From the IMG/VR virus record IMGVR_UViG_3300025543_000050, positions 1 through 46,672 of that record: 46,672 bases of DNA. One strand, 5' to 3'. The first letter of the stretch is position 1, and each line of letters begins with the position of its first letter. Origin of the DNA: a virus. The position numbers were made by a program, and so were the translations under genes. The notes under the pieces are model-generated. The model searched no databases. It saw only the letters and a list, made by a program, of their open reading frames with translations, and was not told the origin of the DNA. Positions 1 through 46,672 of this stretch are shown piece after piece.

Positions 1-260
1 CACAAGCACCATGCGCAAACTGGGGAAGCTCGAGAGACCGGACTGATTTGATCAGGACTGGCTTATACGCCAGATAGTTCTTCCAGATGTCATTGTGGGT
101 GGCGGGCTCCATCTGGTAAATACCGACAGCAGGACCGGCTCCGATCTGCTTCAGGTATTGAAGATGGGATTCTTGAATACCAGTGCCCAACACCAGCTCG
201 GCAGCAGCCTCAGAATACAGGCCGATGTGATTGAGCACCGGGGTGATGACGTACTTCAAC
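1..260. repeat. Terminal direct repeat, left copy (pairs with 46413-46672)
   Basis: Bases 1-260 match 46413-46672 over the whole length except at 127 (c, against t at 46539) and 134 (a, against g at 46546). Such an overlap marks either a circularly permuted genome assembled slightly past one unit, or a terminal redundancy. The two mismatches and the position inside a coding sequence favour an assembly overlap from a polymorphic population. The unit length is then 46,412 bp. Confidence 0.9.
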
Positions 261-277
261 AGATGGTCAGGATTCAT
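1..277 (-). CDS. Endolysin (lysozyme-fold), 5' part, cut by window start
   Basis: This is the beginning of the gene whose remainder lies at 46228-46671; the circular genome was opened inside it. The start is ATG at 277-275, which overlaps the stop of the upstream gene as ATGA. Joined across the overlap the protein is about 153 aa and begins MNPDHLLKYV. Visible here are the QESHL segment, with a Glu near residue 36 placed like the catalytic acid of the lysozyme/SLT fold, and the GIYQMEPAT segment typical of phage lysozyme-like muramidases. The expected role is peptidoglycan cleavage at lysis, in agreement with the two holin-type genes next to it. This copy differs from the right-end copy at two bases, one of which changes Ile to Val. 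Confidence 0.75.
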   Translation of the reverse strand, partial: MNPDHLLKYVITPVLNHIGLYSEAAAELVLGTGIQESHLQYLKQIGAGPAVGIYQMEPATHNDIWKNYLAYKPVLIKSVRSLELPQFAHGAC

Positions 278-561
278 GCGTTGGTCTTATAGTTGAATGA
301 GGACCAGCCACCAACAGCCACCGCCGCATAAAACCCGACAGCAACTCCCAGCTTCAGCGGTGTAAGTGCGCTCACCGGGGTGGTCGCATCCCTGACCATC
401 GCCCTGAAAAACTTATAATCACACTCCCAGCGACGGAGCTCTGAGCCACCCTGGCGGTATCCAGCGTCATGCTTGAGACACGATGCTTCAAAGAACCAGC
501 CAAACAGCGCCAGTCTAACCAGCGTAGGCATCCACTCCGGACCACAAGCCGCGCCGCTCAT
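274..561 (-). CDS. Small phospholipase-A2-motif membrane protein, lysis region
   Basis: This is a 95-aa protein. It contains CLKHDAGY, which fits the Cys-x-x-His-Asp-x-x-Tyr active-site pattern of phospholipase A2, followed after 10 residues by WECDYKFF, whose Asp is placed like the second PLA2 aspartate. The C-terminal third (GVAVGFYAAVAVGG) is one likely membrane segment. It is coupled to the upstream gene by a 4-bp overlap and to the endolysin downstream by ATGA, so it belongs to the lysis cluster. By family logic it could hydrolyse or disturb phospholipids during lysis or entry. The enzymatic assignment rests on the motif alone; it could instead be a spanin-like or purely structural membrane protein. 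Confidence 0.6.
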   Translation of the reverse strand: MSGAACGPEWMPTLVRLALFGWFFEASCLKHDAGYRQGGSELRRWECDYKFFRAMVRDATTPVSALTPLKLGVAVGFYAAVAVGGWSSFNYKTNA

Positions 562-1022
562 TGATCGAACTGCCGATCTGCAATTACCCAGACGATCTTG
601 CCCAGGATAGTTAGAACCTGCTTGGCTGATGCCAGGTCAGTCACGTTGTTTGTGATGTAGGTCTCGATGCCATCAGGCCCAGCGTCAAGGAAGTTCTTGA
701 GCACCTGACTCCCCTTTGTAGTTTGAACAGCATCCCGTCTGGCGATCTCAGCCAGCTCAGCCGCTGTCAGAGGAATGACCGCATACTCGCCGGTCACCTC
801 ACCGTCCACCACGCTGTAGGCGGCATCACCCAGCTTGTGAGTATTGGGGTTGTAATTCGGCACCGGTGCTGTGTACTCAACCCACCCGTGGTTATCCACA
901 GGGTAGCCCTTAGCTGCCAGCTCTCGGAGAGGGTACTGCACTCCCTTTGGTCCAGTGACGACCTTTGGATAGACAGTCAGTGGCCCCTCTACAATTCGAT
1001 TATTCTTCACGTAAAAAATCAT
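558..1022 (-). CDS. Tail-associated protein of unknown function
   Basis: This is a 154-aa soluble protein starting at ATG 1022 behind a clear AGGA ribosome-binding site. The N-terminal half is beta-rich with proline/glycine turns (about residues 1-90). The C-terminal half contains a helix rich in Ala, Glu and Arg (LTAAELAEIARRDAV) and a helical end. It lies directly after the fibre gene and its partner and before the lysis genes, where many phages encode fibre-assembly or fibre-tip proteins. I do not recognise the family and treat the tail association as inference from position. Confidence 0.6.
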   Translation of the reverse strand: MIFYVKNNRIVEGPLTVYPKVVTGPKGVQYPLRELAAKGYPVDNHGWVEYTAPVPNYNPNTHKLGDAAYSVVDGEVTGEYAVIPLTAAELAEIARRDAVQTTKGSQVLKNFLDAGPDGIETYITNNVTDLASAKQVLTILGKIVWVIADRQFDQ

Positions 1023-1031
1023 ATTAGGTTC

Positions 1032-1703
1032 CTATGGAATGAACGATACCACCGTCAGCGCACCCAGTTGAGCAGACCCCAAACTAATGGTCAGCGTCCT
1101 AGTTGCAGTCTCTGTATTTTCAACATGCCCGAAAACACGTTTATGTGATTCTGTTCCCAAGTTTATATCTGTTACCGGGCTATCCGGCCCCCCAAAAGTT
1201 GCAGAGGCAGATGGTGTATTTTGGCAGAGGAAGGCGTACACAACTGCGCCATTTGGCTCTACATCAACAGCAGCACTGAAGGGTGTTTTTGCAGTAAAAC
1301 CGGAACTTATGTCGGTTCCTAAATCATGGCGTCCTGCTTCTTTTGTTTTTAAGCTGTACACAGCCCCATAACACTGCTGCGGTGTATTTCCTGTTGAGTC
1401 AGTCACAACAATGTTGGCTGTAGTACCACTAGAAACTTTACGATAGGCGACAAAAGAGCATCTAATAAGAGCTTCGGCCCCAACAACAGTAGCGGCAACC
1501 CCGCCAATAGTCACTGTAGGCTTTGTGGCTGTAAATGCGCCGGAGTAAACCATCTCGCCTACAACAACCACCATTCGGTCGCCGTGTGGCTCACCTATAG
1601 CTTGGCTGCTGAACGTATAAGGTGATGTGTCAGCAGAGCTTCCAAACGAACTTTCAAAGTTGATGTCTGTAATCGCTGCGCCCAGAGTGTGACGATTAAA
1701 CAT
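1032..1703 (-). CDS. Putative receptor-binding or fibre accessory protein
   Basis: This 223-aa protein is rich in Thr, Ser, Val and Gly, with alternating hydrophobic residues throughout, so it is probably an all-beta jelly-roll or Ig-like fold. It has no signal peptide or membrane segment. Its ATG overlaps the stop codon of the tail-fibre gene (TAATG), so it is translationally coupled to the fibre. A second fibre component or receptor-binding tip is the simplest reading. In BPP-1 this position holds the variable tropism protein, but no reverse transcriptase or template repeat is present here. Function is inferred from composition and position. Confidence 0.6.
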   Translation of the reverse strand: MFNRHTLGAAITDINFESSFGSSADTSPYTFSSQAIGEPHGDRMVVVVGEMVYSGAFTATKPTVTIGGVAATVVGAEALIRCSFVAYRKVSSGTTANIVVTDSTGNTPQQCYGAVYSLKTKEAGRHDLGTDISSGFTAKTPFSAAVDVEPNGAVVYAFLCQNTPSASATFGGPDSPVTDINLGTESHKRVFGHVENTETATRTLTISLGSAQLGALTVVSFIP

Positions 1704-2761
1704 TAGGAAAACCCTGTGGCTGGACCGCCGAATTGCAGCTTTGTGCCATTGGATCTGAATGATAGCAGATCCTCAGCACCAGCGCCTGAGCTCAGAGTCG
1801 GGGCTCCAGCATCACCTAAGTCGAAGTCAGCCGAGTAAGCCAATGTGTGTGTGCCGCTTTGAACAACCCGCAGCGTTGCCCACGTCCCCGCAGGAGGAAC
1901 TGCCGCGACCGCCAGAGTTGAGTTCTGGTCGAGTGTAACAACCGCCTCCGAGTTGTCGTTGATCGTCCAGGTGATCGTTGCGCCTGGGGTGAGTGTCTGC
2001 TCCGGAATGTACGGACCCCCGGTAACTGATTTGGCTACATTACCTGTGCGGTACAGCAGCAGCTCAGCCAGCACTGAAGCATCCATACGCTTGATCACAC
2101 CGTCGTCATTGATCAGGAACTCAGCAGTACCAACAAGTCCTGTGGTCAGTGCGGCTTTATTCTGGATTATCTGCATGTCCAGCTCTGTGATAGCAGCCTC
2201 GACATTGGTGGCATCCAGGTTGGTACCGGTGTTGTCGTAGGCAATGTCTGCTGTGACTACAACAGTTGTCCCTGACACTAGCTCAAGAGCTGTGCCTGCT
2301 GCGTTCCAGCGAATGTATTTATTGGCCACCGGTACTGGTAAAGCCGGGTCAGCCGCGCCGGTGTAAGTCTCAGGCAGCATGGTGGTTCTGGTCTGAGCAT
2401 CCAGTACTTGCTGCATCAACATGGTCAGCTTGTCCAGTGCATCTTCATGGACGTCAGGATAGAACGCACCCTGTGAGTTGAAGTCGGTCAACTGCTTGGC
2501 AGTGTATGCCGATCTCAGCAGCCAACTCGCCCCCGTTTCCAATGCACCAGCAGATCTGACTACCGTGCCACCAGCATCCTCACCGACCCCTGTGACCGTA
2601 TAGTCCACATTAAGAGTCAGCAGGCTGGTGACACCCAGTGCCGTGGTCTCATACACCTTGATCTCACTTTCGGTGGTGATCTTAAACCCATACGCAAACG
2701 CAGTGACTATGTCATTGCCAGAGTATGGACCAGCGTATGTGGCTATGGTGTTAATTGTCAT
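1703..2761 (-). CDS. Tail fibre protein with T7-type N-terminal domain
   Basis: This is a 352-aa protein. Residues 1-130 match the T7 tail-fibre N-terminal domain pattern (Phage_T7_tail): an opening beta region, then DYTVTGVGEDAGGTVV, then a helix containing FNSQGAFYPDVHEDALDKLTMLMQQV. That domain docks the fibre to the tail tube. The central part has a helical segment near residues 175-210, and the C-terminal part (residues 245-352) is beta-rich and would be the distal receptor-contacting part. It is shorter than T7 gp17 (about 550 aa), which suggests that the receptor-binding tip is supplied by the coupled downstream gene. The start has an AGGAAA ribosome-binding site. Confidence 0.85.
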   Translation of the reverse strand: MTINTIATYAGPYSGNDIVTAFAYGFKITTESEIKVYETTALGVTSLLTLNVDYTVTGVGEDAGGTVVRSAGALETGASWLLRSAYTAKQLTDFNSQGAFYPDVHEDALDKLTMLMQQVLDAQTRTTMLPETYTGAADPALPVPVANKYIRWNAAGTALELVSGTTVVVTADIAYDNTGTNLDATNVEAAITELDMQIIQNKAALTTGLVGTAEFLINDDGVIKRMDASVLAELLLYRTGNVAKSVTGGPYIPEQTLTPGATITWTINDNSEAVVTLDQNSTLAVAAVPPAGTWATLRVVQSGTHTLAYSADFDLGDAGAPTLSSGAGAEDLLSFRSNGTKLQFGGPATGFS

Positions 2762-2794
2762 GTCAGTTTTCCTGCAATTAGTGGGCCAAGTTTA

Positions 2795-5700
2795 TCATCT
2801 TTCAGGACCGTATAGCATCCTTTGGAGTGCCAAGTCTTCACCTTCCTTCATCACTTGATAAAGGTGCTCGCCTGTGGACCACGCCTGGTTCACCCCAGGA
2901 ATCCCGAGAGCAGCGCCAACAAACTTGGTACCGCCCTTCCATTGACCTTTGGTGATCTCTTCATCAGTGAACCCGCGAGCAGCCATTTCAGGGATTGTTC
3001 TTATTCCCTGCTCGATCACACCCAGCACTGGCGATGGGTTGTACCGGTACTCACCAAGTGATCCGTTCACCATGTCCCGAAGGACCGGCACTGATTGGGC
3101 TGGGTAAGTGGCAGTAGCCAGCAGCATCTTCTGGACATAAGAGTCGTCATCGTCATCGTCAGGCAGTCCGTTGCGCATCAGCTCCTCGGTGAGGACTGGC
3201 AGAACGAAGTAGAACATCGCCTTCGCGGCCACGCTGGTCACAGAGTACCGACCAGCACGAGCGCCTTGGACCAGATCCCTCTCCATGTTCCAGAGCGAGC
3301 TGAAGAAGGTCATGAACATGGTGAACATCCGGAACGCTTCAGACTGGTTGCGCATCAGGCTGGCCATGTCTTTGGTAGCACCGGACCCCTGAATGTTTTC
3401 AACAGCCCAGTCGGCGTAACGGAAGGCACGCTGCTCGTCACCCCACTGCTCCATGCCCTTGCTGTACGCGGCATGCCATGTTGGCAGGTCGACAAGGTAG
3501 GTCTGGATGTAGGCGATGTGCTTCATCGAGGCTTCTTGAACTGCTGCCTTGAACCCGCTCTTGCCTTCAATCACTTTCATGGCACTGTTGATCTCACGGT
3601 CCATTGTTTTGGCCCGGTGATTCATAACTTTTGAGTTATCGACAGCAAACTGCCACGCCGCCTTCATGGTATCTGGAGACCCGATGATGTTTCTCAGAGC
3701 CTTGTACACATGCTTAGGCCCAACTTCACCGGCCGTGTTATAGATACCCAGCAGCTGCATAAGACCGGTGCTGGCTTTGAAGCCCATCACACCCAGAGTC
3801 ACACCGAAGCGGAGCTTGCCGAAAGCCCTTTCCCATTCGTTTTTGGTGCGACCCTCGCGTCCTTCCTTGGCGATATCATTCAGCCATGGCTTGAACTGGG
3901 CGAACTCCTCAGGACCAATCACTCGTTTGATGGCGTCGGCCACCGGCTTATTACGGAACAACCGGTTGATCTGACGCACCGCATCGTGGAATGAGATGTA
4001 CTGAATCGTCTCGTGGAAGTGATTGTGAACCACATCAAGACTTAATCGGATCGGGTCATAGAACCCTGTCCGCTCGTTGGTTGCTCCGGCAGTGACTTGC
4101 TGCTGCAGGCTGGCGCCACCGGCGAACATAGAGTCGGTTTCGTTGTCCGCTTTTTCCTGTGATTCCTCGCCTCTCTGCGATCTGTACGGGTCGTACTTGA
4201 CCGGGTAATAACCACCACGGAACTCACCCCATTTGGTTTGAATAGGGGCCGCTTCAACTTTCGGCGGTGTCAGGCCTGTGGTCTTCCGGTGAACCTCAGC
4301 CAGCATCGGGTAGAGAGTGTCCATCTGATCCCAGATCTTTTGCACTAGGATCCAGTCACTCTCTGTCATGTATGCCAGCACTGCCTGCAGTTTTGGATTG
4401 TTGAGGGTGATGTCTTCTTCAACGTCAGGTCTGGCCCAGCCCTCACCGAGCAGCATCTTGCGCAGGTTACTCCGGTTGCCGACATTCAAAGCAACCGCCA
4501 GGACTTGGTGCCCCATCAGCACGCCATCGTTTTTTGCGTCCTTTATTTCAGGGATCAGCAGCTTTTTCAGGTGGCGCTTCTTGTCCTCCGGGGACCGCTG
4601 TTGCAGCAGCTCCATCACCGGTGCGCCCACTTCTTTCCACAGCTCCATGGATTGGTTGTAGGCCTCATTCATTGGCTGCATGATCAACCGGTGCATGAAC
4701 CCGGCACGCTCACCGCCATCCAGCATGGTCATCACCCACGGCATTTTTGACATCTGCGCCATGGCCCACCGGACAGTTTTGCGCTCCTCATTGACGGTGG
4801 TTCTCTGGGCACTGTAGACCGTGGGCTGCTCGTCCAAGTGAGTAACCACCTGATCAACCAGCTCGGCAAAGTTTCGCTGATCCTCAAGCAACGTGATCTT
4901 GTCGAGATACTTGGCCACATGCTCTATGTTCTTCACAGAGTTGTGGATGCCCTGCAAGTCGGAGAACTTGACCTTTTTCCAGTGGACCGAGTACAGCTCA
5001 TCCAGCACAGCCGGGTGCAGCGCCAGCGCGTCACCCTCGGTGGCGGTGCGCTTCTCAGCCCATGACTGCAGTGACTCATTTTTAGTGTCGACTGATTTCA
5101 TTGACTTCGATTTACGGAACTCGAACCGACCGAGGATCTTATCGATCTGCTCCATGTATCCGTTCTCAGCCCTCATGATCCGCTGACGGATTGACTTCTT
5201 GTTGTACCTGGCCATGAAATCAACGGTGGCTACAGTCTTCGCTTTCGCATCAGTGGCCTTGCGAGCGAGGAAGTAATTCAGCAGCTGGCGCATTTTGGCC
5301 TGTGCCGCTGCTTCAGTGTCACCCTGTGACAGAGCAACAGCAGCCTCCTGTGCCGCACGGATCTCAGCCTTGCGATATTTCTCAGGGAACATCTGGGTGT
5401 AGTTCAATCGAGCGATACGGTCCTCAGCCATCTGCTCCATCACCGCACGGTCGACCGACTGCTTCTTGGGCCCGCTGCGGAGCATTCTGAGCTCGGTCAG
5501 CAGCAGCTCAGCTTTCTGCTCGTTCTGAAGCGCCAGGTCTGCCATCTGAGCGATGGTACCGTCGTTCATGATGTCACCGTGCCGGTCGAGCATGACCTGC
5601 TCAGCAGCAGCTTCTGCGGCCTCTGTGAGGGTCGGCGTTCCGAGCAGGGTTTGGATAAACTCCTCACCGGTAGAGAATCCGAAGAAGGCGGCAGCGTCAT

Positions 5701-8700
5701 CAGGAGTCACACCTTCAGCACCTGGCACGGTCATTGCAAGCAGCTTCTGGGGGACGACTCTTGATTTCACGCCCCTCTTGTTTGTGCGATCCTCACCCAC
5801 CATCTCTTTGACAGTTTCCCGATCCATTTTGAATTGACCATTGGTCAGTCGTTCTATGGCCAGATAGATGGGTTGCTCTGATAAACGCTCTTTCTCGTCA
5901 TCAGTTACATCAGCTTTCTCTTGTCTCCACCAGAGCTGCTGGGTGCGCGTGATCTCATTGATCAGCTTAATGCGTAGTGTTTCGGCGGCCTCATCTTTGA
6001 CCTTGGCCACTTTTTCTTTGTAGGCAGCAAACTCTTCCTCGGTTTTGCCGGCCATGGCAGCGTCGGTGAACAATGGTGCGAACTTGTCGCGAGCCATTGC
6101 AATCTCGATTTGCTCTTCAGTGGCAATCAGACGGTCGAATACCTGACGCATCTCATCGTCAAGGTTGTTATCCAGCCGACCGCGCAGGGTGTTGTAAAGC
6201 TGCGTCATCCACCGGGCGAATACGCGGAACGCGTTCTGCAGCTCTATGGTAGGCGCCTTGCCTTCCATTAGATACTGCTCCCACGCACGGGCAAACTGTT
6301 CATGGGTGGCACGACGGATTGCAGAATCCTTGACAGCATCGCCGGTAGATCTGTATTTGATGTAGTCCTCGACATCCTGCTGAGTGATGGACCCAGCTGC
6401 GCCGGTGGAATCCTGACCTTGTGCAAGCAGGTTGGAAGACCCAGCCTGTGCCGGGTCGAATGCTGCGTTGACTGATCGAATGTTAGCAGGGTCGAACACC
6501 CCGACAACCAGGTAGGCGTTGTCACCGACATCTTCAGACTGTCTGACACTATCGAATCCTTTCTCCTGCAGGACGTCCATTACATAATCTGAGATTTCCC
6601 AGATGTCATCAATCGCCGGGTCATAGTTCGGGCTGTCTCTGTCTTCCATGACATCTTCGTTAAACTCTGCCCAGCCGCCCTGCTCATTGAACGCATCGAT
6701 AATGATTTGTCGGTGCTCTGGGTTGTCAATCAGGTCAGCAGTATTCTCAAGTTTCAAATACACCGGGTAAACATTTTTACCGTATTGCTTTGAATACCCT
6801 TCATCCACCGAGAAGAAGGTAGTCCCAGCTCTGCCAGGAGTGAACGCTTCTATATTTGCGGCTTGACTGCCGTGATACCACACCTTGCTGGTGTCGAACC
6901 CAGCTGCTTCAGCTGCCTGCTTCGATTGTTCCAGCACGTTGCCGCCGGTGCCGAGATAGCGGTTTGCCTCTTTGGCGATCTTGTCAGAGTGACGGAGCAA
7001 CCAGCTGTTAATGGCAGGCAGATGCTCACCGTCGTGCTTCATCTCCATCTCGTACATGAAGTGTGCAAACTCATGCAGGAAGGTGCTGAGGTTGGAAGAC
7101 TCAGTCAGTCTGATCAGGCTGTTGGCGGGGTCGTAGTATCCGTTGACTTGGGAGTTTTCTTGCCCTTCGGCGTTGAAGATTTCCTCTCCGACCGGAACAA
7201 CTTCATCCAGTCCACCTTGTGCAAGCCGTCCTCCGGTAGTATCCACGACGCGTTTTGCTGCTTCTTCATAACTTATATCCGCTGATTGTCTTGCGCCCAG
7301 ATCACCGTACAGGCGCTTCTCGTAATACCATAGCATAGCCTGAATGTCCGCAATAGACACATCCTTGCCACGACGCTTCAGGTTTTTCTGGGCCTTGTTG
7401 ACAGCTTCCAGCATGAATGACCGGTCACTGGCGTTATACGGCGCATCCTCTATATTCTCGAATGCCTGCTTGTACAGGGTATTAGCGGCTCTCTCAACAT
7501 CCGTGCCATTTTTGTAGTTCTTTTTCTCATACGAGTTTCGGTGCTCAACAGTCTTCGACAAGGCCTCGTCATCAGAGATGTTTGGCTCACCGATCATTTC
7601 CTTGAATCGAGCCAGACCAATCTTTCGACCCTTGCTGTCAGTGGTGTTCTCACCGCTGCCTGATACATTTTGCAGCAGTGACCCTCTGTATCTGTTGAAC
7701 GTGCGGGTCCACCAGCGATCCATTGTGAGGTATCCGTGCGACCCCATCAGGTTGGCATAGAAAGCGCCCAGCTTTGGACCGAACACGATGGCCGCACGAG
7801 GCAGCGTAACGTCAGCTTTATAGTCTGTTGAAAAATCAACACCTTTTTCTTTTGCCAGTTTGTTCAACTCACTGACGGTCAACTCTTCCATGAGATGGTT
7901 GTGCATCTCAACCGGACCCATCTCGTCGAGAAGGTTCTGGATGTTCTTAATATTAATGTTAATGCTTGCCTGACGGGTGTGTCCTCGTGATGTCGACAGC
8001 TTCCCGGTCTTCTTGTAGTTGCGATAGATATCAACAGCCATCGCGAAGTTGGGCACGACCTTCTGACCGTCAGATGTAATGGCGATCAGCGATGTCATCA
8101 GGTTACGAGCACTATCGTCAGTCTTCAGCTCAGGGAACTCTTCACCGAAGATGTCCAGAGCGCGTTGAAACTTTTCACTATACCAACCAGCACCCGACTT
8201 CTCCGGGGTCTCCATCTCGAATAACACTTCCTCAACCATCCACTTGGCGATCTTGGATGATGTCCCCGGTGACCGGTCGTCTTTTGGAATGTGTCCGTGC
8301 TTGCTTCTCTGACGAGCTTCTAAGGCCGCAGCAATGTCACGAGTTTTGTGAGTCTTGTCGGGGTGGAGACCGAACCGCTTCAGGGTCTCTGTGCCTTTAC
8401 GCAGCGACACTGCTTGATAGAACAGGACTCCCTGATTGTTTACCAGCTTGCCAATCGCAGCCTTCAGCGACTGGGATGGTTCCCAGTTGTTTATGTCGCC
8501 AGACAGTGCTGCCTCGATTGCCCCAGCAGGGTTGTCGAATCCTAACCAGTCGTTGGAATCCAGCGCCTTGAGAAACTGGCGCTCTTGTGGTGACCAATGC
8601 TCTGCATCCAACACCTCATCAAACCCGGACTCGATGTCCAAGTTGTTCAGGAAGTTGTCACGCACCGCATCATAAACCTCGGCTGCGTTATCGTATGCAG

Positions 8701-11700
8701 GCTGATTGAACACCTCATCCTGCGCACCCTCATTGACAGCCCAGTCAGGCAGCAGCCCGATCTTCTGATCAGCGAAGTGGGTATCTTCAACCTTGGCGGT
8801 ACGGTTGGTCTCACCATAGGGACCATAGTTTAACCAGCTGTTCTGGCCACGGGTTTCGCTTGTAAGAGCTTTCCTGGCCTCAGGTGAGTACATGGCCCAG
8901 TGAGCACGCCACGCGTTCTCCTCGCCTGCTGCACGGAATCCGACGCCTTCTTTAGCATGACCGAAGTAATCATGAACCACACGGAACACGTCGTTGGCCA
9001 GCATTGGCACGCCGTTTGCATCCTTAAACTTGGTGTCCTGCAGCAGCGGGTTATCCAGTGGATCGAATGTCTCGTCGCTGCCGAACCCATCCTTGGTGCT
9101 GAACACCCACATGTGGTTATTGTCGTTGATGTCGTCGATGACCAGACGCGGGGTTGCTGCGTAAGGGTCGATCAGATTCCCTTCAGCATCTGTCTCGGTG
9201 ATGAACTCAGCAACGAACCCGGTCTCGAGGATGGCCTCGTACTGGGCCACCGTCTCGTCGATCATTTGTTGATAGGCAGCCTTTACCGCTGGATCACTGG
9301 GGTTGTGCTCCATGGCGTCGAATGCCGCAGCAATGCGCTCAGCACGAGCCGGATCGACCGGGGCGTACATGGTTGGCGGGGTGTATTCCAACCCAACCGA
9401 TTCCATGTACTTCCTGGCAACACTCTCAATTACTGGGTTGTGCTTGGGTTCGAACCCTTCGATGTTGCGGGGGAGTCCTTGGAGGCTGCCGTCGCTCTCG
9501 CGGCCATTCCCCTGATCCTGCCCACTCTGTTGTTCCAGGAGCCGAGTGCCTCTTCGTACTCGCTCAGGCTTTTGTACTGACTTGGTCTCGGACTGTTTGG
9601 CAGCTTCTTCATTACTTATCTCCATGAACACCACATCAGGGGTGCCCATTGTTTCAATGTCCCATCCTTCTGGGGCTAATTCAGGGTTGAATGTTTCTCG
9701 TCCTACTTCCACAAAACCGTACTTGGCATACCCTTCGGTAAGTGGTCCTTCAAACGCATCAAGACGACGCACACCGTTGCGAATCGCCTCGGGCACCATC
9801 ACGCCCATTGCGCCTTCAATGGTGGAGTCAGGGTGTTTAAATACTGAAACCAGGTCACCTTGCCGAGTGATAGCAAAGCCAGCCTTACCATCATCGTATA
9901 GGAAAAGGTCCATCTTGGCATAGTCGTCTTTCGGCCAGATGACTACGGCCGCGCCATTCTTGTGGTCAGCCTTGGCTTTACTGAGTGCTTTGTAAAACTC
10001 ATCAACAATCGCAGTATCCTTCAGCGTAATGTTACCGGGCAGCTCTCCACGAGGGGTGCGTTCACCGGCGGCCTCGCGTTCTTTTTTAGCATTCTCCATT
10101 GCCTTGTCAGCAGATGCTTTGTCGGTGCCGATACCGAACGACAGTCGCGGACCGGTCAGTGTTCCTGATTCACTGGCAACACTCTGACTTTGCAAAGACG
10201 CTTGAGCTTTTTCTATCGCACTTTGAATCTCAGCAGGGGAGGCCCCGGCGACATAAAACTCATCACCGGACACATGGTAGGCCTTGCCATCGCTGGACTC
10301 GTGCAGTGCTGAGGCAATCAACTTCAGCATCTCATCGCCTGCGTTATGACCGAGAGAGTCATTCACAGCTTTAAGTGAGTCGGCATCGATGCTTGCAATT
10401 GCCGGGTATTTACCGGTGTCTTCAGAAAAAGCTCGACGGTTGTTAATTCCTGTCAGCTCGTTGCGATACAGGGCGTCGTATTTTTCATCAGGTGACATTG
10501 CATCAAAGGCAGCACGACGTTGAGTATCAACTCGACGATCAGACTGCCGGTTGTCAGTTTGCACGGTTTCACTTGCCGCACGTCGATCTGTGGCCGGTGC
10601 TACTCTTGATTGTATTTCTTCCGGGGATATTTCTGGGCGCAGTGCATCCAGTCGACCGGTCTGCGGCCCCTCTACCCTGAATCCGCGATCGGCATAGAGC
10701 TTGGCAACCGGTATCCCGGTGCGCTCTGACAGGGCTGCAAAGTAGGCAGGAACCACTTCACTCATGACACGAGCGTACTGCGGGTCAACCTGCCCGGTGT
10801 CGATGAGTTGGTCGCGCACGGTTTCGTAGATCCGTTGTGACTCAACATACTGAACTGACTGCTGCTCTTTTTCGGCAATGATTCCTTTGATCTGGTTCTC
10901 AAACTCAACCGCATCATTGGCCAATCTGAACGGTGTCGGAAGACTGGCGTCCGTGGTCATGTGTTCGCGCAGTGCTGTGAAGTGGTCGGTACCGGCCAGA
11001 GCTACACCGAAGTCGGCTATTGGTACTTGAATCTCCCCACCAAGGGTCGCTGCTTCGCGCACCTGAGCTGCCAGCAGCTTTAGCCCTGGGTCAGCATTGA
11101 TCTCCTCAGGCGTCTTTGTCTGCAGATACAGAGCGGTCTGAGGACCATCGATAAATACAGTGGTGTTCTGACCGGCATCAGCCTTCTCAACAAACTGCTT
11201 GAAGACGTCATCACTGCGCTCACGCACCGACAATTGCGACAGCGCGTCGTTGACCAGATCCAGATGAACCTGCGCCTTGCCGGCCTGCTTGGCCCTTTGG
11301 TCTTGATATGCAACAGCACTGCTGACGACGGTGGACGGGAGACCGATGGTAACGGCCGCCTGAGCGCCTTTGTTCGCAGCCTCGAGAGCACGGGGTGCCT
11401 GCTCGAAGATGTCATCGAGTGTGGACGATAGCGTCTCCTCGGTGAATGCGCCGTCATCAAACAGCTGCATGAACTCACCGGTCACGATGTTGCTGGTTTC
11501 CTGGAGCCCTTCAACAACGCCCTCGGTACCGACAGCTGTCAGATACCGACCGGCGATTTGACCTGCAATTTCCCTGCCAGTTTGGGTACCCAGAGCCTGC
11601 TTAACCTTGTTGCGGATTATTCTACGCATCACAGGGGTGACAGTACGACCCAGTGCTCGCAAGGTAACCATCTCGAGAGCGGCGTTTATACCACCCACAA

Positions 11701-12793
11701 CAATAGCACCGGTGGCTGCCAGGTCTGGATCCAGTTTTCGGCCACCCTGTCTCATGCCCTTGACGAAATCCGGGTCAAGGTTCTCTGTCGACAGTCTGGT
11801 CGGATCCAGCGGTTCGGAATAATCACGCGCAGGCTCAGGCACCGGGGTGTCCGGAAGCGGGACGACGTGCTGTTTGTTGTCGGTCATCTCAACAAATTCG
11901 TTGAACGCCAGACCGGCTTCAAGGTTGAATGCTCCGATGGCTACACCAGCACGACCACCCAGCTTTGCGCCAGCGATCCCGGTGGCGACCGCGCCAGGAC
12001 CGGTTACTACACCTACACCGAGACCAATGCTGCCGCCTATAGCTGTTCCCTTCAACCCTTCAGCAAGGATGTTACCCATGATGGGCAGCATCTCTGAAGC
12101 AACAATAGGTGACTCCTGGAGCCAGTTGTAATTGGGTTCTCCGTTTTTAGAGATGATTTCTTCGTTGTTGAATCCGGTGTTGGTGACAGTGTCACGGCGC
12201 TTCTGTATATCAGCAAGGTCGGCCATGTCCTGGTCGGTTACACCGAGCTCATTGACGCCAAGGTGCTTCCACAATCGACCCATGCCGATCTCGGATTCCC
12301 GCACGATATCTTGACCGCGTTGGAATGACTCAGTCAGATGATCAACGTATCCTTTTCCGAGGATTGCATCTTCCGCTTTCATCATGGCGGGGACTTCGTC
12401 GTGAACCACCATGGCCGAGTCGTAGTTGGTCAGGATCTCATGGGTTGCCGGGTTCTTGCGCATCATCTCAGGGATGTTGAGCATCTTGACAGCCTCGGCA
12501 TGCTCAATGCGCGGTCGATTGCCACGAATAGATTGGAGTGTCAGCCCAGTGGATTTCTTGAGTTTAAGCTCTTTGGCACCCTGCTCCGGGGGCACCTTCA
12601 TCGCTTCACTGAGTGTGCCGGGTGCAGTAGATCCGGTCAGTGACCGGATTTCATCCATGTCAACACTGTCAAACTGAGAGGGTTTGGCTGAGGGTTTTTT
12701 GACACCTGCCGCGACGACGGGCTCTGCTTTCTGAGGTGTAGTATCAGTCAGTGCTCTGATTTCGTTCAAGTCGACATTGTCAAATTGCGACAT
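2795..12793 (-). CDS. Giant polyvalent ejection-type protein (3332 aa): GGDEF, acetyltransferase-like, zincin and ADP-ribosyltransferase-like domains
   Basis: This single uninterrupted frame covers 21% of the genome and lies where T7-like phages encode ejected core proteins. Seen in order: a duplicated SQFDxVDxxEIRxLT motif (residues 2-16, 39-53); a glycine-rich hydrophobic stretch (249-300); a GGDEF diguanylate-cyclase-like domain (770-900) with ELTGINNRR, DADSLKAVND and SGDEF (842-846); an acetyltransferase-like region (915-1060); a domain with HDYFGH (1274-1279); an unnamed large-polyvalent-protein region (about 1450-1720); a zincin motif HEFAH (1907-1911); an ADP-ribosyltransferase-like domain starting WYHGS (1972-2110) inserted before the rest of the zincin (about 2150-2200); then about 1100 mostly helical residues with hydrophobic stretches and an acidic PDDDDDD run near the C-terminus. 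Polyvalent phage proteins are known to be injected with DNA and to protect or manipulate the host. Domain names are from motif recognition; activity is not shown. Confidence 0.85.
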   Translation of the reverse strand: MSQFDNVDLNEIRALTDTTPQKAEPVVAAGVKKPSAKPSQFDSVDMDEIRSLTGSTAPGTLSEAMKVPPEQGAKELKLKKSTGLTLQSIRGNRPRIEHAEAVKMLNIPEMMRKNPATHEILTNYDSAMVVHDEVPAMMKAEDAILGKGYVDHLTESFQRGQDIVRESEIGMGRLWKHLGVNELGVTDQDMADLADIQKRRDTVTNTGFNNEEIISKNGEPNYNWLQESPIVASEMLPIMGNILAEGLKGTAIGGSIGLGVGVVTGPGAVATGIAGAKLGGRAGVAIGAFNLEAGLAFNEFVEMTDNKQHVVPLPDTPVPEPARDYSEPLDPTRLSTENLDPDFVKGMRQGGRKLDPDLAATGAIVVGGINAALEMVTLRALGRTVTPVMRRIIRNKVKQALGTQTGREIAGQIAGRYLTAVGTEGVVEGLQETSNIVTGEFMQLFDDGAFTEETLSSTLDDIFEQAPRALEAANKGAQAAVTIGLPSTVVSSAVAYQDQRAKQAGKAQVHLDLVNDALSQLSVRERSDDVFKQFVEKADAGQNTTVFIDGPQTALYLQTKTPEEINADPGLKLLAAQVREAATLGGEIQVPIADFGVALAGTDHFTALREHMTTDASLPTPFRLANDAVEFENQIKGIIAEKEQQSVQYVESQRIYETVRDQLIDTGQVDPQYARVMSEVVPAYFAALSERTGIPVAKLYADRGFRVEGPQTGRLDALRPEISPEEIQSRVAPATDRRAASETVQTDNRQSDRRVDTQRRAAFDAMSPDEKYDALYRNELTGINNRRAFSEDTGKYPAIASIDADSLKAVNDSLGHNAGDEMLKLIASALHESSDGKAYHVSGDEFYVAGASPAEIQSAIEKAQASLQSQSVASESGTLTGPRLSFGIGTDKASADKAMENAKKEREAAGERTPRGELPGNITLKDTAIVDEFYKALSKAKADHKNGAAVVIWPKDDYAKMDLFLYDDGKAGFAITRQGDLVSVFKHPDSTIEGAMGVMVPEAIRNGVRRLDAFEGPLTEGYAKYGFVEVGRETFNPELAPEGWDIETMGTPDVVFMEISNEEAAKQSETKSVQKPERVRRGTRLLEQQSGQDQGNGRESDGSLQGLPRNIEGFEPKHNPVIESVARKYMESVGLEYTPPTMYAPVDPARAERIAAAFDAMEHNPSDPAVKAAYQQMIDETVAQYEAILETGFVAEFITETDAEGNLIDPYAATPRLVIDDINDNNHMWVFSTKDGFGSDETFDPLDNPLLQDTKFKDANGVPMLANDVFRVVHDYFGHAKEGVGFRAAGEENAWRAHWAMYSPEARKALTSETRGQNSWLNYGPYGETNRTAKVEDTHFADQKIGLLPDWAVNEGAQDEVFNQPAYDNAAEVYDAVRDNFLNNLDIESGFDEVLDAEHWSPQERQFLKALDSNDWLGFDNPAGAIEAALSGDINNWEPSQSLKAAIGKLVNNQGVLFYQAVSLRKGTETLKRFGLHPDKTHKTRDIAAALEARQRSKHGHIPKDDRSPGTSSKIAKWMVEEVLFEMETPEKSGAGWYSEKFQRALDIFGEEFPELKTDDSARNLMTSLIAITSDGQKVVPNFAMAVDIYRNYKKTGKLSTSRGHTRQASININIKNIQNLLDEMGPVEMHNHLMEELTVSELNKLAKEKGVDFSTDYKADVTLPRAAIVFGPKLGAFYANLMGSHGYLTMDRWWTRTFNRYRGSLLQNVSGSGENTTDSKGRKIGLARFKEMIGEPNISDDEALSKTVEHRNSYEKKNYKNGTDVERAANTLYKQAFENIEDAPYNASDRSFMLEAVNKAQKNLKRRGKDVSIADIQAMLWYYEKRLYGDLGARQSADISYEEAAKRVVDTTGGRLAQGGLDEVVPVGEEIFNAEGQENSQVNGYYDPANSLIRLTESSNLSTFLHEFAHFMYEMEMKHDGEHLPAINSWLLRHSDKIAKEANRYLGTGGNVLEQSKQAAEAAGFDTSKVWYHGSQAANIEAFTPGRAGTTFFSVDEGYSKQYGKNVYPVYLKLENTADLIDNPEHRQIIIDAFNEQGGWAEFNEDVMEDRDSPNYDPAIDDIWEISDYVMDVLQEKGFDSVRQSEDVGDNAYLVVGVFDPANIRSVNAAFDPAQAGSSNLLAQGQDSTGAAGSITQQDVEDYIKYRSTGDAVKDSAIRRATHEQFARAWEQYLMEGKAPTIELQNAFRVFARWMTQLYNTLRGRLDNNLDDEMRQVFDRLIATEEQIEIAMARDKFAPLFTDAAMAGKTEEEFAAYKEKVAKVKDEAAETLRIKLINEITRTQQLWWRQEKADVTDDEKERLSEQPIYLAIERLTNGQFKMDRETVKEMVGEDRTNKRGVKSRVVPQKLLAMTVPGAEGVTPDDAAAFFGFSTGEEFIQTLLGTPTLTEAAEAAAEQVMLDRHGDIMNDGTIAQMADLALQNEQKAELLLTELRMLRSGPKKQSVDRAVMEQMAEDRIARLNYTQMFPEKYRKAEIRAAQEAAVALSQGDTEAAAQAKMRQLLNYFLARKATDAKAKTVATVDFMARYNKKSIRQRIMRAENGYMEQIDKILGRFEFRKSKSMKSVDTKNESLQSWAEKRTATEGDALALHPAVLDELYSVHWKKVKFSDLQGIHNSVKNIEHVAKYLDKITLLEDQRNFAELVDQVVTHLDEQPTVYSAQRTTVNEERKTVRWAMAQMSKMPWVMTMLDGGERAGFMHRLIMQPMNEAYNQSMELWKEVGAPVMELLQQRSPEDKKRHLKKLLIPEIKDAKNDGVLMGHQVLAVALNVGNRSNLRKMLLGEGWARPDVEEDITLNNPKLQAVLAYMTESDWILVQKIWDQMDTLYPMLAEVHRKTTGLTPPKVEAAPIQTKWGEFRGGYYPVKYDPYRSQRGEESQEKADNETDSMFAGGASLQQQVTAGATNERTGFYDPIRLSLDVVHNHFHETIQYISFHDAVRQINRLFRNKPVADAIKRVIGPEEFAQFKPWLNDIAKEGREGRTKNEWERAFGKLRFGVTLGVMGFKASTGLMQLLGIYNTAGEVGPKHVYKALRNIIGSPDTMKAAWQFAVDNSKVMNHRAKTMDREINSAMKVIEGKSGFKAAVQEASMKHIAYIQTYLVDLPTWHAAYSKGMEQWGDEQRAFRYADWAVENIQGSGATKDMASLMRNQSEAFRMFTMFMTFFSSLWNMERDLVQGARAGRYSVTSVAAKAMFYFVLPVLTEELMRNGLPDDDDDDSYVQKMLLATATYPAQSVPVLRDMVNGSLGEYRYNPSPVLGVIEQGIRTIPEMAARGFTDEEITKGQWKGGTKFVGAALGIPGVNQAWSTGEHLYQVMKEGEDLALQRMLYGPER

Positions 12794-12803
12794 TTCTTAA
12801 CCC

Positions 12804-14465
12804 TTAGTCTAGTGATTTGTCCCGTCTTTCATACATTCCCCAGATGACTGCAGGGGTTTCCGGGATCGGTGGGTTCGCGCTTCTCAGCTTCTCGCGAATC
12901 TGGTCCAGCTTCTCACGCGGTATTTCATTGACCGCTTCCAGTAAGGGTGCCTTCCTATCCCATGGTATCATCCCGAAGAGCGAGTCCTCTATCACCATGT
13001 CGGCGCTTAACTGGTGGAGCATGTCAGTAAACTCTTGAGACGTGAGTTTAGCGCCTTTCTGAGTTTCTCGGAAGTCCTTCTCGGCATCGATCAATCCGTA
13101 AAAAAGATCGGCCCGTTCTCTTTGCACCTTCGACCACTTCGTTGATTTAGTGCCGATTACTTTTTCAAGCACATCAGTGGTCTGTGCAGCCCGGGTACGA
13201 CCGACCTGGTGGTCCGTCGCTTCGCTGCCTGTGGGGTTTCTGAGACTGTATTGCTTGTCGATCAGCTTCTTCTGATCGGAAGGTGACAGTCCTCCCTCAC
13301 GCGACACATCAAGTTTCAGGAACTCTTGCTCAGACATGGCGCGGATCTGGTTATACCGAGTCATGTCAGTTTTGATATTGTCGCCTGATGTCAGGTTTTT
13401 ACGCTGAGTGGGGGTCAGATTCTCCCATGCGTCAGGGTTTTGTGATATCCACTGGTTGATTGAATTTCCACTCCTGACATACAAATCAGCATCGTTGTAG
13501 CTGGCTACACTTTGTTCCTTCTTCACGGTCTCTTTCTGATTCCACAGGTACATCGCCTCACTGATCGCCTTGTCGCGCAGCTCCGGATCCTCGATGTTTC
13601 CGAGGGCTTCCATAACCTGACCGCGATCCTGGGCACTATTGACGGCTTTTGTAGCCAAGGCGATCCCCTGTGATGTCACATACTGGGTGTGCTCTGATTT
13701 CTGCTTGGCCACGATCTTGGCCTCGATGTCCACTTTATCCGGACCCTCGAGCATCTCACCGTAGGTGGTGCCGTCTCCGTGGGCCTTCTCATTCATCAGA
13801 TCCGTGGCGGCAGATGAGGATGAGTTGACGGCAGCCAGCAGTGCATTTTTGGCAAACGATGACCGGAAGTTCTGCAGCTTTTCGGCTTTTGCTTCCGCAC
13901 CGATGCCTGCCTTGTCAGCGGCGAGGGCTGCCTGCCTCTCACCGGCTATTCTAAATTCAAGCAGCTTTTCAGGCTGGGTGTGATAGAGCGCGGCATCTTC
14001 CAGAGAGTTTTCAATGGTGGCCTCAATGGTGGCCATCTCCCACGTATCCAGGCCTTTGGTGGAGTGTCGATCGATATCAACCCGTGCCCGAGTGATGTGG
14101 TTGTCAGCAACCTTGTTGAACATCTCCCTCGCGGTGGACGACTTAAACTGGCCGGCATAGGTTTCTTTCAGCTTGTCCAGACTCTCGCTAATGACAGGAG
14201 CGCCGTCATACGCGTCACGACCATTGGTGTTGAAGTACCCGGTCTTCGGGCTGAAGAACAGGTCATTCTTCTCACGCTCAAACTTTACCAGTGCGTCCTC
14301 TGCCTCAGTCTCATCACGCTTTTTCTGCATGATCGACAGACCGTCAGCAAGCTGTCCAGCGCCAGCAGCGAGGTTTTGAATACCACTATCAGCAGTACGA
14401 GCACGAGGGCCAGTAGCAACACCAGTGGTAAAGCGATTCGCTCCATATTGTTCAACCTTCGGCAT
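12804..14465 (-). CDS. Internal virion (core/ejection) protein
   Basis: This 553-aa protein is almost entirely predicted alpha-helical and rich in Ala, Glu, Lys and Asp, with no signal peptide. The N-terminus (VEQYGANRFTTGV, then ARTADSGIQNLAAGAGQLADGL) has the small-residue character common to the second core protein of T7-like podoviruses (the gp15 position). It lies between the gp14-like gene and the giant protein, with gaps of only 10 bp on each side, so the three probably form the internal core that is ejected to build the trans-envelope channel. I see no catalytic motif. Confidence 0.7.
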   Translation of the reverse strand: MPKVEQYGANRFTTGVATGPRARTADSGIQNLAAGAGQLADGLSIMQKKRDETEAEDALVKFEREKNDLFFSPKTGYFNTNGRDAYDGAPVISESLDKLKETYAGQFKSSTAREMFNKVADNHITRARVDIDRHSTKGLDTWEMATIEATIENSLEDAALYHTQPEKLLEFRIAGERQAALAADKAGIGAEAKAEKLQNFRSSFAKNALLAAVNSSSSAATDLMNEKAHGDGTTYGEMLEGPDKVDIEAKIVAKQKSEHTQYVTSQGIALATKAVNSAQDRGQVMEALGNIEDPELRDKAISEAMYLWNQKETVKKEQSVASYNDADLYVRSGNSINQWISQNPDAWENLTPTQRKNLTSGDNIKTDMTRYNQIRAMSEQEFLKLDVSREGGLSPSDQKKLIDKQYSLRNPTGSEATDHQVGRTRAAQTTDVLEKVIGTKSTKWSKVQRERADLFYGLIDAEKDFRETQKGAKLTSQEFTDMLHQLSADMVIEDSLFGMIPWDRKAPLLEAVNEIPREKLDQIREKLRSANPPIPETPAVIWGMYERRDKSLD

Positions 14466-14475
14466 CGTTATATCC

Positions 14476-14985
14476 TCATGGTGCTGTGGTTGTCAGCGAG
14501 CTGATCGGAGCATTGGCTGCACTGCTTGAGTTATACCACTTACCGGCCACCTGACCGCCGGTGCTCAGCAGAGACCCGACAGCAGAAATCTTACCGGCCT
14601 TCGCTGCGTTCTTGCCCTGCTGCCGGGTGAGCTTCGCCTGTTCGTTCATGCTTTTGACTTCATCATCAGCGGTAGATCTGATCCGAAGTGCATCAGTCTC
14701 ACCGATATCGAGAGTGTCGGTCTGAAGGTCCAGCGCAGAGCCTGACGACACGTCGACACCGCTGGCTCCAAACTTGGCACGTTGTTTGCTCATCAACTCG
14801 GCAACCTGGCGCCGGTGATCGTTTTCCTTCTCCGTGTACGCGTTCCGGGTTTTGACAGCTTCGTTCTCTGTCTGGCGAGCGTTATACTTCGCCACAGCGT
14901 CGGCTTGCTGCCCTTCCTGGTACATACCGTATGCGGATAAAAGCCCAGACCCTATGGTCATTGCTGCTGCTGCTGGAACACACAT
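14476..14985 (-). CDS. Internal virion protein, T7 gp14-like
   Basis: This 169-aa protein begins with a short hydrophobic helix (AAAAMTIGSGLLSAYGMY) followed by a long charged helix and then the GVDVSSGSALDLQTDTL segment that is characteristic of the gp14-like 'internal virion protein B' family. It ends in a second helical glycine/alanine stretch (ISAVGSLLSTGGQVAGKW). In T7, gp14 is ejected first and forms an outer-membrane pore; the same role is inferred here. It is 2 bp from the DUF2833-type gene upstream and 10 bp from the next core gene. Confidence 0.75.
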   Translation of the reverse strand: MCVPAAAAMTIGSGLLSAYGMYQEGQQADAVAKYNARQTENEAVKTRNAYTEKENDHRRQVAELMSKQRAKFGASGVDVSSGSALDLQTDTLDIGETDALRIRSTADDEVKSMNEQAKLTRQQGKNAAKAGKISAVGSLLSTGGQVAGKWYNSSSAANAPISSLTTTAP

Positions 14986-14987
14986 GT

Positions 14988-15389
14988 CTATCTCTCCAAG
15001 TGGAACCGGTGGAATAGCTCGCCATTCGCACCCATGGGGATCGAGTCATCGAAACGGAACCCGAGCCACTTCAACCAGTTAATGCTGAGACTGCTTCCAG
15101 CCCAGCAATAATTCTCTAACCGTGGGCAAATCTCAAGCATTTGATTCACAACAATTTTAGATTGTTTCGCGAACTCGCGATAGTGCTTGACTACGTGATC
15201 CGTGCCCAATGCCCACGGGACTCCCTTGCCCGTGAGTATATCAGTTTTAACCAGACCAAAAATAGCGAGAACATCGTCATCAACTGAAGCGACTGACAGG
15301 TAATTAGAGATCTTCAATCCCTGCAGGATCGCAGCCGCTGGCGTCTCAGAGGACGCAGCCTGTATCTCCAGTCTGTCGTCCTCACGCAT
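14988..15389 (-). CDS. DUF2833 / T7 gp13-like acetyltransferase-fold virion protein (start uncertain)
   Basis: The product matches the DUF2833 pattern from residue 1 of this call: MREDDRLEIQAAS, then GVPWALGTDHV, then LENYCWAGSSLSINWLKWLGFRF, an acetyl-CoA-binding-like fold without obvious catalytic assignment. T7 gp13 of this family is needed for assembly of the internal core. The start is a problem. Family members have about 15-20 further residues, and the frame does continue upstream as KCSPPDLKSINYIIDH, but there is no ATG or GTG there. The only upstream option is TTG at 15539, which would overlap the tail-tube gene by 104 bp. I give the in-frame ATG at 15389 (133 aa). A non-standard start or a base error near 15435 is possible. 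Confidence 0.7.
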   Translation of the reverse strand: MREDDRLEIQAASSETPAAAILQGLKISNYLSVASVDDDVLAIFGLVKTDILTGKGVPWALGTDHVVKHYREFAKQSKIVVNQMLEICPRLENYCWAGSSLSINWLKWLGFRFDDSIPMGANGELFHRFHLER

Positions 15390-15435
15390 GTGATCGATGA
15401 TATAGTTGATCGACTTGAGATCAGGCGGTGAGCAC

Positions 15436-17721
15436 TTAACCGCCGATATCGACCTGCGGGGTGACCGACAGGATCGTAAGGGGTAGTGGTGACCGTTGCT
15501 CAATTCTGATGCCGCCGCCCCGAGACCATGTGGGTTCAATGTAGATTTCCTCTTTCGTCGACCTCAACTCGATGGCGTCGTACCCATCACTCAGTGTCCG
15601 TGGTTTGATCTCACGCATCTCACCGGTGCTGCCGTCTTCCAGCCTTGGGCCGACCCAACCTCCACGAGAGTTCTCGGTCTCGATGACCACCTTGGACACT
15701 GACTGAGATCTTATCTTATCCGGATTGACCGGTGCACCTTGATCGATGTCAAGCAACTCGACGACGGTGGTGAAGGGTAGCCCGACATGAACCACGCTGT
15801 ATTCGCGAGGCAGTGTGATTGCGCCGCCGGAGACTACGAGATTATCGATGACCACCCCGTCTGCCAGCACGGCCACTGTCTTTCCCTCGAGATGATCCAG
15901 ACCGCTGATATTATCAGCAGCCACACCGTCGTAGGTCAGACCGCAGTCCACACAGAACGCGTCGACGGCCGTCGCCCAGTTGCGTGCTTCAAGTCGCTCG
16001 ACGTACCGGACGGTGCTGCCGTCAATGGTCCGCTTAACGATGACATAAACGGCGTCCCGCCCATCCTCAGTGATCGAGGTGACTGACTCAAAGACGCCAT
16101 CAGTGACGTGATGAGTCCATCCCCAGACCTCGTGTTCTTTCTGGTAGGTCAGACTCAACAGGGTGCCATCGCTGCGGATCATCCAGACAATGCTGTACGG
16201 CTCTTCAGCGTAGGTCATGTCGTCAATCGTATAGCCTTCGAACAGGTGCTCGGACATCAGACTGATATCGTTGCCTTTGAATTTATCGTCGGTGAACTCG
16301 TAACCTGTGTCACGGACCCTGGACCCTTTCTCCTGCACGAAGATGATCGAATCACCCACAATGATGGGAGCCACGTAGGACATGCCACGATAGCTCTGAA
16401 TCTTCACGCCCACCGTGTCTGGGGTCAGCACCTCATCCTGCCCTTCAGTGACCCGCCAGATACCACCAGCTGTGCCTAACACCAGCCCGTTCACCGGGAT
16501 GATGTGACGGATCTCATTGATCTGTCTGGCTGCGATAGTGAACTCAAGGCTGTCATCATCCCTTGATGGTCTGGACTTCCTCAGAGAGTCATAGATGGCC
16601 GTCTGAGTTGCCCACAACGTCTGGGGGTTTTCGTTAGTGTTGGCAAACATCTTACGCTGCTGATAGAAACCAACCGTCGCGGGTTGGTTATCAGCGCCTG
16701 TGAAAGGCTGATTGTCTTCAAGCGGCGCATCGCTGACCACCGGCGCGGTGTTGAAGTCAATGAAGTTCGGGTCTTTAGAATCGCCGATCCATCCAAAACT
16801 GCCGCTGTTGCCGTTTGGGTCTTTATAGATCCGGTAATACTCAACATCAGTCACTGAGTTCCAGTCCAGCCTCGACCCGTATGTGGTGGTGTGAGATGAA
16901 ATGTTGTGTGAAACCTCGGCGCAAGGCAGCGACTCTACACCATCCACTACGGCAGCGACCTTGTACCGATAGGTTTTGTTGTTCGCGCCGCCGCCGCCTC
17001 CTGCTGTACTCAATGCCAGCCCCGTCGGTGTAGTCACCGTGGGTGAAAAATCCACATCAGTCAGGGTCCATGATGAGTGACCGGTTCTGCTCAGCTCTCT
17101 GGGAACATACCCTGGGTGGCAGATTGTCATTACATCAGCGGTCTGAACGTAGGACAGTCTCGGAAGGTCAGCAGTGACATAGGTGGTGGTGAGCGTGAAC
17201 ACACGCGCAGCCGTACCGCCCGAGGTGTATGCAGTGTATGCAGAACCATCGACACCATCGAGGGTGTAAGTGTTAGCGCCGGTGGAGGTGATTCGGTAGG
17301 TTTTGCCATTCAGCTCGGTCATGCCGCCGACAGATGCGATGTAAACATCATCACCGGTGGAGTGACCGTGAGCGACATCAGTGATCTCAACCGGGTTGGC
17401 AGCAGTGGCGCCTGTGATTGTTCCAGCAGTCTCAAGCACGAAGCCGCCGTCCTTGATCACACGCATCTTCAGGTTCTCGAACACCAGCACATAAGTCTGC
17501 TCGGTGTTGAAGCTGAAGGGAATCAGTCGCGCCTTTGCTGAGGAGTCGTAGATCTCACCAATGAACTTGGTCCCGGGGCGTGAGTACAACCCACCCTGAG
17601 CCCGGATGAACATGTTTTCAGCAAACCTGACGCCATTGGTGTATTTGGCCAGGTCAGTGCGAGACCGCATCGCAGGTGCAAGTTCACCACCCGTGAAGTT
17701 ACGCTGAATGACCTGTGGCAT
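15436..17721 (-). CDS. Tail tubular protein B (T7 gp12-like nozzle)
   Basis: This 761-aa protein has the typical N-terminus of the podovirus nozzle family: RNFTGGELAP, RTDLAKYTNGV, ENMFIRAQGGLYSRPGTKF and then IPFSFNTEQTYVLVF. The central part shows the QQRKMFANTNENPQTLW and RQINEIRHIIP segments that are standard for the family. In T7 the homologue forms the hexameric nozzle that closes the tail and binds fibres. It overlaps the gp11-like gene by one base at 17721 and is followed by the core-protein genes, which is the normal T7 gene order. Confidence 0.9.
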   Translation of the reverse strand: MPQVIQRNFTGGELAPAMRSRTDLAKYTNGVRFAENMFIRAQGGLYSRPGTKFIGEIYDSSAKARLIPFSFNTEQTYVLVFENLKMRVIKDGGFVLETAGTITGATAANPVEITDVAHGHSTGDDVYIASVGGMTELNGKTYRITSTGANTYTLDGVDGSAYTAYTSGGTAARVFTLTTTYVTADLPRLSYVQTADVMTICHPGYVPRELSRTGHSSWTLTDVDFSPTVTTPTGLALSTAGGGGGANNKTYRYKVAAVVDGVESLPCAEVSHNISSHTTTYGSRLDWNSVTDVEYYRIYKDPNGNSGSFGWIGDSKDPNFIDFNTAPVVSDAPLEDNQPFTGADNQPATVGFYQQRKMFANTNENPQTLWATQTAIYDSLRKSRPSRDDDSLEFTIAARQINEIRHIIPVNGLVLGTAGGIWRVTEGQDEVLTPDTVGVKIQSYRGMSYVAPIIVGDSIIFVQEKGSRVRDTGYEFTDDKFKGNDISLMSEHLFEGYTIDDMTYAEEPYSIVWMIRSDGTLLSLTYQKEHEVWGWTHHVTDGVFESVTSITEDGRDAVYVIVKRTIDGSTVRYVERLEARNWATAVDAFCVDCGLTYDGVAADNISGLDHLEGKTVAVLADGVVIDNLVVSGGAITLPREYSVVHVGLPFTTVVELLDIDQGAPVNPDKIRSQSVSKVVIETENSRGGWVGPRLEDGSTGEMREIKPRTLSDGYDAIELRSTKEEIYIEPTWSRGGGIRIEQRSPLPLTILSVTPQVDIGG

Positions 17722-18389
17722 TATGTGTTCCTTATCAGAATAAAGTCACTCTCAACCTGAGGCTGAAACTCCTGATTGCGGTCATTGGCTGTTGCCGCAC
17801 TCACCAGCATCATGTACTCATCAAGCGCGTCTTTCTTAAACTGACGGCCCATCTCAGCCCCCACGATGGGGATGGCTATTTTCGACGCGAGATACGCTGC
17901 CAGTGTTTCAACGAATGAATTAGAAAACTTATTGGGATCGGTCACATTAAACCGATACTCAGCACGCAAATCGGCGTCGTTCGCGGCAATCACTTTACCG
18001 TTGTCGCCTTCCACGTTATAGACCCTGTATTCGATTTGCTGCTCAAGGTCCGGAGAATAGATTTCCTCGAGGTGCCTGCTGCGTACAGCAATACCATCTG
18101 CCGGGTCTCCGTGCTGTTCGTAATTCAGAATCAGCCGGTTGAGGTAAAGGCAGTCACTGGGGTACTGATAGACATACGACCAGTTAAACAAGTCTTCGCC
18201 TGACAGTACCGCCAGTGCTGCGATCTTTGTGGCAAAACCCCAGGGGCTGTCTTCCAGTAGGAATCTGCGGCAATACGGATACCAGAGCTTACATTGCTGA
18301 GCCTGGATGCTGTTCTCGGTCAGTGAGTTGATTGACCCTGCCCGGATTTTAGACAGGGCCATGTTACAAATTTCAACTTCACTCGACAT
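17721..18389 (-). CDS. Tail tubular protein A (T7 gp11-like adaptor)
   Basis: This 222-aa protein starts at ATG 18389 (MSSEVEICNMALSKIRAG), which overlaps the upstream gene by 11 bp. A longer reading from 18416 adds nine residues but lacks family support. The pattern EICNMALSKIRAG, then AQQCKLWYPYCRRFLLEDSPWGFATK, then YQYPSDCLYL is diagnostic of the gp11/head-to-tail adaptor family. The protein forms the ring between portal and nozzle. The C-terminus has the expected helix (FKKDALDEYMMLVSAATANDRN). Confidence 0.9.
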   Translation of the reverse strand: MSSEVEICNMALSKIRAGSINSLTENSIQAQQCKLWYPYCRRFLLEDSPWGFATKIAALAVLSGEDLFNWSYVYQYPSDCLYLNRLILNYEQHGDPADGIAVRSRHLEEIYSPDLEQQIEYRVYNVEGDNGKVIAANDADLRAEYRFNVTDPNKFSNSFVETLAAYLASKIAIPIVGAEMGRQFKKDALDEYMMLVSAATANDRNQEFQPQVESDFILIRNT

Positions 18390-18708
18390 TACCGCCACCA
18401 TAAAGTTTGTCCGCACGATCTGATTTATCTTGCTTCTCGACAGATATCTCAGTCATTTGGATGGACATGTTTTTTTCAGTCTTGCCACCGTTGTCCATGT
18501 CTTCGTCGGTGTGCTCAGACTTGCGAGACACAACAGCCAGTCCACGGACCACGACAACATCACCAACATTGAAGGCAGTGGCATCGATCTGGTCTGCCAG
18601 CTCGTTCTCGAACCGCAGCTCAGTACCCCACGGATACTCGTTGCCGGGGTGGGAAACCTCATTCGACTCTAAAGACTGCTTTTCAATTTTGATGACGCCC
18701 ATAATCAC
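18379..18708 (-). CDS. Small virion-module protein of unknown function
   Basis: This protein of about 109 aa begins at GTG 18708, overlapping the upstream stop; an ATG at 18702 is also possible and neither has a strong ribosome-binding site. The middle (GDVVVVRGLAVVSRKSEHTDED) looks like a small beta-barrel, followed by a second strand pair (MSIQMTEISVEK) and a charged tail. It sits between the capsid/cement genes and the tail-tube genes, where head-completion or capsid-stabilising proteins are common. I do not recognise the family with confidence. Confidence 0.6.
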   Translation of the reverse strand: MIMGVIKIEKQSLESNEVSHPGNEYPWGTELRFENELADQIDATAFNVGDVVVVRGLAVVSRKSEHTDEDMDNGGKTEKNMSIQMTEISVEKQDKSDRADKLYGGGNVE

Positions 18709-18980
18709 AGTGTCTCGACGTTTGACTCAATGAACGTGACATGCGCACGCTCGGCAGCGAGTTCTTCTTCGGTATAGTTTACCGGAGTATGCAACTCACC
18801 TTCTTGTTTTTCGATGGCTTCAGCGTCCTTCGAACTAATAGGAGCCAGCCAGCTTGGGATCTTCTCTTTGCCCTTCTCTTTTGGGAACGGCTTTTCAAGA
18901 TGTAAAACTGGGCGCTTACCGTTCGGCTTATAGGACAACCCATTATAAAACCCCGGTGATGTGACTTTGTAGGATGGCAT
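18705..18980 (-). CDS. Small structural-module protein, unknown
   Basis: This is a 91-aa hydrophilic protein. The first half has short beta-like segments (YKVTSPGFYNGLSYKPNGKRPVLHL cut by glycines and prolines), then a Lys-rich linker, and a C-terminal helix (YTEEELAAERAHVTFIESNVETL). The FYNG and KPNG elements recall the small head proteins found after the capsid gene in BPP-1-like and related podoviruses, but I cannot name the family. It is the first gene after a strong terminator, so its transcription depends on read-through or a local promoter that I could not identify. Confidence 0.65.
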   Translation of the reverse strand: MPSYKVTSPGFYNGLSYKPNGKRPVLHLEKPFPKEKGKEKIPSWLAPISSKDAEAIEKQEGELHTPVNYTEEELAAERAHVTFIESNVETL

Positions 18981-19002
18981 GATTCACTCCACTTGCTCAT
19001 GT

Positions 19003-19039
19003 AAAAAAAAAAAAACGAAGGGGGTGCCGAAACACCCCC
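19003..19039 (-). terminator. Rho-independent terminator after the cement-protein gene
   Basis: On the minus strand a 7-bp perfect stem (GGGGGTG / CACCCCC, 19020-19026 with 19033-19039) and a 6-base loop are followed, after TTCG, by thirteen consecutive T residues (19003-19015 as A on the plus strand). It lies 7 bp past the stop of the Bbp16-like gene. It would set the capsid and cement transcripts apart from the tail transcripts. Confidence 0.88.
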
Positions 19040-19045
19040 GACGTG

Positions 19046-19468
19046 TTAGTCGTTGGTTTGCACACCCATGACGATACCGGCAGTAACTTTACCGGTGGTC
19101 GGTGCGGTACCAGTGACCGTGTACTCAACACCCAGGTAACGAAGGTCTGCGTCTTTCGGCAGCACGTTAACAGGGAATTGATAACCAGCAACAAGGTCAG
19201 CCAGCAGCACAGTGCGGGAAGCAATTTCAGTTCCCAGTGCAGTGGTGGCACCCTTGGAGATGGTGATCTTCAAGCTGGTGAGGTTGTTGAAATCCTCAGT
19301 GACTTGAATAAGAAGCGGGATACCTGCACCCGGTCCTTTATCGTTGCTAAGAGCAGCAGCAGCCCGTACAGGTGTACCGGGTGCCCCCAAGTCGATGACG
19401 TTAGTCGAATCCGCAGTAGCGGTAATCGCTTGGTCATCTGAAAATAATTGTTGAGCTGACAAAATCAT
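19046..19468 (-). CDS. Bbp16-like capsid cement protein
   Basis: This 140-aa protein starts at ATG 19468 (MILSAQQLFSDDQAIT), which has a GGAGA ribosome-binding site six bases upstream; an upstream ATG at 19492 lacks one. The pattern LFSDDQAITATADSTNVIDLG, then VTEDFNNLTSLKITI, LVAGYQFPVNVLPKDADLRYLGVEYTV and GKVTAGIV is that of the Bordetella phage BPP-1 cement protein Bbp16, a beta-barrel that sits on the outside of the capsid at the threefold positions. It follows the major capsid gene, as in BPP-1, and precedes a strong terminator, which fits a highly expressed structural protein. Confidence 0.85.
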   Translation of the reverse strand: MILSAQQLFSDDQAITATADSTNVIDLGAPGTPVRAAAALSNDKGPGAGIPLLIQVTEDFNNLTSLKITISKGATTALGTEIASRTVLLADLVAGYQFPVNVLPKDADLRYLGVEYTVTGTAPTTGKVTAGIVMGVQTND

Positions 19469-19503
19469 TTCGATTCTCCGTTGATCATTCAATTAACTGA
19501 AGT

Positions 19504-19529
19504 GCCAGACCCACCGAGATGGGTCTGGC
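19504..19529 (-). promoter_or_regulatory. Intercistronic hairpin between capsid and cement genes
   Basis: A perfect 9-bp inverted repeat (GCCAGACCC / GGGTCTGGC) with an 8-base loop lies just after the capsid stop codon. There is no T-run after it on the minus strand, so it is not a standard terminator. It may act as an mRNA-stabilising or partial attenuation hairpin that sets the capsid-to-cement ratio. Confidence 0.6.
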
Positions 19530-19535
19530 TGCGGG

Positions 19536-20555
19536 TTACACCACGCGAGCTTCAGTGTTAAGCAGGGCGTCACACACGCGGACCGGGATCCGACGATAAG
19601 TGTCGACCATCTTGCCTTGAATTTCTTCAGGACGCAGACGGGCGTAGTTATCGTTGGTACCGGAGTTGGTACCCAGCGCATCCAGTGCTTCAGCAGCATC
19701 ACGGTTGCAGTAGATCGCCAACTTGCCACCGGGCACGAAGGTGTTCTGCAGCTGCCAGTATGCTTTACGCATGAAGTGATACAGGCTGTGGTTTGCGCCA
19801 TCCACGTTGGAAGGGTCAGCAGCCAGGAGGCTTGCGTCAATATTGGCCAGACGGACAACATAACGCCAGTCTTTCACACCGAGACCGATGTGCCAGCTGA
19901 ACTTCTCTTCCTTGGCGAAGTACGGGTTGTTGTTACCGTCCAACACACGCTGACGACCCATGTCCTCACGAGACACACCAGCGTGAGTACCTTTCGGATA
20001 CAGCAGCTGAGTTTGGTTGTCACCCCAGGTCACGAACCAGATTGACATATTGTCAGAACCGGTGCCGCCACAATCGATGATCTGGTTGCCGTTAGGCGCA
20101 CTGAGATCGTCGAAACGAGGAGCCAGACCCATGAACTCTTCAGGGTCGGAAGCTGAGTTGCCGTAGAAGATTTTGCTCGCCACTTCCTGAGACATTGCCT
20201 CAAGGTGAGCAGATGCTTCTGACAGACGGACCGCGCCTTCGTTGGTAGACAGAACCAGCAAACGCTCATCGATGGTGCTAAGACCTTCAACGAAGCCGGT
20301 GGTGTCTTCAACCTGCGCCTTGCCGGATTTGCTTTGGGGGATGCCCTGATAGAGCTTACCCCAGGCAACAGTCGGCAGGCCGGTGCGGATGGTGTGTAAG
20401 TGAGTGGTACCCTTGTTACACTCGACAGCAATTGCGTCATCGAGAATCGGGTTCATTTCGTTCAGCATTTCGATCACAGGAACAAAGTTCCCGGAACCGT
20501 CCTGCGACTTGTACAGATCGATAAGATCGAAGTACGTTGCGCCTAAAGTCGCCAT
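19536..20555 (-). CDS. Major capsid protein (BPP-1 type, HK97 fold)
   Basis: This 339-aa protein has a strong ribosome-binding site (AAGGAGACC). The sequence MATLGATYFDLIDLYKSQD, ILDDAIAVECNKGTTHLHTIRTGLPTVAWGKLYQG and FGVEGLSTIDERL-like segments, followed by EAMSQEVASKIFYGNS, matches the capsid family of BPP-1-like podoviruses, which adopts the HK97 fold. Position after portal and scaffold and before the cement protein agrees. No protease domain is present and the N-terminus begins directly with the mature-type sequence, so a separate scaffold rather than a cleaved delta-domain is expected. Confidence 0.93.
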   Translation of the reverse strand: MATLGATYFDLIDLYKSQDGSGNFVPVIEMLNEMNPILDDAIAVECNKGTTHLHTIRTGLPTVAWGKLYQGIPQSKSGKAQVEDTTGFVEGLSTIDERLLVLSTNEGAVRLSEASAHLEAMSQEVASKIFYGNSASDPEEFMGLAPRFDDLSAPNGNQIIDCGGTGSDNMSIWFVTWGDNQTQLLYPKGTHAGVSREDMGRQRVLDGNNNPYFAKEEKFSWHIGLGVKDWRYVVRLANIDASLLAADPSNVDGANHSLYHFMRKAYWQLQNTFVPGGKLAIYCNRDAAEALDALGTNSGTNDNYARLRPEEIQGKMVDTYRRIPVRVCDALLNTEARVV

Positions 20556-20573
20556 TGAAGGTCTCCTTAACTA

Positions 20574-21191
20574 CTAACTATTGGGATAAAGTAAAGAGGC
20601 TCTGTCCTGACTCGGAGTCACGGCACGAGTGCCGCCGCCCACTGGTGAGTCTTCTTTCAGGTCATTGCCCACACGATATAAGAGTCTGATCATTTCGGGG
20701 TGGTTGCCCAGCCCGGAACTTTCTAACAACTCCTTCAGTTCTGGGGTCGCATACTTTTCGACAGCTCGAACAGCGACCCCGACGTTCTTCTCGAACGCCT
20801 CGCCACCGATCTCGTCATCCTTCAAAGCTGTAGCTTTCCAGTCGTCCTTCAATTGCTCGAATTTCTCAGCCTGTGCCTCGGGGATTGCCTCGATAGATTG
20901 CGTGTATCGGTCAACCAGCTCTTGAGCCTTTTCTTGCGTCAGACCCGCAGCCTTGAAGACTGGGAGCACGTCGGCTAAAAGACCTTCATCAGCGGTCATA
21001 CCTTCGGGCAAACTAAATTCGGCATATTCCTCCGGCACACCACCGGCATTCTCGCCTTGAGCACCTTCCGTGGTGCCTGCATTCTCACCCGCAGGGGGTG
21101 TGGAACTCTCACCTGTCGCAGCTGCTGATTGGTTCTCACCGGTTGCGCCAGGTTCTTCGGATTCGGTTACTGTGGTTTGCTCATCTGTCAT
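20574..21191 (-). CDS. Capsid scaffolding protein
   Basis: This protein of about 205 aa is very acidic at the N-terminus (many Glu, Gly, Ala and Thr, residues 1-60, low complexity with GENAG/GENQS repeats), then has helical segments (LPVFKAAGLTQEKAQELVDRYTQ, EKFEQLKDDWKATAL) and a short C-terminus ending SQDRASLLYPNS. This is the usual composition of podovirus scaffolds, which direct prohead assembly and then leave. ATG at 21191 has the better ribosome-binding spacing; ATG at 21197 is the alternative. It lies directly upstream of the capsid gene. Confidence 0.85.
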   Translation of the reverse strand: MTDEQTTVTESEEPGATGENQSAAATGESSTPPAGENAGTTEGAQGENAGGVPEEYAEFSLPEGMTADEGLLADVLPVFKAAGLTQEKAQELVDRYTQSIEAIPEAQAEKFEQLKDDWKATALKDDEIGGEAFEKNVGVAVRAVEKYATPELKELLESSGLGNHPEMIRLLYRVGNDLKEDSPVGGGTRAVTPSQDRASLLYPNS

Positions 21192-21444
21192 TGTCATTCT
21201 CCGATAACATCAAGTAAAAAAGTTGGTCATTGCACTGCATCATCTGATCCACCAACCTTACACCCACCGACCGCATGCACGTCTTGCGGATCATCATGTT
21301 GGTGTCAGTGTGGAACGAGTCCTGGAAGTATCCGGTAGTTCCCAGGATCCTGAACAACACAGCGCGACCACTTGGAGTCTTCATTATACTCTCTAGCTCA
21401 GCCAGTTCAATGTTGTTGGCATGATTGTTGCTTTCAGTGCTCAC
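21181..21444 (-). CDS. Small head-module protein, unknown
   Basis: This 87-aa protein begins at GTG 21444, whose GTGA overlaps the portal stop codon, and it ends inside the start of the scaffold gene. It has a helical core (ELAELESIMKTPSGRAVLFRILGTTGYFQDSF) and a C-terminal helix with two Cys. Homologous short proteins with the same 'SGRAVLxxILxxxGxxxxSF' pattern are common between portal and scaffold in podoviruses, but no function is known to me. It could assist portal-scaffold nucleation; that is speculation from position. Confidence 0.7.
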   Translation of the reverse strand: MSTESNNHANNIELAELESIMKTPSGRAVLFRILGTTGYFQDSFHTDTNMMIRKTCMRSVGVRLVDQMMQCNDQLFYLMLSENDNDR

Positions 21445-23108
21445 GCTAGTCCAGCTCCCCGCATGATGGCGCTCAGGCCTGTGTCACCCTGGAGGTCCGT
21501 CTCGGATGCTGTCTTAGCGGTCTGTGCTGCTGCTGCCATCTGCTCAGCCTGTGCTGCTTGCTGTGCTGCTTGCTGCTCTGCCTGAGCCATTCCATTGGCA
21601 TCATCATCAGAGCGGATCATGTTCGGACTGACACCGACCGCTTCAGCAAAGTCATCGACAGCCTTCATTGCATTAAACTTGTGTCGAGCTTCTGGCCAGA
21701 TACTAGCCAGCTCGCCGGTGAACCCTGCCACGCGCTCGATAGCGCCGACTGACACCAGCTGCTGAGCCTGAGCCAGCACAGACACGTACTCGACCCGTAG
21801 ATCGACGTTGTCGAGCTCAGGCGGCGGCACCGGTAGTATTCCGGAACGCTGCATGATTGAGAATGTGCGGTTGATCAAGGGATCCAGCAGCTCCGAATGC
21901 AGGCGCTCCAGTACCGGACCGAGCATGAGCAGCTTCTCTTCGTGCTTCTCAGCCACTTCTCGGGCTGTGATCTGACGACGGTCGGACTGTGACAGCATCA
22001 GGAACAGGTCCTCATAGAACGCTGTTTTGATCCTTGTTTCAGCCAGACGATTGATCTCAACGATAGCGTTAAGGTCAGGCCTGAAGCTGCTGTCGTAGAT
22101 CGATCTGAGTCCTTTCTCCTCGTCGGTATAAACAACCTCACCGTCGCGGAGAGTTCTGCCAACCTTGTTTTTCAGACTGGTTGGTCCTTGAAGCGGTGGG
22201 TTGGTCAGCTTATCCAAAGCCTGGTACATGCGGCGCTCACCGAGCTGCAGCGACTTGGCGTCACCAAGGGCCATCATGCCCGGGCAGTCGGTTGCGTAGA
22301 TATCCTCACAGGTGACATCCCACCGGGGTGTCAGTACAGGGAACTCTTCGAATCCGCTTTCTTTGAGAAACTTGTTCTCATCGAGGCACTGCCGGCCGTC
22401 CTCGTAATAGACAGAGCGGAACTTCATATCCCGCGCCATCATGGATTGTTTGTCACGCGTATCATTGGGCTCGACGGCGTAGATCACCTTGACTGGCGCC
22501 TCGGTGTTGCCCTTCTCCCATTGATCCTTGACGTGGTTGCTGCAGTTCTCGAGACCGAATCCGGTTACCAGCTCACCCACAGTGCGCTCGTATTCCCGGT
22601 AGAACGTGTCGACTCTGTCCTGTCCATTGATCCCGAGGAAGTAGCTACCCACGGTGTAGGACTTGCAGACAATGACACTCTCGAAGTCTTCATAGATCCC
22701 CAGGGCGCCGACCCCGAACGTACCCAGCTCACCATAAGTGGTGTGCAAGCTGGAGTAGACGTTAGAGGCACTGAACACTGCGTACATCATGACCTGCACC
22801 TCGTGCAGCCACTGTCGAACAGCATGGTACTGGTTCAGCTCGGGGTCGGGCGCCGAGAGACGGAACCATGGGCGAGCAGGTGATGTGATGCCCGCCATCA
22901 TTCCGGACGCGAGCGTTCGCGCCGACATCCTCGGGGAGTTGTTGTACATCTTGGTGTTGCGTTTGTAACCCTTATTGCGGTCGGATGTTAGGAACCGACC
23001 ACGGTGGTACAGGAAATTATCAGACAACTGTTCCCAGTACGGCACAAACGTGGAGCGTTCCGATCTCAGAGAGCCAAGCCTCTTGTTGAAACTCTTGATC
23101 GTCTTCAT
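21441..23108 (-). CDS. Portal (head-tail connector) protein
   Basis: This 555-aa protein shows the podovirus portal pattern: FNKRLGSLRSERSTFVPYWEQLSDNFLYHRGRF at the start, GMMAGITSPARPWFRLSAPD, the FGVGALGIYEDFESVI stretch, and LNAIVEINRLAETRIKTAFYEDLFLMLSQSDRRQITAREVAEKHEEKLLMLGPVLERL, which forms the long helix and wing region. The C-terminus is Gln/Ala-rich (QAEQQAAQQAAQAEQMAAAAQTAKTAS), a likely coiled coil in the barrel or crown. Twelve copies form the DNA entry channel. It lies between the large terminase and the scaffold genes. Confidence 0.92.
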   Translation of the reverse strand: MKTIKSFNKRLGSLRSERSTFVPYWEQLSDNFLYHRGRFLTSDRNKGYKRNTKMYNNSPRMSARTLASGMMAGITSPARPWFRLSAPDPELNQYHAVRQWLHEVQVMMYAVFSASNVYSSLHTTYGELGTFGVGALGIYEDFESVIVCKSYTVGSYFLGINGQDRVDTFYREYERTVGELVTGFGLENCSNHVKDQWEKGNTEAPVKVIYAVEPNDTRDKQSMMARDMKFRSVYYEDGRQCLDENKFLKESGFEEFPVLTPRWDVTCEDIYATDCPGMMALGDAKSLQLGERRMYQALDKLTNPPLQGPTSLKNKVGRTLRDGEVVYTDEEKGLRSIYDSSFRPDLNAIVEINRLAETRIKTAFYEDLFLMLSQSDRRQITAREVAEKHEEKLLMLGPVLERLHSELLDPLINRTFSIMQRSGILPVPPPELDNVDLRVEYVSVLAQAQQLVSVGAIERVAGFTGELASIWPEARHKFNAMKAVDDFAEAVGVSPNMIRSDDDANGMAQAEQQAAQQAAQAEQMAAAAQTAKTASETDLQGDTGLSAIMRGAGLA

Positions 23109-23111
23109 GTA

Positions 23112-23303
23112 TTACGCCCCTAACAGAGTTTTTGCACTTGTGCTGGCACCGGTTGTGTCGCCCCTGGCACCGGTCAGTACAGTACCGGATGCTGCGAGTC
23201 TGCGGCGTTTGGATTTGTCGACGTATTGATCTTTCGCCTGCTCAGGCAGACGAGGTGCTTCTGGCAAGGGTGGTGGTGGTTTGGGTTTGCTTGATTTGCA
23301 CAC
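23112..23303 (-). CDS. Small proline-rich head-module protein
   Basis: This 63-aa basic protein begins MCKSSKPKPPPPLPEAPRLPEQ and continues with KSKRRRLAASGTVLTGARGDTTGAS. Such Pro-rich, Lys/Arg-rich miniproteins are very often found directly upstream of podovirus portal genes; their role is unknown. It ends 3 bp before the portal ATG, and the CxxS start and disordered composition suggest a small virion or assembly factor. It is most likely real because of this conserved placement. Confidence 0.7.
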   Translation of the reverse strand: MCKSSKPKPPPPLPEAPRLPEQAKDQYVDKSKRRRLAASGTVLTGARGDTTGASTSAKTLLGA

Positions 23304-23355
23304 AGGCCTGTCCTCACAATGTTATACAATTAACGTGCCAAGTTTAACAGCTAAA

Positions 23356-24855
23356 TCAGTCCATTGCATCCAATGGGTCATAGTCCTCTAGAGCCTTGTC
23401 ACGAGCGTGATAGACGAAGTCCATGTCGCCCCTTGGGATCTCTTTTTTGGGCACTGCCTGAGCGAATAGCAGGTACATCTGATCAGCCCAGTCGGGTGAC
23501 TTCCCGATTCGTGCTTTCACCTCTTCCTTGCGCTCGAGCACCAGTCGATCTTTGTCATCGTGACTGAACTCCCTGGATGTAATCTCGAAGTCCAGATCCT
23601 GGTCGTCGGGGATCGACCCACCATCGAGCAACCAGCGACGGAAACGGTCACCCATCTCAGCAGTTTTGTTCTTGTACTTGGTCTCGTCGTCGGCCTTGCC
23701 ACCGAAGTGGACATCAACCACCGGGTAACCCAGCTGCCTCAGCCTGTCGCCGATCGGTCCACCGATCCCGGTTGCATCCAGAAAACAGATGTCGGGCTTG
23801 TGACGGTCGAAGATCATGGTCAGCTTTGACACAAACAGCATGGAGTCACGCGACTTCTCGCCCGACATCCTGTAGGACCGTTCAGACTTGGCATCAAAAC
23901 CTCGTCGGAACCCAACACGACAATCATCATCGCCGCCTCGGGCAACGTCGACCGCCATGATCAGTGGGTCGTCACCGAGATACTGTCCCGGGCCTCGTTT
24001 CATCGCAGAATAGACACTGTCGCCGTCGATGAACTGCATGTCACCTGCACGTGGGAACACCCCACGAACACGGACCCTGAAGAAGTCACTGTCCTCCCCA
24101 TGGTCATCGAGCCACTTTTGGATCTGACGCTTGTTCGTCATCTTGGCTGTGCGGCTGTCAATCTGACGGGTGATCCACCGATGCGACATCCTGCCAAAGC
24201 AATCAGCGAATCGGCCTGTGTTCCGTGTCGGGTTACCGAACACAAAGAACATCGGCTCACCGTCAGTCAGCCCGCCTTCGGCCACTTCCCAGATCTTGTC
24301 TGGCACTGCCGATGCTTCATCGAAGATGTACCACGGGGTGCTGTCTGCACAGTGAAGTCCAGCGAAGGCCTCAGAATTTTCTTCACGACAGGTCTGTGAA
24401 TCCACCCGCCAGGTCTCACTGTACTTGATGTGGCTGATGCTCTTGGCAGTCAGCTCGAACCAGTGTCCAGTGATGCACATCCTCTTCCACTTGGCGAGCT
24501 CTGCCCATGTCTTGGTCTTCAGCTGCTCGCCGGTGTTGGCCGTCACGATCCCCTTGCTGTGGGGTCTCGTGCTCATGACGAACAGGATCACCATGCTGGT
24601 CAGTGCCGACTTGCCGATGCCGTGACCAGATGCTGTTGCAAACTTGATAACATCGACGGGCTCGACACCGGTGAATCCACGCTTGCGGATCTCCTCGCCC
24701 AGTTGAATGAGAATACTGACCTGCCACTCATCCGGACCCTCGAAGCCCTCGAGCATTGATCCTGGCTCATTCCAAGGGAATGCGTACATCACCCAGCCCA
24801 ATGGATCGGCATAGTACTTCGCCATGTCGTCAGCCAGCATGAACTCGCTAATCAT
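23356..24855 (-). CDS. terL: Terminase large subunit (DNA packaging ATPase/nuclease)
   Basis: This 499-aa protein is called from ATG 24855 (MISEFMLADDMAKYY), which overlaps the upstream stop by 8 bp and has CAGGAG 10 bases upstream; the longer frame from 24912 adds an unlikely Ser-rich extension. Walker A is SGHGIGKS (76-83), Walker B YIFDEAS (176-182), and the RNase-H-like nuclease carries Asp302 in DVARGGDDD, Asp359 in FLDATGIGG and a third acidic residue near SPDWADQ. It hydrolyses ATP to pump DNA into the head and cuts concatemers. The GRxG-type motor followed by the nuclease is complete. Confidence 0.95.
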   Translation of the reverse strand: MISEFMLADDMAKYYADPLGWVMYAFPWNEPGSMLEGFEGPDEWQVSILIQLGEEIRKRGFTGVEPVDVIKFATASGHGIGKSALTSMVILFVMSTRPHSKGIVTANTGEQLKTKTWAELAKWKRMCITGHWFELTAKSISHIKYSETWRVDSQTCREENSEAFAGLHCADSTPWYIFDEASAVPDKIWEVAEGGLTDGEPMFFVFGNPTRNTGRFADCFGRMSHRWITRQIDSRTAKMTNKRQIQKWLDDHGEDSDFFRVRVRGVFPRAGDMQFIDGDSVYSAMKRGPGQYLGDDPLIMAVDVARGGDDDCRVGFRRGFDAKSERSYRMSGEKSRDSMLFVSKLTMIFDRHKPDICFLDATGIGGPIGDRLRQLGYPVVDVHFGGKADDETKYKNKTAEMGDRFRRWLLDGGSIPDDQDLDFEITSREFSHDDKDRLVLERKEEVKARIGKSPDWADQMYLLFAQAVPKKEIPRGDMDFVYHARDKALEDYDPLDAMD

Positions 24856-26686
24856 CGCGATACTCCTGACTGATCGACTTGAAGTTGGTTCTGAGCTGTG
24901 AGTACATGCCACGGAACTTCTTCATGGTCCAGGTGACGACGGTGCCCAGCGGCACGAACACGGTGCTCACGATTCCGCTCATCACGATCTGCCCGGTCAA
25001 CAGCACGGTCAGCACAGCACCGGTGACAATAGTGCCTGTGGGGGTGAGGCTGCCGCTGAGGACCGCGTACACCATCTTCTGGATCGAGCCACTGGGTGTG
25101 ATCGATCCACTGACGCCCTTGTTAACCAGCTTGGTGATGTCACCTGACGGGGCGGTAGACCCTTCGAAATACTTGAGTATCGACTTAACAACAGACCCGG
25201 TCATCGTCATGCTGCCGGCCAATGCCTGCTCAGCACCGAGGTTCGTAGTGACGTCGCCACTGAGGGTGACCGACCCATCCATGCTGGTGTCAACCTGTTT
25301 GGTGATGTCACCGGCCGGGGTCACGCCGCCTGCCAGGGTGTAGTCGATCAGTTTGGACACGACGCCCTGCATGGCGATAGTGCCGCCGACGCCTTGATCG
25401 AACGTGATGTTGTAGTCCACAACACCGACAGGGGTGAGAGATCCTGCGAGACCCTGGGTGTATGTTGTGCCACCCCCGCCGCCGCCACTGGAGAAGGCAA
25501 AAGCCCACCCAAGGATTGCCGCCGCTGGGTTGGTTGTTAATGTGTAAGTCCAGCCATTTGAATCAAGCGAATAGCCAGAGGCAAGAAACGCATCGGCTGA
25601 CCCTTGATAATCCAGCATCCTGAACTGATCGGATGACAGCGATTTACAAACCGTATCTGCTGAACCATCTTCATCGGAGGTGCTGATCGTGTGTACTTGG
25701 CTGCTGTCTGTCAGGGCGAATGCGAGAGAAGCCGACGGTGCTGCTGTGTCCGTTGAGTTATAAGCTGATGGGCCTTGGATAAGCGCCATCTGTGTAAATT
25801 CAGGCTGGAACGATAGCCCGCTCTCTACCAAGTTACCGCTCGTAGGGATGGACACGTCAACCAAATCAAAATCAACACCAGCCGCAAACTTGAGCGCAAG
25901 CTGGATGGTGCTAGTGCTGGACGACGCAGAAGTGGTATGCGTGTAACCCGTTGACGAAATATCACTGATGGTCAGTGTCCAGCGATTAGACCCGATCAAT
26001 GGTGCTATCAGTGCCGCACCGTCTGCCGCTCTTGTGTTCTGATCGCCAGATGCTGACCCGTTATCTCCACAAAACCCGATAGCTTTCTGTGTCGGGGCAG
26101 CGGCGTTGTCGTTTATAACACAGCCGTATGCAAATGGTGAATGAACCAAACCGCCATTGACTGATGCATAGCAATGCGCGAGAAACAGCACATCGAACTC
26201 AAATCCAATTCCAGTGTAAGTCTGCGCCGCTGTGCTTGATTGAAGCCCTCGCTCGACGCACTTAACAGAATCAAGATCAGCGCCGCCCCATAGAACCACG
26301 GTCAATAAATAACCGGCCGGGACAGCGTTGCTATCTACACTGATTCGAACCCCGTCGGTAATCCATGATACAAAATCGAGGGTGCATTTAGTCCCGCCGT
26401 TTGGATCAGATACACTGGCAATAGAGCTACCGCCAAAACCGGGAGTCCTTTGAGTGTCAGTGCTAGTCTGACCATCCTCATTAGAAACAGACACGCATGC
26501 CGAGTAAGTACCATCACTAAAACCAACAGAGATAGCACCGCCGGAAGCAATGGCGTCATCGGTGACGGCTTCCGACAGGAAGAACTGAGCAGCCTTTGGT
26601 GTACCAAAGCCTGATATTGTGACGTCCTGATTGCCGAGGGTGGTATTGACCGCGACAACGGTAAACTCGCGCTTAACGTCAGCCAT
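24848..26686 (-). CDS. Repeat-rich structural protein between the terminase genes
   Basis: This is a 612-aa protein. Residues 1-400 are beta-rich with many Ser, Thr and Gly (VNTTLGNQDVTISGFGTPKAAQFF, FGGSSIASVSDPNGGTKCTLDF, VSIPTSGNLVESGLSFQPEF), then a GGGGGG linker, then about eight tandem repeats of 18-20 residues with consensus xxGSxTPSGxIxKxV (about residues 405-590), and a basic C-terminus. No catalytic motif is visible. Proteins with an N-terminal lectin/Ig-like part and these repeats occur near terminases in many environmental podoviruses. A head-fibre or virion-surface role is possible but unproven. It is coupled to terL by an 8-bp overlap. Confidence 0.75.
   Translation of the reverse strand: MADVKREFTVVAVNTTLGNQDVTISGFGTPKAAQFFLSEAVTDDAIASGGAISVGFSDGTYSACVSVSNEDGQTSTDTQRTPGFGGSSIASVSDPNGGTKCTLDFVSWITDGVRISVDSNAVPAGYLLTVVLWGGADLDSVKCVERGLQSSTAAQTYTGIGFEFDVLFLAHCYASVNGGLVHSPFAYGCVINDNAAAPTQKAIGFCGDNGSASGDQNTRAADGAALIAPLIGSNRWTLTISDISSTGYTHTTSASSSTSTIQLALKFAAGVDFDLVDVSIPTSGNLVESGLSFQPEFTQMALIQGPSAYNSTDTAAPSASLAFALTDSSQVHTISTSDEDGSADTVCKSLSSDQFRMLDYQGSADAFLASGYSLDSNGWTYTLTTNPAAAILGWAFAFSSGGGGGGTTYTQGLAGSLTPVGVVDYNITFDQGVGGTIAMQGVVSKLIDYTLAGGVTPAGDITKQVDTSMDGSVTLSGDVTTNLGAEQALAGSMTMTGSVVKSILKYFEGSTAPSGDITKLVNKGVSGSITPSGSIQKMVYAVLSGSLTPTGTIVTGAVLTVLLTGQIVMSGIVSTVFVPLGTVVTWTMKKFRGMYSQLRTNFKSISQEYRDD
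24916..25475 (-). repeat. Tandem protein-coding repeat array, GSxTPSGxIxK units
   Basis: Eight or so imperfect units of about 54-60 bp encode strand-turn-strand modules such as LAGGVTPAGDITKQV, FEGSTAPSGDITKLV and VSGSITPSGSIQKMV. The units are diverged at DNA level but conserved in spacing, which suggests a beta-solenoid or stacked-turn structure under selection rather than a fresh duplication. Confidence 0.7.
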
Positions 26687-26990
26687 TCTGTGCTGTTATC
26701 TCGTCATTCAATCGCTGAACGAACTCAGCCTGCGTTGTGTACGCCAGTTCTTGCTCTGCCAAATACAGGCAGTCTTTGAACACCCGCATGAAGCGCACTT
26801 TATCGGTCGCCTGGTTGTAGATTGAGACAAGCGACTGGGCCTGAGTCTGCTCGGAGGCGTCAAGGTCGAAAAACCCTATAACCTCCTGCGCAGTCAGAAA
26901 CCCACGCGCCCATTCATCCATTGCAGACGTGAAAGAGTGAATTCTGATTTTAGGCAGCTCAGTGCCGATTAGTCGTGTGTATAACGCCAT
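26679..26990 (-). CDS. Hypothetical protein in the head/accessory module
   Basis: This 103-aa protein is probably all-helical (MDEWARGFLTAQEVIGFFDLDASEQTQAQSLVSIYNQATDKVRFMRVFKDCLYLAEQ). It overlaps both neighbours by a few bases, so it is part of the same translationally coupled row. Phage proteins with the WARGFxTAxEVIxxFxL pattern are common next to tail or neck proteins in environmental phages, with no assigned function known to me. Confidence 0.65.
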   Translation of the reverse strand: MALYTRLIGTELPKIRIHSFTSAMDEWARGFLTAQEVIGFFDLDASEQTQAQSLVSIYNQATDKVRFMRVFKDCLYLAEQELAYTTQAEFVQRLNDEITAQNG

Positions 26991-27130
26991 CAGTCTTCAT
27001 CCTCATGCATAAACCCCAGAATGATCGAGATCAGCGCCAACCCCAGCAATGCAAACATGCAGGTGATGAATAAGATCGCCAGCCATATTGCAGGCAGTGA
27101 TGTCAGCTGCTCCATTGGAAATGAAATCAT
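26990..27130 (-). CDS. 46-aa single-span membrane protein
   Basis: The start chosen is ATG 27130, whose ATGA overlaps the upstream stop; the longer frame from 27217 runs through the neighbouring gene. The product MISFPMEQLTSLPAIW is followed by one strong transmembrane helix (LAILFITCMFALLGLALISIIL) and an acidic tail (GFMHEDED). It could be a holin or antiholin-like peptide or an anchor, but it lies far from the lysis genes, and I give no function. Confidence 0.6.
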   Translation of the reverse strand: MISFPMEQLTSLPAIWLAILFITCMFALLGLALISIILGFMHEDED

Positions 27131-27417
27131 GCGCCTCGCCTCGTCTTGACTGGGTATGTTTTGATGCGGCCGTGTCTCTTGGCCATAGCGTAACTGAACC
27201 CCAGCTTCGCCAAACACCCTCTCACTTTACGGTGGACCCCGGGTATACCGATAGCCTCACCACCCAACATCATCGCACGCTTGTCGAACCAGTGCCTCCT
27301 GGTTACCACCAGCATGGCGTCCCATGGATCACCGTACTGGCCGCCTGGGATGTGCCGCAGCAGCCACGCCTTCCTGCCTGTAATCGGGTTACAGCATATC
27401 AGCTCGGCGTGCACCAC
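27127..27417 (-). CDS. Small basic hypothetical protein
   Basis: This 96-aa protein is rich in Arg, Trp, Gly and His (CCNPITGRKAWLLRHIPGGQYGDPWDAMLVVTRRHWFDKRAMMLGG) and ends in a strongly basic tail (RHGRIKTYPVKTRRGA). It is coupled to the downstream membrane peptide by ATGA. The basic C-terminus would suit nucleic acid or membrane-lipid contact. No family is recognised. Confidence 0.55.
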   Translation of the reverse strand: MVHAELICCNPITGRKAWLLRHIPGGQYGDPWDAMLVVTRRHWFDKRAMMLGGEAIGIPGVHRKVRGCLAKLGFSYAMAKRHGRIKTYPVKTRRGA

Positions 27418-27420
27418 GGC

Positions 27421-27537
27421 TCAGATAGCACCGGTCAGCGCCATCAGCCCGAACAGGACCACCAACGCAACGCTCACAGCGATGATTGTGCCTGCGCACT
27501 TGCGATCAAAGTCGTCAGATCTGCGGTGGTCCGTCAT
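27421..27537 (-). CDS. 38-aa single-span membrane peptide
   Basis: An ATG at 27537 lies 2 bp after the stop of the upstream gene, with GGAAG as ribosome-binding site. The product opens with a charged stretch (MTDHRRSDDFDRKCAG) and continues with one transmembrane helix (TIIAVSVALVVLFGLMALTGAI), then stops 3 bp before the next gene. The tight fit between its neighbours supports a real gene. It is the second tiny membrane protein in this cluster; no function can be assigned. Confidence 0.6.
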   Translation of the reverse strand: MTDHRRSDDFDRKCAGTIIAVSVALVVLFGLMALTGAI

Positions 27538-27539
27538 GA

Positions 27540-28115
27540 TCAGCTTCCTGCTGGTATTGTTAACTCGTAAGTGAACTGAACGCCATCACCGTTGCCAAGG
27601 TTGATCACGCTGAACACGCTGCGATCCATCAGGATCCCGGCACTGGCGGCATTGAACACGCCGTGCTCCACAATTGCTCGAGTCGCGCTGGCTGTGATGG
27701 TCGCCACAGTCTTGAAGATGTTGGCACTGGCGCCTTCGACCTGCGTGCCGCTCACCCGAGACTCAACCTGGGTCGCCAGTGCTGTGTCACCGATAGCCTC
27801 AGCAGCACCGCCTGTGCCCATGCCGTGGTAGCTGAACAGATCAATCTCACCAGTGGATGACTGCAGCTGATCAACCAAGTGATTCACAAAGGCCGTACTG
27901 ACCACCTTGGTGGACAGGATGCCCAGATCCTCGATCTCGCCGTTCGCTCGCCTGATAATGGCCGTCAGTCGCGACTCAGGTGCTACGGCGCCTGACTGAT
28001 AACAACCACCCGTCGATGCGGCAACCACTGGACGCGCAAGGTGAGCCACCAGCACGCGGGTCCATTGGGCCAACAGCATCCAGAAGTTATGGATTCTTAG
28101 CTTTAGGTTTTTCAC
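27540..28115 (-). CDS. Putative minor structural protein
   Basis: In this 191-aa protein, residues 1-35 are a hydrophobic/basic segment (NFWMLLAQWTRVLVAHLARPVV). The rest is beta-rich with TGEIDLFSYHGMGTGGAAEAIGDTALATQVESRVSGTQ and EHGVFNAASAGILMDRSVFSVINLGNGDGVQFTYELTI. This second part is a well-known pattern in phage proteins of the head/neck accessory region ('YHGxGTGxxxEAxxDTAL...EHGxFxAxxxGxLLDR'), annotated only as a structural or hypothetical protein. The N-terminus overlaps the small basic gene at 28087-28206 by 29 bp. Confidence 0.7.
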   Translation of the reverse strand: MKNLKLRIHNFWMLLAQWTRVLVAHLARPVVAASTGGCYQSGAVAPESRLTAIIRRANGEIEDLGILSTKVVSTAFVNHLVDQLQSSTGEIDLFSYHGMGTGGAAEAIGDTALATQVESRVSGTQVEGASANIFKTVATITASATRAIVEHGVFNAASAGILMDRSVFSVINLGNGDGVQFTYELTIPAGS

Positions 28116-28206
28116 TTTGACGTCCTCTTGGTTTAGTGCCTTTACGAATCTGACGCCCCAGCCACCATGACTGGAGTCGCGTCTTGATTGTCTCTTTTGG
28201 TTTCAT
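28087..28206 (-). CDS. 39-aa very basic peptide
   Basis: ATG at 28206 overlaps the upstream stop as ATGA, and the frame continues for 39 codons to TAA at 28087. The product (MKPKETIKTRLQSWWLGRQIRKG, then KPRGRQSEKPKAKNP) has about one third Lys/Arg and one aromatic patch. Its position in an unbroken chain of coupled minus-strand genes is the main evidence. It may be a DNA- or RNA-binding peptide; that is only a composition-based guess. Confidence 0.55.
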   Translation of the reverse strand: MKPKETIKTRLQSWWLGRQIRKGTKPRGRQSEKPKAKNP

Positions 28207-28535
28207 ATGAACTCTCTCCGAGGTCCATCAGCCTTGCCGATCCGATAGATCACAGCACCTGACGTGAATGCCGAGCAGTTCCACCGGTAGAGCACACCAC
28301 CTTCGTGCTCCTCGATCACGGCACTCACTGAGTCAGTGAACGATGCATCTTCGGGGACTGTGTTCTTGCTGACCGTGAACCACGTGGATCCACCATCGAA
28401 CGACTTCTCGAGCCTGACGGTCGCCACAGCGCCACCAAACTTGAGTGTGATGTTACATGCGCCGCGCACCAGGACTGCGTCGGACTCTCCTGTGCCACTG
28501 AACGTCCCAGATAGGGGGGAAGGTACCGTCGCCAT
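28203..28535 (-). CDS. Ig-like or beta-sandwich virion accessory protein
   Basis: This 110-aa protein is entirely beta-type (SGTFSGTGESDAVLVRGACNITLKFGGAVATVRLEKSFDGGSTWFTVSK, then VLYRWNCSAFTSGAVIYRIGKA). The 'RLEKSFDGGSTWFTVS' element is typical of small phage virion decoration or tail-tip domains that occur near terminase genes. It has no signal peptide or catalytic motif. It is coupled to the downstream basic peptide by ATGA. Confidence 0.7.
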   Translation of the reverse strand: MATVPSPLSGTFSGTGESDAVLVRGACNITLKFGGAVATVRLEKSFDGGSTWFTVSKNTVPEDASFTDSVSAVIEEHEGGVLYRWNCSAFTSGAVIYRIGKADGPRREFI

Positions 28536-28546
28536 CGTCTATGCCC

Positions 28547-29011
28547 TCACAGGAAGCTCAGCGGCTTCTCATCATTGGTCTGTGCAGCACGCACTCGACC
28601 GGTTCTAATCCTATCGACCATCTCCTGGTCCGTCGATGCTACAACATCCAGCTTCGATGTGGCATAGGCATCGATGGTCTTCAGCCTCGCCAGCTGATCC
28701 AGGGCCTTGTTGCTAGAGTTAATCTTGCCAGTCTGCCGGGACAGCATGTGATTGTCCCAGAGAGCCGTCTCAATGTCCTCAGGGCCAATGCGCTTGCCGC
28801 TCTGCTGGGCGTGCCTCTTGAGTGCCGTGATCGTGTTTCTGACTTCCTCGTCTTCAGCGATAACCTGGTAGCCCTTCGCCCGGTCATGCCACACACACTC
28901 GGAGGCCCGCTGGATGTCGTAGTCCAGCATGTATTCCTTGACGAACAGCCACCGCTCACCGCTCAACATCGTGAGGCCCGTCAACTCTTGGACAGTCGGA
29001 GGTATGATCAT
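28547..29011 (-). CDS. terS: Terminase small subunit
   Basis: This 154-aa protein starts at ATG 29011 (MIIPPTVQELTGL). It has the small-terminase DNA-recognition pattern: LSGERWLFVKEYMLDYDIQRASECV as the first helix-turn-helix-like unit, EDEEVRNTITALKRHAQQ, then an oligomerisation helix (MLSRQTGKINSSNKALDQLARLKTIDAY). It would bind the packaging site and hand DNA to the large subunit encoded six genes downstream. A longer reading from 29062 is possible but adds hydrophobic residues untypical for the family. The sigma70-like promoter at 29018-29046 would start transcription almost at this ATG. Confidence 0.8.
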   Translation of the reverse strand: MIIPPTVQELTGLTMLSGERWLFVKEYMLDYDIQRASECVWHDRAKGYQVIAEDEEVRNTITALKRHAQQSGKRIGPEDIETALWDNHMLSRQTGKINSSNKALDQLARLKTIDAYATSKLDVVASTDQEMVDRIRTGRVRAAQTNDEKPLSFL

Positions 29012-29017
29012 CGTGCG

Positions 29018-29046
29018 ATTATACCAGTTAAACCCCACCAAGCAAC
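29018..29046 (-). promoter_or_regulatory. Leftward sigma70-type promoter for the structural arm
   Basis: On the minus strand TTGCTT (29041-29046) and a perfect TATAAT (29018-29023) are separated by 17 bp. It is the only strong leftward match that I found just upstream of the small terminase. The expected transcription start coincides with the terS ATG at 29011, so the message may be leaderless or the true terS start may be further in. Confidence 0.6.
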
Positions 29047-29342
29047 GTATGAGAAACAACATTAAGTTCCCACCGTAAAGTCCCCACCGCTCAAAATCTA
29101 TGGGACAGATGAAGCCTAAAAAAAAACATTCCTAGTGTTTGTAGTGTTTCACTTAAAGTACTTTATTAAGTTACTTATTAATCTTCAGGAAAGTTAATAG
29201 TGTCTAAGTGTACCATTTGTAAGTTACTGATTTTAAAGAACATTCAAAACGAGTGTTTTTTTTCTCCTTATAAATCAAACACTTAATCTGGGTTAGATGA
29301 CCAACATTTTCCTTGAATGTTGTTTAGAATCAAGCACTTATT

Positions 29343-29373
29343 TTGGGATAGATGATTTTTTCATCTGTCCCAA
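29343..29373. repeat. Inverted repeat 1 of the intergenic region
   Basis: A 13-bp arm TTGGGATAGATGA (29343-29355) is followed by a five-T loop and TCATCTGTCCCAA (29361-29373). One position is a G:T rather than an A:T pair. It forms a hairpin or a dyad protein-binding site. Confidence 0.8.
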
Positions 29374-29489
29374 GAATTGATCCAATTTGAGTCACTGATC
29401 CAGAAAACCGCCATTTCTAGCAACAGTGAATAACCCTACAAAAAAAGGTAGTTTATCTGAGTGATAGCTGATCATTTTTTAACCAATTC

Positions 29490-29530
29490 TTGGGATAGAT
29501 GGGATAGATGGAATAGTTCATCTATCCCAA
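29490..29530. repeat. Inverted repeat 2 of the intergenic region
   Basis: Perfect 12-bp arms TTGGGATAGATG (29490-29501) and CATCTATCCCAA (29519-29530) enclose a third direct GGGATAGATGGA copy. The 18-bp near-identical repeats CTGATCAYTTTTTAACCA flank it at 29468-29485 and 29536-29553. Confidence 0.85.
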
Positions 29531-29591
29531 AGAATCTGATCACTTTTTAACCAGAAAAACACGCACAGGATCAAAAATGTGAAGATAAATG

Positions 29592-29620
29592 TTGCACGCT
29601 GTAAACACACGTGTTACAAT
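29592..29620 (+). promoter_or_regulatory. Rightward early promoter (sigma70)
   Basis: TTGCAC (29592-29597) and TACAAT (29615-29620) are separated by 17 bp, 33 bp upstream of the first early gene. The -10 and the following bases (GTGTTACAAT, two bases, CAGCTCAA) recur at the promoter at 43034-43062, supporting a real, duplicated phage promoter element. Confidence 0.75.
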
Positions 29621-29652
29621 CACAGCTCAAGCAACAACGAGAGGACGACCCC

Positions 29653-29940
29653 ATGAATGTAATCAACGACGTAATCAGCCGCATCGAAGACGCCAGGGCC
29701 ACCAACAAGAGTCCCTGCAAAAACTACGCAACCGAGGCTGCTGCTGATAAGGCAACCAAGAAGATCGCAGAACTGGTTGGTCAATACCACGGCACTCGCC
29801 CAGCCAACTACATCGTCATTTATAACGAAGCCTGGGGCCGCTGGGTTGGCGCCATCGACCTGAACGAGCTCATCAGCCGCAAAGATGCCATCGGTGGATA
29901 CCTCGGTCTGGCAGCGAACAAAGGCTTTTTCTGTTACTAA
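29653..29940 (+). CDS. First early gene product, unknown
   Basis: This 95-aa protein starts at ATG 29653 (MNVINDVISRIEDARATNKS) behind GAGAGGAC. It has an N-terminal helix, then YATEAAADKATKKIAELVGQYHG, then a beta part (YIVIYNEAWGRWVGAIDLNELI) and a hydrophobic end (GYLGLAANKGFFCY). As the first gene after the strongest promoter it is probably expressed at once after entry and may act on the host. A short protein of this type (N-terminal helix plus 'YNExWxRWVGAxxLxEL') recurs in phage early regions without known role. Confidence 0.65.
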   Translation: MNVINDVISRIEDARATNKSPCKNYATEAAADKATKKIAELVGQYHGTRPANYIVIYNEAWGRWVGAIDLNELISRKDAIGGYLGLAANKGFFCY

Positions 29941-29951
29941 GGGGCACCGCC

Positions 29952-30194
29952 ATGAAAGTACAAACTTTAGAAGCATACCAAACAAGTGACGGGCAGCTGT
30001 TCACCGACGATCAGACAGCAGCTCGGCACCAGTTGGATATAGTCGGTGAGATGTTGGACGGACTCCTGCCCCACGACGACAGGGGCAACGTCACATCCTG
30101 CGACCGACACAACATCCTGATGAAGCAGCTTAAAGATCCTGAGCTGCTTAAAAAAATAGAAGCGTTATACCACGCACTGACCTTTTCGGAGTAA
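29952..30194 (+). CDS. Small early protein, unknown
   Basis: This is an 80-aa protein with ribosome-binding site AGGGGCACC. The start (VQTLEAYQTSDGQLFTDDQTAARHQLDIVGEMLDGLLPHD) is a pattern seen in many small phage proteins ('YxTSDGxxFxDxxxAxxHQ'), where a substrate-like SDG turn precedes a helix. The C-terminal half is helical. No function is known to me. Confidence 0.65.
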   Translation: MKVQTLEAYQTSDGQLFTDDQTAARHQLDIVGEMLDGLLPHDDRGNVTSCDRHNILMKQLKDPELLKKIEALYHALTFSE

Positions 30195-30200
30195 CACATC

Positions 30201-30389
30201 ATGAGCAAACTGAGCACCAGACTGCAGAGCATTGCACAAGGCGAGACCTACGACGCTGCAGCACTGCGCGAGGCCATCGGCCATCCCAGCGTCAACCTGG
30301 AGGACATCGAGACGCTGCGCCTATGGCTCGGTGGTTACTCAACCGGTGAGCTGCGGATGCGCCTGCAAGATATTGCTATAAAGGTTTGA
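30201..30389 (+). CDS. Small early helical protein, unknown
   Basis: This 62-aa protein is all-helical (LSTRLQSIAQGETYDAAALREAIG, then LEDIETLRLWLGGYSTGELRMRLQDIAIKV). Its first and last helices share the xLxxRLQxIA pattern. It follows its neighbour after 6 bp. The promoter at 30386-30415 begins within its stop region, so it is the last gene before an internal promoter. Confidence 0.6.
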   Translation: MSKLSTRLQSIAQGETYDAAALREAIGHPSVNLEDIETLRLWLGGYSTGELRMRLQDIAIKV

Positions 30390-30415
30390 CATAACGAATC
30401 ACACTGTGAAACAAT
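30386..30415 (+). promoter_or_regulatory. Internal rightward promoter (candidate)
   Basis: A perfect -35 TTGACA (30386-30391) is followed after 18 bp by AACAAT (30410-30415). The surrounding text (ACACTGTGAAACAATCGCCACTCAA) loosely repeats the promoters at 29592 and 43034. The downstream gene starts 29 bp later. Confidence 0.5.
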
Positions 30416-30443
30416 CGCCACTCAACTATTCAGGAGCACGACA

Positions 30444-30761
30444 ATGAGCACAATTCACGGCGTTACCGACATCCAGGTCTTCCGCGTTAAGTTACCCTGT
30501 GCGGAGGACATCTGGGTGTTCACCATGCTGATCGAGATCGAAGGCGGCAGCGACATCCAGCTGAACCTTCTCACCGCTGACCCGGACCTGATGGAGGTCA
30601 CCCTGGAGGAGCCGGTTCTGCGCAGGTTCATCATGGCCGAGTACTTCCATAAAGTGACATCGGTGAAGGTGGTTCCGGGTAGAGGCATCACCGATGTCAT
30701 GATCAACCATGCCGACAAGCGTGCCACTGGTTACAGCCTGTTCATGGGAGAAGGGTCATGA
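30444..30761 (+). CDS. Early protein, unknown
   Basis: This 105-aa protein starts behind CAGGAGCACGACA, a leader shared with the gene at 39731. It is probably alpha/beta: VTDIQVFRVKLPCAEDIWVFTMLIEIEGGSDIQLNLLTADPDLMEV, then a strand-rich C-terminus. I do not recognise it. The next gene overlaps it by 4 bp (ATGA). Confidence 0.6.
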   Translation: MSTIHGVTDIQVFRVKLPCAEDIWVFTMLIEIEGGSDIQLNLLTADPDLMEVTLEEPVLRRFIMAEYFHKVTSVKVVPGRGITDVMINHADKRATGYSLFMGEGS

Positions 30762-30952
30762 GTATGTTCATGAAGCCACTGGCACCGCTGACCCTGAAGC
30801 ACGGCCGGTTCTACGGACCCAAGGGCAACCGGGTCTACGTGCTGTACGTCATCCGCAAGGGTGACCACGTTGCGGCAACCACAACCACCAAGGCTGTCGC
30901 TGACCAGCTGAACGAGAGCATCGGCGGGACTGTAGAGGAGATCGAGATATGA
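30758..30952 (+). CDS. Early protein, unknown
   Basis: This 64-aa basic protein (LTLKHGRFYGPKGNRVYVLYVIRKGDHVAATTTTKAVADQLNESIGG) has beta strands followed by one helix, and overlaps both neighbours by ATGA. It could be a small nucleic-acid-binding or host-interacting factor. Nothing diagnostic is visible. Confidence 0.55.
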   Translation: MSMFMKPLAPLTLKHGRFYGPKGNRVYVLYVIRKGDHVAATTTTKAVADQLNESIGGTVEEIEI

Positions 30953-31191
30953 GCAACATCTATGTAAAAGTAAAGCAGTTCAAAGGGAAAAGCGGCGGGT
31001 TTGCCACGACATTGAGAGATCGCTGGTCAGTCATATTAATGAATGAAAGCAAACAGCAGGAGATCCGCTTGGATAATTTCATGTGTGGCGGGTATGGCTA
31101 CGCCAGTAAGGATCCTGCAATGGAACTCGCAGAGAGATACGCTGAATTACTGGAACTTCCTATCGTAGAAACTACTGGAGGTGAGTCATGA
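30949..31191 (+). CDS. Early protein sharing its C-terminus with a downstream gene
   Basis: This is an 80-aa protein. The first part (YVKVKQFKGKSGGFATTLRDRWSVILMNESKQQEIRL) is beta-like. The last 20 residues (ELAERYAELLELPIVETTGG) are encoded by a 64-bp segment that is repeated exactly in the gene at 31630-31818. The helix plus ETTGGE ending may be a small interaction module. It overlaps its neighbours by 4 bp. Confidence 0.6.
   Translation: MSNIYVKVKQFKGKSGGFATTLRDRWSVILMNESKQQEIRLDNFMCGGYGYASKDPAMELAERYAELLELPIVETTGGES
31122..31185 (+). repeat. 64-bp exact direct repeat, copy 1
   Basis: This is identical to 31749-31812. It covers the 3' end of the gene at 30949-31191 up to just before the next start codon, and encodes the shared ELAERYAELLELPIVETTGG end. 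Copy 2 lies 627 bp downstream in the same reading frame relation to its gene. Confidence 0.95.
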
Positions 31192-31472
31192 CTTTATATC
31201 GCTGGAGTTCCACTCTGCTAGAAGAGTGGGGGAAGGGCCACATCATTGCTGTAGCTGATACCCCAGAGGCCGCACGTAAGCAAGTTATTGCCGAGTGGGA
31301 GCCGCTGGAAGAAGGCCCAGCAGAAGACAGCTATTTGAGCCTGCTGGCAGTAACGGGGGATGAGGACTATGAGGAGGAATACACCAAACGCTACCAGAAA
31401 TTACTGAAAGACCTTGAGCCAGAGCCTGAAATAATCACAGGCAATGTGCTGTTCATTCAAGGGTCCCAATAA
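31188..31472 (+). CDS. Acidic early protein, unknown
   Basis: This is a 94-aa acidic protein (about one quarter Asp/Glu). The opening (LYRWSSTLLEEWGKGHIIAVADTPEAARKQVIAEW) is a beta-helix unit common in small phage proteins; the centre is very acidic (DEDYEEEYTKRYQKLLKDLEPEPE). Such compact acidic proteins include DNA mimics and inhibitors of host factors, but no specific homology is visible. Confidence 0.6.
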   Translation: MTLYRWSSTLLEEWGKGHIIAVADTPEAARKQVIAEWEPLEEGPAEDSYLSLLAVTGDEDYEEEYTKRYQKLLKDLEPEPEIITGNVLFIQGSQ

Positions 31473-31493
31473 CCTCTATAGGAGAAATCACAT

Positions 31494-31619
31494 GTGGGGC
31501 AGCATAACCAGATAACCTATGAATACTTCTGTGTCCTGGGCGGTTTGGCCAACCCGCGTTGCGCCAAATGCCACCGTCACAACGGGACACATACCTATAC
31601 CACTTACCACCTTTTCTAG
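31494..31619 (+). CDS. 41-aa Cys/His-rich miniprotein, GTG start
   Basis: A GTG at 31494 with GGAG nine bases upstream opens 41 codons to TAG at 31617. The product (VGQHNQITYEYFCVLGGLANP, then RCAKCHRHNGTHTYTTYHLF) resembles the short 'YYYC-GGLxNPxxxRK-xxGxWTYY' proteins of many phages and has C-x(9)-C-x2-C plus His residues suited to zinc binding. The next gene follows after 10 bp. Another frame (31519-31818) covers the same bases but lacks a ribosome-binding site. Confidence 0.6.
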   Translation: MGQHNQITYEYFCVLGGLANPRCAKCHRHNGTHTYTTYHLF

Positions 31620-31629
31620 GGGAATAAGC

Positions 31630-31818
31630 ATGAAGGAATTTACCGGCTGGGAATACCTATTGATTGATGTGGCCAATAACTTTGGTCTGGATAAACTGCG
31701 TTTTGAAGAACGCATCACATGGGCCAATCACAACCTGAGTAATCTGGAGGAACTCGCAGAGAGATACGCTGAATTACTGGAACTTCCTATCGTAGAAACT
31801 ACTGGAGGTGAGCGATGA
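31630..31818 (+). CDS. Early protein sharing its C-terminus with 30949-31191
   Basis: This 62-aa protein starts at ATG 31630 (MKEFTGWEYLLIDVANNFGLDKLRFEERITWA), with AGGGGA seven bases upstream. An earlier in-frame ATG at 31519 would run across the GTG miniprotein and has no good ribosome-binding site. The N-terminal 40 residues resemble small phage proteins with the 'WLxIDIANxxGLDKLxFExRIxW' pattern. The last 20 residues come from the duplicated 64-bp segment. Confidence 0.65.
   Translation: MKEFTGWEYLLIDVANNFGLDKLRFEERITWANHNLSNLEELAERYAELLELPIVETTGGER
31749..31812 (+). repeat. 64-bp exact direct repeat, copy 2
   Basis: This is an exact copy of 31122-31185, here forming the 3' end of the gene at 31630-31818. 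Perfect identity, including third codon positions, points to recent duplication or gene conversion. Confidence 0.95.
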
Positions 31819-32060
31819 AATGCGAATACTGCGAAGGAACCGGAGAGATTGAGACAGACAACAATGGGCCGATTACCCCCTGCCCTGTTTGCAAGTCGTC
31901 TCGTTCACCGGATTGTTCAACTGCGGATGAGCTCTTGGAGCAAATACGCCATGACCTGCTCTGGCGTGCGGAGGAAGAGGACAGCGACGGCTGCAAGGTT
32001 GTGGATTTAAGCTGCGGCCTATGGATGAAGCTGAACAGATATTTAGATAGACGCCGTTGA
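31815..32060 (+). CDS. Zinc-ribbon protein (DnaJ-type CxxC pairs)
   Basis: This 81-aa protein opens with MKCEYCEGTGEIETDNNGPITPCPVCKSS: two CxxC pairs separated by 18 residues, with the CEGTGE turn of DnaJ-type zinc ribbons. The remainder is a helix and a short C-terminal segment (LLWRAEEEDSDG, KLNRYLDRRR). It probably binds zinc and a protein or nucleic acid partner. It is coupled to the preceding gene by a 4-bp overlap. Confidence 0.65.
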   Translation: MKCEYCEGTGEIETDNNGPITPCPVCKSSRSPDCSTADELLEQIRHDLLWRAEEEDSDGCKVVDLSCGLWMKLNRYLDRRR

Positions 32061-32086
32061 ACCCCAGAGCTAACCGGAGAACGGAA

Positions 32087-32419
32087 ATGAGTGATTTACC
32101 TTACAGCTGCCCGGAGTGCCACAACATGGTGACATTCCTGTGCGAAGACGGACGATGCTTCAGATGCGTCAGAAAGGTGCCAGTGAAAACCTGCAAGGGT
32201 TGTCCAAACCTGATCACCACCAGACTGGGCACAGCACTTGTTGCATCATGCCGGGAGACAGGATCGGTGGTACCTCAGTGGTCATCGGTCGGGAATTACG
32301 AGCTGTCAATCATCTACTCTCGTGTCCCAATGGACTGCCCACGAGACGACACCGAGAAACGGGAGACCCCTTTACCAACCCACGAACGTGAAGTTCAATT
32401 TTACCCGAAGGAGAAATAG
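32087..32419 (+). CDS. Zinc-binding early protein, unknown
   Basis: The start chosen is ATG 32087 (MSDLPYSCPECHNMVTFLCEDGRCFRC) with GGAG upstream; the frame from 32057 adds ten residues in the preceding gene's end. There are four Cys in CPEC and CFRC pairs, then TCKGC and later Cys residues, so one or two zinc knuckles are likely. The C-terminal half has no motif that I recognise. Length is 110 aa. Confidence 0.6.
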   Translation: MSDLPYSCPECHNMVTFLCEDGRCFRCVRKVPVKTCKGCPNLITTRLGTALVASCRETGSVVPQWSSVGNYELSIIYSRVPMDCPRDDTEKRETPLPTHEREVQFYPKEK

Positions 32420-32421
32420 CA

Positions 32422-32730
32422 ATGTGTAAGAACCATCACTGCAGAAACTGGGAAGCATACGACACCGAGCGGTGCGCTATGTGTGAGCTGGACTATGCCG
32501 CCGAGTGGTGGCAGATAGCGTCGGCCGTGTTCGCCGCGTTCCTGGTCTGGCATCTGTTTCAGATCAGCGAGTGGGGTGGACAGACCATCCACATCTGGGC
32601 CATCGCTGTCGCCGGGTTCATCACCGGTCTGATGGGTCTTGGTCAGTTTGGTAGATTTCAATCCTGCGCAACAACAGGCATGGTTGTGTCCTCACTGACC
32701 GTCATCGTGTTGATGGGGGTGGCAGGATGA
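32422..32730 (+). CDS. Membrane protein with an N-terminal Cys cluster
   Basis: This 102-aa protein is behind AGGAGAAATAGCA. Its first 20 residues contain four Cys and two His (CKNHHCRNWEAYDTERCAMCELDY), a likely zinc site. Three hydrophobic segments follow (WWQIASAVFAAFLVWHLFQI, IHIWAIAVAGFITGLMGL, GMVVSSLTVIVLMGVAG). It would sit in the host inner membrane with a metal-binding head. The function may be superinfection exclusion or host manipulation, but there is no direct evidence. Confidence 0.6.
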   Translation: MCKNHHCRNWEAYDTERCAMCELDYAAEWWQIASAVFAAFLVWHLFQISEWGGQTIHIWAIAVAGFITGLMGLGQFGRFQSCATTGMVVSSLTVIVLMGVAG

Positions 32731-33149
32731 AGATTAAAAGATTGTCACCATCAGCCATTCTGCCGACCCGGGGAACCCCTGACGCGGCGGGCCTGGACCT
32801 GCACTACTACGGTCATGGTGTCTTGGTCATTCACCCAGGACGGCGTCAACTGGCCCCCACCGGCATCGCTATGGCCATCCCCCAAGGCTGCTGGGGTGAG
32901 ATCAAGCCTCGGTCAGGGCTGGCACTACGACAAGGCATAGACGTGATGGCTGGCGTCATCGACTGTGACTACCGGGGTGAGATCCACGCGCTGCTGCTTA
33001 ACACGGGGACTGAGCCAGTCGAGATCCACCCCAACAACCGGATCGCCCAGATCGTGATCCAGTCTTATGAGAACCCAATCTGCGAGGAGGTTGATGAGTT
33101 AGATGAAACCCCACGCGGAGAAAACGGATACGGGAGTACCGGCAAATGA
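32727..33149 (+). CDS. dut: dUTPase (dUTP diphosphatase)
   Basis: This 140-aa trimeric-type dUTPase hydrolyses dUTP to dUMP and pyrophosphate. All five conserved motifs are visible: DAAGLDLH (19-26), PRSGLA (61-66), GVIDCDYRGEIH (76-87) with the catalytic Asp, NRIAQIV (104-110), and the C-terminal RGENGYGSTGK arm. The protein therefore looks active. It keeps uracil out of phage DNA and supplies dUMP. It is coupled at both ends by 4-bp overlaps. Confidence 0.95.
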   Translation: MKIKRLSPSAILPTRGTPDAAGLDLHYYGHGVLVIHPGRRQLAPTGIAMAIPQGCWGEIKPRSGLALRQGIDVMAGVIDCDYRGEIHALLLNTGTEPVEIHPNNRIAQIVIQSYENPICEEVDELDETPRGENGYGSTGK

Positions 33150-33898
33150 AGAAAGCGATCGATATTCTAAACAATGGTGCCAAGCACATGCAGGACAGGG
33201 CTGCCACCTACGACAAGCCGACCGGCGAGCACAGCATCCCGGCAGCTATCACCGCGTTCAATGCGATCACCGGGCACAGTCTGACCTCAGAGCAGGGCTG
33301 GCTGTTGATGATGATCCTGAAGGCTGTGCGCAGCCAGAGCGGCGACTTCAAGATCGACAACTATGAGGACATGGCTGCTTATGCCGCGCTGACCGGTGAG
33401 CAGGCTGAGACGGACCGCAGTGCCCCAGTTGAGCAGCCTGACTTTAGCAAGCCTCTCCATGGCGGCATCTGGGACAACCCCAGAGTCCTGGAGTACAGTC
33501 GCACGAAGGCTGGCCACTGGGTTGTAACACAAACAGTAGACGGTCCGCAGGTCGGCACGCGTGTCGCGAACGAAGGCTATTTCAAGGCGCAGATTTCGAA
33601 GTGTTACCCAACCATACCAGACGAGGGGGAATATGTGATCTGCAGACCCCTGCATGAGGACGGCTGGTCAGATATAAGCAATCACATCGGGTGGATAGCT
33701 CGAGACCATAGCGGGATCTGGTTCGGGTACAAAGATAAACCAGAAAGGAAAGAAAGCGACAACATCTGGATTCCTCGAGAGGATCAGACCAAGTACCACC
33801 TGAATCAGGATGTCTGTGATCTGATCGGCTACTGTTCCGCAGTATACAAGATGACGCCGTGGGAAGAGTGCTTGATCAGTAGAGGAGACCGCCTGTGA
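33146..33898 (+). CDS. DUF6378-like N-terminal domain with an unknown C-terminal extension
   Basis: This is a 250-aa protein. Residues 1-90 (MKKAIDILNNGAKHMQDRAATYDKPTGEHSIPAAITAFNAITGHSLTSEQGWLLMMILKAVRSQ, then NYEDMAAYAAL) fit the DUF6378 pattern, an all-helical fold related to MazG-type nucleotide hydrolases. The C-terminal 150 residues are unrelated and beta-rich with several Trp (HIGWIARDHSGIWFGYKDKPE). A nucleotide-pool function next to dUTPase is plausible. The fusion may be particular to this phage. Confidence 0.7.
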   Translation: MKKAIDILNNGAKHMQDRAATYDKPTGEHSIPAAITAFNAITGHSLTSEQGWLLMMILKAVRSQSGDFKIDNYEDMAAYAALTGEQAETDRSAPVEQPDFSKPLHGGIWDNPRVLEYSRTKAGHWVVTQTVDGPQVGTRVANEGYFKAQISKCYPTIPDEGEYVICRPLHEDGWSDISNHIGWIARDHSGIWFGYKDKPERKESDNIWIPREDQTKYHLNQDVCDLIGYCSAVYKMTPWEECLISRGDRL

Positions 33899-34089
33899 GC
33901 AGCCCTTACTATCGAGAGATCAGACCAGTCAGACCCGCCGATGAAGAGGACGTCCTGGCCGGTAAAGAAACCGTCGAGGAGTTTTTGGCCAGAGGTGGGA
34001 AGATACAGCACATCCCGATAGGGGTTTCATCAGAAGAACGCGCCGAGCTGACAGAGGCTCATCGTAAAATATTGAGGCACGCAAAATGA
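33895..34089 (+). CDS. Small early protein, unknown
   Basis: This 64-aa protein starts at GTG 33895 with AGAGGAGACC upstream and overlaps its neighbours. The part EEDVLAGKETVEEFLARGGKIQHIPIGVSSEE matches a widespread small phage pattern in which 'VEEFLARGGKIxxxPxGxS' is conserved, without known function; it recalls short transcription-related 'Com/RHH-like' proteins but no DNA-binding motif is certain. Confidence 0.65.
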   Translation: MSSPYYREIRPVRPADEEDVLAGKETVEEFLARGGKIQHIPIGVSSEERAELTEAHRKILRHAK

Positions 34090-34670
34090 CAAAGAATATC
34101 GCAATCGTAATGCCAACCGGCGACACCATTCACGCAGATACCGCAATGTCTTTGGCACGCATGATCGCCATGGACCGGATGAACCAGTTCGCCTTCATCA
34201 ACCCCAGGTGCTCCACCATCGCCAAGGGCCGGTGGATGGGCGTCAAGGCTGCACTGGAGATGGACCCGGACTTCATCCTGTTTATCGACAGTGACATGGT
34301 GTTCCCATTCAACGCTGTTCACATGCTGATGAACCACGGTCAGATGATGGTCAGCGGTCACTGCACCACCAGACGTGAGCCGATCCACGGAGTGAGTCGT
34401 GACAAGGACGGCAACTTCATGGACTTCACCGGGGAGTATGGGATACAGGCAGTGGAGACCACCGGGCTGGCTTTCTGCCTGGTCCACCGGTCCTTGTTCA
34501 AGGCCAAGCACGAGCCCTGGTTCGAGACCAGCTTTGACGCAGAGAGGGAAAGACCGTGGCTGACTGAGGACGAACATTTCTGTAAAATAGTGCGATCCAC
34601 TGGCACTCCAATTTACGTGGACGTTGACTTGAAAATCGGGCACATCGGGACGGTGACTTATGGGCTGTAA
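34086..34670 (+). CDS. GT-A type glycosyltransferase-like protein
   Basis: In this 194-aa protein, residues 1-75 show the nucleotide-sugar-binding pattern: IAIVMPTGDTIHADTAMSLARM, IAKGRWMGVKAALEMDPDFILFIDSDMVFP. The DxD signature is Asp68-Ser-Asp70, which would bind a divalent metal and the UDP/GDP sugar. The C-terminal part has FVHRSLF-like and TEDEHFCKIVRSTG segments that match the acceptor region with the acidic ED(E)xxFC motif of family 2-like enzymes. It may glycosylate phage DNA, capsid or host surface. No hydroxymethyl-base pathway is visible here. Confidence 0.75.
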   Translation: MTKNIAIVMPTGDTIHADTAMSLARMIAMDRMNQFAFINPRCSTIAKGRWMGVKAALEMDPDFILFIDSDMVFPFNAVHMLMNHGQMMVSGHCTTRREPIHGVSRDKDGNFMDFTGEYGIQAVETTGLAFCLVHRSLFKAKHEPWFETSFDAERERPWLTEDEHFCKIVRSTGTPIYVDVDLKIGHIGTVTYGL

Positions 34671-34863
34671 TAAAGTCGGATTCCAGACCAAGGCAGAGGC
34701 CACCGCGCATAAGATCTATTTGCGCAAGCAGGGACCACACCTCGGGGACAGAACCTCAGGTAAAAACAAATCCAAGATGAGAGTGTACGAGTGCCCGCAC
34801 TGCGGGTGCTTTCACCTCACCTCACTCAGCAAGGCTGTGCAGAAGGTGCGTTATGGAGGTTAA
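34660..34863 (+). CDS. Small zinc-finger protein
   Basis: This 67-aa basic protein (KVGFQTKAEATAHKIYLRKQ, then MRVYECPHCGCFHLTSL) has a CxxC-x-C-x-H cluster that suggests a single zinc finger. The first part is a helix. Proteins of this pattern ('F.tk.eA...... lr.Y.Cp.Cg.WHLTs') are frequent in phages and plasmids. It overlaps both neighbours by 11 bp. Confidence 0.7.
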   Translation: MGCNKVGFQTKAEATAHKIYLRKQGPHLGDRTSGKNKSKMRVYECPHCGCFHLTSLSKAVQKVRYGG

Positions 34864-35062
34864 CTGGGAGCAAGCCCCAGAGTGGGCGAGATGGGCAGCG
34901 CAGGACAAGAACGGCGACTGGTGGTGGTACGAGGTTGAGCCCGAGATCGACAAAGACGAGGAGATCTGGGACGCCCCGGTCGGTGACTTTCTTGATGCTT
35001 TCGAAGGCAGACCGATGTCCAACGACCAGTGGAAAGATACGCTGGTCAGTCGACCCGAGTAA
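34853..35062 (+). CDS. Acidic Trp-rich early protein
   Basis: This 69-aa protein is rich in Trp and acidic residues (VNWEQAPEWARWAAQDKNGDWWWYEVEPEIDKDEEIWD), a pattern known from many phage proteins of unknown role ('W..AP.wA.w.a.d..G.w.wye..P'). It is the last gene before a hairpin and a change to the replication module. Confidence 0.65.
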   Translation: MEVNWEQAPEWARWAAQDKNGDWWWYEVEPEIDKDEEIWDAPVGDFLDAFEGRPMSNDQWKDTLVSRPE

Positions 35063-35079
35063 CTGATAAACTAAAAAAT

Positions 35080-35099
35080 CCCCCTTCGTGAAAAGGGGG
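35080..35099. promoter_or_regulatory. Hairpin upstream of the primase/helicase leader
   Basis: The stem CCCCCTT (35080-35086) and AAGGGGG (35093-35099) encloses CGTGAA, preceded by six A. For leftward transcription it is a normal terminator with a T-run; for rightward transcription the T-run is missing, so it would rather be an mRNA structure or RNA processing site. A related hairpin precedes the gene at 40499. Confidence 0.55.
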
Positions 35100-35126
35100 A
35101 GGAATCCTAACAACTAGGAATTTACA

Positions 35127-35186
35127 ATGAGCACATCAATGATACAAATAGCGTGCCAACTTTTCAATGGGGATCTCCATGGATAA
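35127..35186 (+). CDS. Possible 19-aa leader peptide overlapping the primase start
   Basis: The ATG at 35127 lies in an AATTTACAATGAGCACA context, almost the same as at the start of the gene at 40499 (GAAATACAATGAGCACA). It reads MSTSMIQIACQLFNGDLHG and stops at 35186, so its TAA overlaps the primase ATG (ATGGATAA). It may serve translational coupling or attenuation. It is too short to prove coding. Confidence 0.4.
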   Translation: MSTSMIQIACQLFNGDLHG

Positions 35187-37749
35187 CCAAACATTTATCC
35201 GGATGGTCTTCGGTGACGACGCGCCCCACTGCCATGTAACTGATTTCGCTAATGACCCGAATGACATCCCAGAAGGCATGCACTTGATGGCATGGCGCGG
35301 GGACTGGGCATCGAATTATCATTTGCAGGAGGGCACCAACCAATACTTCACCATCAGTGTGTTCAAGCCAGACGAACACGGTGTTGCTCGTCGCCGCAAG
35401 GCATTATACCTGCGGACTCCCTGCATTGTGCTGGACGACGTCAAAGAGAAGCTGGATGTGGAGCAGGCGTCGAAGCTGCCTGAGCCCTCGTGGATCCTCG
35501 AGACGTCACCCGGTAGTGAGCAGTGGGGTTACATACTCGACACACCCTGTGAGGACCGTGGACGCGTAGAGAACCTGCTCGATGGGCTGGTGGCCAACGG
35601 TCTCGCACCGGACGGGAGAGATCCTGGAATGAAGGGTGTCACTCGCTACGTCAGGCTGCCGGGTGGTTACAATACCAAACGCAGCAAGATGGTCGACGGA
35701 CAGCCGTTCAAGTGTGTGATGAAGAAGTGGCAACCGTTCTGTCGCAGCACCATGGAGCAGCTGGCTGCACCGTTCGCTGTGGACCTGGAAGCCCCGCGTC
35801 GTGAGGCCCGGGTGGATGGTGCTGCCGACATCCCTGATCATCCTTTACTGCAGATCCCCGACCTTATCTATATCAAGGGAGCCATGTCCAAGGGACGATT
35901 CGATATCACATGCCCATGGGTGGATGAGCACACCAACGCCATCGACAACGGTGCGGCCATGTTCACCAACAAGGACGGGTCCATGGGGTTCAAGTGCCAC
36001 CATGGCGCGTGCGAGGCCCGGACCGGCAAAGACCTGATGAACTGGGTCGAGAGGCAGGCGCCTGGATTCAGAGACACCTACAACAGCTGGCAGATGAAAG
36101 TATGGTTTGGGGAGGCGCCAGCTCCACTGTCTTTTATTGAGCCGGTGGCGCTCCCACCGGTAGAAACTGAGACGACGGACCCGGCGGCACTTGTGATGAA
36201 CAAGATCCATGAGCTCAGTCACATGTTGCCAACAGCACCTGAGCGGTCTGACACCGCTGAGAGCGTGCTGAAGGCCTGTGAGAGCCTCGGGGCCATGCAT
36301 CAAAAGCGATGCCATGAGGAGCTGATGTCAGTGCAGGGCTGGTCGAAGACCGAGTTCTCCGCATTACTCAAGGGGCTGAGAAAGGAGTGGTACGAGACTG
36401 GTGGAACCAGTGACACATTCTATGATGACTTCATTTTCGTCCACGATATCAACCGCATCTATAACCAGAAACTGGGCATCTTCTACACCACCGACTCATT
36501 CAGGAACAGCCACATCGACCGTGACCCTGAGGTGTTGAAGATGGCATTGCAGGAGCGGTGGATCAAGAAGGTGCACAGACTGGAGTTCGCACCGAAAAAG
36601 CCGCCGATCTTTCAAGAGGGTGGTTTGACCTGTGGAAACATCTGGAACGATGATCAGCTCACCAACGGCACACCGGGTGATATCTCACCGTGGCTGGAGC
36701 ACATGAGGACCATGGGCATTGCCGAGGAACACATCTGGCACCTGATCCAGTGGATGGCCTACACCATCCGTCACCCAGACAAGAAGATCAACTACATGAT
36801 CCTGCTTGGCGGCGACGAGGGGATCGGCAAGGACTTTATATTGAATCCAATCGTGGTCCAGCTCGCTCGATACACCAAGACCATCGAGGGTCATGCACTG
36901 CTGAGCAACTTCAACTCGTACCTGATCGGCACCAAACTGCTGCTGATCAATGAGACCGAGCTGTTCGACCACCGGGATGCCTCGAGTGTTGGCGCCAGTC
37001 TGAAACCACTGGCAGCAGCACCACCGAAAAAGCTGCGAGTAAATCAGAAGAACATCCCGGAGCTGGAGATAAACAACATCGTCAACTGCATCATGACGAC
37101 CAACGCACGGACCCCGATGAAGCTGGACGGACACAGTCGCCGGTTCTTTGCGTTATGGTCTGACCTCAATGTTCGTGATGTCACCGGCGAGATTACCCCG
37201 AGCTGGGTGTCGTACTTCGAGAAGGCCTGGGGCTGGATGAACAACGGCGGCGATCAGGCGGTCATCGATTATCTGATGAACCAGGTGGATCTGTCTGCGT
37301 TCTCACCCGGCCGCTCACCACCCATGACCCAGTTCCTGCGTGACATCACCAACAGCAGCAAGTCGCCAGGACTTCAGGCCATCGAGCACGCAGTGGACAA
37401 GAAGATGGGGTTGTTCAAGTCAGACCTGCTCACCGCGAAGGACATCTCAACCATGATGGTGGCGGGTCACATGATCCCTGAGATGGCGATGTTCAGCATT
37501 AAACCCCAGTGGTTCAACCCGGTGAACGTCGGGAAGATGATGTCATCCTGTCGGTGGGCCAAGCAGCTCAGGTGTCGTCGGGACGGGCAGGAGTTTAAAC
37601 CATACGCACTCAGGAACACGCATCACTACGCCAAGATGTCAGAGACTGAACTGTATTTTGCGTATGCCGAGCAGCTGGAGGCAGCACGAAACAATGTTCC
37701 TGCTAAAACTACGCTCAGAGTGGTTGACAGTAATACAAAGGTCGACTAA
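35179..37749 (+). CDS. Primase-polymerase / SF3-type helicase (DUF5906-like)
   Basis: This is an 856-aa protein; ATG 35179 is preferred to 35167 because of the GGGGA site before it. Residues 1-190 resemble RepB-type DNA primases (IVLDDVKEKLD, then a TRYVRLPGGYNTK segment). Cys/His residues near 265-280 (FKCHHGACEART) suggest a zinc element. The helicase part has Walker A LGGDEGIGKDF (about 542-552), an acidic B site in LLLINETELFD, and an arginine-finger-like HSRRFFALW (about 653). It would prime and unwind phage DNA. It precedes the single-strand binding, nuclease and polymerase genes and is the first large gene of the replication module. Confidence 0.85.
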   Translation: MDNQTFIRMVFGDDAPHCHVTDFANDPNDIPEGMHLMAWRGDWASNYHLQEGTNQYFTISVFKPDEHGVARRRKALYLRTPCIVLDDVKEKLDVEQASKLPEPSWILETSPGSEQWGYILDTPCEDRGRVENLLDGLVANGLAPDGRDPGMKGVTRYVRLPGGYNTKRSKMVDGQPFKCVMKKWQPFCRSTMEQLAAPFAVDLEAPRREARVDGAADIPDHPLLQIPDLIYIKGAMSKGRFDITCPWVDEHTNAIDNGAAMFTNKDGSMGFKCHHGACEARTGKDLMNWVERQAPGFRDTYNSWQMKVWFGEAPAPLSFIEPVALPPVETETTDPAALVMNKIHELSHMLPTAPERSDTAESVLKACESLGAMHQKRCHEELMSVQGWSKTEFSALLKGLRKEWYETGGTSDTFYDDFIFVHDINRIYNQKLGIFYTTDSFRNSHIDRDPEVLKMALQERWIKKVHRLEFAPKKPPIFQEGGLTCGNIWNDDQLTNGTPGDISPWLEHMRTMGIAEEHIWHLIQWMAYTIRHPDKKINYMILLGGDEGIGKDFILNPIVVQLARYTKTIEGHALLSNFNSYLIGTKLLLINETELFDHRDASSVGASLKPLAAAPPKKLRVNQKNIPELEINNIVNCIMTTNARTPMKLDGHSRRFFALWSDLNVRDVTGEITPSWVSYFEKAWGWMNNGGDQAVIDYLMNQVDLSAFSPGRSPPMTQFLRDITNSSKSPGLQAIEHAVDKKMGLFKSDLLTAKDISTMMVAGHMIPEMAMFSIKPQWFNPVNVGKMMSSCRWAKQLRCRRDGQEFKPYALRNTHHYAKMSETELYFAYAEQLEAARNNVPAKTTLRVVDSNTKVD

Positions 37750-37752
37750 AAT
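37724..37752 (+). promoter_or_regulatory. Internal rightward promoter (sigma70)
   Basis: A perfect TTGACA (37724-37729) and TAAAAT (37747-37752) are separated by 17 bp, spanning the 3' end of the primase/helicase gene. The ribbon-helix-helix gene starts 27 bp downstream. Confidence 0.75.
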
Positions 37753-37778
37753 TCACAGCGTTATACGAGGACAACCCA

Positions 37779-37970
37779 ATGACAAAGTTAGACACATCAC
37801 TGAACACCAGACTCTCTCTCGAGGATCGCCTCGAGTTTGAAAAGCGGTGTAGAAACATAGGGAAAACACCCAGCACCCTCATCCGTGAGGTAGTGGTGGC
37901 CTTTAACGAAGACCGGCTTCGAATCAAACCAACAGAAGCCCAACAAAAAACCAAGGAGTTATACCAATGA
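37779..37970 (+). CDS. Ribbon-helix-helix regulator, MetJ/Arc type
   Basis: This is a 63-aa protein. [44 protein letters not shown] is the classic short beta strand followed by two helices with a 'GkTpSeLIReal' second-helix pattern. Such dimers bind inverted DNA repeats and act as repressors of their own operon. It is transcribed from its own promoter (37724-37752) and might be the protein that reads the GGGAYAGATG repeats or the primase leader; that link is inference. It overlaps the next gene by 4 bp. Confidence 0.8.
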
Positions 37971-38356
37971 GCATTGAATCAAGCCTGAAGCAGATCGCTG
38001 AGAACACTGCCGCTATTTTACAGCATCTCAGAGACGACGCCGCTACACTTGACAATCCTAATACACCTGCTGCGCCTGAAGTGCCTGCTGCGCCTGAAGT
38101 GCCTGCTGCGCCTGAAGTGCCTGCTGCGCCTGAAGTGCCTGCTGCGCCTGAAGTGCCTGCTGCGCCTGAAGTGCCTGCTGCGCCTGCTGCCACCCTTCAG
38201 TCACTGAATGATGCGCTGGTGGATAAAGCCACGAAGATGGGCGACAACGGTGCTGCGATCTTTGCAATGCTGAAAGAAGACTACAACACCACCAGCCTGA
38301 CTGCCCTGACACCAGACCAGTACGGTGAAGTGGTAGCTAAGGTGCAGGCGCTCTGA
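37967..38356 (+). CDS. PEVPAA-repeat protein of the replication module
   Basis: This is a 129-aa protein. Residues 1-30 form a helix ([23 protein letters not shown]), residues 34-76 are six perfect PAAPEV repeats plus a variant, and the C-terminal 50 residues ([53 protein letters not shown]) form a small helical domain. Proteins with the same two ends and a variable Pro/Ala linker are often found beside DUF2815 and DUF2800 genes, so an accessory role in DNA replication or recombination is likely. Confidence 0.75.
38066..38173 (+). repeat. Six perfect 18-bp tandem repeats
   Basis: The unit CCTGCTGCGCCTGAAGTG repeats six times without a single mismatch, followed by a partial seventh unit. It stays in frame and encodes the PAAPEV linker. 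Perfect identity marks a recently expanded, length-variable tract. Confidence 0.95.
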
Positions 38357-38358
38357 TC

Positions 38359-39699
38359 ATGAGGGAACTTCACGCCAGACTATCACCGTCAAACCACCGG
38401 TGGCCTCACTGTCCTGGTTCAGTGAAAGCTGAGTCAGGGTATGAGGACTCTGCTGGAGAAGCAGCTATTGATGGCACAGGTAGTCACCTGCTGCTTGAGA
38501 TGTGTCTGAAGAATGGAGTGCTGGCCAGTGCCTATGTCGGTCAGGTCATCGGAGTCAACCATGAAGACAGCCCCAACGGCTGGATGGTTCAAGATGACCG
38601 AGCCGCCCGGGTACAGCAGTGTCTCGATTACATCAGATCACGCTACGAAGAACTGGCAGAGCAGTTCCCAGGGTCAGACATCAGCATCGAGGCAGAGAGC
38701 AAGAGCGACCCTGGCGGGGCGTTCGGTCGGGACGACTGGCACGGCACCTGTGATGTGACGATCATTGTCACGAACGGTGCGAAGGCCTTGTTCATCGAGA
38801 CCATCGATTACAAAGATGGTCGAGGGTTCGTCACAGTCTACCGTGAAAACTCTCAGTTTAAGCTGAACACCCAGCTGGCGTCGTACATGTTTGGCAAGCT
38901 CCGGGACCATGTTGCTAGTGGTCCGGAGCGGGTCAGACCGTTCGTCCCCACCGACCTGACAGGCTGTCGTCTTACTATCGTACAGCCTAAAACTAACCCG
39001 ACCGTCAGAAAGTACGACTGTCGACCGGAGTTTGTAATCGCGGTGGCTGAGGATCTTGCAGCAGCTGCCAATAAAACAGACCAACCAGACGCACCTTTGA
39101 TTGCTGGTGATCATTGCCAGTGGTGCAAGGCGAGCCCCAAACGTGGCGGTCACTGCACAGCAGGGGTGCGTCAAAGCATGGAGAATATCATGAGCAAAGA
39201 CATATCATTTATCGACAGTTCAACGGACCTCGTGCCATTGGACACCGGTGTGAATGCACTGATCAGCAGCTTCGACCGCGTTGCAGAGATGTCCGGCGAA
39301 GAGTTGTCAAAGCTGTCCGAGATTGAAGCATCGCTAATGGCGTCATTCGATCAGGTCCGCAATGAGATTGAGCGCAGGATTAAAGATGGCGAGCATGTCC
39401 CAGGGTGGGCAATTAAACCTGGCAACGGCAAGTACGTGTGGAACGCTGACGAGGAAGCCATCGCAGCAGCTTTGAAAAGCCGACGCCTGAAGAAGGATGA
39501 AATCTACCCAGCCAAGCTGATCTCGCCGGCGCAGGTAGAGAAGCTGAGCAATCTGACAACAACTCAGAAAGAAAAAATCCGGAAGGATTACGTCACCTAT
39601 TTGGAAGGTAGCGACAAGCTGACCATGGTGGCACACGATGAGAAGAAGGATGTTAAATCCATCTTCGACGAAAGCCCAGCACCACTGACGTTTTTATAA
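38359..39699 (+). CDS. DUF2800 Cas4/RecB-like exonuclease
   Basis: This is a 446-aa protein. The N-terminus (LHARLSPSNHRWPHCPGSVKAE, GTGSHLLLEMCL) and the PD-(D/E)xK core are visible: HGTCDVTII (about 127-135) carries the catalytic Asp and ETIDYKDGRG (about 149-158) the Glu and Lys. CQWCKA plus an outlying Cys near residue 270 could form the iron-sulphur cluster of Cas4-like enzymes together with Cys19. The C-terminal 150 residues (from SMENIMSKDISF) are a second helical region. Phages pair this nuclease with the DUF2815 protein for recombination-type replication. Confidence 0.85.
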   Translation: MRELHARLSPSNHRWPHCPGSVKAESGYEDSAGEAAIDGTGSHLLLEMCLKNGVLASAYVGQVIGVNHEDSPNGWMVQDDRAARVQQCLDYIRSRYEELAEQFPGSDISIEAESKSDPGGAFGRDDWHGTCDVTIIVTNGAKALFIETIDYKDGRGFVTVYRENSQFKLNTQLASYMFGKLRDHVASGPERVRPFVPTDLTGCRLTIVQPKTNPTVRKYDCRPEFVIAVAEDLAAAANKTDQPDAPLIAGDHCQWCKASPKRGGHCTAGVRQSMENIMSKDISFIDSSTDLVPLDTGVNALISSFDRVAEMSGEELSKLSEIEASLMASFDQVRNEIERRIKDGEHVPGWAIKPGNGKYVWNADEEAIAAALKSRRLKKDEIYPAKLISPAQVEKLSNLTTTQKEKIRKDYVTYLEGSDKLTMVAHDEKKDVKSIFDESPAPLTFL

Positions 39700-39730
39700 A
39701 CCACTGACTTTTATAATCAGGAGCACGACA

Positions 39731-40447
39731 ATGAGCATTACAATCCAAGGCATCGCCTCATTTCCAACTCTCTTCACGCCCAAGGCGCCGAAGGGTTCAG
39801 ACAAACCACGCTACGACGTGACCATTTTACTGGCACCGACCAACCCGGATCTGCCCAAAGTACAGGCAGCCTTCGAGGAAGCGAAGCGAGAAGGGTTTCC
39901 ATCCGGTCTTCCCGGCAACTGCGACGTGTGCTTTCAAACGTACAATGAGAAGTTTCAGGGCCGTGATTACTACGACCCCCGTTTCGCCGGGTGGTATGTC
40001 CTGACCGCGACTGCGAAAGCTGAGTCACGTCCTCCCGTGGTTGATCAAAACTACAACCCAGTGATCGACCCGGGTGCTGTGTACTCTGGCATGGTGTGTA
40101 AATTCAACCTCGCCATTGTCTCTTACACTGCCGGTAAGGGTGGGGTAGGTGGCTTCCTCAATGGTGTGATGATCACCGACGAGGCGCCACCCATGGGTCG
40201 ACTGGACAACAAGCCCACCGTCGAGCAGATGTTCGGTGACGCTGGTCCTGCCCCGACCCATCAGGCAGCACCTACGCCTCCGGCACCACCGGTACCACCG
40301 GCACCCGTAGCACCCGCTCCTCCGGCTGCCAGGGTCATGACCGAGAAGGCTGGTGGAGTAACCTACGATCAGTTTATAGCCACCGGTCAGTGGACCGATG
40401 AGCTGCTGGTCCAGCACGGCTATATGATCCTGCCGTCCTTCGTCTAA
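39731..40447 (+). CDS. DUF2815 ssDNA-binding-like protein
   Basis: This is a 238-aa protein. The pattern MSITIQGIASFPTLFTPKAPKGSDKPRYDVTILL, then FEEAKREGFPSGLPGNCDVCFQ, DPRFAGWYVLTATAKAESRPPVVDQNYNPVIDPGAVYSGM and GGVGGFLNGVMITDEAPPMGRLDNKPTVEQMFGD is the DUF2815 family, an OB-like single-strand-binding protein. A Pro/Ala-rich linker (about 180-208) precedes a short acidic/hydrophobic tail (GYMILPSFV), where SSBs usually recruit partners. It follows the DUF2800 nuclease gene after 31 bp and has the same CAGGAGCACGACA leader as 30444. Confidence 0.85.
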   Translation: MSITIQGIASFPTLFTPKAPKGSDKPRYDVTILLAPTNPDLPKVQAAFEEAKREGFPSGLPGNCDVCFQTYNEKFQGRDYYDPRFAGWYVLTATAKAESRPPVVDQNYNPVIDPGAVYSGMVCKFNLAIVSYTAGKGGVGGFLNGVMITDEAPPMGRLDNKPTVEQMFGDAGPAPTHQAAPTPPAPPVPPAPVAPAPPAARVMTEKAGGVTYDQFIATGQWTDELLVQHGYMILPSFV

Positions 40448-40452
40448 GAGTG

Positions 40453-40478
40453 CTCCCCCTTGTCGCAAGGTGAGGGGG
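40453..40478. promoter_or_regulatory. Hairpin region upstream of 40499
   Basis: The text CTCCCCCTTG, TCG, CAAGGTGAGGGGG can fold with an inner 5-bp stem (CCTTG/CAAGG) or a longer C-rich/G-rich stem. It resembles the hairpin at 35080-35099 in sequence and in lying 20-30 bp before an ACAATGAGCACA start, so it may be a shared mRNA leader element. Confidence 0.5.
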
Positions 40479-40498
40479 AAAGCATCAGGAGAAATACA

Positions 40499-40882
40499 AT
40501 GAGCACAGAATTAGAGAACAAGCTGCTACCCAGAATTATCAATCAGTTGAAAAGTTTTGGCGTGAGTTATCACATCGTCGGCAGCAACGGCACCGTCTAC
40601 ACCAGCGAATCTCGCAGGAAGAGGGCGCCTATTTCAAACAGGGGGATCACTGACTACGTCAGACCCTTCGTGGAAAACGCCACCCTTGATGAAGTTGTTA
40701 TTGTCCCAATCACCGAGGAGTATGACTGCAGGGCAATAGCATCTGCGTGCAGCGGTGTTGCCTACCAAAAGTTTGGAGCAGGGTCGTCCATCTGTATCCA
40801 ACGCAAAGACCGCAAGGCAGCTGAGTTCCTGCTGCTTTCAACAAACGAGGAGAATGAAGATGCTGATTCCAGTCAATCGTAA
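40499..40882 (+). CDS. Hypothetical protein in the replication module
   Basis: This 127-aa protein starts at ATG 40499 (MSTELENKLLPRIINQLKSFGVSYHIVGSNGTVYTSE) with CAGGAGAAA. The fold is probably alpha/beta: helix, strand, Lys/Arg-rich loop (SRRKRAPISNRGITDYVRPF), strand, and a C-terminal helix. It overlaps the next gene by 23 bp. No recognised family. Confidence 0.65.
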   Translation: MSTELENKLLPRIINQLKSFGVSYHIVGSNGTVYTSESRRKRAPISNRGITDYVRPFVENATLDEVVIVPITEEYDCRAIASACSGVAYQKFGAGSSICIQRKDRKAAEFLLLSTNEENEDADSSQS

Positions 40883-41072
40883 GGTCCATAAAAACAGCTG
40901 TGTTGCACGATGGATCCGACAGGGTGTTGACATGCAGGTCGGCTCTACTTTGTACCGGGGCAAGTACCCAGAGTACAAGGTGATCCCGGCAGACCCGACA
41001 GGTCTTTTCCCAGCCCGTGTTTATAAGACGGCACCGGGCATTCCATTTGTCAAAATCGGCACGGTGGTCTGA
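40860..41072 (+). CDS. Small basic protein before the DNA polymerase gene
   Basis: This is a 70-aa protein starting at ATG 40860 (MLIPVNRKVHKNSCVARWIRQGVDMQVGSTLYRG) with GAGGAG seven bases upstream; a longer reading from 40755 lies inside the preceding gene. It is basic and beta-rich. It ends exactly at the polymerase ATG (TGATG), so it is coupled to it. It may be a polymerase accessory factor by position only. Confidence 0.65.
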   Translation: MLIPVNRKVHKNSCVARWIRQGVDMQVGSTLYRGKYPEYKVIPADPTGLFPARVYKTAPGIPFVKIGTVV

Positions 41073-43033
41073 TGCAAGTCGACTTCTTATATGGTCTCAC
41101 ACCCGGTGATGTGATCTATGACATCGAGACCTACCCGAACACCTTCACCTGCAGTCTCTTGCATTCTGTGACGGACAGGGAGTGGACGTTTGAGGTAAGT
41201 CACCGGGTCAATCAACTCGAGCAGCTGGTGTTCTTCATCAACCTGATGGGGTCCACGGGGTGTCGCGGTGTTGGGTTCAACAACATCGGGTTCGACTACC
41301 CCGTGCTGCACTACGCCTACCAAGGGTGGAGCAGAGGCATCACTGTCGAGGAGATCTATGAGAAGGCGATGCGTGTCATCAAGTCGAACGGGTTCGAGCA
41401 TATGGTGTGGGAATCAGACTGGCTGTTCCCACAGCTCGACCTTTACAAGATTCACCACTTCGACAACATGGCGCGGGCGACTAGCCTGAAGGCGTTAGAG
41501 TTTGCGATGCGAATGAGGAACATCGAAGACCTCCCGTTCAAGGTTGGCACCGTGCTGACCAGAGAACAGGTACCGGTGCTGATCACATACAACAAGCATG
41601 ACTGCGCTGCGACGCGTGACTTTTACTTTGAGACATTGGACCAAATCAAGTTCCGTGAAGAGCTGAGTCTGAAATATAACCACAACTTCCTCAACTACAA
41701 CGACACCAAAATCGGAAAGCAGTATTTCACCATGCGACTGGAAGAGGCGAGGCCTGGGTCATGCTACAGCTACGCATCCGGACGCCGCGAGATTGTCCAG
41801 ACTCACCGGGACTTCATCGATCTGAATCAAGTGATCCTGCCCGCCGTGAAGTTTGAGCACCCGGAGTTTCAACGCATTGAGAACTACCTGCGACAGCAAG
41901 TGATCACTGAGACCAAGGGAGTCTTCAGTGGTCTCAAGTGCGAGATCAATGGTTTCGGTTTTGTGTTTGGTCTGGGCGGGATCCATGGCTCTATCGAATC
42001 CAGGCACGTCGCTGCTGATGAAGACTACGTCATCGAGGATTGGGATGCTGTCGGTTACTATCCCAGCTTGGCCATCGCTAACAACCTGCACCCTCGGCAC
42101 CATGGTCAGCTGTTCTGTGACATTTACAAAGACGTGTACGATCAACGCAAGGGGTACCCCAAAGGAACGCCTGAGAACGCAATGCTGAAGCTCGCACAGA
42201 ACGGTGTGTACGGTGACAGCAACAGTAAATTCAGTCCGTTCTATGATCCCCAGTACACCATGAGCATTACCATCAATGGGCAGATGCTGCTGTGCATGCT
42301 GGCAGAACAGCTGATGAAGCTGGCAGATCTTGAGATGATCCAGATCAACACAGATGGTCTGACAATCAGGTACCCCCGCATCCACAAGCAGTGGGTCCAC
42401 TCTGTCACCAAGTGGTGGGAAAACCTGACCAAGCTGACACTGGAGAACGTCGAGTACAGCGACATGTGGATCCGTGACGTGAACAACTACCTTGCCAGGT
42501 ACACTGACGGGAAGGTGAAGCGCAAAGGCGCATACGAGTATCAGCTGGGCTGGCACCAAAACCACTCTCATCTTGTGATACCGAAGGCGGTCGAGGCTGC
42601 GTTGATTCATGGGGAGGACGTCGAGGAGTTCATCACCAACCATCGGGATGACTTCGACTTCTTCATCTGCGCCAAAGCAACCGGCGGCGCCTATCTGGAG
42701 TGGGGAGGCGAACCAATGGGCAAGATCCTGCGGTACTACGTCTCAACGAATGGCGACTACCTCGAGAAAGTGATGCCCGCTGCCGGACCAGTCGGTCAGT
42801 ATAAACCGGCACGAGGGGTGAGCCAGTACGACTACAACTCATGGCACGAGGAGTTCGGCAACATCCACAACCCCGATATCCACACCAAGAACAAGAGTGT
42901 CTACGAAGAGCGGCGCACCAGCATGCAGAACGGTTTCACTGTAATGCCCTGCAACAACGTCGACGATATCGGTGACATGGCCGATCTCAACTATGACTGG
43001 TACATCCGGGAGGCACGGAAGCTGTTGGTGTAG
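41072..43033 (+). CDS. Family B-type DNA polymerase with 3'-5' exonuclease motifs
   Basis: This is a 653-aa protein. The proofreading domain has Exo I YDIETYPN (Asp17, Glu19), Exo II GFNNIGFDYPVLHY and Exo III YNKHDCAATRDF (about 172-183). The polymerase domain has motif A DWDAVGYYPSLAI (about 323), motif B KLAQNGVYGDSNSKF (about 373) and motif C INTDGLTI (about 425). The motif C reads NTDG instead of the usual DTDS, so one of the two acidic positions differs. The protein is compact compared with cellular enzymes and lacks an obvious terminal-protein region, so priming would come from the primase gene at 35179. Confidence 0.85.
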   Translation: MQVDFLYGLTPGDVIYDIETYPNTFTCSLLHSVTDREWTFEVSHRVNQLEQLVFFINLMGSTGCRGVGFNNIGFDYPVLHYAYQGWSRGITVEEIYEKAMRVIKSNGFEHMVWESDWLFPQLDLYKIHHFDNMARATSLKALEFAMRMRNIEDLPFKVGTVLTREQVPVLITYNKHDCAATRDFYFETLDQIKFREELSLKYNHNFLNYNDTKIGKQYFTMRLEEARPGSCYSYASGRREIVQTHRDFIDLNQVILPAVKFEHPEFQRIENYLRQQVITETKGVFSGLKCEINGFGFVFGLGGIHGSIESRHVAADEDYVIEDWDAVGYYPSLAIANNLHPRHHGQLFCDIYKDVYDQRKGYPKGTPENAMLKLAQNGVYGDSNSKFSPFYDPQYTMSITINGQMLLCMLAEQLMKLADLEMIQINTDGLTIRYPRIHKQWVHSVTKWWENLTKLTLENVEYSDMWIRDVNNYLARYTDGKVKRKGAYEYQLGWHQNHSHLVIPKAVEAALIHGEDVEEFITNHRDDFDFFICAKATGGAYLEWGGEPMGKILRYYVSTNGDYLEKVMPAAGPVGQYKPARGVSQYDYNSWHEEFGNIHNPDIHTKNKSVYEERRTSMQNGFTVMPCNNVDDIGDMADLNYDWYIREARKLLV

Positions 43034-43062
43034 TTGTACTATGTGACACAGTGTGTTACAAT
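43034..43062 (+). promoter_or_regulatory. Internal rightward promoter (sigma70)
   Basis: TTGTAC (43034-43039) and TACAAT (43057-43062) have 17-bp spacing and begin at the polymerase stop codon. The -10 and the downstream bases (GTGTTACAAT, then CAGCTCAA) match the first early promoter at 29592-29620, apart from two bases between the two blocks. Confidence 0.7.
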
Positions 43063-43094
43063 AGCAGCTCAATCAACTAAAAAAGGACAAGTCA

Positions 43095-43553
43095 ATGAGC
43101 GTAGATTTTCAAAGAAGCAGTGTGTATCAGGCTGAGAATATTGTTCACGACTTCGATGCTGACCCTGAGTACACCACTCTCAAAGAGTGTTACGAATTTC
43201 AGAAAGAGGTCATCACCTCCGACTACTGGCAGGCTCAGAAGGGTTACGTCAAAATCAAGATTACTGATGGGCGCGGTCGTTCTCGGCCTTGTTACTGGCA
43301 TAACAAAAAGTCGATATCATTGCCAAAGCATGCCAGGAGCCGGTGGGTCATCATTCACGAAATGGCCCATGCTCTCACCCATAGAACACATCCTGATTGC
43401 TCGGCGCATGGTAAGTATTTCTGCATGCATTACCTGGCGCTGGTGCGTGAGCTGCTGGGTTATGATACATGGCTGAATCTTAGAGAAGCATTCATCTACT
43501 GCGGAGTGAGATACTCCCTACCCCTGAAGGAGAACTTAAATGGGCGTACGTGA
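43095..43553 (+). CDS. SprT/WLM-like zinc metalloprotease
   Basis: This is a 152-aa protein. VIIHEMAHALT holds the HExxH zinc motif (His88, Glu89, His92), and the third ligand is probably His105 in DCSAHGKYF, the usual spacing for minimal zincins of the SprT/WLM type. The Trp- and Cys-containing N-terminal part (CYWHNKKSISLPKHARSRW) precedes it. Cellular relatives cut DNA-protein crosslinks; a phage version may clear proteins from replicating DNA. It is transcribed from its own promoter, next to a nuclease and a helicase gene. Confidence 0.75.
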   Translation: MSVDFQRSSVYQAENIVHDFDADPEYTTLKECYEFQKEVITSDYWQAQKGYVKIKITDGRGRSRPCYWHNKKSISLPKHARSRWVIIHEMAHALTHRTHPDCSAHGKYFCMHYLALVRELLGYDTWLNLREAFIYCGVRYSLPLKENLNGRT

Positions 43554-43872
43554 GAACAAAGTCGAGAAGTATCTGGACAACGAAATCAAAAAGCTGGGAG
43601 GGACCACGCGGAAGTGGGTCTCTCCTGGACGTGACGGTGTGCCAGACAGACTGGTCCGGGTGCCCGACTGGCCACTGGGCGTTGTTAATGTCGTTGAGGT
43701 TAAGACCCTGTCCGGCAAACTGCAAGAGGAGCAGAAGCGAGAGCACGTTCGTCTGACTGATGAGGGGTGGCTGGTCTACACCGTCTACGGTCATGAGGGG
43801 GTCGATGATTACATTGCCAAGATCAAGCGAGATCTGATCGATCCTTCCAGGATCATGGGTGGCCATTACTAA
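43540..43872 (+). CDS. VRR-NUC domain nuclease
   Basis: This 110-aa protein is a single VRR-NUC domain: NKVEKYLDNEIKKLGG, RKWVSPGRDGVPDRLV with catalytic Asp36, VVEVKTLSGKLQEEQ with Glu53 and Lys55 and the following Gln. Such stand-alone nucleases cut branched DNA and in phages are nearly always next to an SNF2 helicase, as here. It overlaps the metalloprotease gene by 14 bp and the helicase by 1 bp (TAATG). Confidence 0.9.
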   Translation: MGVRENKVEKYLDNEIKKLGGTTRKWVSPGRDGVPDRLVRVPDWPLGVVNVVEVKTLSGKLQEEQKREHVRLTDEGWLVYTVYGHEGVDDYIAKIKRDLIDPSRIMGGHY

Positions 43873-45362
43873 TGAGATCACCGCAGGACTTACACGACTA
43901 CCAGCGGGAGTGCATCCTGCACCAGCTGCAGCACAATGACTCAATGCTGTGGCTGCAGATGGGGCTGGGAAAAACGGTTGTCACCCTGACCACCATCGTT
44001 GATCGCATGCGTGCCGGACAGGTGAAAAAGACTCTGGTCTTCGGTCCACTCCGGGTGATCAACTCGGTGTGGAATCGGGAGGCAATCAAGTGGAGTCACA
44101 CTCAGCACCTGCGATTCAGTATCGTCCGGGGATCACCGGAGAAACGGGTCCGTCGCCTGTTTAACAATGCCGATATTTTTCTGATCAACTACGAGAATAT
44201 GAACTGGCTGGCCGACACCTTCAACCACTACTACATCAGTCAGGGCAAGCCCCTGCCCTTTGATATGGTGGTCTACGATGAAGTGTCCAAGCTGAAACAC
44301 AGCGGCAGTCTGCGAGTGGCCGGCGGCAAGCGTGACCGTAAAGACAGATCTGGCAGAATACATGAGGTCAAGATCACCGGCTGGCGCAAGATGATCAATC
44401 AGTTTAAGTATCGCACTGGTCTGACCGGGACACCGGCGAGCAACGGTTACCTGGACCTGCACGGTCAGTACCTTGCCGTCGACGGGGGGCAGCGCCTCGG
44501 TGAGTACATCACTCACTACAAGAACAGCTACTTCATTCAAGACTACAACGGGTGGAAGTACACCCCGACGAAGCTGGGCAAGGAGTGGATAGAACACAAG
44601 ATCTTCGACATCACCAAGAAAATGGATGCCGCCGACTATCTCGACATGCCTGAAGTGAAGGTCATCAACATGATGATCGACATGCCACCAAAGGCCAGGA
44701 AACATTACGAAGAAATTGAGAAGAAGATGTTCACCGCCCTCGACTCCGGTCGGGAGATCGAGCTGTTTGCCAAACAAACCATCTCGAATAAATGCCTGCA
44801 GATCTGCAACGGCGCACCGTACCTCAGCCCATTCAGCAAGGAGTGGGAAGAAGTCCACACCGCCAAGCTCGAGGCACTGGAAGAAGTGATGGAAGAGGCG
44901 GCGGGCCAACCTGTGCTGTGTGCTTACAGTTTCCAGAGTGATGCTGAGCGAATCACCAAGCGGTTCGGTAAGAAGTACAGGGTGGTGAACCTGACCGCGA
45001 CGTCGTCGGCCAAAACACAACAGGTCATCGATGACTGGAACGCCGGCAAGATAGACATGATGCTGGGTCACCCGGCATCCATGGGGCACGGTGTCGATGG
45101 GCTGCAGGAGTCGGGCAGCATCGCGGTCTGGTTCGGCGTCACCAATAACCTGGAGTACTACGAGCAGCTCAACGGCAGACTCGCTAGACAGGGGCAGACT
45201 AACGCTGTGTCGGTCATCCGGATCCTGTGCAGAGACACCATGGATCTGGTGTCAGCTGACGCGATCAACCGCAAGACCGACGATCAGGAAGGTCTGAAAG
45301 AAGCAGTAGATCGATATAGGAAAGGTCTGATCAGCAACGACTTACCGCTGACGTTCATCTAG
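43872..45362 (+). CDS. SNF2-family helicase/ATPase
   Basis: This is a 496-aa protein. Motif I is MGLGKTVVTL (about 29-38), motif II VVYDEVSKLKH (about 133-143; DEVS instead of DEAH), motif III LTGTPASNGYLDL (about 181), and the C-terminal lobe has DDWNAGKIDMMLGHPASMGHGVDGL and QLNGRLARQGQ with the arginine finger (about 435-445). It translocates on double-stranded DNA and probably works with the VRR-NUC nuclease in processing replication or recombination intermediates. Its TAG overlaps the stop of the convergent lysis gene. Confidence 0.92.
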   Translation: MRSPQDLHDYQRECILHQLQHNDSMLWLQMGLGKTVVTLTTIVDRMRAGQVKKTLVFGPLRVINSVWNREAIKWSHTQHLRFSIVRGSPEKRVRRLFNNADIFLINYENMNWLADTFNHYYISQGKPLPFDMVVYDEVSKLKHSGSLRVAGGKRDRKDRSGRIHEVKITGWRKMINQFKYRTGLTGTPASNGYLDLHGQYLAVDGGQRLGEYITHYKNSYFIQDYNGWKYTPTKLGKEWIEHKIFDITKKMDAADYLDMPEVKVINMMIDMPPKARKHYEEIEKKMFTALDSGREIELFAKQTISNKCLQICNGAPYLSPFSKEWEEVHTAKLEALEEVMEEAAGQPVLCAYSFQSDAERITKRFGKKYRVVNLTATSSAKTQQVIDDWNAGKIDMMLGHPASMGHGVDGLQESGSIAVWFGVTNNLEYYEQLNGRLARQGQTNAVSVIRILCRDTMDLVSADAINRKTDDQEGLKEAVDRYRKGLISNDLPLTFI

Positions 45363-45886
45363 CTGTTGGCTTTTTTGGTGACGTAAGCATCGACACCCTT
45401 GCCCACTTGACGCAACCCGGCATAGGCCCATGGCAGTGTCAAGAACATGCCGAACAATGCGGGGTCGGGGGTGTCGGTTATCAGGACATAGATGAACCCT
45501 GCCATCAGGCTGAGCCAGCTTTGGCCTGGACGAGTCCATCGGACAAACTTATCAGCAGCGTTATCACCGGATCGGATTGTCTGCTGGGTCTCTGTATGCT
45601 GGGCCTGTGCATCTTTCAGGTCAGCTTCGTGCATCAGTCTGATGTGCTGACGGATGTCGGCCTCTTCCTGCACAGCCAGCTCTCGCAGTTTGACCATTGT
45701 CTCAGGAGACGTCTGAAGCCGTTCTAACACCTTCGCAGGATCGTCGGTACCAGTGGCACCACTGACCAGAGATATGCCAGCAGCAATTGCTCCAGGGGCA
45801 TTGCCGGAGAGAAGTGAACCAACCAGCGCAGTGCCGGTGCCAGCGTTTTCTTTTAACCAGTCTCCGACCTTCGCCCAGTTACTCAT
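45359..45886 (-). CDS. Holin-like membrane protein, GTA-holin/3TM type
   Basis: This 175-aa protein is called from ATG 45886 (MSNWAKVGDWLKENAGTGTALVGSLLSGNAPGAIAAGISLVSGATG). It has two helical amphipathic or membrane stretches at the start, a charged helical middle (AVQEEADIRQHIRLMHEADLKDAQAQHTETQQTIRSGDNAADKFVRWTRPGQ), and two membrane segments at the end (SWLSLMAGFIYVLITDTP, LFGMFLTLPWAYAGL). The 'tkFVRWtRPgQsWLsL' element is that of the 3TM holin family. It overlaps the second holin gene by 8 bp. The upstream frame to 45925 has no ribosome-binding site support. Confidence 0.8.
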   Translation of the reverse strand: MSNWAKVGDWLKENAGTGTALVGSLLSGNAPGAIAAGISLVSGATGTDDPAKVLERLQTSPETMVKLRELAVQEEADIRQHIRLMHEADLKDAQAQHTETQQTIRSGDNAADKFVRWTRPGQSWLSLMAGFIYVLITDTPDPALFGMFLTLPWAYAGLRQVGKGVDAYVTKKANS

Positions 45887-46181
45887 CGCTGTCCTGCCTC
45901 TTGTTGGCTTTTCTCGAGATAACATCGTATGCGATCAACTTGACGGTGGTTGACCCGAAGTACCCGATGACACCGCCAGTGAAGACAGACCAGTTGACAT
46001 CCAACCCCATGGCCAAGATCCCGTAGTACGCCGCTAAACTCAACGAGCCGCAGAACACAGACTCCAGTAAAATTCTGACTGGTCTGGTTTCTTCACGATC
46101 ATAGATCAGACGGAGTACCGCAATCAGCATGGATAAAAGAACGCCAATAGTCTGCGGCTGTAGTTGTGAGTGATCTGTCAT
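45879..46181 (-). CDS. Holin, lambda/HP1 family (Phage_holin_3-like)
   Basis: This 100-aa protein starts at ATG 46181 (MTDHSQLQPQTIGVLLSMLIAVLRLIYD). There are three hydrophobic helices: residues 12-26, RILLESVFCGSLSLAAYYGILAMGL, and NWSVFTGGVIGYFGSTTVKLIAYDVI. The 'LIAxLRxxYDxxETRxxRxLLExxxCGxLsl' pattern is typical of this holin family. It should form the inner-membrane lesion that releases the endolysin encoded immediately upstream. GGAAAC lies before the ATG. Confidence 0.85.
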   Translation of the reverse strand: MTDHSQLQPQTIGVLLSMLIAVLRLIYDREETRPVRILLESVFCGSLSLAAYYGILAMGLDVNWSVFTGGVIGYFGSTTVKLIAYDVISRKANKRQDSDE

Positions 46182-46227
46182 TCGGTGTTTCCTTGAACAC
46201 ATGGTGTTTGATGACCCCTCGGGGAGT

Positions 46228-46671
46228 TTACCGGTACCGTCCCCAGTTGTGAATATACTCAGTGGTAGTGCCTTTTCCTTGAGTGGTATTGTACCAAGTC
46301 TTCCAATAATGTGCTTGACCTACAATATCACCGGCTGCAGGGAGAGGGGCAGAGACGCGACGGTAATGGATACGACACATGGCTGTGGCGTAGTATAGAT
46401 TGCCGATCATTTCACAAGCACCATGCGCAAACTGGGGAAGCTCGAGAGACCGGACTGATTTGATCAGGACTGGCTTATACGCCAGATAGTTCTTCCAGAT
46501 GTCATTGTGGGTGGCGGGCTCCATCTGGTAAATACCGATAGCAGGGCCGGCTCCGATCTGCTTCAGGTATTGAAGATGGGATTCTTGAATACCAGTGCCC
46601 AACACCAGCTCGGCAGCAGCCTCAGAATACAGGCCGATGTGATTGAGCACCGGGGTGATGACGTACTTCAA
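46228..46671 (-). CDS. Endolysin (lysozyme-fold), main part; cut by window end
   Basis: These 147 residues (read from a TTG at 46671 only because the true ATG lies past the window end, at base 277 of the left copy) encode LGTGIQESHLQYLKQIGAGPAIGIYQMEPATHNDIW, with the predicted catalytic Glu in QESHL, and a C-terminal helical part with WKTWYNTTQGKGTTTEYIHNWGRY. This belongs to the lysozyme-like muramidase group common in podoviruses. It cleaves cell-wall glycan after holin action. The complete protein would be about 153 aa. The stop is followed by 46 bp before the holin gene. Confidence 0.8.
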   Translation of the reverse strand: MKYVITPVLNHIGLYSEAAAELVLGTGIQESHLQYLKQIGAGPAIGIYQMEPATHNDIWKNYLAYKPVLIKSVRSLELPQFAHGACEMIGNLYYATAMCRIHYRRVSAPLPAAGDIVGQAHYWKTWYNTTQGKGTTTEYIHNWGRYR

Positions 46672-46672
46672 C
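46413..46672. repeat. Terminal direct repeat, right copy (pairs with 1-260)
   Basis: This matches bases 1-260 with two substitutions (46539 t, 46546 g). It defines the closing point of the circular map. Confidence 0.9.

Follow-up and report, generated by a model that had tools for sequence, protein, structure and literature searches.

Among phospholipase A2 (PLA2) enzymes of viral or prophage origin, the parvovirus capsid PLA2 acts at entry into animal cells, and prophage-borne PLA2 such as streptococcal SlaA are known conversion genes. The patatin fold is unrelated to the PLA2 fold. A phospholipase in a phage lysis cassette was proposed earlier for Wolbachia phage WO, whose putative patatin-based lytic cassette places the phospholipase beside a small holin-like protein with transmembrane (TM) and coiled-coil segments; this cassette has no endolysin (PMC9203015). 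PLA2-like phage genes have also been annotated already.

Disruption of the outer membrane at the last lysis step is attributed to spanins (Rz/Rz1 pairs and u-spanins) and disruptins (PMC6139136; PMC9239132). A survey identified no spanin in 91 of 677 phages (~13%) and posed as an open question by what means such phages breach the outer membrane (PMC6139136). The string "phospholip" does not occur in that article, and the main text of a 2025 survey of lytic proteins mentions no phospholipase, lipase or disruptin (PMC12596118).

A further described system is TtaP, a DUF1353 protein without an overt signal sequence that was shown to be a PLA2 and was active in E. coli lysates, while its Asp85Ala mutant was inactive (PMC11525133). 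TtaP is active without disulfide cysteines, and neither a secretion or envelope phenotype nor overt damage in intact cells was found; its authors suspect regulation or spatial restriction, as well as outer-membrane perturbation, without a phenotype (PMC11525133). It is encoded in the typhoid toxin islet, together with a muramidase related to prophage muramidases (PMC11525133). Here we describe a PLA2-like gene in a phage lysis cassette and compare it with these systems.

RESULTS

The DNA analyzed here (the window) comprises 46,672 bases and is a virus record from IMG/VR. An earlier note on it, made from the sequence alone, had described a 95-aa protein with a PLA2-like motif, coupled to an endolysin. 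Indeed, the list of open reading frames (ORFs) contains a 95-aa ORF at 274-561 on the minus strand, the translation of which includes C28-x2-H31-D32-x2-Y35 and C47-D48. The coupling to the endolysin-like gene is likewise there, as an ATGA overlap, and a second ATGA overlap joins the ORF to the 154-aa gene upstream (Table 1).

The ends of the record, 1-260 and 46413-46672, repeat each other over 260 bases with 2 mismatches. Because the ends overlap, the record is a circular assembly with slight variation, and the edge of the window cuts the endolysin-like gene in two. A related contig (L002; loci with related genes are given L numbers) encodes a 95-aa protein with 98% identity and spans the window junction without a break. 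Read from L002, the gene order is tail-fiber-type protein, 223-aa protein, 154-aa protein, 95-aa protein, endolysin-like protein, lambda S-type holin and the 188-aa phrog_1544 protein, followed by a convergent helicase gene.

The full endolysin-like protein of L002 has 153 aa and matches phrog_3108 (E=8.1e-40), a family without a named function. It matched no Pfam family, and a profile search of its family against the PDB gave nothing useful. We call this neighbor an endolysin because distant relatives are annotated or placed as such. Those of Pseudoalteromonas phage RIO-1 and Alteromonas phage ZP6 (31% identity each) are annotated as endolysin, the former with a transglycosylase SLT note, and the relative in phiKO2 is Gp54, within the Gp53-Gp56 run, which we take to be a holin-endolysin-Rz-Rz1 cassette.

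To judge from matches of other structural genes to phrog_332 (head-tail adaptor) and phrog_376 (tail protein), the virus would be a short-tailed phage. On the late strand, a 3332-aa single gene at 2795-14465 adjoins a 553-aa gene with endolysin-type matches (phrog_10475); the products of both are perhaps virion proteins.

Table 1. Features of the window around the PLA2-like gene
Feature	Position	Strand	Basis or remark
95-aa phospholipase A2-like protein, phrog_6098 family	274..561	-	ORF, phrog_6098 match, family profile to PDB PLA2, AlphaFold2 models
Cys6-Gly7	541..546	-	Invariant, 35/35; putative role: probably equivalent to Cys-Gly of the PLA2 calcium loop, with the Cys as one partner in a likely disulfide
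Active-site segment Cys28-x2-His31-Asp32-x2-Tyr35	457..480	-	C, H and D 35/35, Y 32/35; aligns with the active-site segment of 1faz
Asp48, counterpart of the Asp in the catalytic His/Asp pair	418..420	-	D in 30/35
Residues 67-88, probably third core helix	298..363	-	AlphaFold2 helix 67-88; aligned to soluble PLA2 helix; charged in 13/35 rows
ATGA overlap, start of 95-aa gene and stop of upstream 154-aa gene	558..561	-	Sequence, ORFs
ATGA overlap, stop of 95-aa gene and start of endolysin-like gene	274..277	-	Sequence, ORFs
Endolysin-like protein, phrog_3108, first 92 codons, cut by window edge	2..277	-	phrog_3108 E=1.8e-20; distant relatives annotated endolysin
Endolysin-like gene, second, nearly whole copy at the other end (circular redundancy)	46228..46671	-	End overlap; complete gene (153 aa) in L002
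Lambda S-type holin, 107 aa	45879..46202	-	PF05106 E=7.8e-18; phrog_126 E=3.3e-20; scanned as L002 homologue
188-aa protein, phrog_1544, last gene of the cassette	45359..45925	-	Scanned as L002 homologue; holin-like guess by eye only
154-aa protein just before the PLA2-like gene	558..1022	-	No family match in Pfam and PHROG scans
352-aa tail-fiber-type protein	1703..2761	-	phrog_1640 (tail protein) E=1.4e-25

The 95-aa protein matched phrog_6098 (E=1.6e-7), and so did 14 of the 16 members of a 16-sequence family alignment and 12 of 17 further records, those of L014, L087, L091, L092 and L093 giving no match. As a single sequence, it reached E=0.11 with PF09056 (13.6 bits, below the Pfam cutoff of 29.4 bits) and E=0.3 with 1faz, the Streptomyces PLA2. 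Scans of viral contigs yielded homologues from 98% down to 23-26% identity, and PF09056 was matched at E<=0.1 by 18 of 29 family members (best 8.7e-10), the window protein not being among them. When the 16-sequence profile was searched against the PDB, four sequences were returned at E<=10, and all were PLA2 (1faz, 1.8e-8; 4aup, the Tuber enzyme, 2.5e-5). A profile built from seven close relatives only returned 1faz (3.7e-5), 4aup (0.04) and nothing else, and a 29-sequence profile returned 1faz at 1.2e-9, with an aquaporin as the fifth chain at 1.7. This profile similarity to solved members places the family in the PLA2 superfamily, group XIV type, and the 95-aa protein is, on sequence grounds, almost certainly homologous to PLA2. 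The family profile and the conserved catalytic residues described below thus bear out the PLA2-like character claimed in the earlier note, with the fold ranking in agreement.

Other searches were less productive. NCBIfam had no family for the window protein. In tblastn against 50,697 phage records, neither the window protein nor the L028 and L019 proteins had a match at E<=1, and the L011 protein found nothing better than E=2. A profile scan of genome contigs with the early family alignment revealed no relative; a second scan, with L031, revealed 13 loci. In Methylophaga thiooxydans DMS010, twelve loci (L034-L045) each carry a PLA2-like gene, all at one and the same identity to the query, a pattern that a Mu-like phage in multiple copies would give. 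Of 369 genomes from the same class as the Methylophaga genome, 7 matched at 1e-3, the center genome included, and two of the matches were below 1e-30; among 398 genomes of its phylum, only the center genome matched at 1e-5. In the control genomes, phrog_6098 and the DUF1353 family PF07087 both match in Caulobacter vibrioides.

Two AlphaFold2 models of the 95-aa protein had mean pLDDT values of 82.0 and 87.6, with poorly modeled first residues. For both models, the first four rows from Foldseek and from VIA were PLA2. The scores were modest: PLA2 entries had Z values of 6.9-7.9 with the first model, against 5.1 for the best unrelated entry, and lower ones, 5.8-6.7, with the second, more confident model, against 5.6 for the best unrelated entry. 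Foldseek against the PDB gave no match at E<=0.001 for either model, and the single BFVD match at E<=0.001 was a phage protein named phospholipase A2.

The window protein shares several features with the secreted group XIV enzymes (PF09056; 1faz, and 4aup, which carries the label group XIII in the PDB): the HD active site with a downstream Asp, two cysteines on either side of the loop that precedes the active site, and a third helix ending in A-x2-YY-x2-V-x3-G. In contrast to them, it is 95 aa long, has a short N terminus, no signal peptide by eye and too few cysteines for a second disulfide, and is the product of a putative phage late gene. The NGCG...C-x2-HD-x2-Y...D layout is also found in gene 09 of Vibrio phage 1.097.O, annotated "phospholipase A2 domain protein" (MG592470), which overlaps a lipobox-protein gene. 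This gene differs in that its product has 134 aa and that it lies between terminase and head-completion genes, with a peptidase M15 gene ~12 kb away.

Residue conservation was counted in 35 aligned sequences, which include the window and near-duplicates. The earlier note had named non-conserved His and Asp in homologues as evidence that would speak against its reading. We found Cys6, Gly7, Cys28, His31, Asp32 and Gly38 to be invariant (35/35). Tyr35 is Tyr in 32 sequences, Phe in two and His in one, and Asp48 is kept in 30, with Asn in four and Gln in one (L086, which has a long insertion there). Hence, the window protein has both the catalytic His-Asp segment and the second Asp of the PLA2 superfamily. 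Of the downstream CD pair pointed out earlier, the Asp stood the comparison and C47 did not, being variable among the relatives. The Asp48-to-Asn exchange occurs in L068, L087, L092 and L093, the last two of which also have Phe for Tyr35; judging from these exchanges, the four proteins may have a changed activity.

Cys6 and Cys28 are at positions where group XIV enzymes presumably have a disulfide, and a Cys6-Cys28 disulfide connecting the loop to the active-site helix is likely in the 95-aa protein. Before the active site, several of the deeper relatives have the sequence NGCGGKG or NGCGSKG, similar to the calcium loop of secreted PLA2. The window protein has AACGPEW there, and its ACGPEW stretch was modeled with low confidence and is unlike the CGGKG-type loop.

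The exchanges at Asp48 and Tyr35 could be read as signs of a non-catalytic protein of PLA2 shape, such as a structural protein or a chaperone, and in line with this, 6 of 16 members matched phrog_1158 ("tail assembly chaperone") at E<=0.1, the window protein itself reaching E=0.29. However, His31, Asp32 and the Cys pair do not vary, and TtaP, with its inactive Asp85Ala variant, is an active member of DUF1353 (PMC11525133). We consider a loss of catalysis very improbable. By analogy with TtaP, a DUF1353 protein that is likewise leaderless and for which PLA2 activity has been shown, we hold it likely that the 95-aa protein is an enzymatically active PLA2.

The earlier note had also proposed a C-terminal membrane helix. 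This proposal was not upheld: the maximum 19-residue hydropathy of the segment is 1.36 in the window protein, 4-6 charged residues are present in 13 of the 35 rows, and in the alignment, the helix falls on the final helix of the Streptomyces enzyme, which is soluble. A membrane anchor was not accepted although simple hydropathy is borderline, with values of >=1.6 (19 residues) in the segment of 6 of the 35 rows and an overall peak of 1.67 in the window protein. Because of the alignment to the soluble enzyme and the charged residues, we think that the segment more probably forms helix three of the PLA2 fold than a membrane helix. With no lipobox in the ORF and a C-terminal helix that is probably part of the core, the protein also does not have the makeup of a unimolecular spanin. 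It shares with spanins and disruptins the proposed job, outer-membrane disruption, but differs from spanins in having no lipobox and probably no transmembrane helix, and in being a putative enzyme instead of a membrane-fusing protein.

DUF1353 (PF07087) was not listed for the window protein at E<=10, and 4 of 29 family members matched it at E<=0.1 (best 0.022). A DUF1353 prophage protein, compared as a single sequence with the alignment of the phrog_6098 family, gave a probability of 86.9 and E=4e-6, suggesting that the two families are related, but only distantly. Like the 95-aa protein, TtaP is a small leaderless PLA2-like protein, and a muramidase gene is close by in its islet; unlike it, TtaP belongs to a separate family, is without disulfide cysteines and showed no phenotype (PMC11525133).

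Relatives of the DUF1353 prophage protein were found in 257 of the 50,697 phage records. Among 40 listed of those 257, the label is tail assembly chaperone in 8 and tail assembly or assembly-like protein in another 3. The chaperone label, on DUF1353-like proteins (e.g., H94, H99, H106 and H108) and on phrog_1158, may be a misannotation, given that TtaP, the member assayed, is a PLA2. Four named contexts of DUF1353-like genes, which were picked by hand and do not give a rate, were inspected. In Salmonella phage IME207 (L152), genes annotated as lysin, holin, i-spanin and o-spanin are directly followed by the DUF1353-like gene. In a Helicobacter prophage, it adjoins a lysozyme gene (motif HDFLC, without the Tyr), and in FNU2, it lies two genes before an amidase gene. 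In Campylobacter phage CJIE4-2, its neighbors are unnamed, and the preceding gene product is multi-TM and holin-like by eye. Furthermore, among five DUF1353 loci viewed of ten found, L141 is in a lysis-like cassette by eye and three are not. The CJIE1 homologue cje0229 was called a putative secreted PLA2 (PMC4004267).

Next to the PLA2-like genes of 31 representative loci, at least one small plus-strand protein with a predicted TM segment was encoded within three genes downstream in 16 of the 29 loci that have downstream genes, and within three genes upstream in 6 of the 31. In these counts, L002 stands for the window, relatives of one another are counted apart, and L003 enters via a doubtful 215-aa gene, its real 83-aa TM neighbor having been masked.

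Lysis genes matched by profiles were found mostly in distant relatives. In L014 (26% identity), the order is PF05105 holin (2.4e-9), PLA2, lipobox protein and GH108 (3.3e-21); in L084 (31%), PLA2, an Rz-like match to phrog_739 (1.3e-4), a small TM protein and a phage lysozyme (1.1e-10); and in L085 (30%), PLA2, two TM proteins and an endolysin of phrog_894 (8.7e-18). L020 (48%) has an Rz-like match (3.9e-8) four genes downstream of PLA2, L089 (33%) has an Rz/Rz1-like pair near PLA2, recognized by architecture, and in L023, a lysozyme is encoded upstream (E=9e-4, below the Pfam cutoff). In L003 and L011 (65%), the closest relatives besides L002, the PLA2 gene is followed by a small TM gene and then tail genes, with no adjoining endolysin; the TM gene had no lysis-named match in Pfam and PHROG scans. 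No lysis gene was seen by eye beside PLA2 in L012, L019, L028, L030, L031, L032, L068 and L071, most of which have it among tail genes, nor in L078, L083 and L086. The membership in a lysis gene set claimed in the earlier note therefore holds for the window and several distant relatives, but not for the closest ones.

A lipobox gene was present among 6 of 53 genes adjacent to PLA2 and among 2 of 173 other small genes, four of the six coming from one lineage. It overlaps or abuts the PLA2 gene in L013-L016, L093 and L140 (Vibrio phage 1.097.O), three lineages in our judgment, and PLA2 and the lipoprotein may together form a separate module.

Since the PLA2 gene directly follows tail-fiber or fiber-assembly-like genes in many lineages (by eye), including L003 and L011, the enzyme might instead travel with the tail and help the phage to cross or remodel the envelope at entry, comparable to the parvovirus capsid PLA2 in animal cells. 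Some phages indeed have no lysis genes among the visible neighbors, and parvovirus VP1 folds are weak BFVD neighbors of the models. Such a virion-linked role is nevertheless unlikely in our view: the protein is small and has no extra domain for virion binding, and in L013-L016, its gene is away from the tail fibers and beside a lipobox gene, lying in L014 between the holin and endolysin genes.

Some loci would also fit a cargo (moron) gene that alters the host membrane in infection or lysogeny, for example, to exclude superinfecting phages or to benefit the host, and does not contribute to lysis. By eye, PLA2 lies between tail genes and a UmuD-like gene in L019, and before com- and dam-like genes in L030, L031 and L068; prophage-borne SlaA is a precedent. 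On the other hand, no signal peptide is apparent in the N termini by eye, and the ATGA coupling to an endolysin-like gene and the placement at lysis genes in several lineages are at odds with this role, which we think quite improbable.

The HMM-backed lysis neighbors are mostly in distant relatives, and L003 and L011 have none; judged from the gene neighborhood, the chances of a lysis role of the 95-aa protein are about even.

The earlier note found no clear spanin gene pair and suggested the PLA2-like protein as a different solution. Within the limits of the methods, we also detected no spanin pair in the window: an Rz/Rz1 overlap finder, applied with the ends joined, found none, and a lipobox scan found nothing in the lysis region. 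Four lipobox ORFs elsewhere in the window were discarded. Three of them run antisense to other genes (one to the giant gene and two to the 446-aa gene at 38359-39699), and the fourth is a 35-aa frame within the ORF at 23356-24912. The negative is weak, as the sensitivity of the finder is limited; it returned no pair for three Vibrio loci taken for comparison (L006-L008), two of which (L007 and L008) encode, by eye, a lipoprotein resembling an o-spanin.

Among 21 other PLA2-bearing stretches, many of which are partial genomes, Rz/Rz1-like pairs were found in three (L089, L020 and L019), the pair in the L019 contig being ~20 kb from the PLA2 gene. A fourth reported pair, in L101, was judged a low-complexity false match. 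These three pairs and the spanins of IME207 rule out spanin replacement as a general rule, and for this phage, the suggested different solution is a conjecture. We consider it doubtful that the 95-aa protein is the sole outer-membrane disruptor in this phage. Alteromonas phage vB_AmaP_AD45-P1 (H71), which has a relative of the endolysin-like protein of the window, is on a published list of spanin-less phages (PMC6139136).

DISCUSSION

The reading we prefer, with a probability of roughly 0.5, is that the 95-aa protein is a leaderless late PLA2 that is released with the endolysin and cuts envelope phospholipids as an accessory of lysis. A small leaderless PLA2, kin to the group XIV enzymes that bacteria and fungi secrete, would be made late, together with tail-fiber and lysis proteins. 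In the cytosol, it would be harmless, with calcium low, the conserved cysteine pair reduced and the substrate out of reach, which would amount to a calcium/redox switch. Once the holin opens the inner membrane, the PLA2 would exit with the endolysin and cut phospholipids of the inner and outer membranes, using the His31/Asp48 pair and calcium bound by Asp32 and the Cys6-Gly7 loop. The resulting lysolipids and fatty acids would weaken the outer membrane and aid the bursting of the cell. In this phage, the PLA2 would perhaps be the main outer-membrane disruptor, and in relatives with spanins, it would be an accessory. The closest precedent is TtaP. What we observed are the gene, its couplings, the profile match to the PLA2 family, the conserved catalytic residues and, here and in several relatives, the lysis-gene neighborhood; from these, we infer the activity, the timing, the calcium switch, the target membrane and the effect on lysis.

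More broadly, and tentatively, phages may have an unrecognized lysis component, a leaderless calcium-switched PLA2 of the phrog_6098 and DUF1353 families. It would serve the outer-membrane step without a spanin in some phages, including this one, and with a small lipoprotein or spanins in others.

Our literature search on PLA2 and phage lysis, which covered search listings and mainly freely available papers, returned no sPLA2-fold protein in a lysis cassette but only the patatin proposal for phage WO and TtaP. Within the literature searched, we found no description of an sPLA2-fold family that recurs in lysis cassettes. Such a family differs from the system of phage WO, where the phospholipase is of the patatin type.

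PLA2 in lysis cassettes would be a directly testable answer for some spanin-less phages. IME207, which is cultivable and has its DUF1353-like gene right after the spanin pair, would be a good test system. In addition, a function is suggested for two phage families that are labeled unknown or "tail assembly chaperone," and there is a possible reason why a leaderless PLA2 and a phage-type muramidase share the typhoid toxin islet.

What the first reader, a model, noticed from the sequence alone, without database searches (positions are those of the whole stretch)
2795..12793. 3332-residue multi-effector protein in the ejection module
One reading frame carries at least five recognisable domains (GGDEF, acetyltransferase-like, HDxxGH domain, zincin, ADP-ribosyltransferase-like) between glycine-rich and long helical membrane-active-looking parts. 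It sits where T7-like phages encode proteins ejected into the cell before the genome. This suggests that the virion delivers a ready-made set of host-modifying activities. Polyvalent proteins are established as a class, but this combination, especially with a cyclic-dinucleotide-type domain, seems unusual.
Basis: partly seen in the sequence, partly recalled or inferred. Interest (0 to 1): 0.85.

Follow-up and report, generated by a model that had tools for sequence, protein, structure and literature searches.

The report
Phage ejection protein with effector bay
This very large phage protein looks like a part of the virus particle that is injected into the bacterium and carries, in one fixed slot, a swappable set of host-modifying enzymes, including one that could make a bacterial signalling molecule.

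Summary
It is this phage's version of BPP-1 Bbp10, encoded after T7 gp14-type internal virion proteins. In 60 complete relatives sampled by the backbone alone, the N-terminal and C-terminal parts have near-constant length, while the stretch between N-terminal part and zincin runs from 18 to 2329 aa. That slot holds shuffled effector modules (ART, GNAT, RadC, Zeta toxin, kinase, PBECR5, GGDEF, HDxxGH, glycosylase-like). GGDEF occurs in 7 of 68 proteins, window included. So it is a polyvalent ejection protein with a dedicated cargo bay: a new variant of a published class that already includes GGDEF proteins. Unreported as far as I found: the fixed bay, two unnamed enzyme-like modules, and a [FLY]-x-Q peptide just before the zincin in 65 of 67 relatives and after second-slot inserts in 11 of 11, a candidate cleavage site. 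Virion packaging, injection, cleavage and enzyme activity are inferred, not shown.

The parts
2795..12793 (-). Whole gene: 3332-aa Bbp10-type polyvalent ejection protein
   Evidence: phrog_9880 925 bits; tblastn to BPP-1, AF, CP2, SR18, Vibrio phages
12353..12601 (-). LPD22-like N-terminal domain (aa 65-147); part of conserved backbone block N1
   Evidence: Pfam PF18834 E 2.2e-6, 28.3 bits against cut-off 28.6
11909..12061 (-). Glycine-rich hydrophobic stretch (aa 245-295)
   Evidence: direct reading; (9 Gly in 25 aa, hydropathy 1.36)
10649..11746 (-). Conserved backbone block N2 (aa 350-715), ends ..VEGPQTG..; upstream wall of the cargo bay
10058..10501 (-). GGDEF (SGDEF) domain (aa 765-912); Asp of SIDADSLK, Asn of VND, Asp of AGD and SGDEF 842-846 kept
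   Evidence: Pfam E 6e-14; alignment to DosC; phage relatives
9608..10054 (-). GNAT-fold acetyltransferase-like domain (aa 914-1062)
   Evidence: phrog_2563 E 2.5e-12; AF2 model and VIA-align Z up to 7.4, all best rows acyltransferases
8714..9556 (-). HDxxGH module (aa 1080-1360), predicted metal-dependent enzyme of unassigned fold
   Evidence: A6 invariants incl. H1274, D1275, H1279, E1291, H1298, E1313; AF2 pLDDT >95 in the core; >580 viral contigs
8426..8710 (-). Small helical module M2 (aa 1362-1456), found alone after N2 in L006
   Evidence: 53% identity to L006 ORF; L026/L024
7229..8386 (-). Module X (aa 1470-1855), DNA-glycosylase-like (HhH-GPD/DUF2419) predicted fold with invariant D1692 in TMDRW
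   Evidence: AF2 pLDDT mostly >95; VIA-align DUF2419 Z 9.6, MagIII Z 8.8, AGOG Z 7-7.7, next unrelated 3.6; invariants
6944..7162 (-). Zincin (HEFAH, aa 1907-1911), backbone; downstream wall of the cargo bay
   Evidence: HExxH in 66 of 66 homologues; Bbp10 zincin = CLCA_X in PMC3650047
6458..6901 (-). ART-PolyVal ADP-ribosyltransferase (aa 1965-2112), in slot B between zincin and C-terminal backbone
   Evidence: Pfam E 5.4e-12; alignment of the YHG motif
2798..6331 (-). Conserved ~1180-aa C-terminal backbone (aa 2155-3332)
   Evidence: at >=80% coverage in 35 phage records; C1..C3 length 1099, SD 36, in 60 relatives
9530..9538 (-). [FLY]-x-Q junction peptide LEQ (aa 1086-1088), GNAT|HDxxGH
8702..8710 (-). 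[FLY]-x-Q junction peptide FNQ (aa 1362-1364), HDxxGH|M2
8414..8422 (-). [FLY]-x-Q junction peptide FYQ (aa 1458-1460), M2|X
7217..7225 (-). [FLY]-x-Q junction peptide LAQ (aa 1857-1859), X|zincin
6926..6934 (-). [FLY]-x-Q junction peptide LEQ (aa 1954-1956), zincin|ART
6419..6427 (-). [FLY]-x-Q junction peptide LAQ (aa 2123-2125), ART|C-terminal backbone
12804..14465 (-). Neighbour: 553-aa protein in the gp15/Bbp11 ('structural lysozyme') position
   Evidence: phrog_10475 and phrog_1044, N-terminal part only; no lytic Pfam domain
14476..14985 (-). Neighbour: internal virion protein, T7 gp14 family
   Evidence: Pfam T7_gp14 E 1.6e-9; phrog_418 E 5.7e-38
14988..15539 (-). Neighbour: internal virion protein (phrog_308)
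   Evidence: phrog_308 E 4.1e-38

Best explanation
The protein is the large internal virion (ejection) protein of a BPP-1/AF-type podovirus, orthologous to Bbp10. A constant backbone (N1-N2 ... zincin ... ~1180-aa C-terminal part) packs the protein in the head and helps carry it and the DNA into the cell. A variable bay between N2 and the zincin, and a second small bay after the zincin, carry interchangeable enzyme domains. After ejection the embedded zincin would cut the chain at [FLY]-x-Q peptides at module junctions and free the domains in the cytoplasm: a GGDEF that would raise c-di-GMP, a GNAT and an ART that would modify host proteins, a DNA-glycosylase-like and a metal-dependent enzyme that would act on nucleic acid or nucleotides. 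Shown here: domain content, orthology, synteny, bay architecture, module shuffling, junction motif statistics, retained catalytic residues. Inferred: packaging, ejection, cleavage, activities and targets.
For: Orthology to Bbp10 over the C-terminal part; homologues cover >=80% of it in 35 phage records. Gene order: two internal virion proteins (one T7_gp14), gp15-position gene, this gene, tail fibre, as in BPP-1. In 60 complete relatives found with the backbone alone, start-to-N2 is 300 aa (SD 36) and C1..C3 1099 aa (SD 36), while the bay is 18-2329 aa (SD 408); of 27 hits of window-derived modules 26 lie in the bay and one in slot B (ART column ignored because that HMM was a stale copy). Pfam finds ART-PolyVal, GNAT, RadC, Zeta toxin, Kinase-PolyVal and PBECR5 in sampled bays. 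Module order varies: X-HDxxGH, HDxxGH-X, X-GNAT-HDxxGH, GNAT-HDxxGH-M2. [FLY]-x-Q before the zincin in 65/67 (shuffled 19.2 +- 3.5), Q-specific; before the C-terminal part 11/11 with slot B filled against 14/57 when empty; 51 different 9-mers code for 65 sites, so the peptide and not the DNA is kept. Bbp10's zincin was placed by others next to the self-cleaving CLCA metalloproteases (PMC3650047); autoproteolysis of polyvalent proteins by zincins was proposed in PMC5512222.
Against: No proteomics or ejection data were found for any member. The GGDEF domain has SGDEF and no RxxD I-site at the usual place, so cyclase activity is uncertain. The junction motif was noticed by eye and then tested partly on the same relatives, which share ancestry; in the window it is absent at N2|GGDEF and GGDEF|GNAT, and enrichment around HDxxGH is weak (23/65 against 13.6). 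Some ART domains may carry the motif as their own tail. N4 vRNAP, which has a zincin, is packaged uncut according to PMC5512222.
Confidence: 0.72

Rival explanations
1. The protein is a structural/injection device, and the domains in the bay are degenerate spacers or DNA-condensing fillers that no longer catalyse anything.
For: The bay can be almost empty (18 aa; 12 aa in Vibrio phage MZH0603), so its content is dispensable for the backbone's role. GGDEF is SGDEF here, and one of the tandem GGDEF copies in L154/L157 is degenerate.
Against: Catalytic positions are invariant across divergent copies (HExxH 66/66; HDxxGH set in 57 sequences; D1692 in 50; D..N..D..GDEF). Zeta toxin, RadC, kinase and RNase domains make unlikely fillers.
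Confidence: 0.1
2. The effectors act late in the producing cell (where the gene is expressed with the virion genes), for example on lysis timing or against rival elements, and not after injection into the next cell.
For: The gene lies among the late structural genes, so the protein is presumably made late.
Against: Fusion to a conserved backbone in the ejection-gene position and the T7/BPP-1 gene order fit delivery; polyvalent proteins of N4 and P1 are packaged (PMC5512222).
Confidence: 0.13
3. It is a lysin (cell-wall hydrolase), as several database records name its relatives ('lysin', 'lysis protein', 'crystallin beta/gamma motif-containing protein').
For: Annotation of Nsp-JY18, RapA, BPP-1 records and of OANV1 gp16 in PMC9239159.
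Against: No muramidase, transglycosylase, amidase or peptidoglycan-peptidase family matches any slice; the annotated structural lysozyme is the upstream gene in the relatives AF, UFJF_PfDIW6 and Carin1.
Confidence: 0.03
4. The [FLY]-x-Q junction peptide is not a protease site but a docking or unfolding signal (for passage through the tail) or a by-product of module exchange. (This rival concerns the release step only and is compatible with the rest of the best explanation.)
For: No cleavage has been shown; the motif is weak around HDxxGH.
Against: Codons of the motif vary (51 of 65 different), which speaks against a DNA recombination signal; the motif is Q-specific and sits next to a peptidase in nearly every relative.
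Confidence: 0.4

Closest known systems
Bordetella phage BPP-1 Bbp10 (phrog_9880 family), with AF gp16, CP2 ORF24, Caulobacter SR18, Vibrio MZH0603 homologues
   Same: Same backbone, same gene position, HExxH zincin at the same place
   Different: Bbp10 is 2052 aa with a short bay (165 aa), and none of this protein's bay modules was matched in it
Polyvalent proteins (Iyer et al. 2017, PMC5512222), e.g. Acetonema longum WP_004096050.1 with GGDEF, SNF2, methyltransferase, zincin, ART
   Same: Several unrelated enzyme domains plus zincin and ART in one giant chain near virion genes; GGDEF precedent
   Different: Here the domains sit in a fixed bay of a podovirus ejection backbone; HDxxGH and the glycosylase-like module match no Pfam family, and the words glycosylase and hydroxylase do not occur in that paper's text
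N4 virion RNA polymerase
   Same: Giant packaged podovirus protein with a zincin that enters the cell with the phage DNA (PMC5512222)
   Different: Carries an RNA polymerase; no such family matched here
T7 gp14-gp15-gp16 ejectosome
   Same: Gene order and a T7_gp14-family neighbour
   Different: No detectable similarity of this protein to gp16 in Pfam or PHROGs; effector modules are absent from T7 gp16 (own knowledge)
Solo GGDEF protein of Yua-like phages (e.g. Pseudomonas phage Churro gp42)
   Same: Closest GGDEF among named phages by BLAST (42%), same SGDEF variant
   Different: A 157-aa stand-alone gene next to an annotated antirestriction gene

Membership tests
Bbp10 / phrog_9880 family | Homology over the ~1180-aa C-terminal part and N2 | tested here: met
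   phrog_9880 925 bits; tblastn matches over >=80% in 35 records
Bbp10 / phrog_9880 family | Position after internal virion protein genes and before the tail fibre | tested here: met
Polyvalent proteins (Iyer 2017) | Several unrelated enzymatic domains in one polypeptide | tested here: met
   GGDEF and ART-PolyVal by Pfam; GNAT and glycosylase-like by fold; zincin by motif and homology
Polyvalent proteins (Iyer 2017) | Transfer into the host during infection | not testable with these tools
   needs virion proteomics or injection assay
GGDEF diguanylate cyclase | GGDEF domain above family cut-off | tested here: met
   52.6 bits against 23.8
GGDEF diguanylate cyclase | Canonical signature GG(D/E)EF and metal-binding residues | tested here: inconclusive
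   SGDEF instead of GGDEF; the two Asp and the Asn of the metal and substrate site are kept
GGDEF diguanylate cyclase | Inhibitory RxxD I-site upstream of the signature | tested here: not met
   direct reading of ..SSDGKAYHVSGDEF..; the I-site is not required for activity (own knowledge)
GNAT acetyltransferase | GNAT fold | tested here: met
   18 best VIA-align rows are GNAT or related acyltransferase domains, Z 4.0-7.4; moderate, since Z under 8 alone is weak
GNAT acetyltransferase | Acetyl-CoA-binding (R/Q)xxGx(G/A) motif | tested here: inconclusive
   no clear canonical motif by eye in aa 914-1062
HhH-GPD DNA glycosylase / DUF2419 | Shared fold | tested here: inconclusive
   Nine best rows are all of this superfamily: Z 9.6 (7ugk), 8.8 (1pu7), 7.0-7.7 (AGOG), next unrelated 3.6; but helical folds can reach such values by chance
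HhH-GPD DNA glycosylase / DUF2419 | Sequence-family match | tested here: inconclusive
   no Pfam or PDB-sequence match; invariant D1692 could be the catalytic Asp
Aromatic amino acid hydroxylase (HDxxGH module) | 2-His-1-Glu triad in the hydroxylase fold | tested here: inconclusive
   HDxFGH motif shared, but hhalign probability 2.4% and Foldseek E 0.55 with no superposition
ART-PolyVal | Pfam family match above cut-off | tested here: met
   47.1 bits against 31.2
ART-PolyVal | H-Y-D active site | tested here: inconclusive
   His of YHG kept (aa 1974); Tyr position seems to read F; FDP kept
Zincin metallopeptidase (CLCA_X) | HExxH | tested here: met
   HEFAH; 66 of 66 relatives; third ligand not established

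The most novel reading that the evidence does not exclude
A podovirus family delivers a self-processing effector polyprotein: an embedded CLCA_X-type zincin cuts at a short recurrent [FLY]-x-Q code at cargo junctions, so that any enzyme inserted with this tail into the bay is released separately in the new host. Two cargo types (HDxxGH enzyme; DNA-glycosylase-like enzyme) are unnamed effector families present in hundreds of viral contigs.
Probability: 0.35. Interest if true: 0.82.

Novelty: new variant of a known kind. Interest (0 to 1): 0.62.

Why it matters
It turns a vague idea (giant phage proteins with many domains) into a defined architecture with walls, slots and a candidate release signal that can be tested on cultured phages. 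If virions carry c-di-GMP-making, ADP-ribosylating, base-excising and RNA-cutting activities in one exchangeable bay, the bay of each phage is a readable list of what its host's defences and physiology demand, and a catalogue of unnamed counter-defence enzymes.

Tried and rejected
(1) HDxxGH as an aromatic amino acid hydroxylase: Foldseek put TPH/PAH first but at E 0.55 and rmsd 19 A; VIA-align listed none; hhalign of 69 filtered sequences against PAH aligned only the 11-residue motif. Kept as a lead only. (2) HDxxGH and the glycosylase-like module in PDB by sequence: nothing convincing. (3) PADLOC: no defence-system match for any slice. (4) Prophages with this backbone: a pattern scan of one genome for each of 84,980 species confirmed none, but patterns this strict may miss relatives. 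(5) A DNA recombination signal behind the junction motif: codons differ, so unlikely. (6) A narrower motif (hydrophobic-[LFY]-x-Q) gave 38/67 before the zincin and only modest enrichment at other boundaries. (7) The 'ART' HMM was a stale copy of another model (it behaves as the zincin model); its counts were discarded and ART statements rest on Pfam. (8) Literature: no virion proteomics of Bbp10 relatives in the open-access library; BPP-1 mass spectrometry identified only the two capsid proteins in what I could read. (9) Rfam and tRNA scans of the window: nothing. (10) Alignments A4 and A5 contained misaligned short rows and were replaced by A6 and A7.

Full report
WHAT IS THERE. The gene runs on the minus strand from 12793 to 2795 and encodes 3332 aa without a stop. 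The window is an IMG/VR virus record of 46,672 bases, with no close DNA relative of this gene among deposited phages. Whole-protein Pfam scanning finds GGDEF and an LPD22-like stretch; slices add ART-PolyVal. PHROGs identify the backbone as phrog_9880 (925 bits, unknown function) and give separate families for the GGDEF, acetyltransferase-like and HDxxGH regions.

FAMILY AND POSITION. The C-terminal 1183 aa match 43 phage records, 35 of them over at least 80%: Vibrio phages MZH0603 and PS25B.1 at 59%, and at about 30% Cobetia Carin1, Pseudomonas AF and HU1, Bordetella BPP-1 (Bbp10), Caulobacter SR18/RapA and Xanthomonas CP2. Upstream of the gene the window encodes portal (phrog_332), protease, major head protein, tail proteins, two internal virion proteins (phrog_308; phrog_418 = Pfam T7_gp14, E 1.6e-9) and a 553-aa protein related to the N-terminal part of the relatives' 'endolysin'; downstream lies a tail-fibre-like gene. 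BPP-1 has the same order (Bbp12 internal virion protein, Bbp11, Bbp10, Bbp9). This is the ejection-protein position of T7-like phages. That the protein is packaged and ejected is an inference from position and family; no proteomics was found.

THE CARGO BAY. BLAST of the window protein against its relatives showed constant blocks (N1 about aa 1-170, N2 350-715, zincin 1878-1950, C-terminal 2155-3332) and lineage-specific stretches between N2 and the zincin. Vibrio phage MZH0603 has 12 aa in that place. HMMs for each block and module, run over proteins found with the modules as bait, gave the order N1-N2-[modules]-zincin-C in nearly every protein with a readable backbone, while the modules permute: X-HDxxGH, HDxxGH-X, X-GNAT, X-GNAT-HDxxGH, GNAT-HDxxGH. 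Because that set was found through the modules, I repeated it on 80 viral contigs found only through the C-terminal backbone. Of 68 non-redundant proteins (window included), 60 are complete at both ends: start to N2 is 300 aa (SD 36), C1 to C3 1099 aa (SD 36), the bay 18 to 2329 aa (SD 408); a second slot between zincin and C-terminal part is empty in most and filled in 9 of the 60. Pfam finds in ten sampled bays Zeta toxin, RadC, ART-PolyVal, GNAT and PBECR5, and Kinase-PolyVal and further ART and PBECR5 in others; slot B is mostly ART. These are largely the domain types listed for polyvalent proteins by Iyer et al. (PMC5512222). The 'ART' HMM was by mistake a copy of another model, so those ART counts are not used.

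THE MODULES. GGDEF: aligned with DosC and WspR, it keeps the metal-binding Asp of SIDADSLK, the Asn of VND and the Asp of AGD, with SGDEF as signature. It occurs in 7 of 68 sampled backbones, always in the bay; two distant ones (L242, L249) have canonical GGDEF, which suggests more than one acquisition. Its nearest relative among named phages is a solo protein of Yua-like phages, next to a gene annotated as antirestriction. Iyer et al. already discuss GGDEF in polyvalent proteins, so this domain by itself is not new. GNAT: the 18 best structure matches are GNAT or related acyltransferase domains, Z 4.0-7.4. HDxxGH (aa 1080-1360): 57 homologues share H1274, D1275, H1279, E1291, H1298 and E1313; the model is confident (pLDDT >95) but has no convincing fold match; the shared HDxFGH motif with phenylalanine hydroxylases is the only link. 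Module X (aa 1470-1855): an all-helical confident model whose nine best matches are all HhH-GPD-type DNA glycosylases or the related queuosine hydrolase DUF2419 (Z 7.0-9.6; next 3.6); the conserved GPK..F..NL and invariant TMDRW Asp sit where glycosylases have the hairpin and catalytic Asp (inference from own knowledge of the family). HDxxGH and X match no Pfam family, but are in at least 583 and 411 viral contigs. Zincin: HExxH in 66 of 66; Bbp10's zincin was grouped as CLCA_X, sister of the self-cleaving CLCA metalloproteases (PMC3650047). ART: His kept, the Tyr position seems to read Phe.

THE JUNCTION PEPTIDE. Printing the residues before the zincin showed a recurrent peptide (LLFQ, DIFKQ, LEQ, FRQ). 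The general form [FLY]-x-Q lies within the ~41-residue stretch up to the zincin in 65 of 67 relatives (shuffled 19.2, SD 3.5, maximum 30), and no residue other than Q shows this. Before the C-terminal part it is in 11 of 11 proteins with slot B filled (window included) but 14 of 57 with slot B empty (shuffled 2.5 and 10.5); it is thus gained together with the insert. Codons differ (51 different 9-mers in 65). It is enriched on both sides of X (27/50 and 25/52 against 15.0 and 9.9) and more weakly around HDxxGH. In the window protein one copy lies at each of six successive junctions (aa 1086, 1362, 1458, 1857, 1954, 2123) and none at N2|GGDEF or GGDEF|GNAT. Limits: noticed post hoc, tested partly on the sequences in which it was seen, and shuffling does not correct for shared ancestry. 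The simplest reading, in line with the autoproteolysis proposed for polyvalent zincins (PMC5512222), is a processing site.

MECHANISM, STEP BY STEP. Late expression and packaging (inferred from position); ejection with the internal virion proteins (inferred); cutting at [FLY]-x-Q by the zincin (hypothesis, about 0.35); action of freed enzymes: c-di-GMP synthesis by GGDEF (plausible, untested), protein modification by GNAT and ART (inferred from families), DNA or nucleoside action by X (inferred from fold), metal-dependent reaction by HDxxGH (inferred from invariants).

VERDICT. The new elements are the fixed cargo bay in a podovirus ejection backbone, two unnamed modules, and the candidate release code.

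Noticed in passing
L006 7982-10849 and 16235-23668: In this relative the protein is encoded in two separate frames: N1-N2-M2 in the first, and a bay stretch, zincin and C-terminal part in the second, with about 5 kb of other genes between. Real split or assembly rearrangement not decided.
   Followed up: partly
window 12804-14465: The gp15/Bbp11-position protein (553 aa) is shorter than its 'structural lysozyme' counterparts (about 700-720 aa) and matches only their N-terminal part; no lytic domain was found, so the muralytic part may be missing or elsewhere.
   Followed up: partly
L016 (PQ492659, Limnohabitans phage DC33): The record's taxonomy line says Inoviridae, yet it is a 39-kb genome that encodes a Bbp10-type polyvalent protein; probably misclassified.
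   Followed up: no
L013, L014, L017, L018, L008: Bbp10-type proteins are deposited as 'lysin', 'lysis protein', 'coil containing protein' or 'crystallin beta/gamma motif-containing protein'; these names have no support from the domain searches here.
   Followed up: yes
L154 aa 816-1162 and L157 aa 742-1079 of the large ORFs: Two relatives carry tandem GGDEF-like domains, one copy degenerate.
   Followed up: partly
L010 18147-18364 (MG592551.1 28101-28318): Vibrio phage 1.185.O is annotated with four 'CRISPR spacers' inside a hypothetical protein gene; possibly a coding tandem repeat.
   Followed up: no
window 35167-37749: 860-aa replication protein with a weak RepB-primase-like N-terminus and a DUF5906 domain.
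   Followed up: no

What the first reader, a model, noticed from the sequence alone, without database searches (positions are those of the whole stretch)
6194..7075. ADP-ribosyltransferase-like domain nested within a zinc metallopeptidase
HEFAH (7061-7075) is followed 60 residues later by an ART-type unit (WYHGS ... TTFFSVDEGYSKQYG ... VFDPANIRS, 6464-6880). After it comes HEQFARAWEQYLMEGKAP ... FRVFARWMTQLY, which is the usual continuation of the polyvalent zincin and has a candidate third ligand Glu. So a toxin-like domain has apparently been inserted between the second and third zinc ligands of a protease. That may control either activity, or let the protease release the ART.
Basis: partly seen in the sequence, partly recalled or inferred. 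Interest (0 to 1): 0.72.

Follow-up and report, generated by a model that had tools for sequence, protein, structure and literature searches.

The report
Cargo slot inside a phage protease
A phage's giant, probably injected protein carries a toxin-like enzyme lodged inside its own protease, in a slot that other phages fill with other domains, and both ends of the cargo bear a short motif that looks like a cutting site for that protease.

Summary
Confirmed and extended. The 3,332-aa protein at 2795-12793(-) of this podovirus-like record has a zincin (HEFAH, residues 1907-1911) interrupted by an ART-PolyVal domain (PF18760, 47.3 bits, cut-off 31.2) and resumed at HEQFARAWEQYL. Predicted structure keeps the same zincin elements on both sides of the ART. 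Of 100 non-redundant zincins collected, 86 have no large insert between HExxH and the second helix. Fourteen have 232-464 aa there, filled with ARTs (9), a ParB-like domain (1) or unnamed domains (4). L036 and L024 are a DNA-level filled/empty pair.

New: inserts sit at a motif ending in Gln (LKQ, LEQ, LLAQ, LFQ). It brackets the window's ART and precedes the zincin in 89 of 96 proteins (control 30%). ART tails end in this Gln in 38 of 40 ARTs of zincin proteins, but in 1 of 66 without that zincin (mostly A, S or G). A second, unrelated module family shows the same switch. Most likely the Gln motif is the zincin's own cleavage site, so the ART is an excisable cassette. Cleavage is inferred, not shown. 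Autoprocessing and variable inserts were already in print (Iyer 2017). I found no report of the cargo exchange or the Gln motif.

The parts
2795..12793 (-). giant polyvalent protein, 3332 aa
   Evidence: C-terminal third matches phrog_9880; lies beside tail and endolysin-like genes
6953..7141 (-). zincin, first part (residues 1885-1947): two strands, HExxH helix, two helices
   Evidence: alignments A2, A5; model elements E13-16, E21-24, H30-47, H53-62, H64-73
7061..7075 (-). HEFAH, two zinc-ligand His and the general base Glu (residues 1907-1911)
   Evidence: invariant
6926..6937 (-). left Gln motif VLEQ (residues 1953-1956)
   Evidence: in the same place as LKQ in uninserted relatives
6419..6925 (-). 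inserted cassette between the two Gln motifs (residues 1957-2125, 169 aa)
6467..6886 (-). ART-PolyVal domain (residues 1970-2109)
   Evidence: PF18760, E 4.6e-12; ART fold, 9k3a_B Z 8.6, 6kyf Z 7.9, tankyrase/PARP Z about 7
6419..6430 (-). right Gln motif LLAQ (residues 2122-2125)
6182..6382 (-). zincin, second part (residues 2138-2204)
   Evidence: model elements H266-275, H281-305, H311-332; alignment
6278..6280 (-). E2172, candidate third zinc ligand
   Evidence: invariant in 42 rows and 46 uninserted rows; no coordinates to check geometry
7217..7228 (-). RLAQ (residues 1856-1859), candidate Gln motif before the zincin
   Evidence: by analogy with the junction test
8414..8425 (-). LFYQ (residues 1457-1460), candidate Gln motif between modules
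   Evidence: inference
9530..9541 (-). LLEQ (residues 1085-1088), candidate Gln motif between modules
   Evidence: inference
10085..10459 (-). GGDEF domain (residues 779-903), signature SGDEF at 842-846
   Evidence: PF00990 E 4.3e-12

Best explanation
The ART is a cargo cassette sitting in a loop of the zincin, between the helix that carries HExxH and the helix that carries the third-ligand Glu. In close uninserted relatives the loop already holds a Gln-ending motif (such as VLKQ). Cassettes that end in the same kind of motif (LLAQ, ILAQ, IYKQ, LFQ) were exchanged in at that point, leaving a motif at each end. The motif marks the zincin's own cleavage sites. After assembly, or after ejection into the host, the zincin would cut the giant protein at these sites, freeing the ART (about 169 aa) and other effector modules from the C-terminal ejection part, and leaving the zincin as two pieces held together by its fold. 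Shown: nesting, recurrence, variety of cargo, bracketing motif, and tracking of the Gln with this zincin. Inferred: that the motif is cut, that the zincin cuts it, timing, and the ART's target.
For: Nesting. Recurrence: 14 of 100 non-redundant zincins carry an insert at this place, HExxH-to-second-helix spacing 232-464 aa; the other 86 lie under 130 (44-104 in the listing). Cargo: ART by PF18760 in 9 of 14 (L038 below the cut-off), ParB-like in L040, no family in L037, L042, L045, L066. Filled/empty DNA pair: L036 matches L024 at 92% up to 6501 and resumes at 7094 (88%); 592 bases in L036 stand against 67 in L024. Bracketing: a Gln on the left of 14 of 14 inserts (AEKQ in L035; the residues before KQ of L217 were not printed), and directly on the right of 13 of 14; in L204 the ART ends NLLAQ but a further domain and a Pro-rich linker follow. 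Before the zincin, [LFYIM]xQ in 89 of 96 proteins, control 30%, p 1e-37; none of nine other residues tested in that place is enriched. ART tails: Gln in 38 of 40 in zincin ORFs, 1 of 66 in others; other anchorings give 42 of 44 against 1 of 51 and 43 of 48 against 1 of 61. Loci fetched after the pattern was fixed: 4 of 4 against 0 of 8 (repeats of earlier contigs not counted). Second module family: 20 of 21 anchored tails in zincin ORFs, plus four unanchored that all end LFQ or FFQ, against 0 of 6 anchored without. Codons vary (CAA 53, CAG 47; 46 distinct dicodons in 100), which points to selection on the protein. L125 and L128: ART DNA 94.7% identical over 469 bases that end at about the ART's FDP, then NLLHQ (zincin) against VLTAG (no zincin).
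Against: No cleavage was observed. Zincin and the window's C-terminal region occur together in 150 of 161 ORFs (not thinned), so the Gln could track the phage lineage or another gene; only L131 and L196 partly separate the two. The ART tree is poorly resolved: 18 changes of each label on the best tree, but only 3 independent pairs on supported branches (on average 2.4 agree, 0 oppose). Exceptions: L027 (LVVT) and L066 (LMFN) have the zincin but no Gln; L200 and L218 have Gln without a zincin seen, though L200 breaks off near a contig end and L218 is cut by one. In an N4-type virus with another kind of zincin a Gln follows the ART (VTILQQ). N4's own vRNAP, also with an HExxH domain, is packaged unprocessed according to Iyer 2017. 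Gln at P1 is not typical of zincins (recalled). Whole-protein density of [ILV][LFY]xQ is only about twofold higher before the zincin than after it.
Confidence: 0.6

Rival explanations
1. The Gln motif is a processing site, but for another protease: one encoded elsewhere by this phage lineage, or a host enzyme. The zincin has another job, and the ART is released all the same.
For: Zincin and C-terminal region are nearly always together (150 of 161), so lineage and zincin are hard to separate. ARTs without this zincin mostly end in A, S or G at the same place, which could be another protease's site.
Against: The one peptidase-like domain I saw shared by these proteins is the zincin itself. Proteins with the zincin but no detectable C-terminal homology (L131, L196) keep the Gln. 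I did not search the flanking genes for other proteases.
Confidence: 0.2
2. No cleavage at the motif. It is a domain-end cap or a leftover of module exchange, and the giant protein works as one chain; the zincin acts on host proteins, if at all.
For: Module exchange at these points is plain (L125/L128; L036/L024). The vRNAP of N4, with its HExxH domain, is reported as packaged unprocessed (Iyer 2017, passages).
Against: One residue type is fixed while neighbours and codons vary, in unrelated module families and almost only with this zincin. A recombination scar would show at DNA level.
Confidence: 0.12
3. The nested domain is a lock: it holds one or both enzymes inactive until ejection or a ligand moves it.
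For: The ART is joined to both halves of the zincin near the active-site helices.
Against: Unrelated cargo (ParB-like, unnamed) sits in the same slot, and 86 of 100 zincins have none; a specific lock would not be so exchangeable. Stretch 239-261 of the model, after the ART, has very low confidence.
Confidence: 0.08

Closest known systems
Polyvalent proteins of phages and conjugative elements (Iyer et al. 2017, PMC5512222, passages read)
   Same: Giant multi-domain protein among late genes, with zincin-like MPTase and ART; the paper proposes autoprocessing by the MPTase and notes variable inserts between its two C-terminal helices
   Different: In the passages I read there is no whole effector domain inside the MPTase, no exchange of cargo at that point and no cleavage motif
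ART-PolyVal, Pfam PF18760
   Same: Window insert scores above the cut-off
   Different: Phe stands where half of the aligned rows have Tyr (A3), and the domain is nested in a protease
Phage P1 DdrB (processed to 76 kDa before packaging, as cited by Iyer 2017)
   Same: MPTase-bearing internal protein that is proteolytically cut
   Different: Site and protease are not established in the passages read; not compared by sequence here
N4 vRNAP C-terminal HExxH domain (PMC12633501, passages read)
   Same: HExxH domain ahead of a large helical C-terminal part in an ejected giant protein
   Different: Reported as packaged uncut (Iyer 2017); no nested ART in the passages read
Bordetella phage BPP-1 bbp10 and Vibrio phages MZH0603 and 1.185.O
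   Same: Same kind of gene place and same zincin, without the insert
   Different: Slot empty; the two Vibrio phages keep an LKQ motif in the loop
Cyanophage A4 pre-ejectosome chain 9k3a_B
   Same: Best fold match of the ART part, Z 8.6, rmsd 4.7, 139 aligned
   Different: Chain range spans 944-1600; paper not held, so its domains were not read

Membership tests
ART-PolyVal (PF18760) | score above the curated cut-off | tested here: met
   47.3 bits against 31.2
ART-PolyVal (PF18760) | ART fold | tested here: met
   Model residues 78-239 align to AcrIF11 6kyf (Z 7.9), ParT, tankyrase and PARP (Z 6.4-7.0)
ART-PolyVal (PF18760) | His-Tyr-Asp active site described by Iyer 2017 | tested here: inconclusive
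   His present (WYHGS), Asp of FDP present by alignment, but Phe aligns where 4 of 8 rows have Tyr, 3 Phe and 1 Trp (A3, read by eye)
Zincin-like MPTase of polyvalent proteins | HExxH on a helix | tested here: met
   HEFAH in helix 30-47 of the model
Zincin-like MPTase of polyvalent proteins | Glu ligand on a second helix | tested here: inconclusive
   E2172 invariant and helical; metal geometry could not be measured
Zincin-like MPTase of polyvalent proteins | zincin fold | tested here: inconclusive
   Uninserted model: no Foldseek match at E 0.001 or better, first row ArdC 6i89 at E 0.82; among the best rows of the second look are a zincin (anthrax lethal factor catalytic region, Z 4.3-4.6) and ArdC (Z 3.0-3.3), all weak. 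Best Pfam match is DUF6782 putative metallopeptidase, 14.7 bits, below its cut-off of 27
Zincin-like MPTase of polyvalent proteins | proteolytic activity | not testable with these tools
   needs protein
Polyvalent protein (phage type) | large protein with several unrelated domains among late virion genes | tested here: met
   3332 aa; GGDEF, ART, zincin; neighbours are tail and endolysin-like genes
Polyvalent protein (phage type) | packaged in the virion and injected | not testable with these tools
   inferred from gene place only

The most novel reading that the evidence does not exclude
This phage zincin clade is a polyprotein-cutting protease specific for a hydrophobic-x-Gln site, and it carries an exchangeable effector cassette inside its own fold. 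On ejection it would cut out its own cargo and in doing so cut itself in two, a built-in timer. Other zincin clades would have their own sites, such as the Ala or Ser endings seen in some giant proteins with another HExxH kind.
Probability: 0.4. Interest if true: 0.85.

Novelty: new variant of a known kind. Interest (0 to 1): 0.7.

Why it matters
Since 2017 it has been proposed that zincins process polyvalent proteins, but in what I read no cleavage site is given. The Gln motif gives a concrete site that can be tested, predicts where dozens of phage giant proteins would be cut, and would let effector modules be delimited by rule. A cargo slot inside the protease also gives a simple route by which phages could swap injected effectors, some perhaps anti-defence enzymes (AcrIF11, 6kyf, is among the closest ART folds).

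Tried and rejected
Rejected: chance match (both segments align to relatives; PF18760 above cut-off). Rejected: insert outside the zincin or unrelated second segment. Rejected: DNA-level recombination site as the reason for the Gln motif (codons vary). Left open: another protease, lineage effect.

Tests that gave little. ART tree: only 8 of 76 inner branches well supported, so no formal significance. N4-type control (Roseovarius Plymouth podovirus 1): Gln after the ART, none seen just before the second HExxH; ambiguous, as its zincin is of another clade. Bacterial genomes: ART hits in 3 of 398, zincin hits in 4 of 398 and 2 of 297; the fresh zincins had no ART and were not scored formally. PDB sequence search of the window segment and of profile A5: nothing convincing; the latter's second row is thimet oligopeptidase at E 0.77. 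PADLOC: none.

In one search, 29 loci had no match to the right-hand pattern and were left out of the spacing counts. One search left out ARTs under 20 bits or not reaching the profile end, and five tails without an anchor (L185, L199, L201, L202, L245, none with the zincin, none with Gln). The exceptions L035 (VTVE), L209 and L229 and L070 (IVAN) are anchoring artefacts as far as I can judge; they are counted as misses in those calls. The looser motif was chosen after seeing the data.

Papers: Iyer 2017 (passages), PMC9503650 (passages), PMC12810830, PMC10386132 and PMC12633501 (passages); all others search listings only. Paper searches on the motif, insertion or processing; nothing on a Gln motif seen there. 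Cyanophage A4 paper not held.

Full report
What is there. The window is a virus record of 46,672 bases. One frame, 2795-12793 on the minus strand, encodes 3,332 aa. Neighbours match tail and endolysin families; the tail protein at 15439-17721 is closest, among named phages, to Vibrio phage MZH0603 at 58%. The giant protein has a GGDEF domain, a region like LPD22 below its cut-off, and a C-terminal third like phrog_9880. In BPP-1, Pseudomonas phage AF and Pseudomonas phage UFJF_PfDIW6 the same place holds a giant protein beside internal virion proteins and a structural lysozyme or endolysin, so it is probably an ejected internal virion protein; this is inference.

The nesting. HEFAH and HEQFARAWEQYL are 257 residues apart. 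Aligned with uninserted relatives the two flanks match at about 50%, and the middle is a gap. The middle is ART-PolyVal. A model from 42 rows (mean pLDDT 78) has strands 13-16 and 21-24, the HExxH helix 30-47, helices 53-73, then the ART (78-239), a low-confidence linker, and helices 266-275, 281-305 and 311-332. The uninserted relative L003 (pLDDT 87, pTM 0.81) has the same series without the ART: 13-16, 21-24, 30-48, 51-62, 64-75, 90-99, 105-129, 135-158. The ART part matches solved ARTs. The zincin part matches solved zincins only weakly, so the zincin assignment rests on HExxH, the invariant residues and the published family.

A cargo slot. In 100 non-redundant zincins (99, plus L204) the spacing is two-peaked: 86 under 130 residues (44-104 in the listing) and 14 at 232-464 (L204 is 417). 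The cargo differs: ART in the window, L002 (two stretches), L035, L036, L038 (28.0 bits, below the cut-off), L039, L095, L204 and L217; ParB-like in L040 (phrog_1033, E 1.7e-5); no Pfam family in L037, L042, L045 and L066. L204 comes from an alphaproteobacterial metagenome-assembled genome with a distant zincin, so the slot has probably been filled more than once. L004 carries ART-like stretches ahead of the zincin and none inside. L036 and L024 show a filled and an empty slot at DNA level.

The Gln motif. Several uninserted close relatives have FDxLKQ, FDxIKQ or the like in the loop. Inserts begin after such a Gln and end in another. The same ending stands before the zincin whatever module precedes it: first seen as 31 hits where 3.1 were expected, then 42 of 97 for [ILVF][LFYKRIM]xQ against 9% (p 4.7e-19; of nine other residues only Lys is mildly raised), and 89 of 96 for [LFYIM]xQ against 30% (p 1e-37; no other residue raised). 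The looser form was chosen after seeing the data.

Tracking with the zincin. ARTs were sought with an alignment that leaves out the tail (A3), so the Gln did not steer the search. In zincin ORFs 38 of 40 anchored tails end in Gln; in ORFs without this zincin 1 of 66, the rest mostly A, S or G (after thinning, 33 of 35 against 1 of 44). The comparison group includes long multi-module proteins (for example L121 2,011 aa, L132 2,702, L137 4,414, L155 4,325, L203 4,132), so it is not only a contrast of long with short proteins. Some of those bear another HExxH, not matched by the zincin profile. An unrelated module (A7) ends LFQ or FFQ in zincin ORFs, with L066 (LMFN) the exception, and LFA, AFS, MFS, TFA or FFK in others. 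ORFs cut by a contig end could hide a zincin; that would produce Gln without zincin, which is how I read L200 and L218.

How it would work. Modules sit ahead of the zincin, and the C-terminal part, shared by 150 of 161 zincin ORFs, is probably the ejection part. If the zincin cuts after the Gln, it separates effectors from the ejection part. In the window, cuts after Q1956 and Q2125 would free a 169-aa ART. The ART's target is unknown; AcrIF11 among the closest folds makes an anti-defence role one possibility. Its own activity is not certain, as Phe stands where half of the aligned rows have Tyr.

Known and new. Iyer 2017 already has zincin and ART in polyvalent proteins, 'variable inserts' between the two helices, and autoprocessing as a proposal. 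New here, as far as my searches reach: whole effector domains as the inserts, their exchange at one point, and a Gln motif that brackets them and goes with the zincin.

Limits. All of this is comparative. Lineage and zincin are almost inseparable in these data, the tree test is weak, and some counts depend on the anchoring rule, which is why three anchorings are given.

Noticed in passing
window 10085-10459 (-): GGDEF domain with SGDEF in place of GGDEF inside the same giant protein; a phage-borne, perhaps injected, diguanylate cyclase-like domain.
   Followed up: no
window 9614-10054 (-), residues 914-1060: Stretch matching phrog_2563 right after the GGDEF; it looked like an acetyltransferase by eye, but Pfam gave nothing for about this stretch.
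   Followed up: partly
L121, L126, L137, L155, L203: Giant proteins with another HExxH kind and ARTs ending in LMAA, LMYA, LLAS or ILAA: perhaps a different site for a different zincin clade.
   Followed up: no
L042 6482-7021, L045 199-720, L066 6521-7030: Slot cargo with HNTESA and GYDGVIT/GYDGVVT motifs and no Pfam family; might be a divergent ART-like domain.
   Followed up: partly
L037 4133-4684: Slot cargo with no Pfam or PHROG match at all.
   Followed up: partly
L125 and L128, 7941-8409: ART module DNA 94.7% identical over 469 bases, the only DNA match between the two contig stretches: recent exchange of an ART module.
   Followed up: partly
window 43872-45362 (+): SNF2/DEAD-type helicase gene, on the other strand from the late genes.
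   Followed up: no
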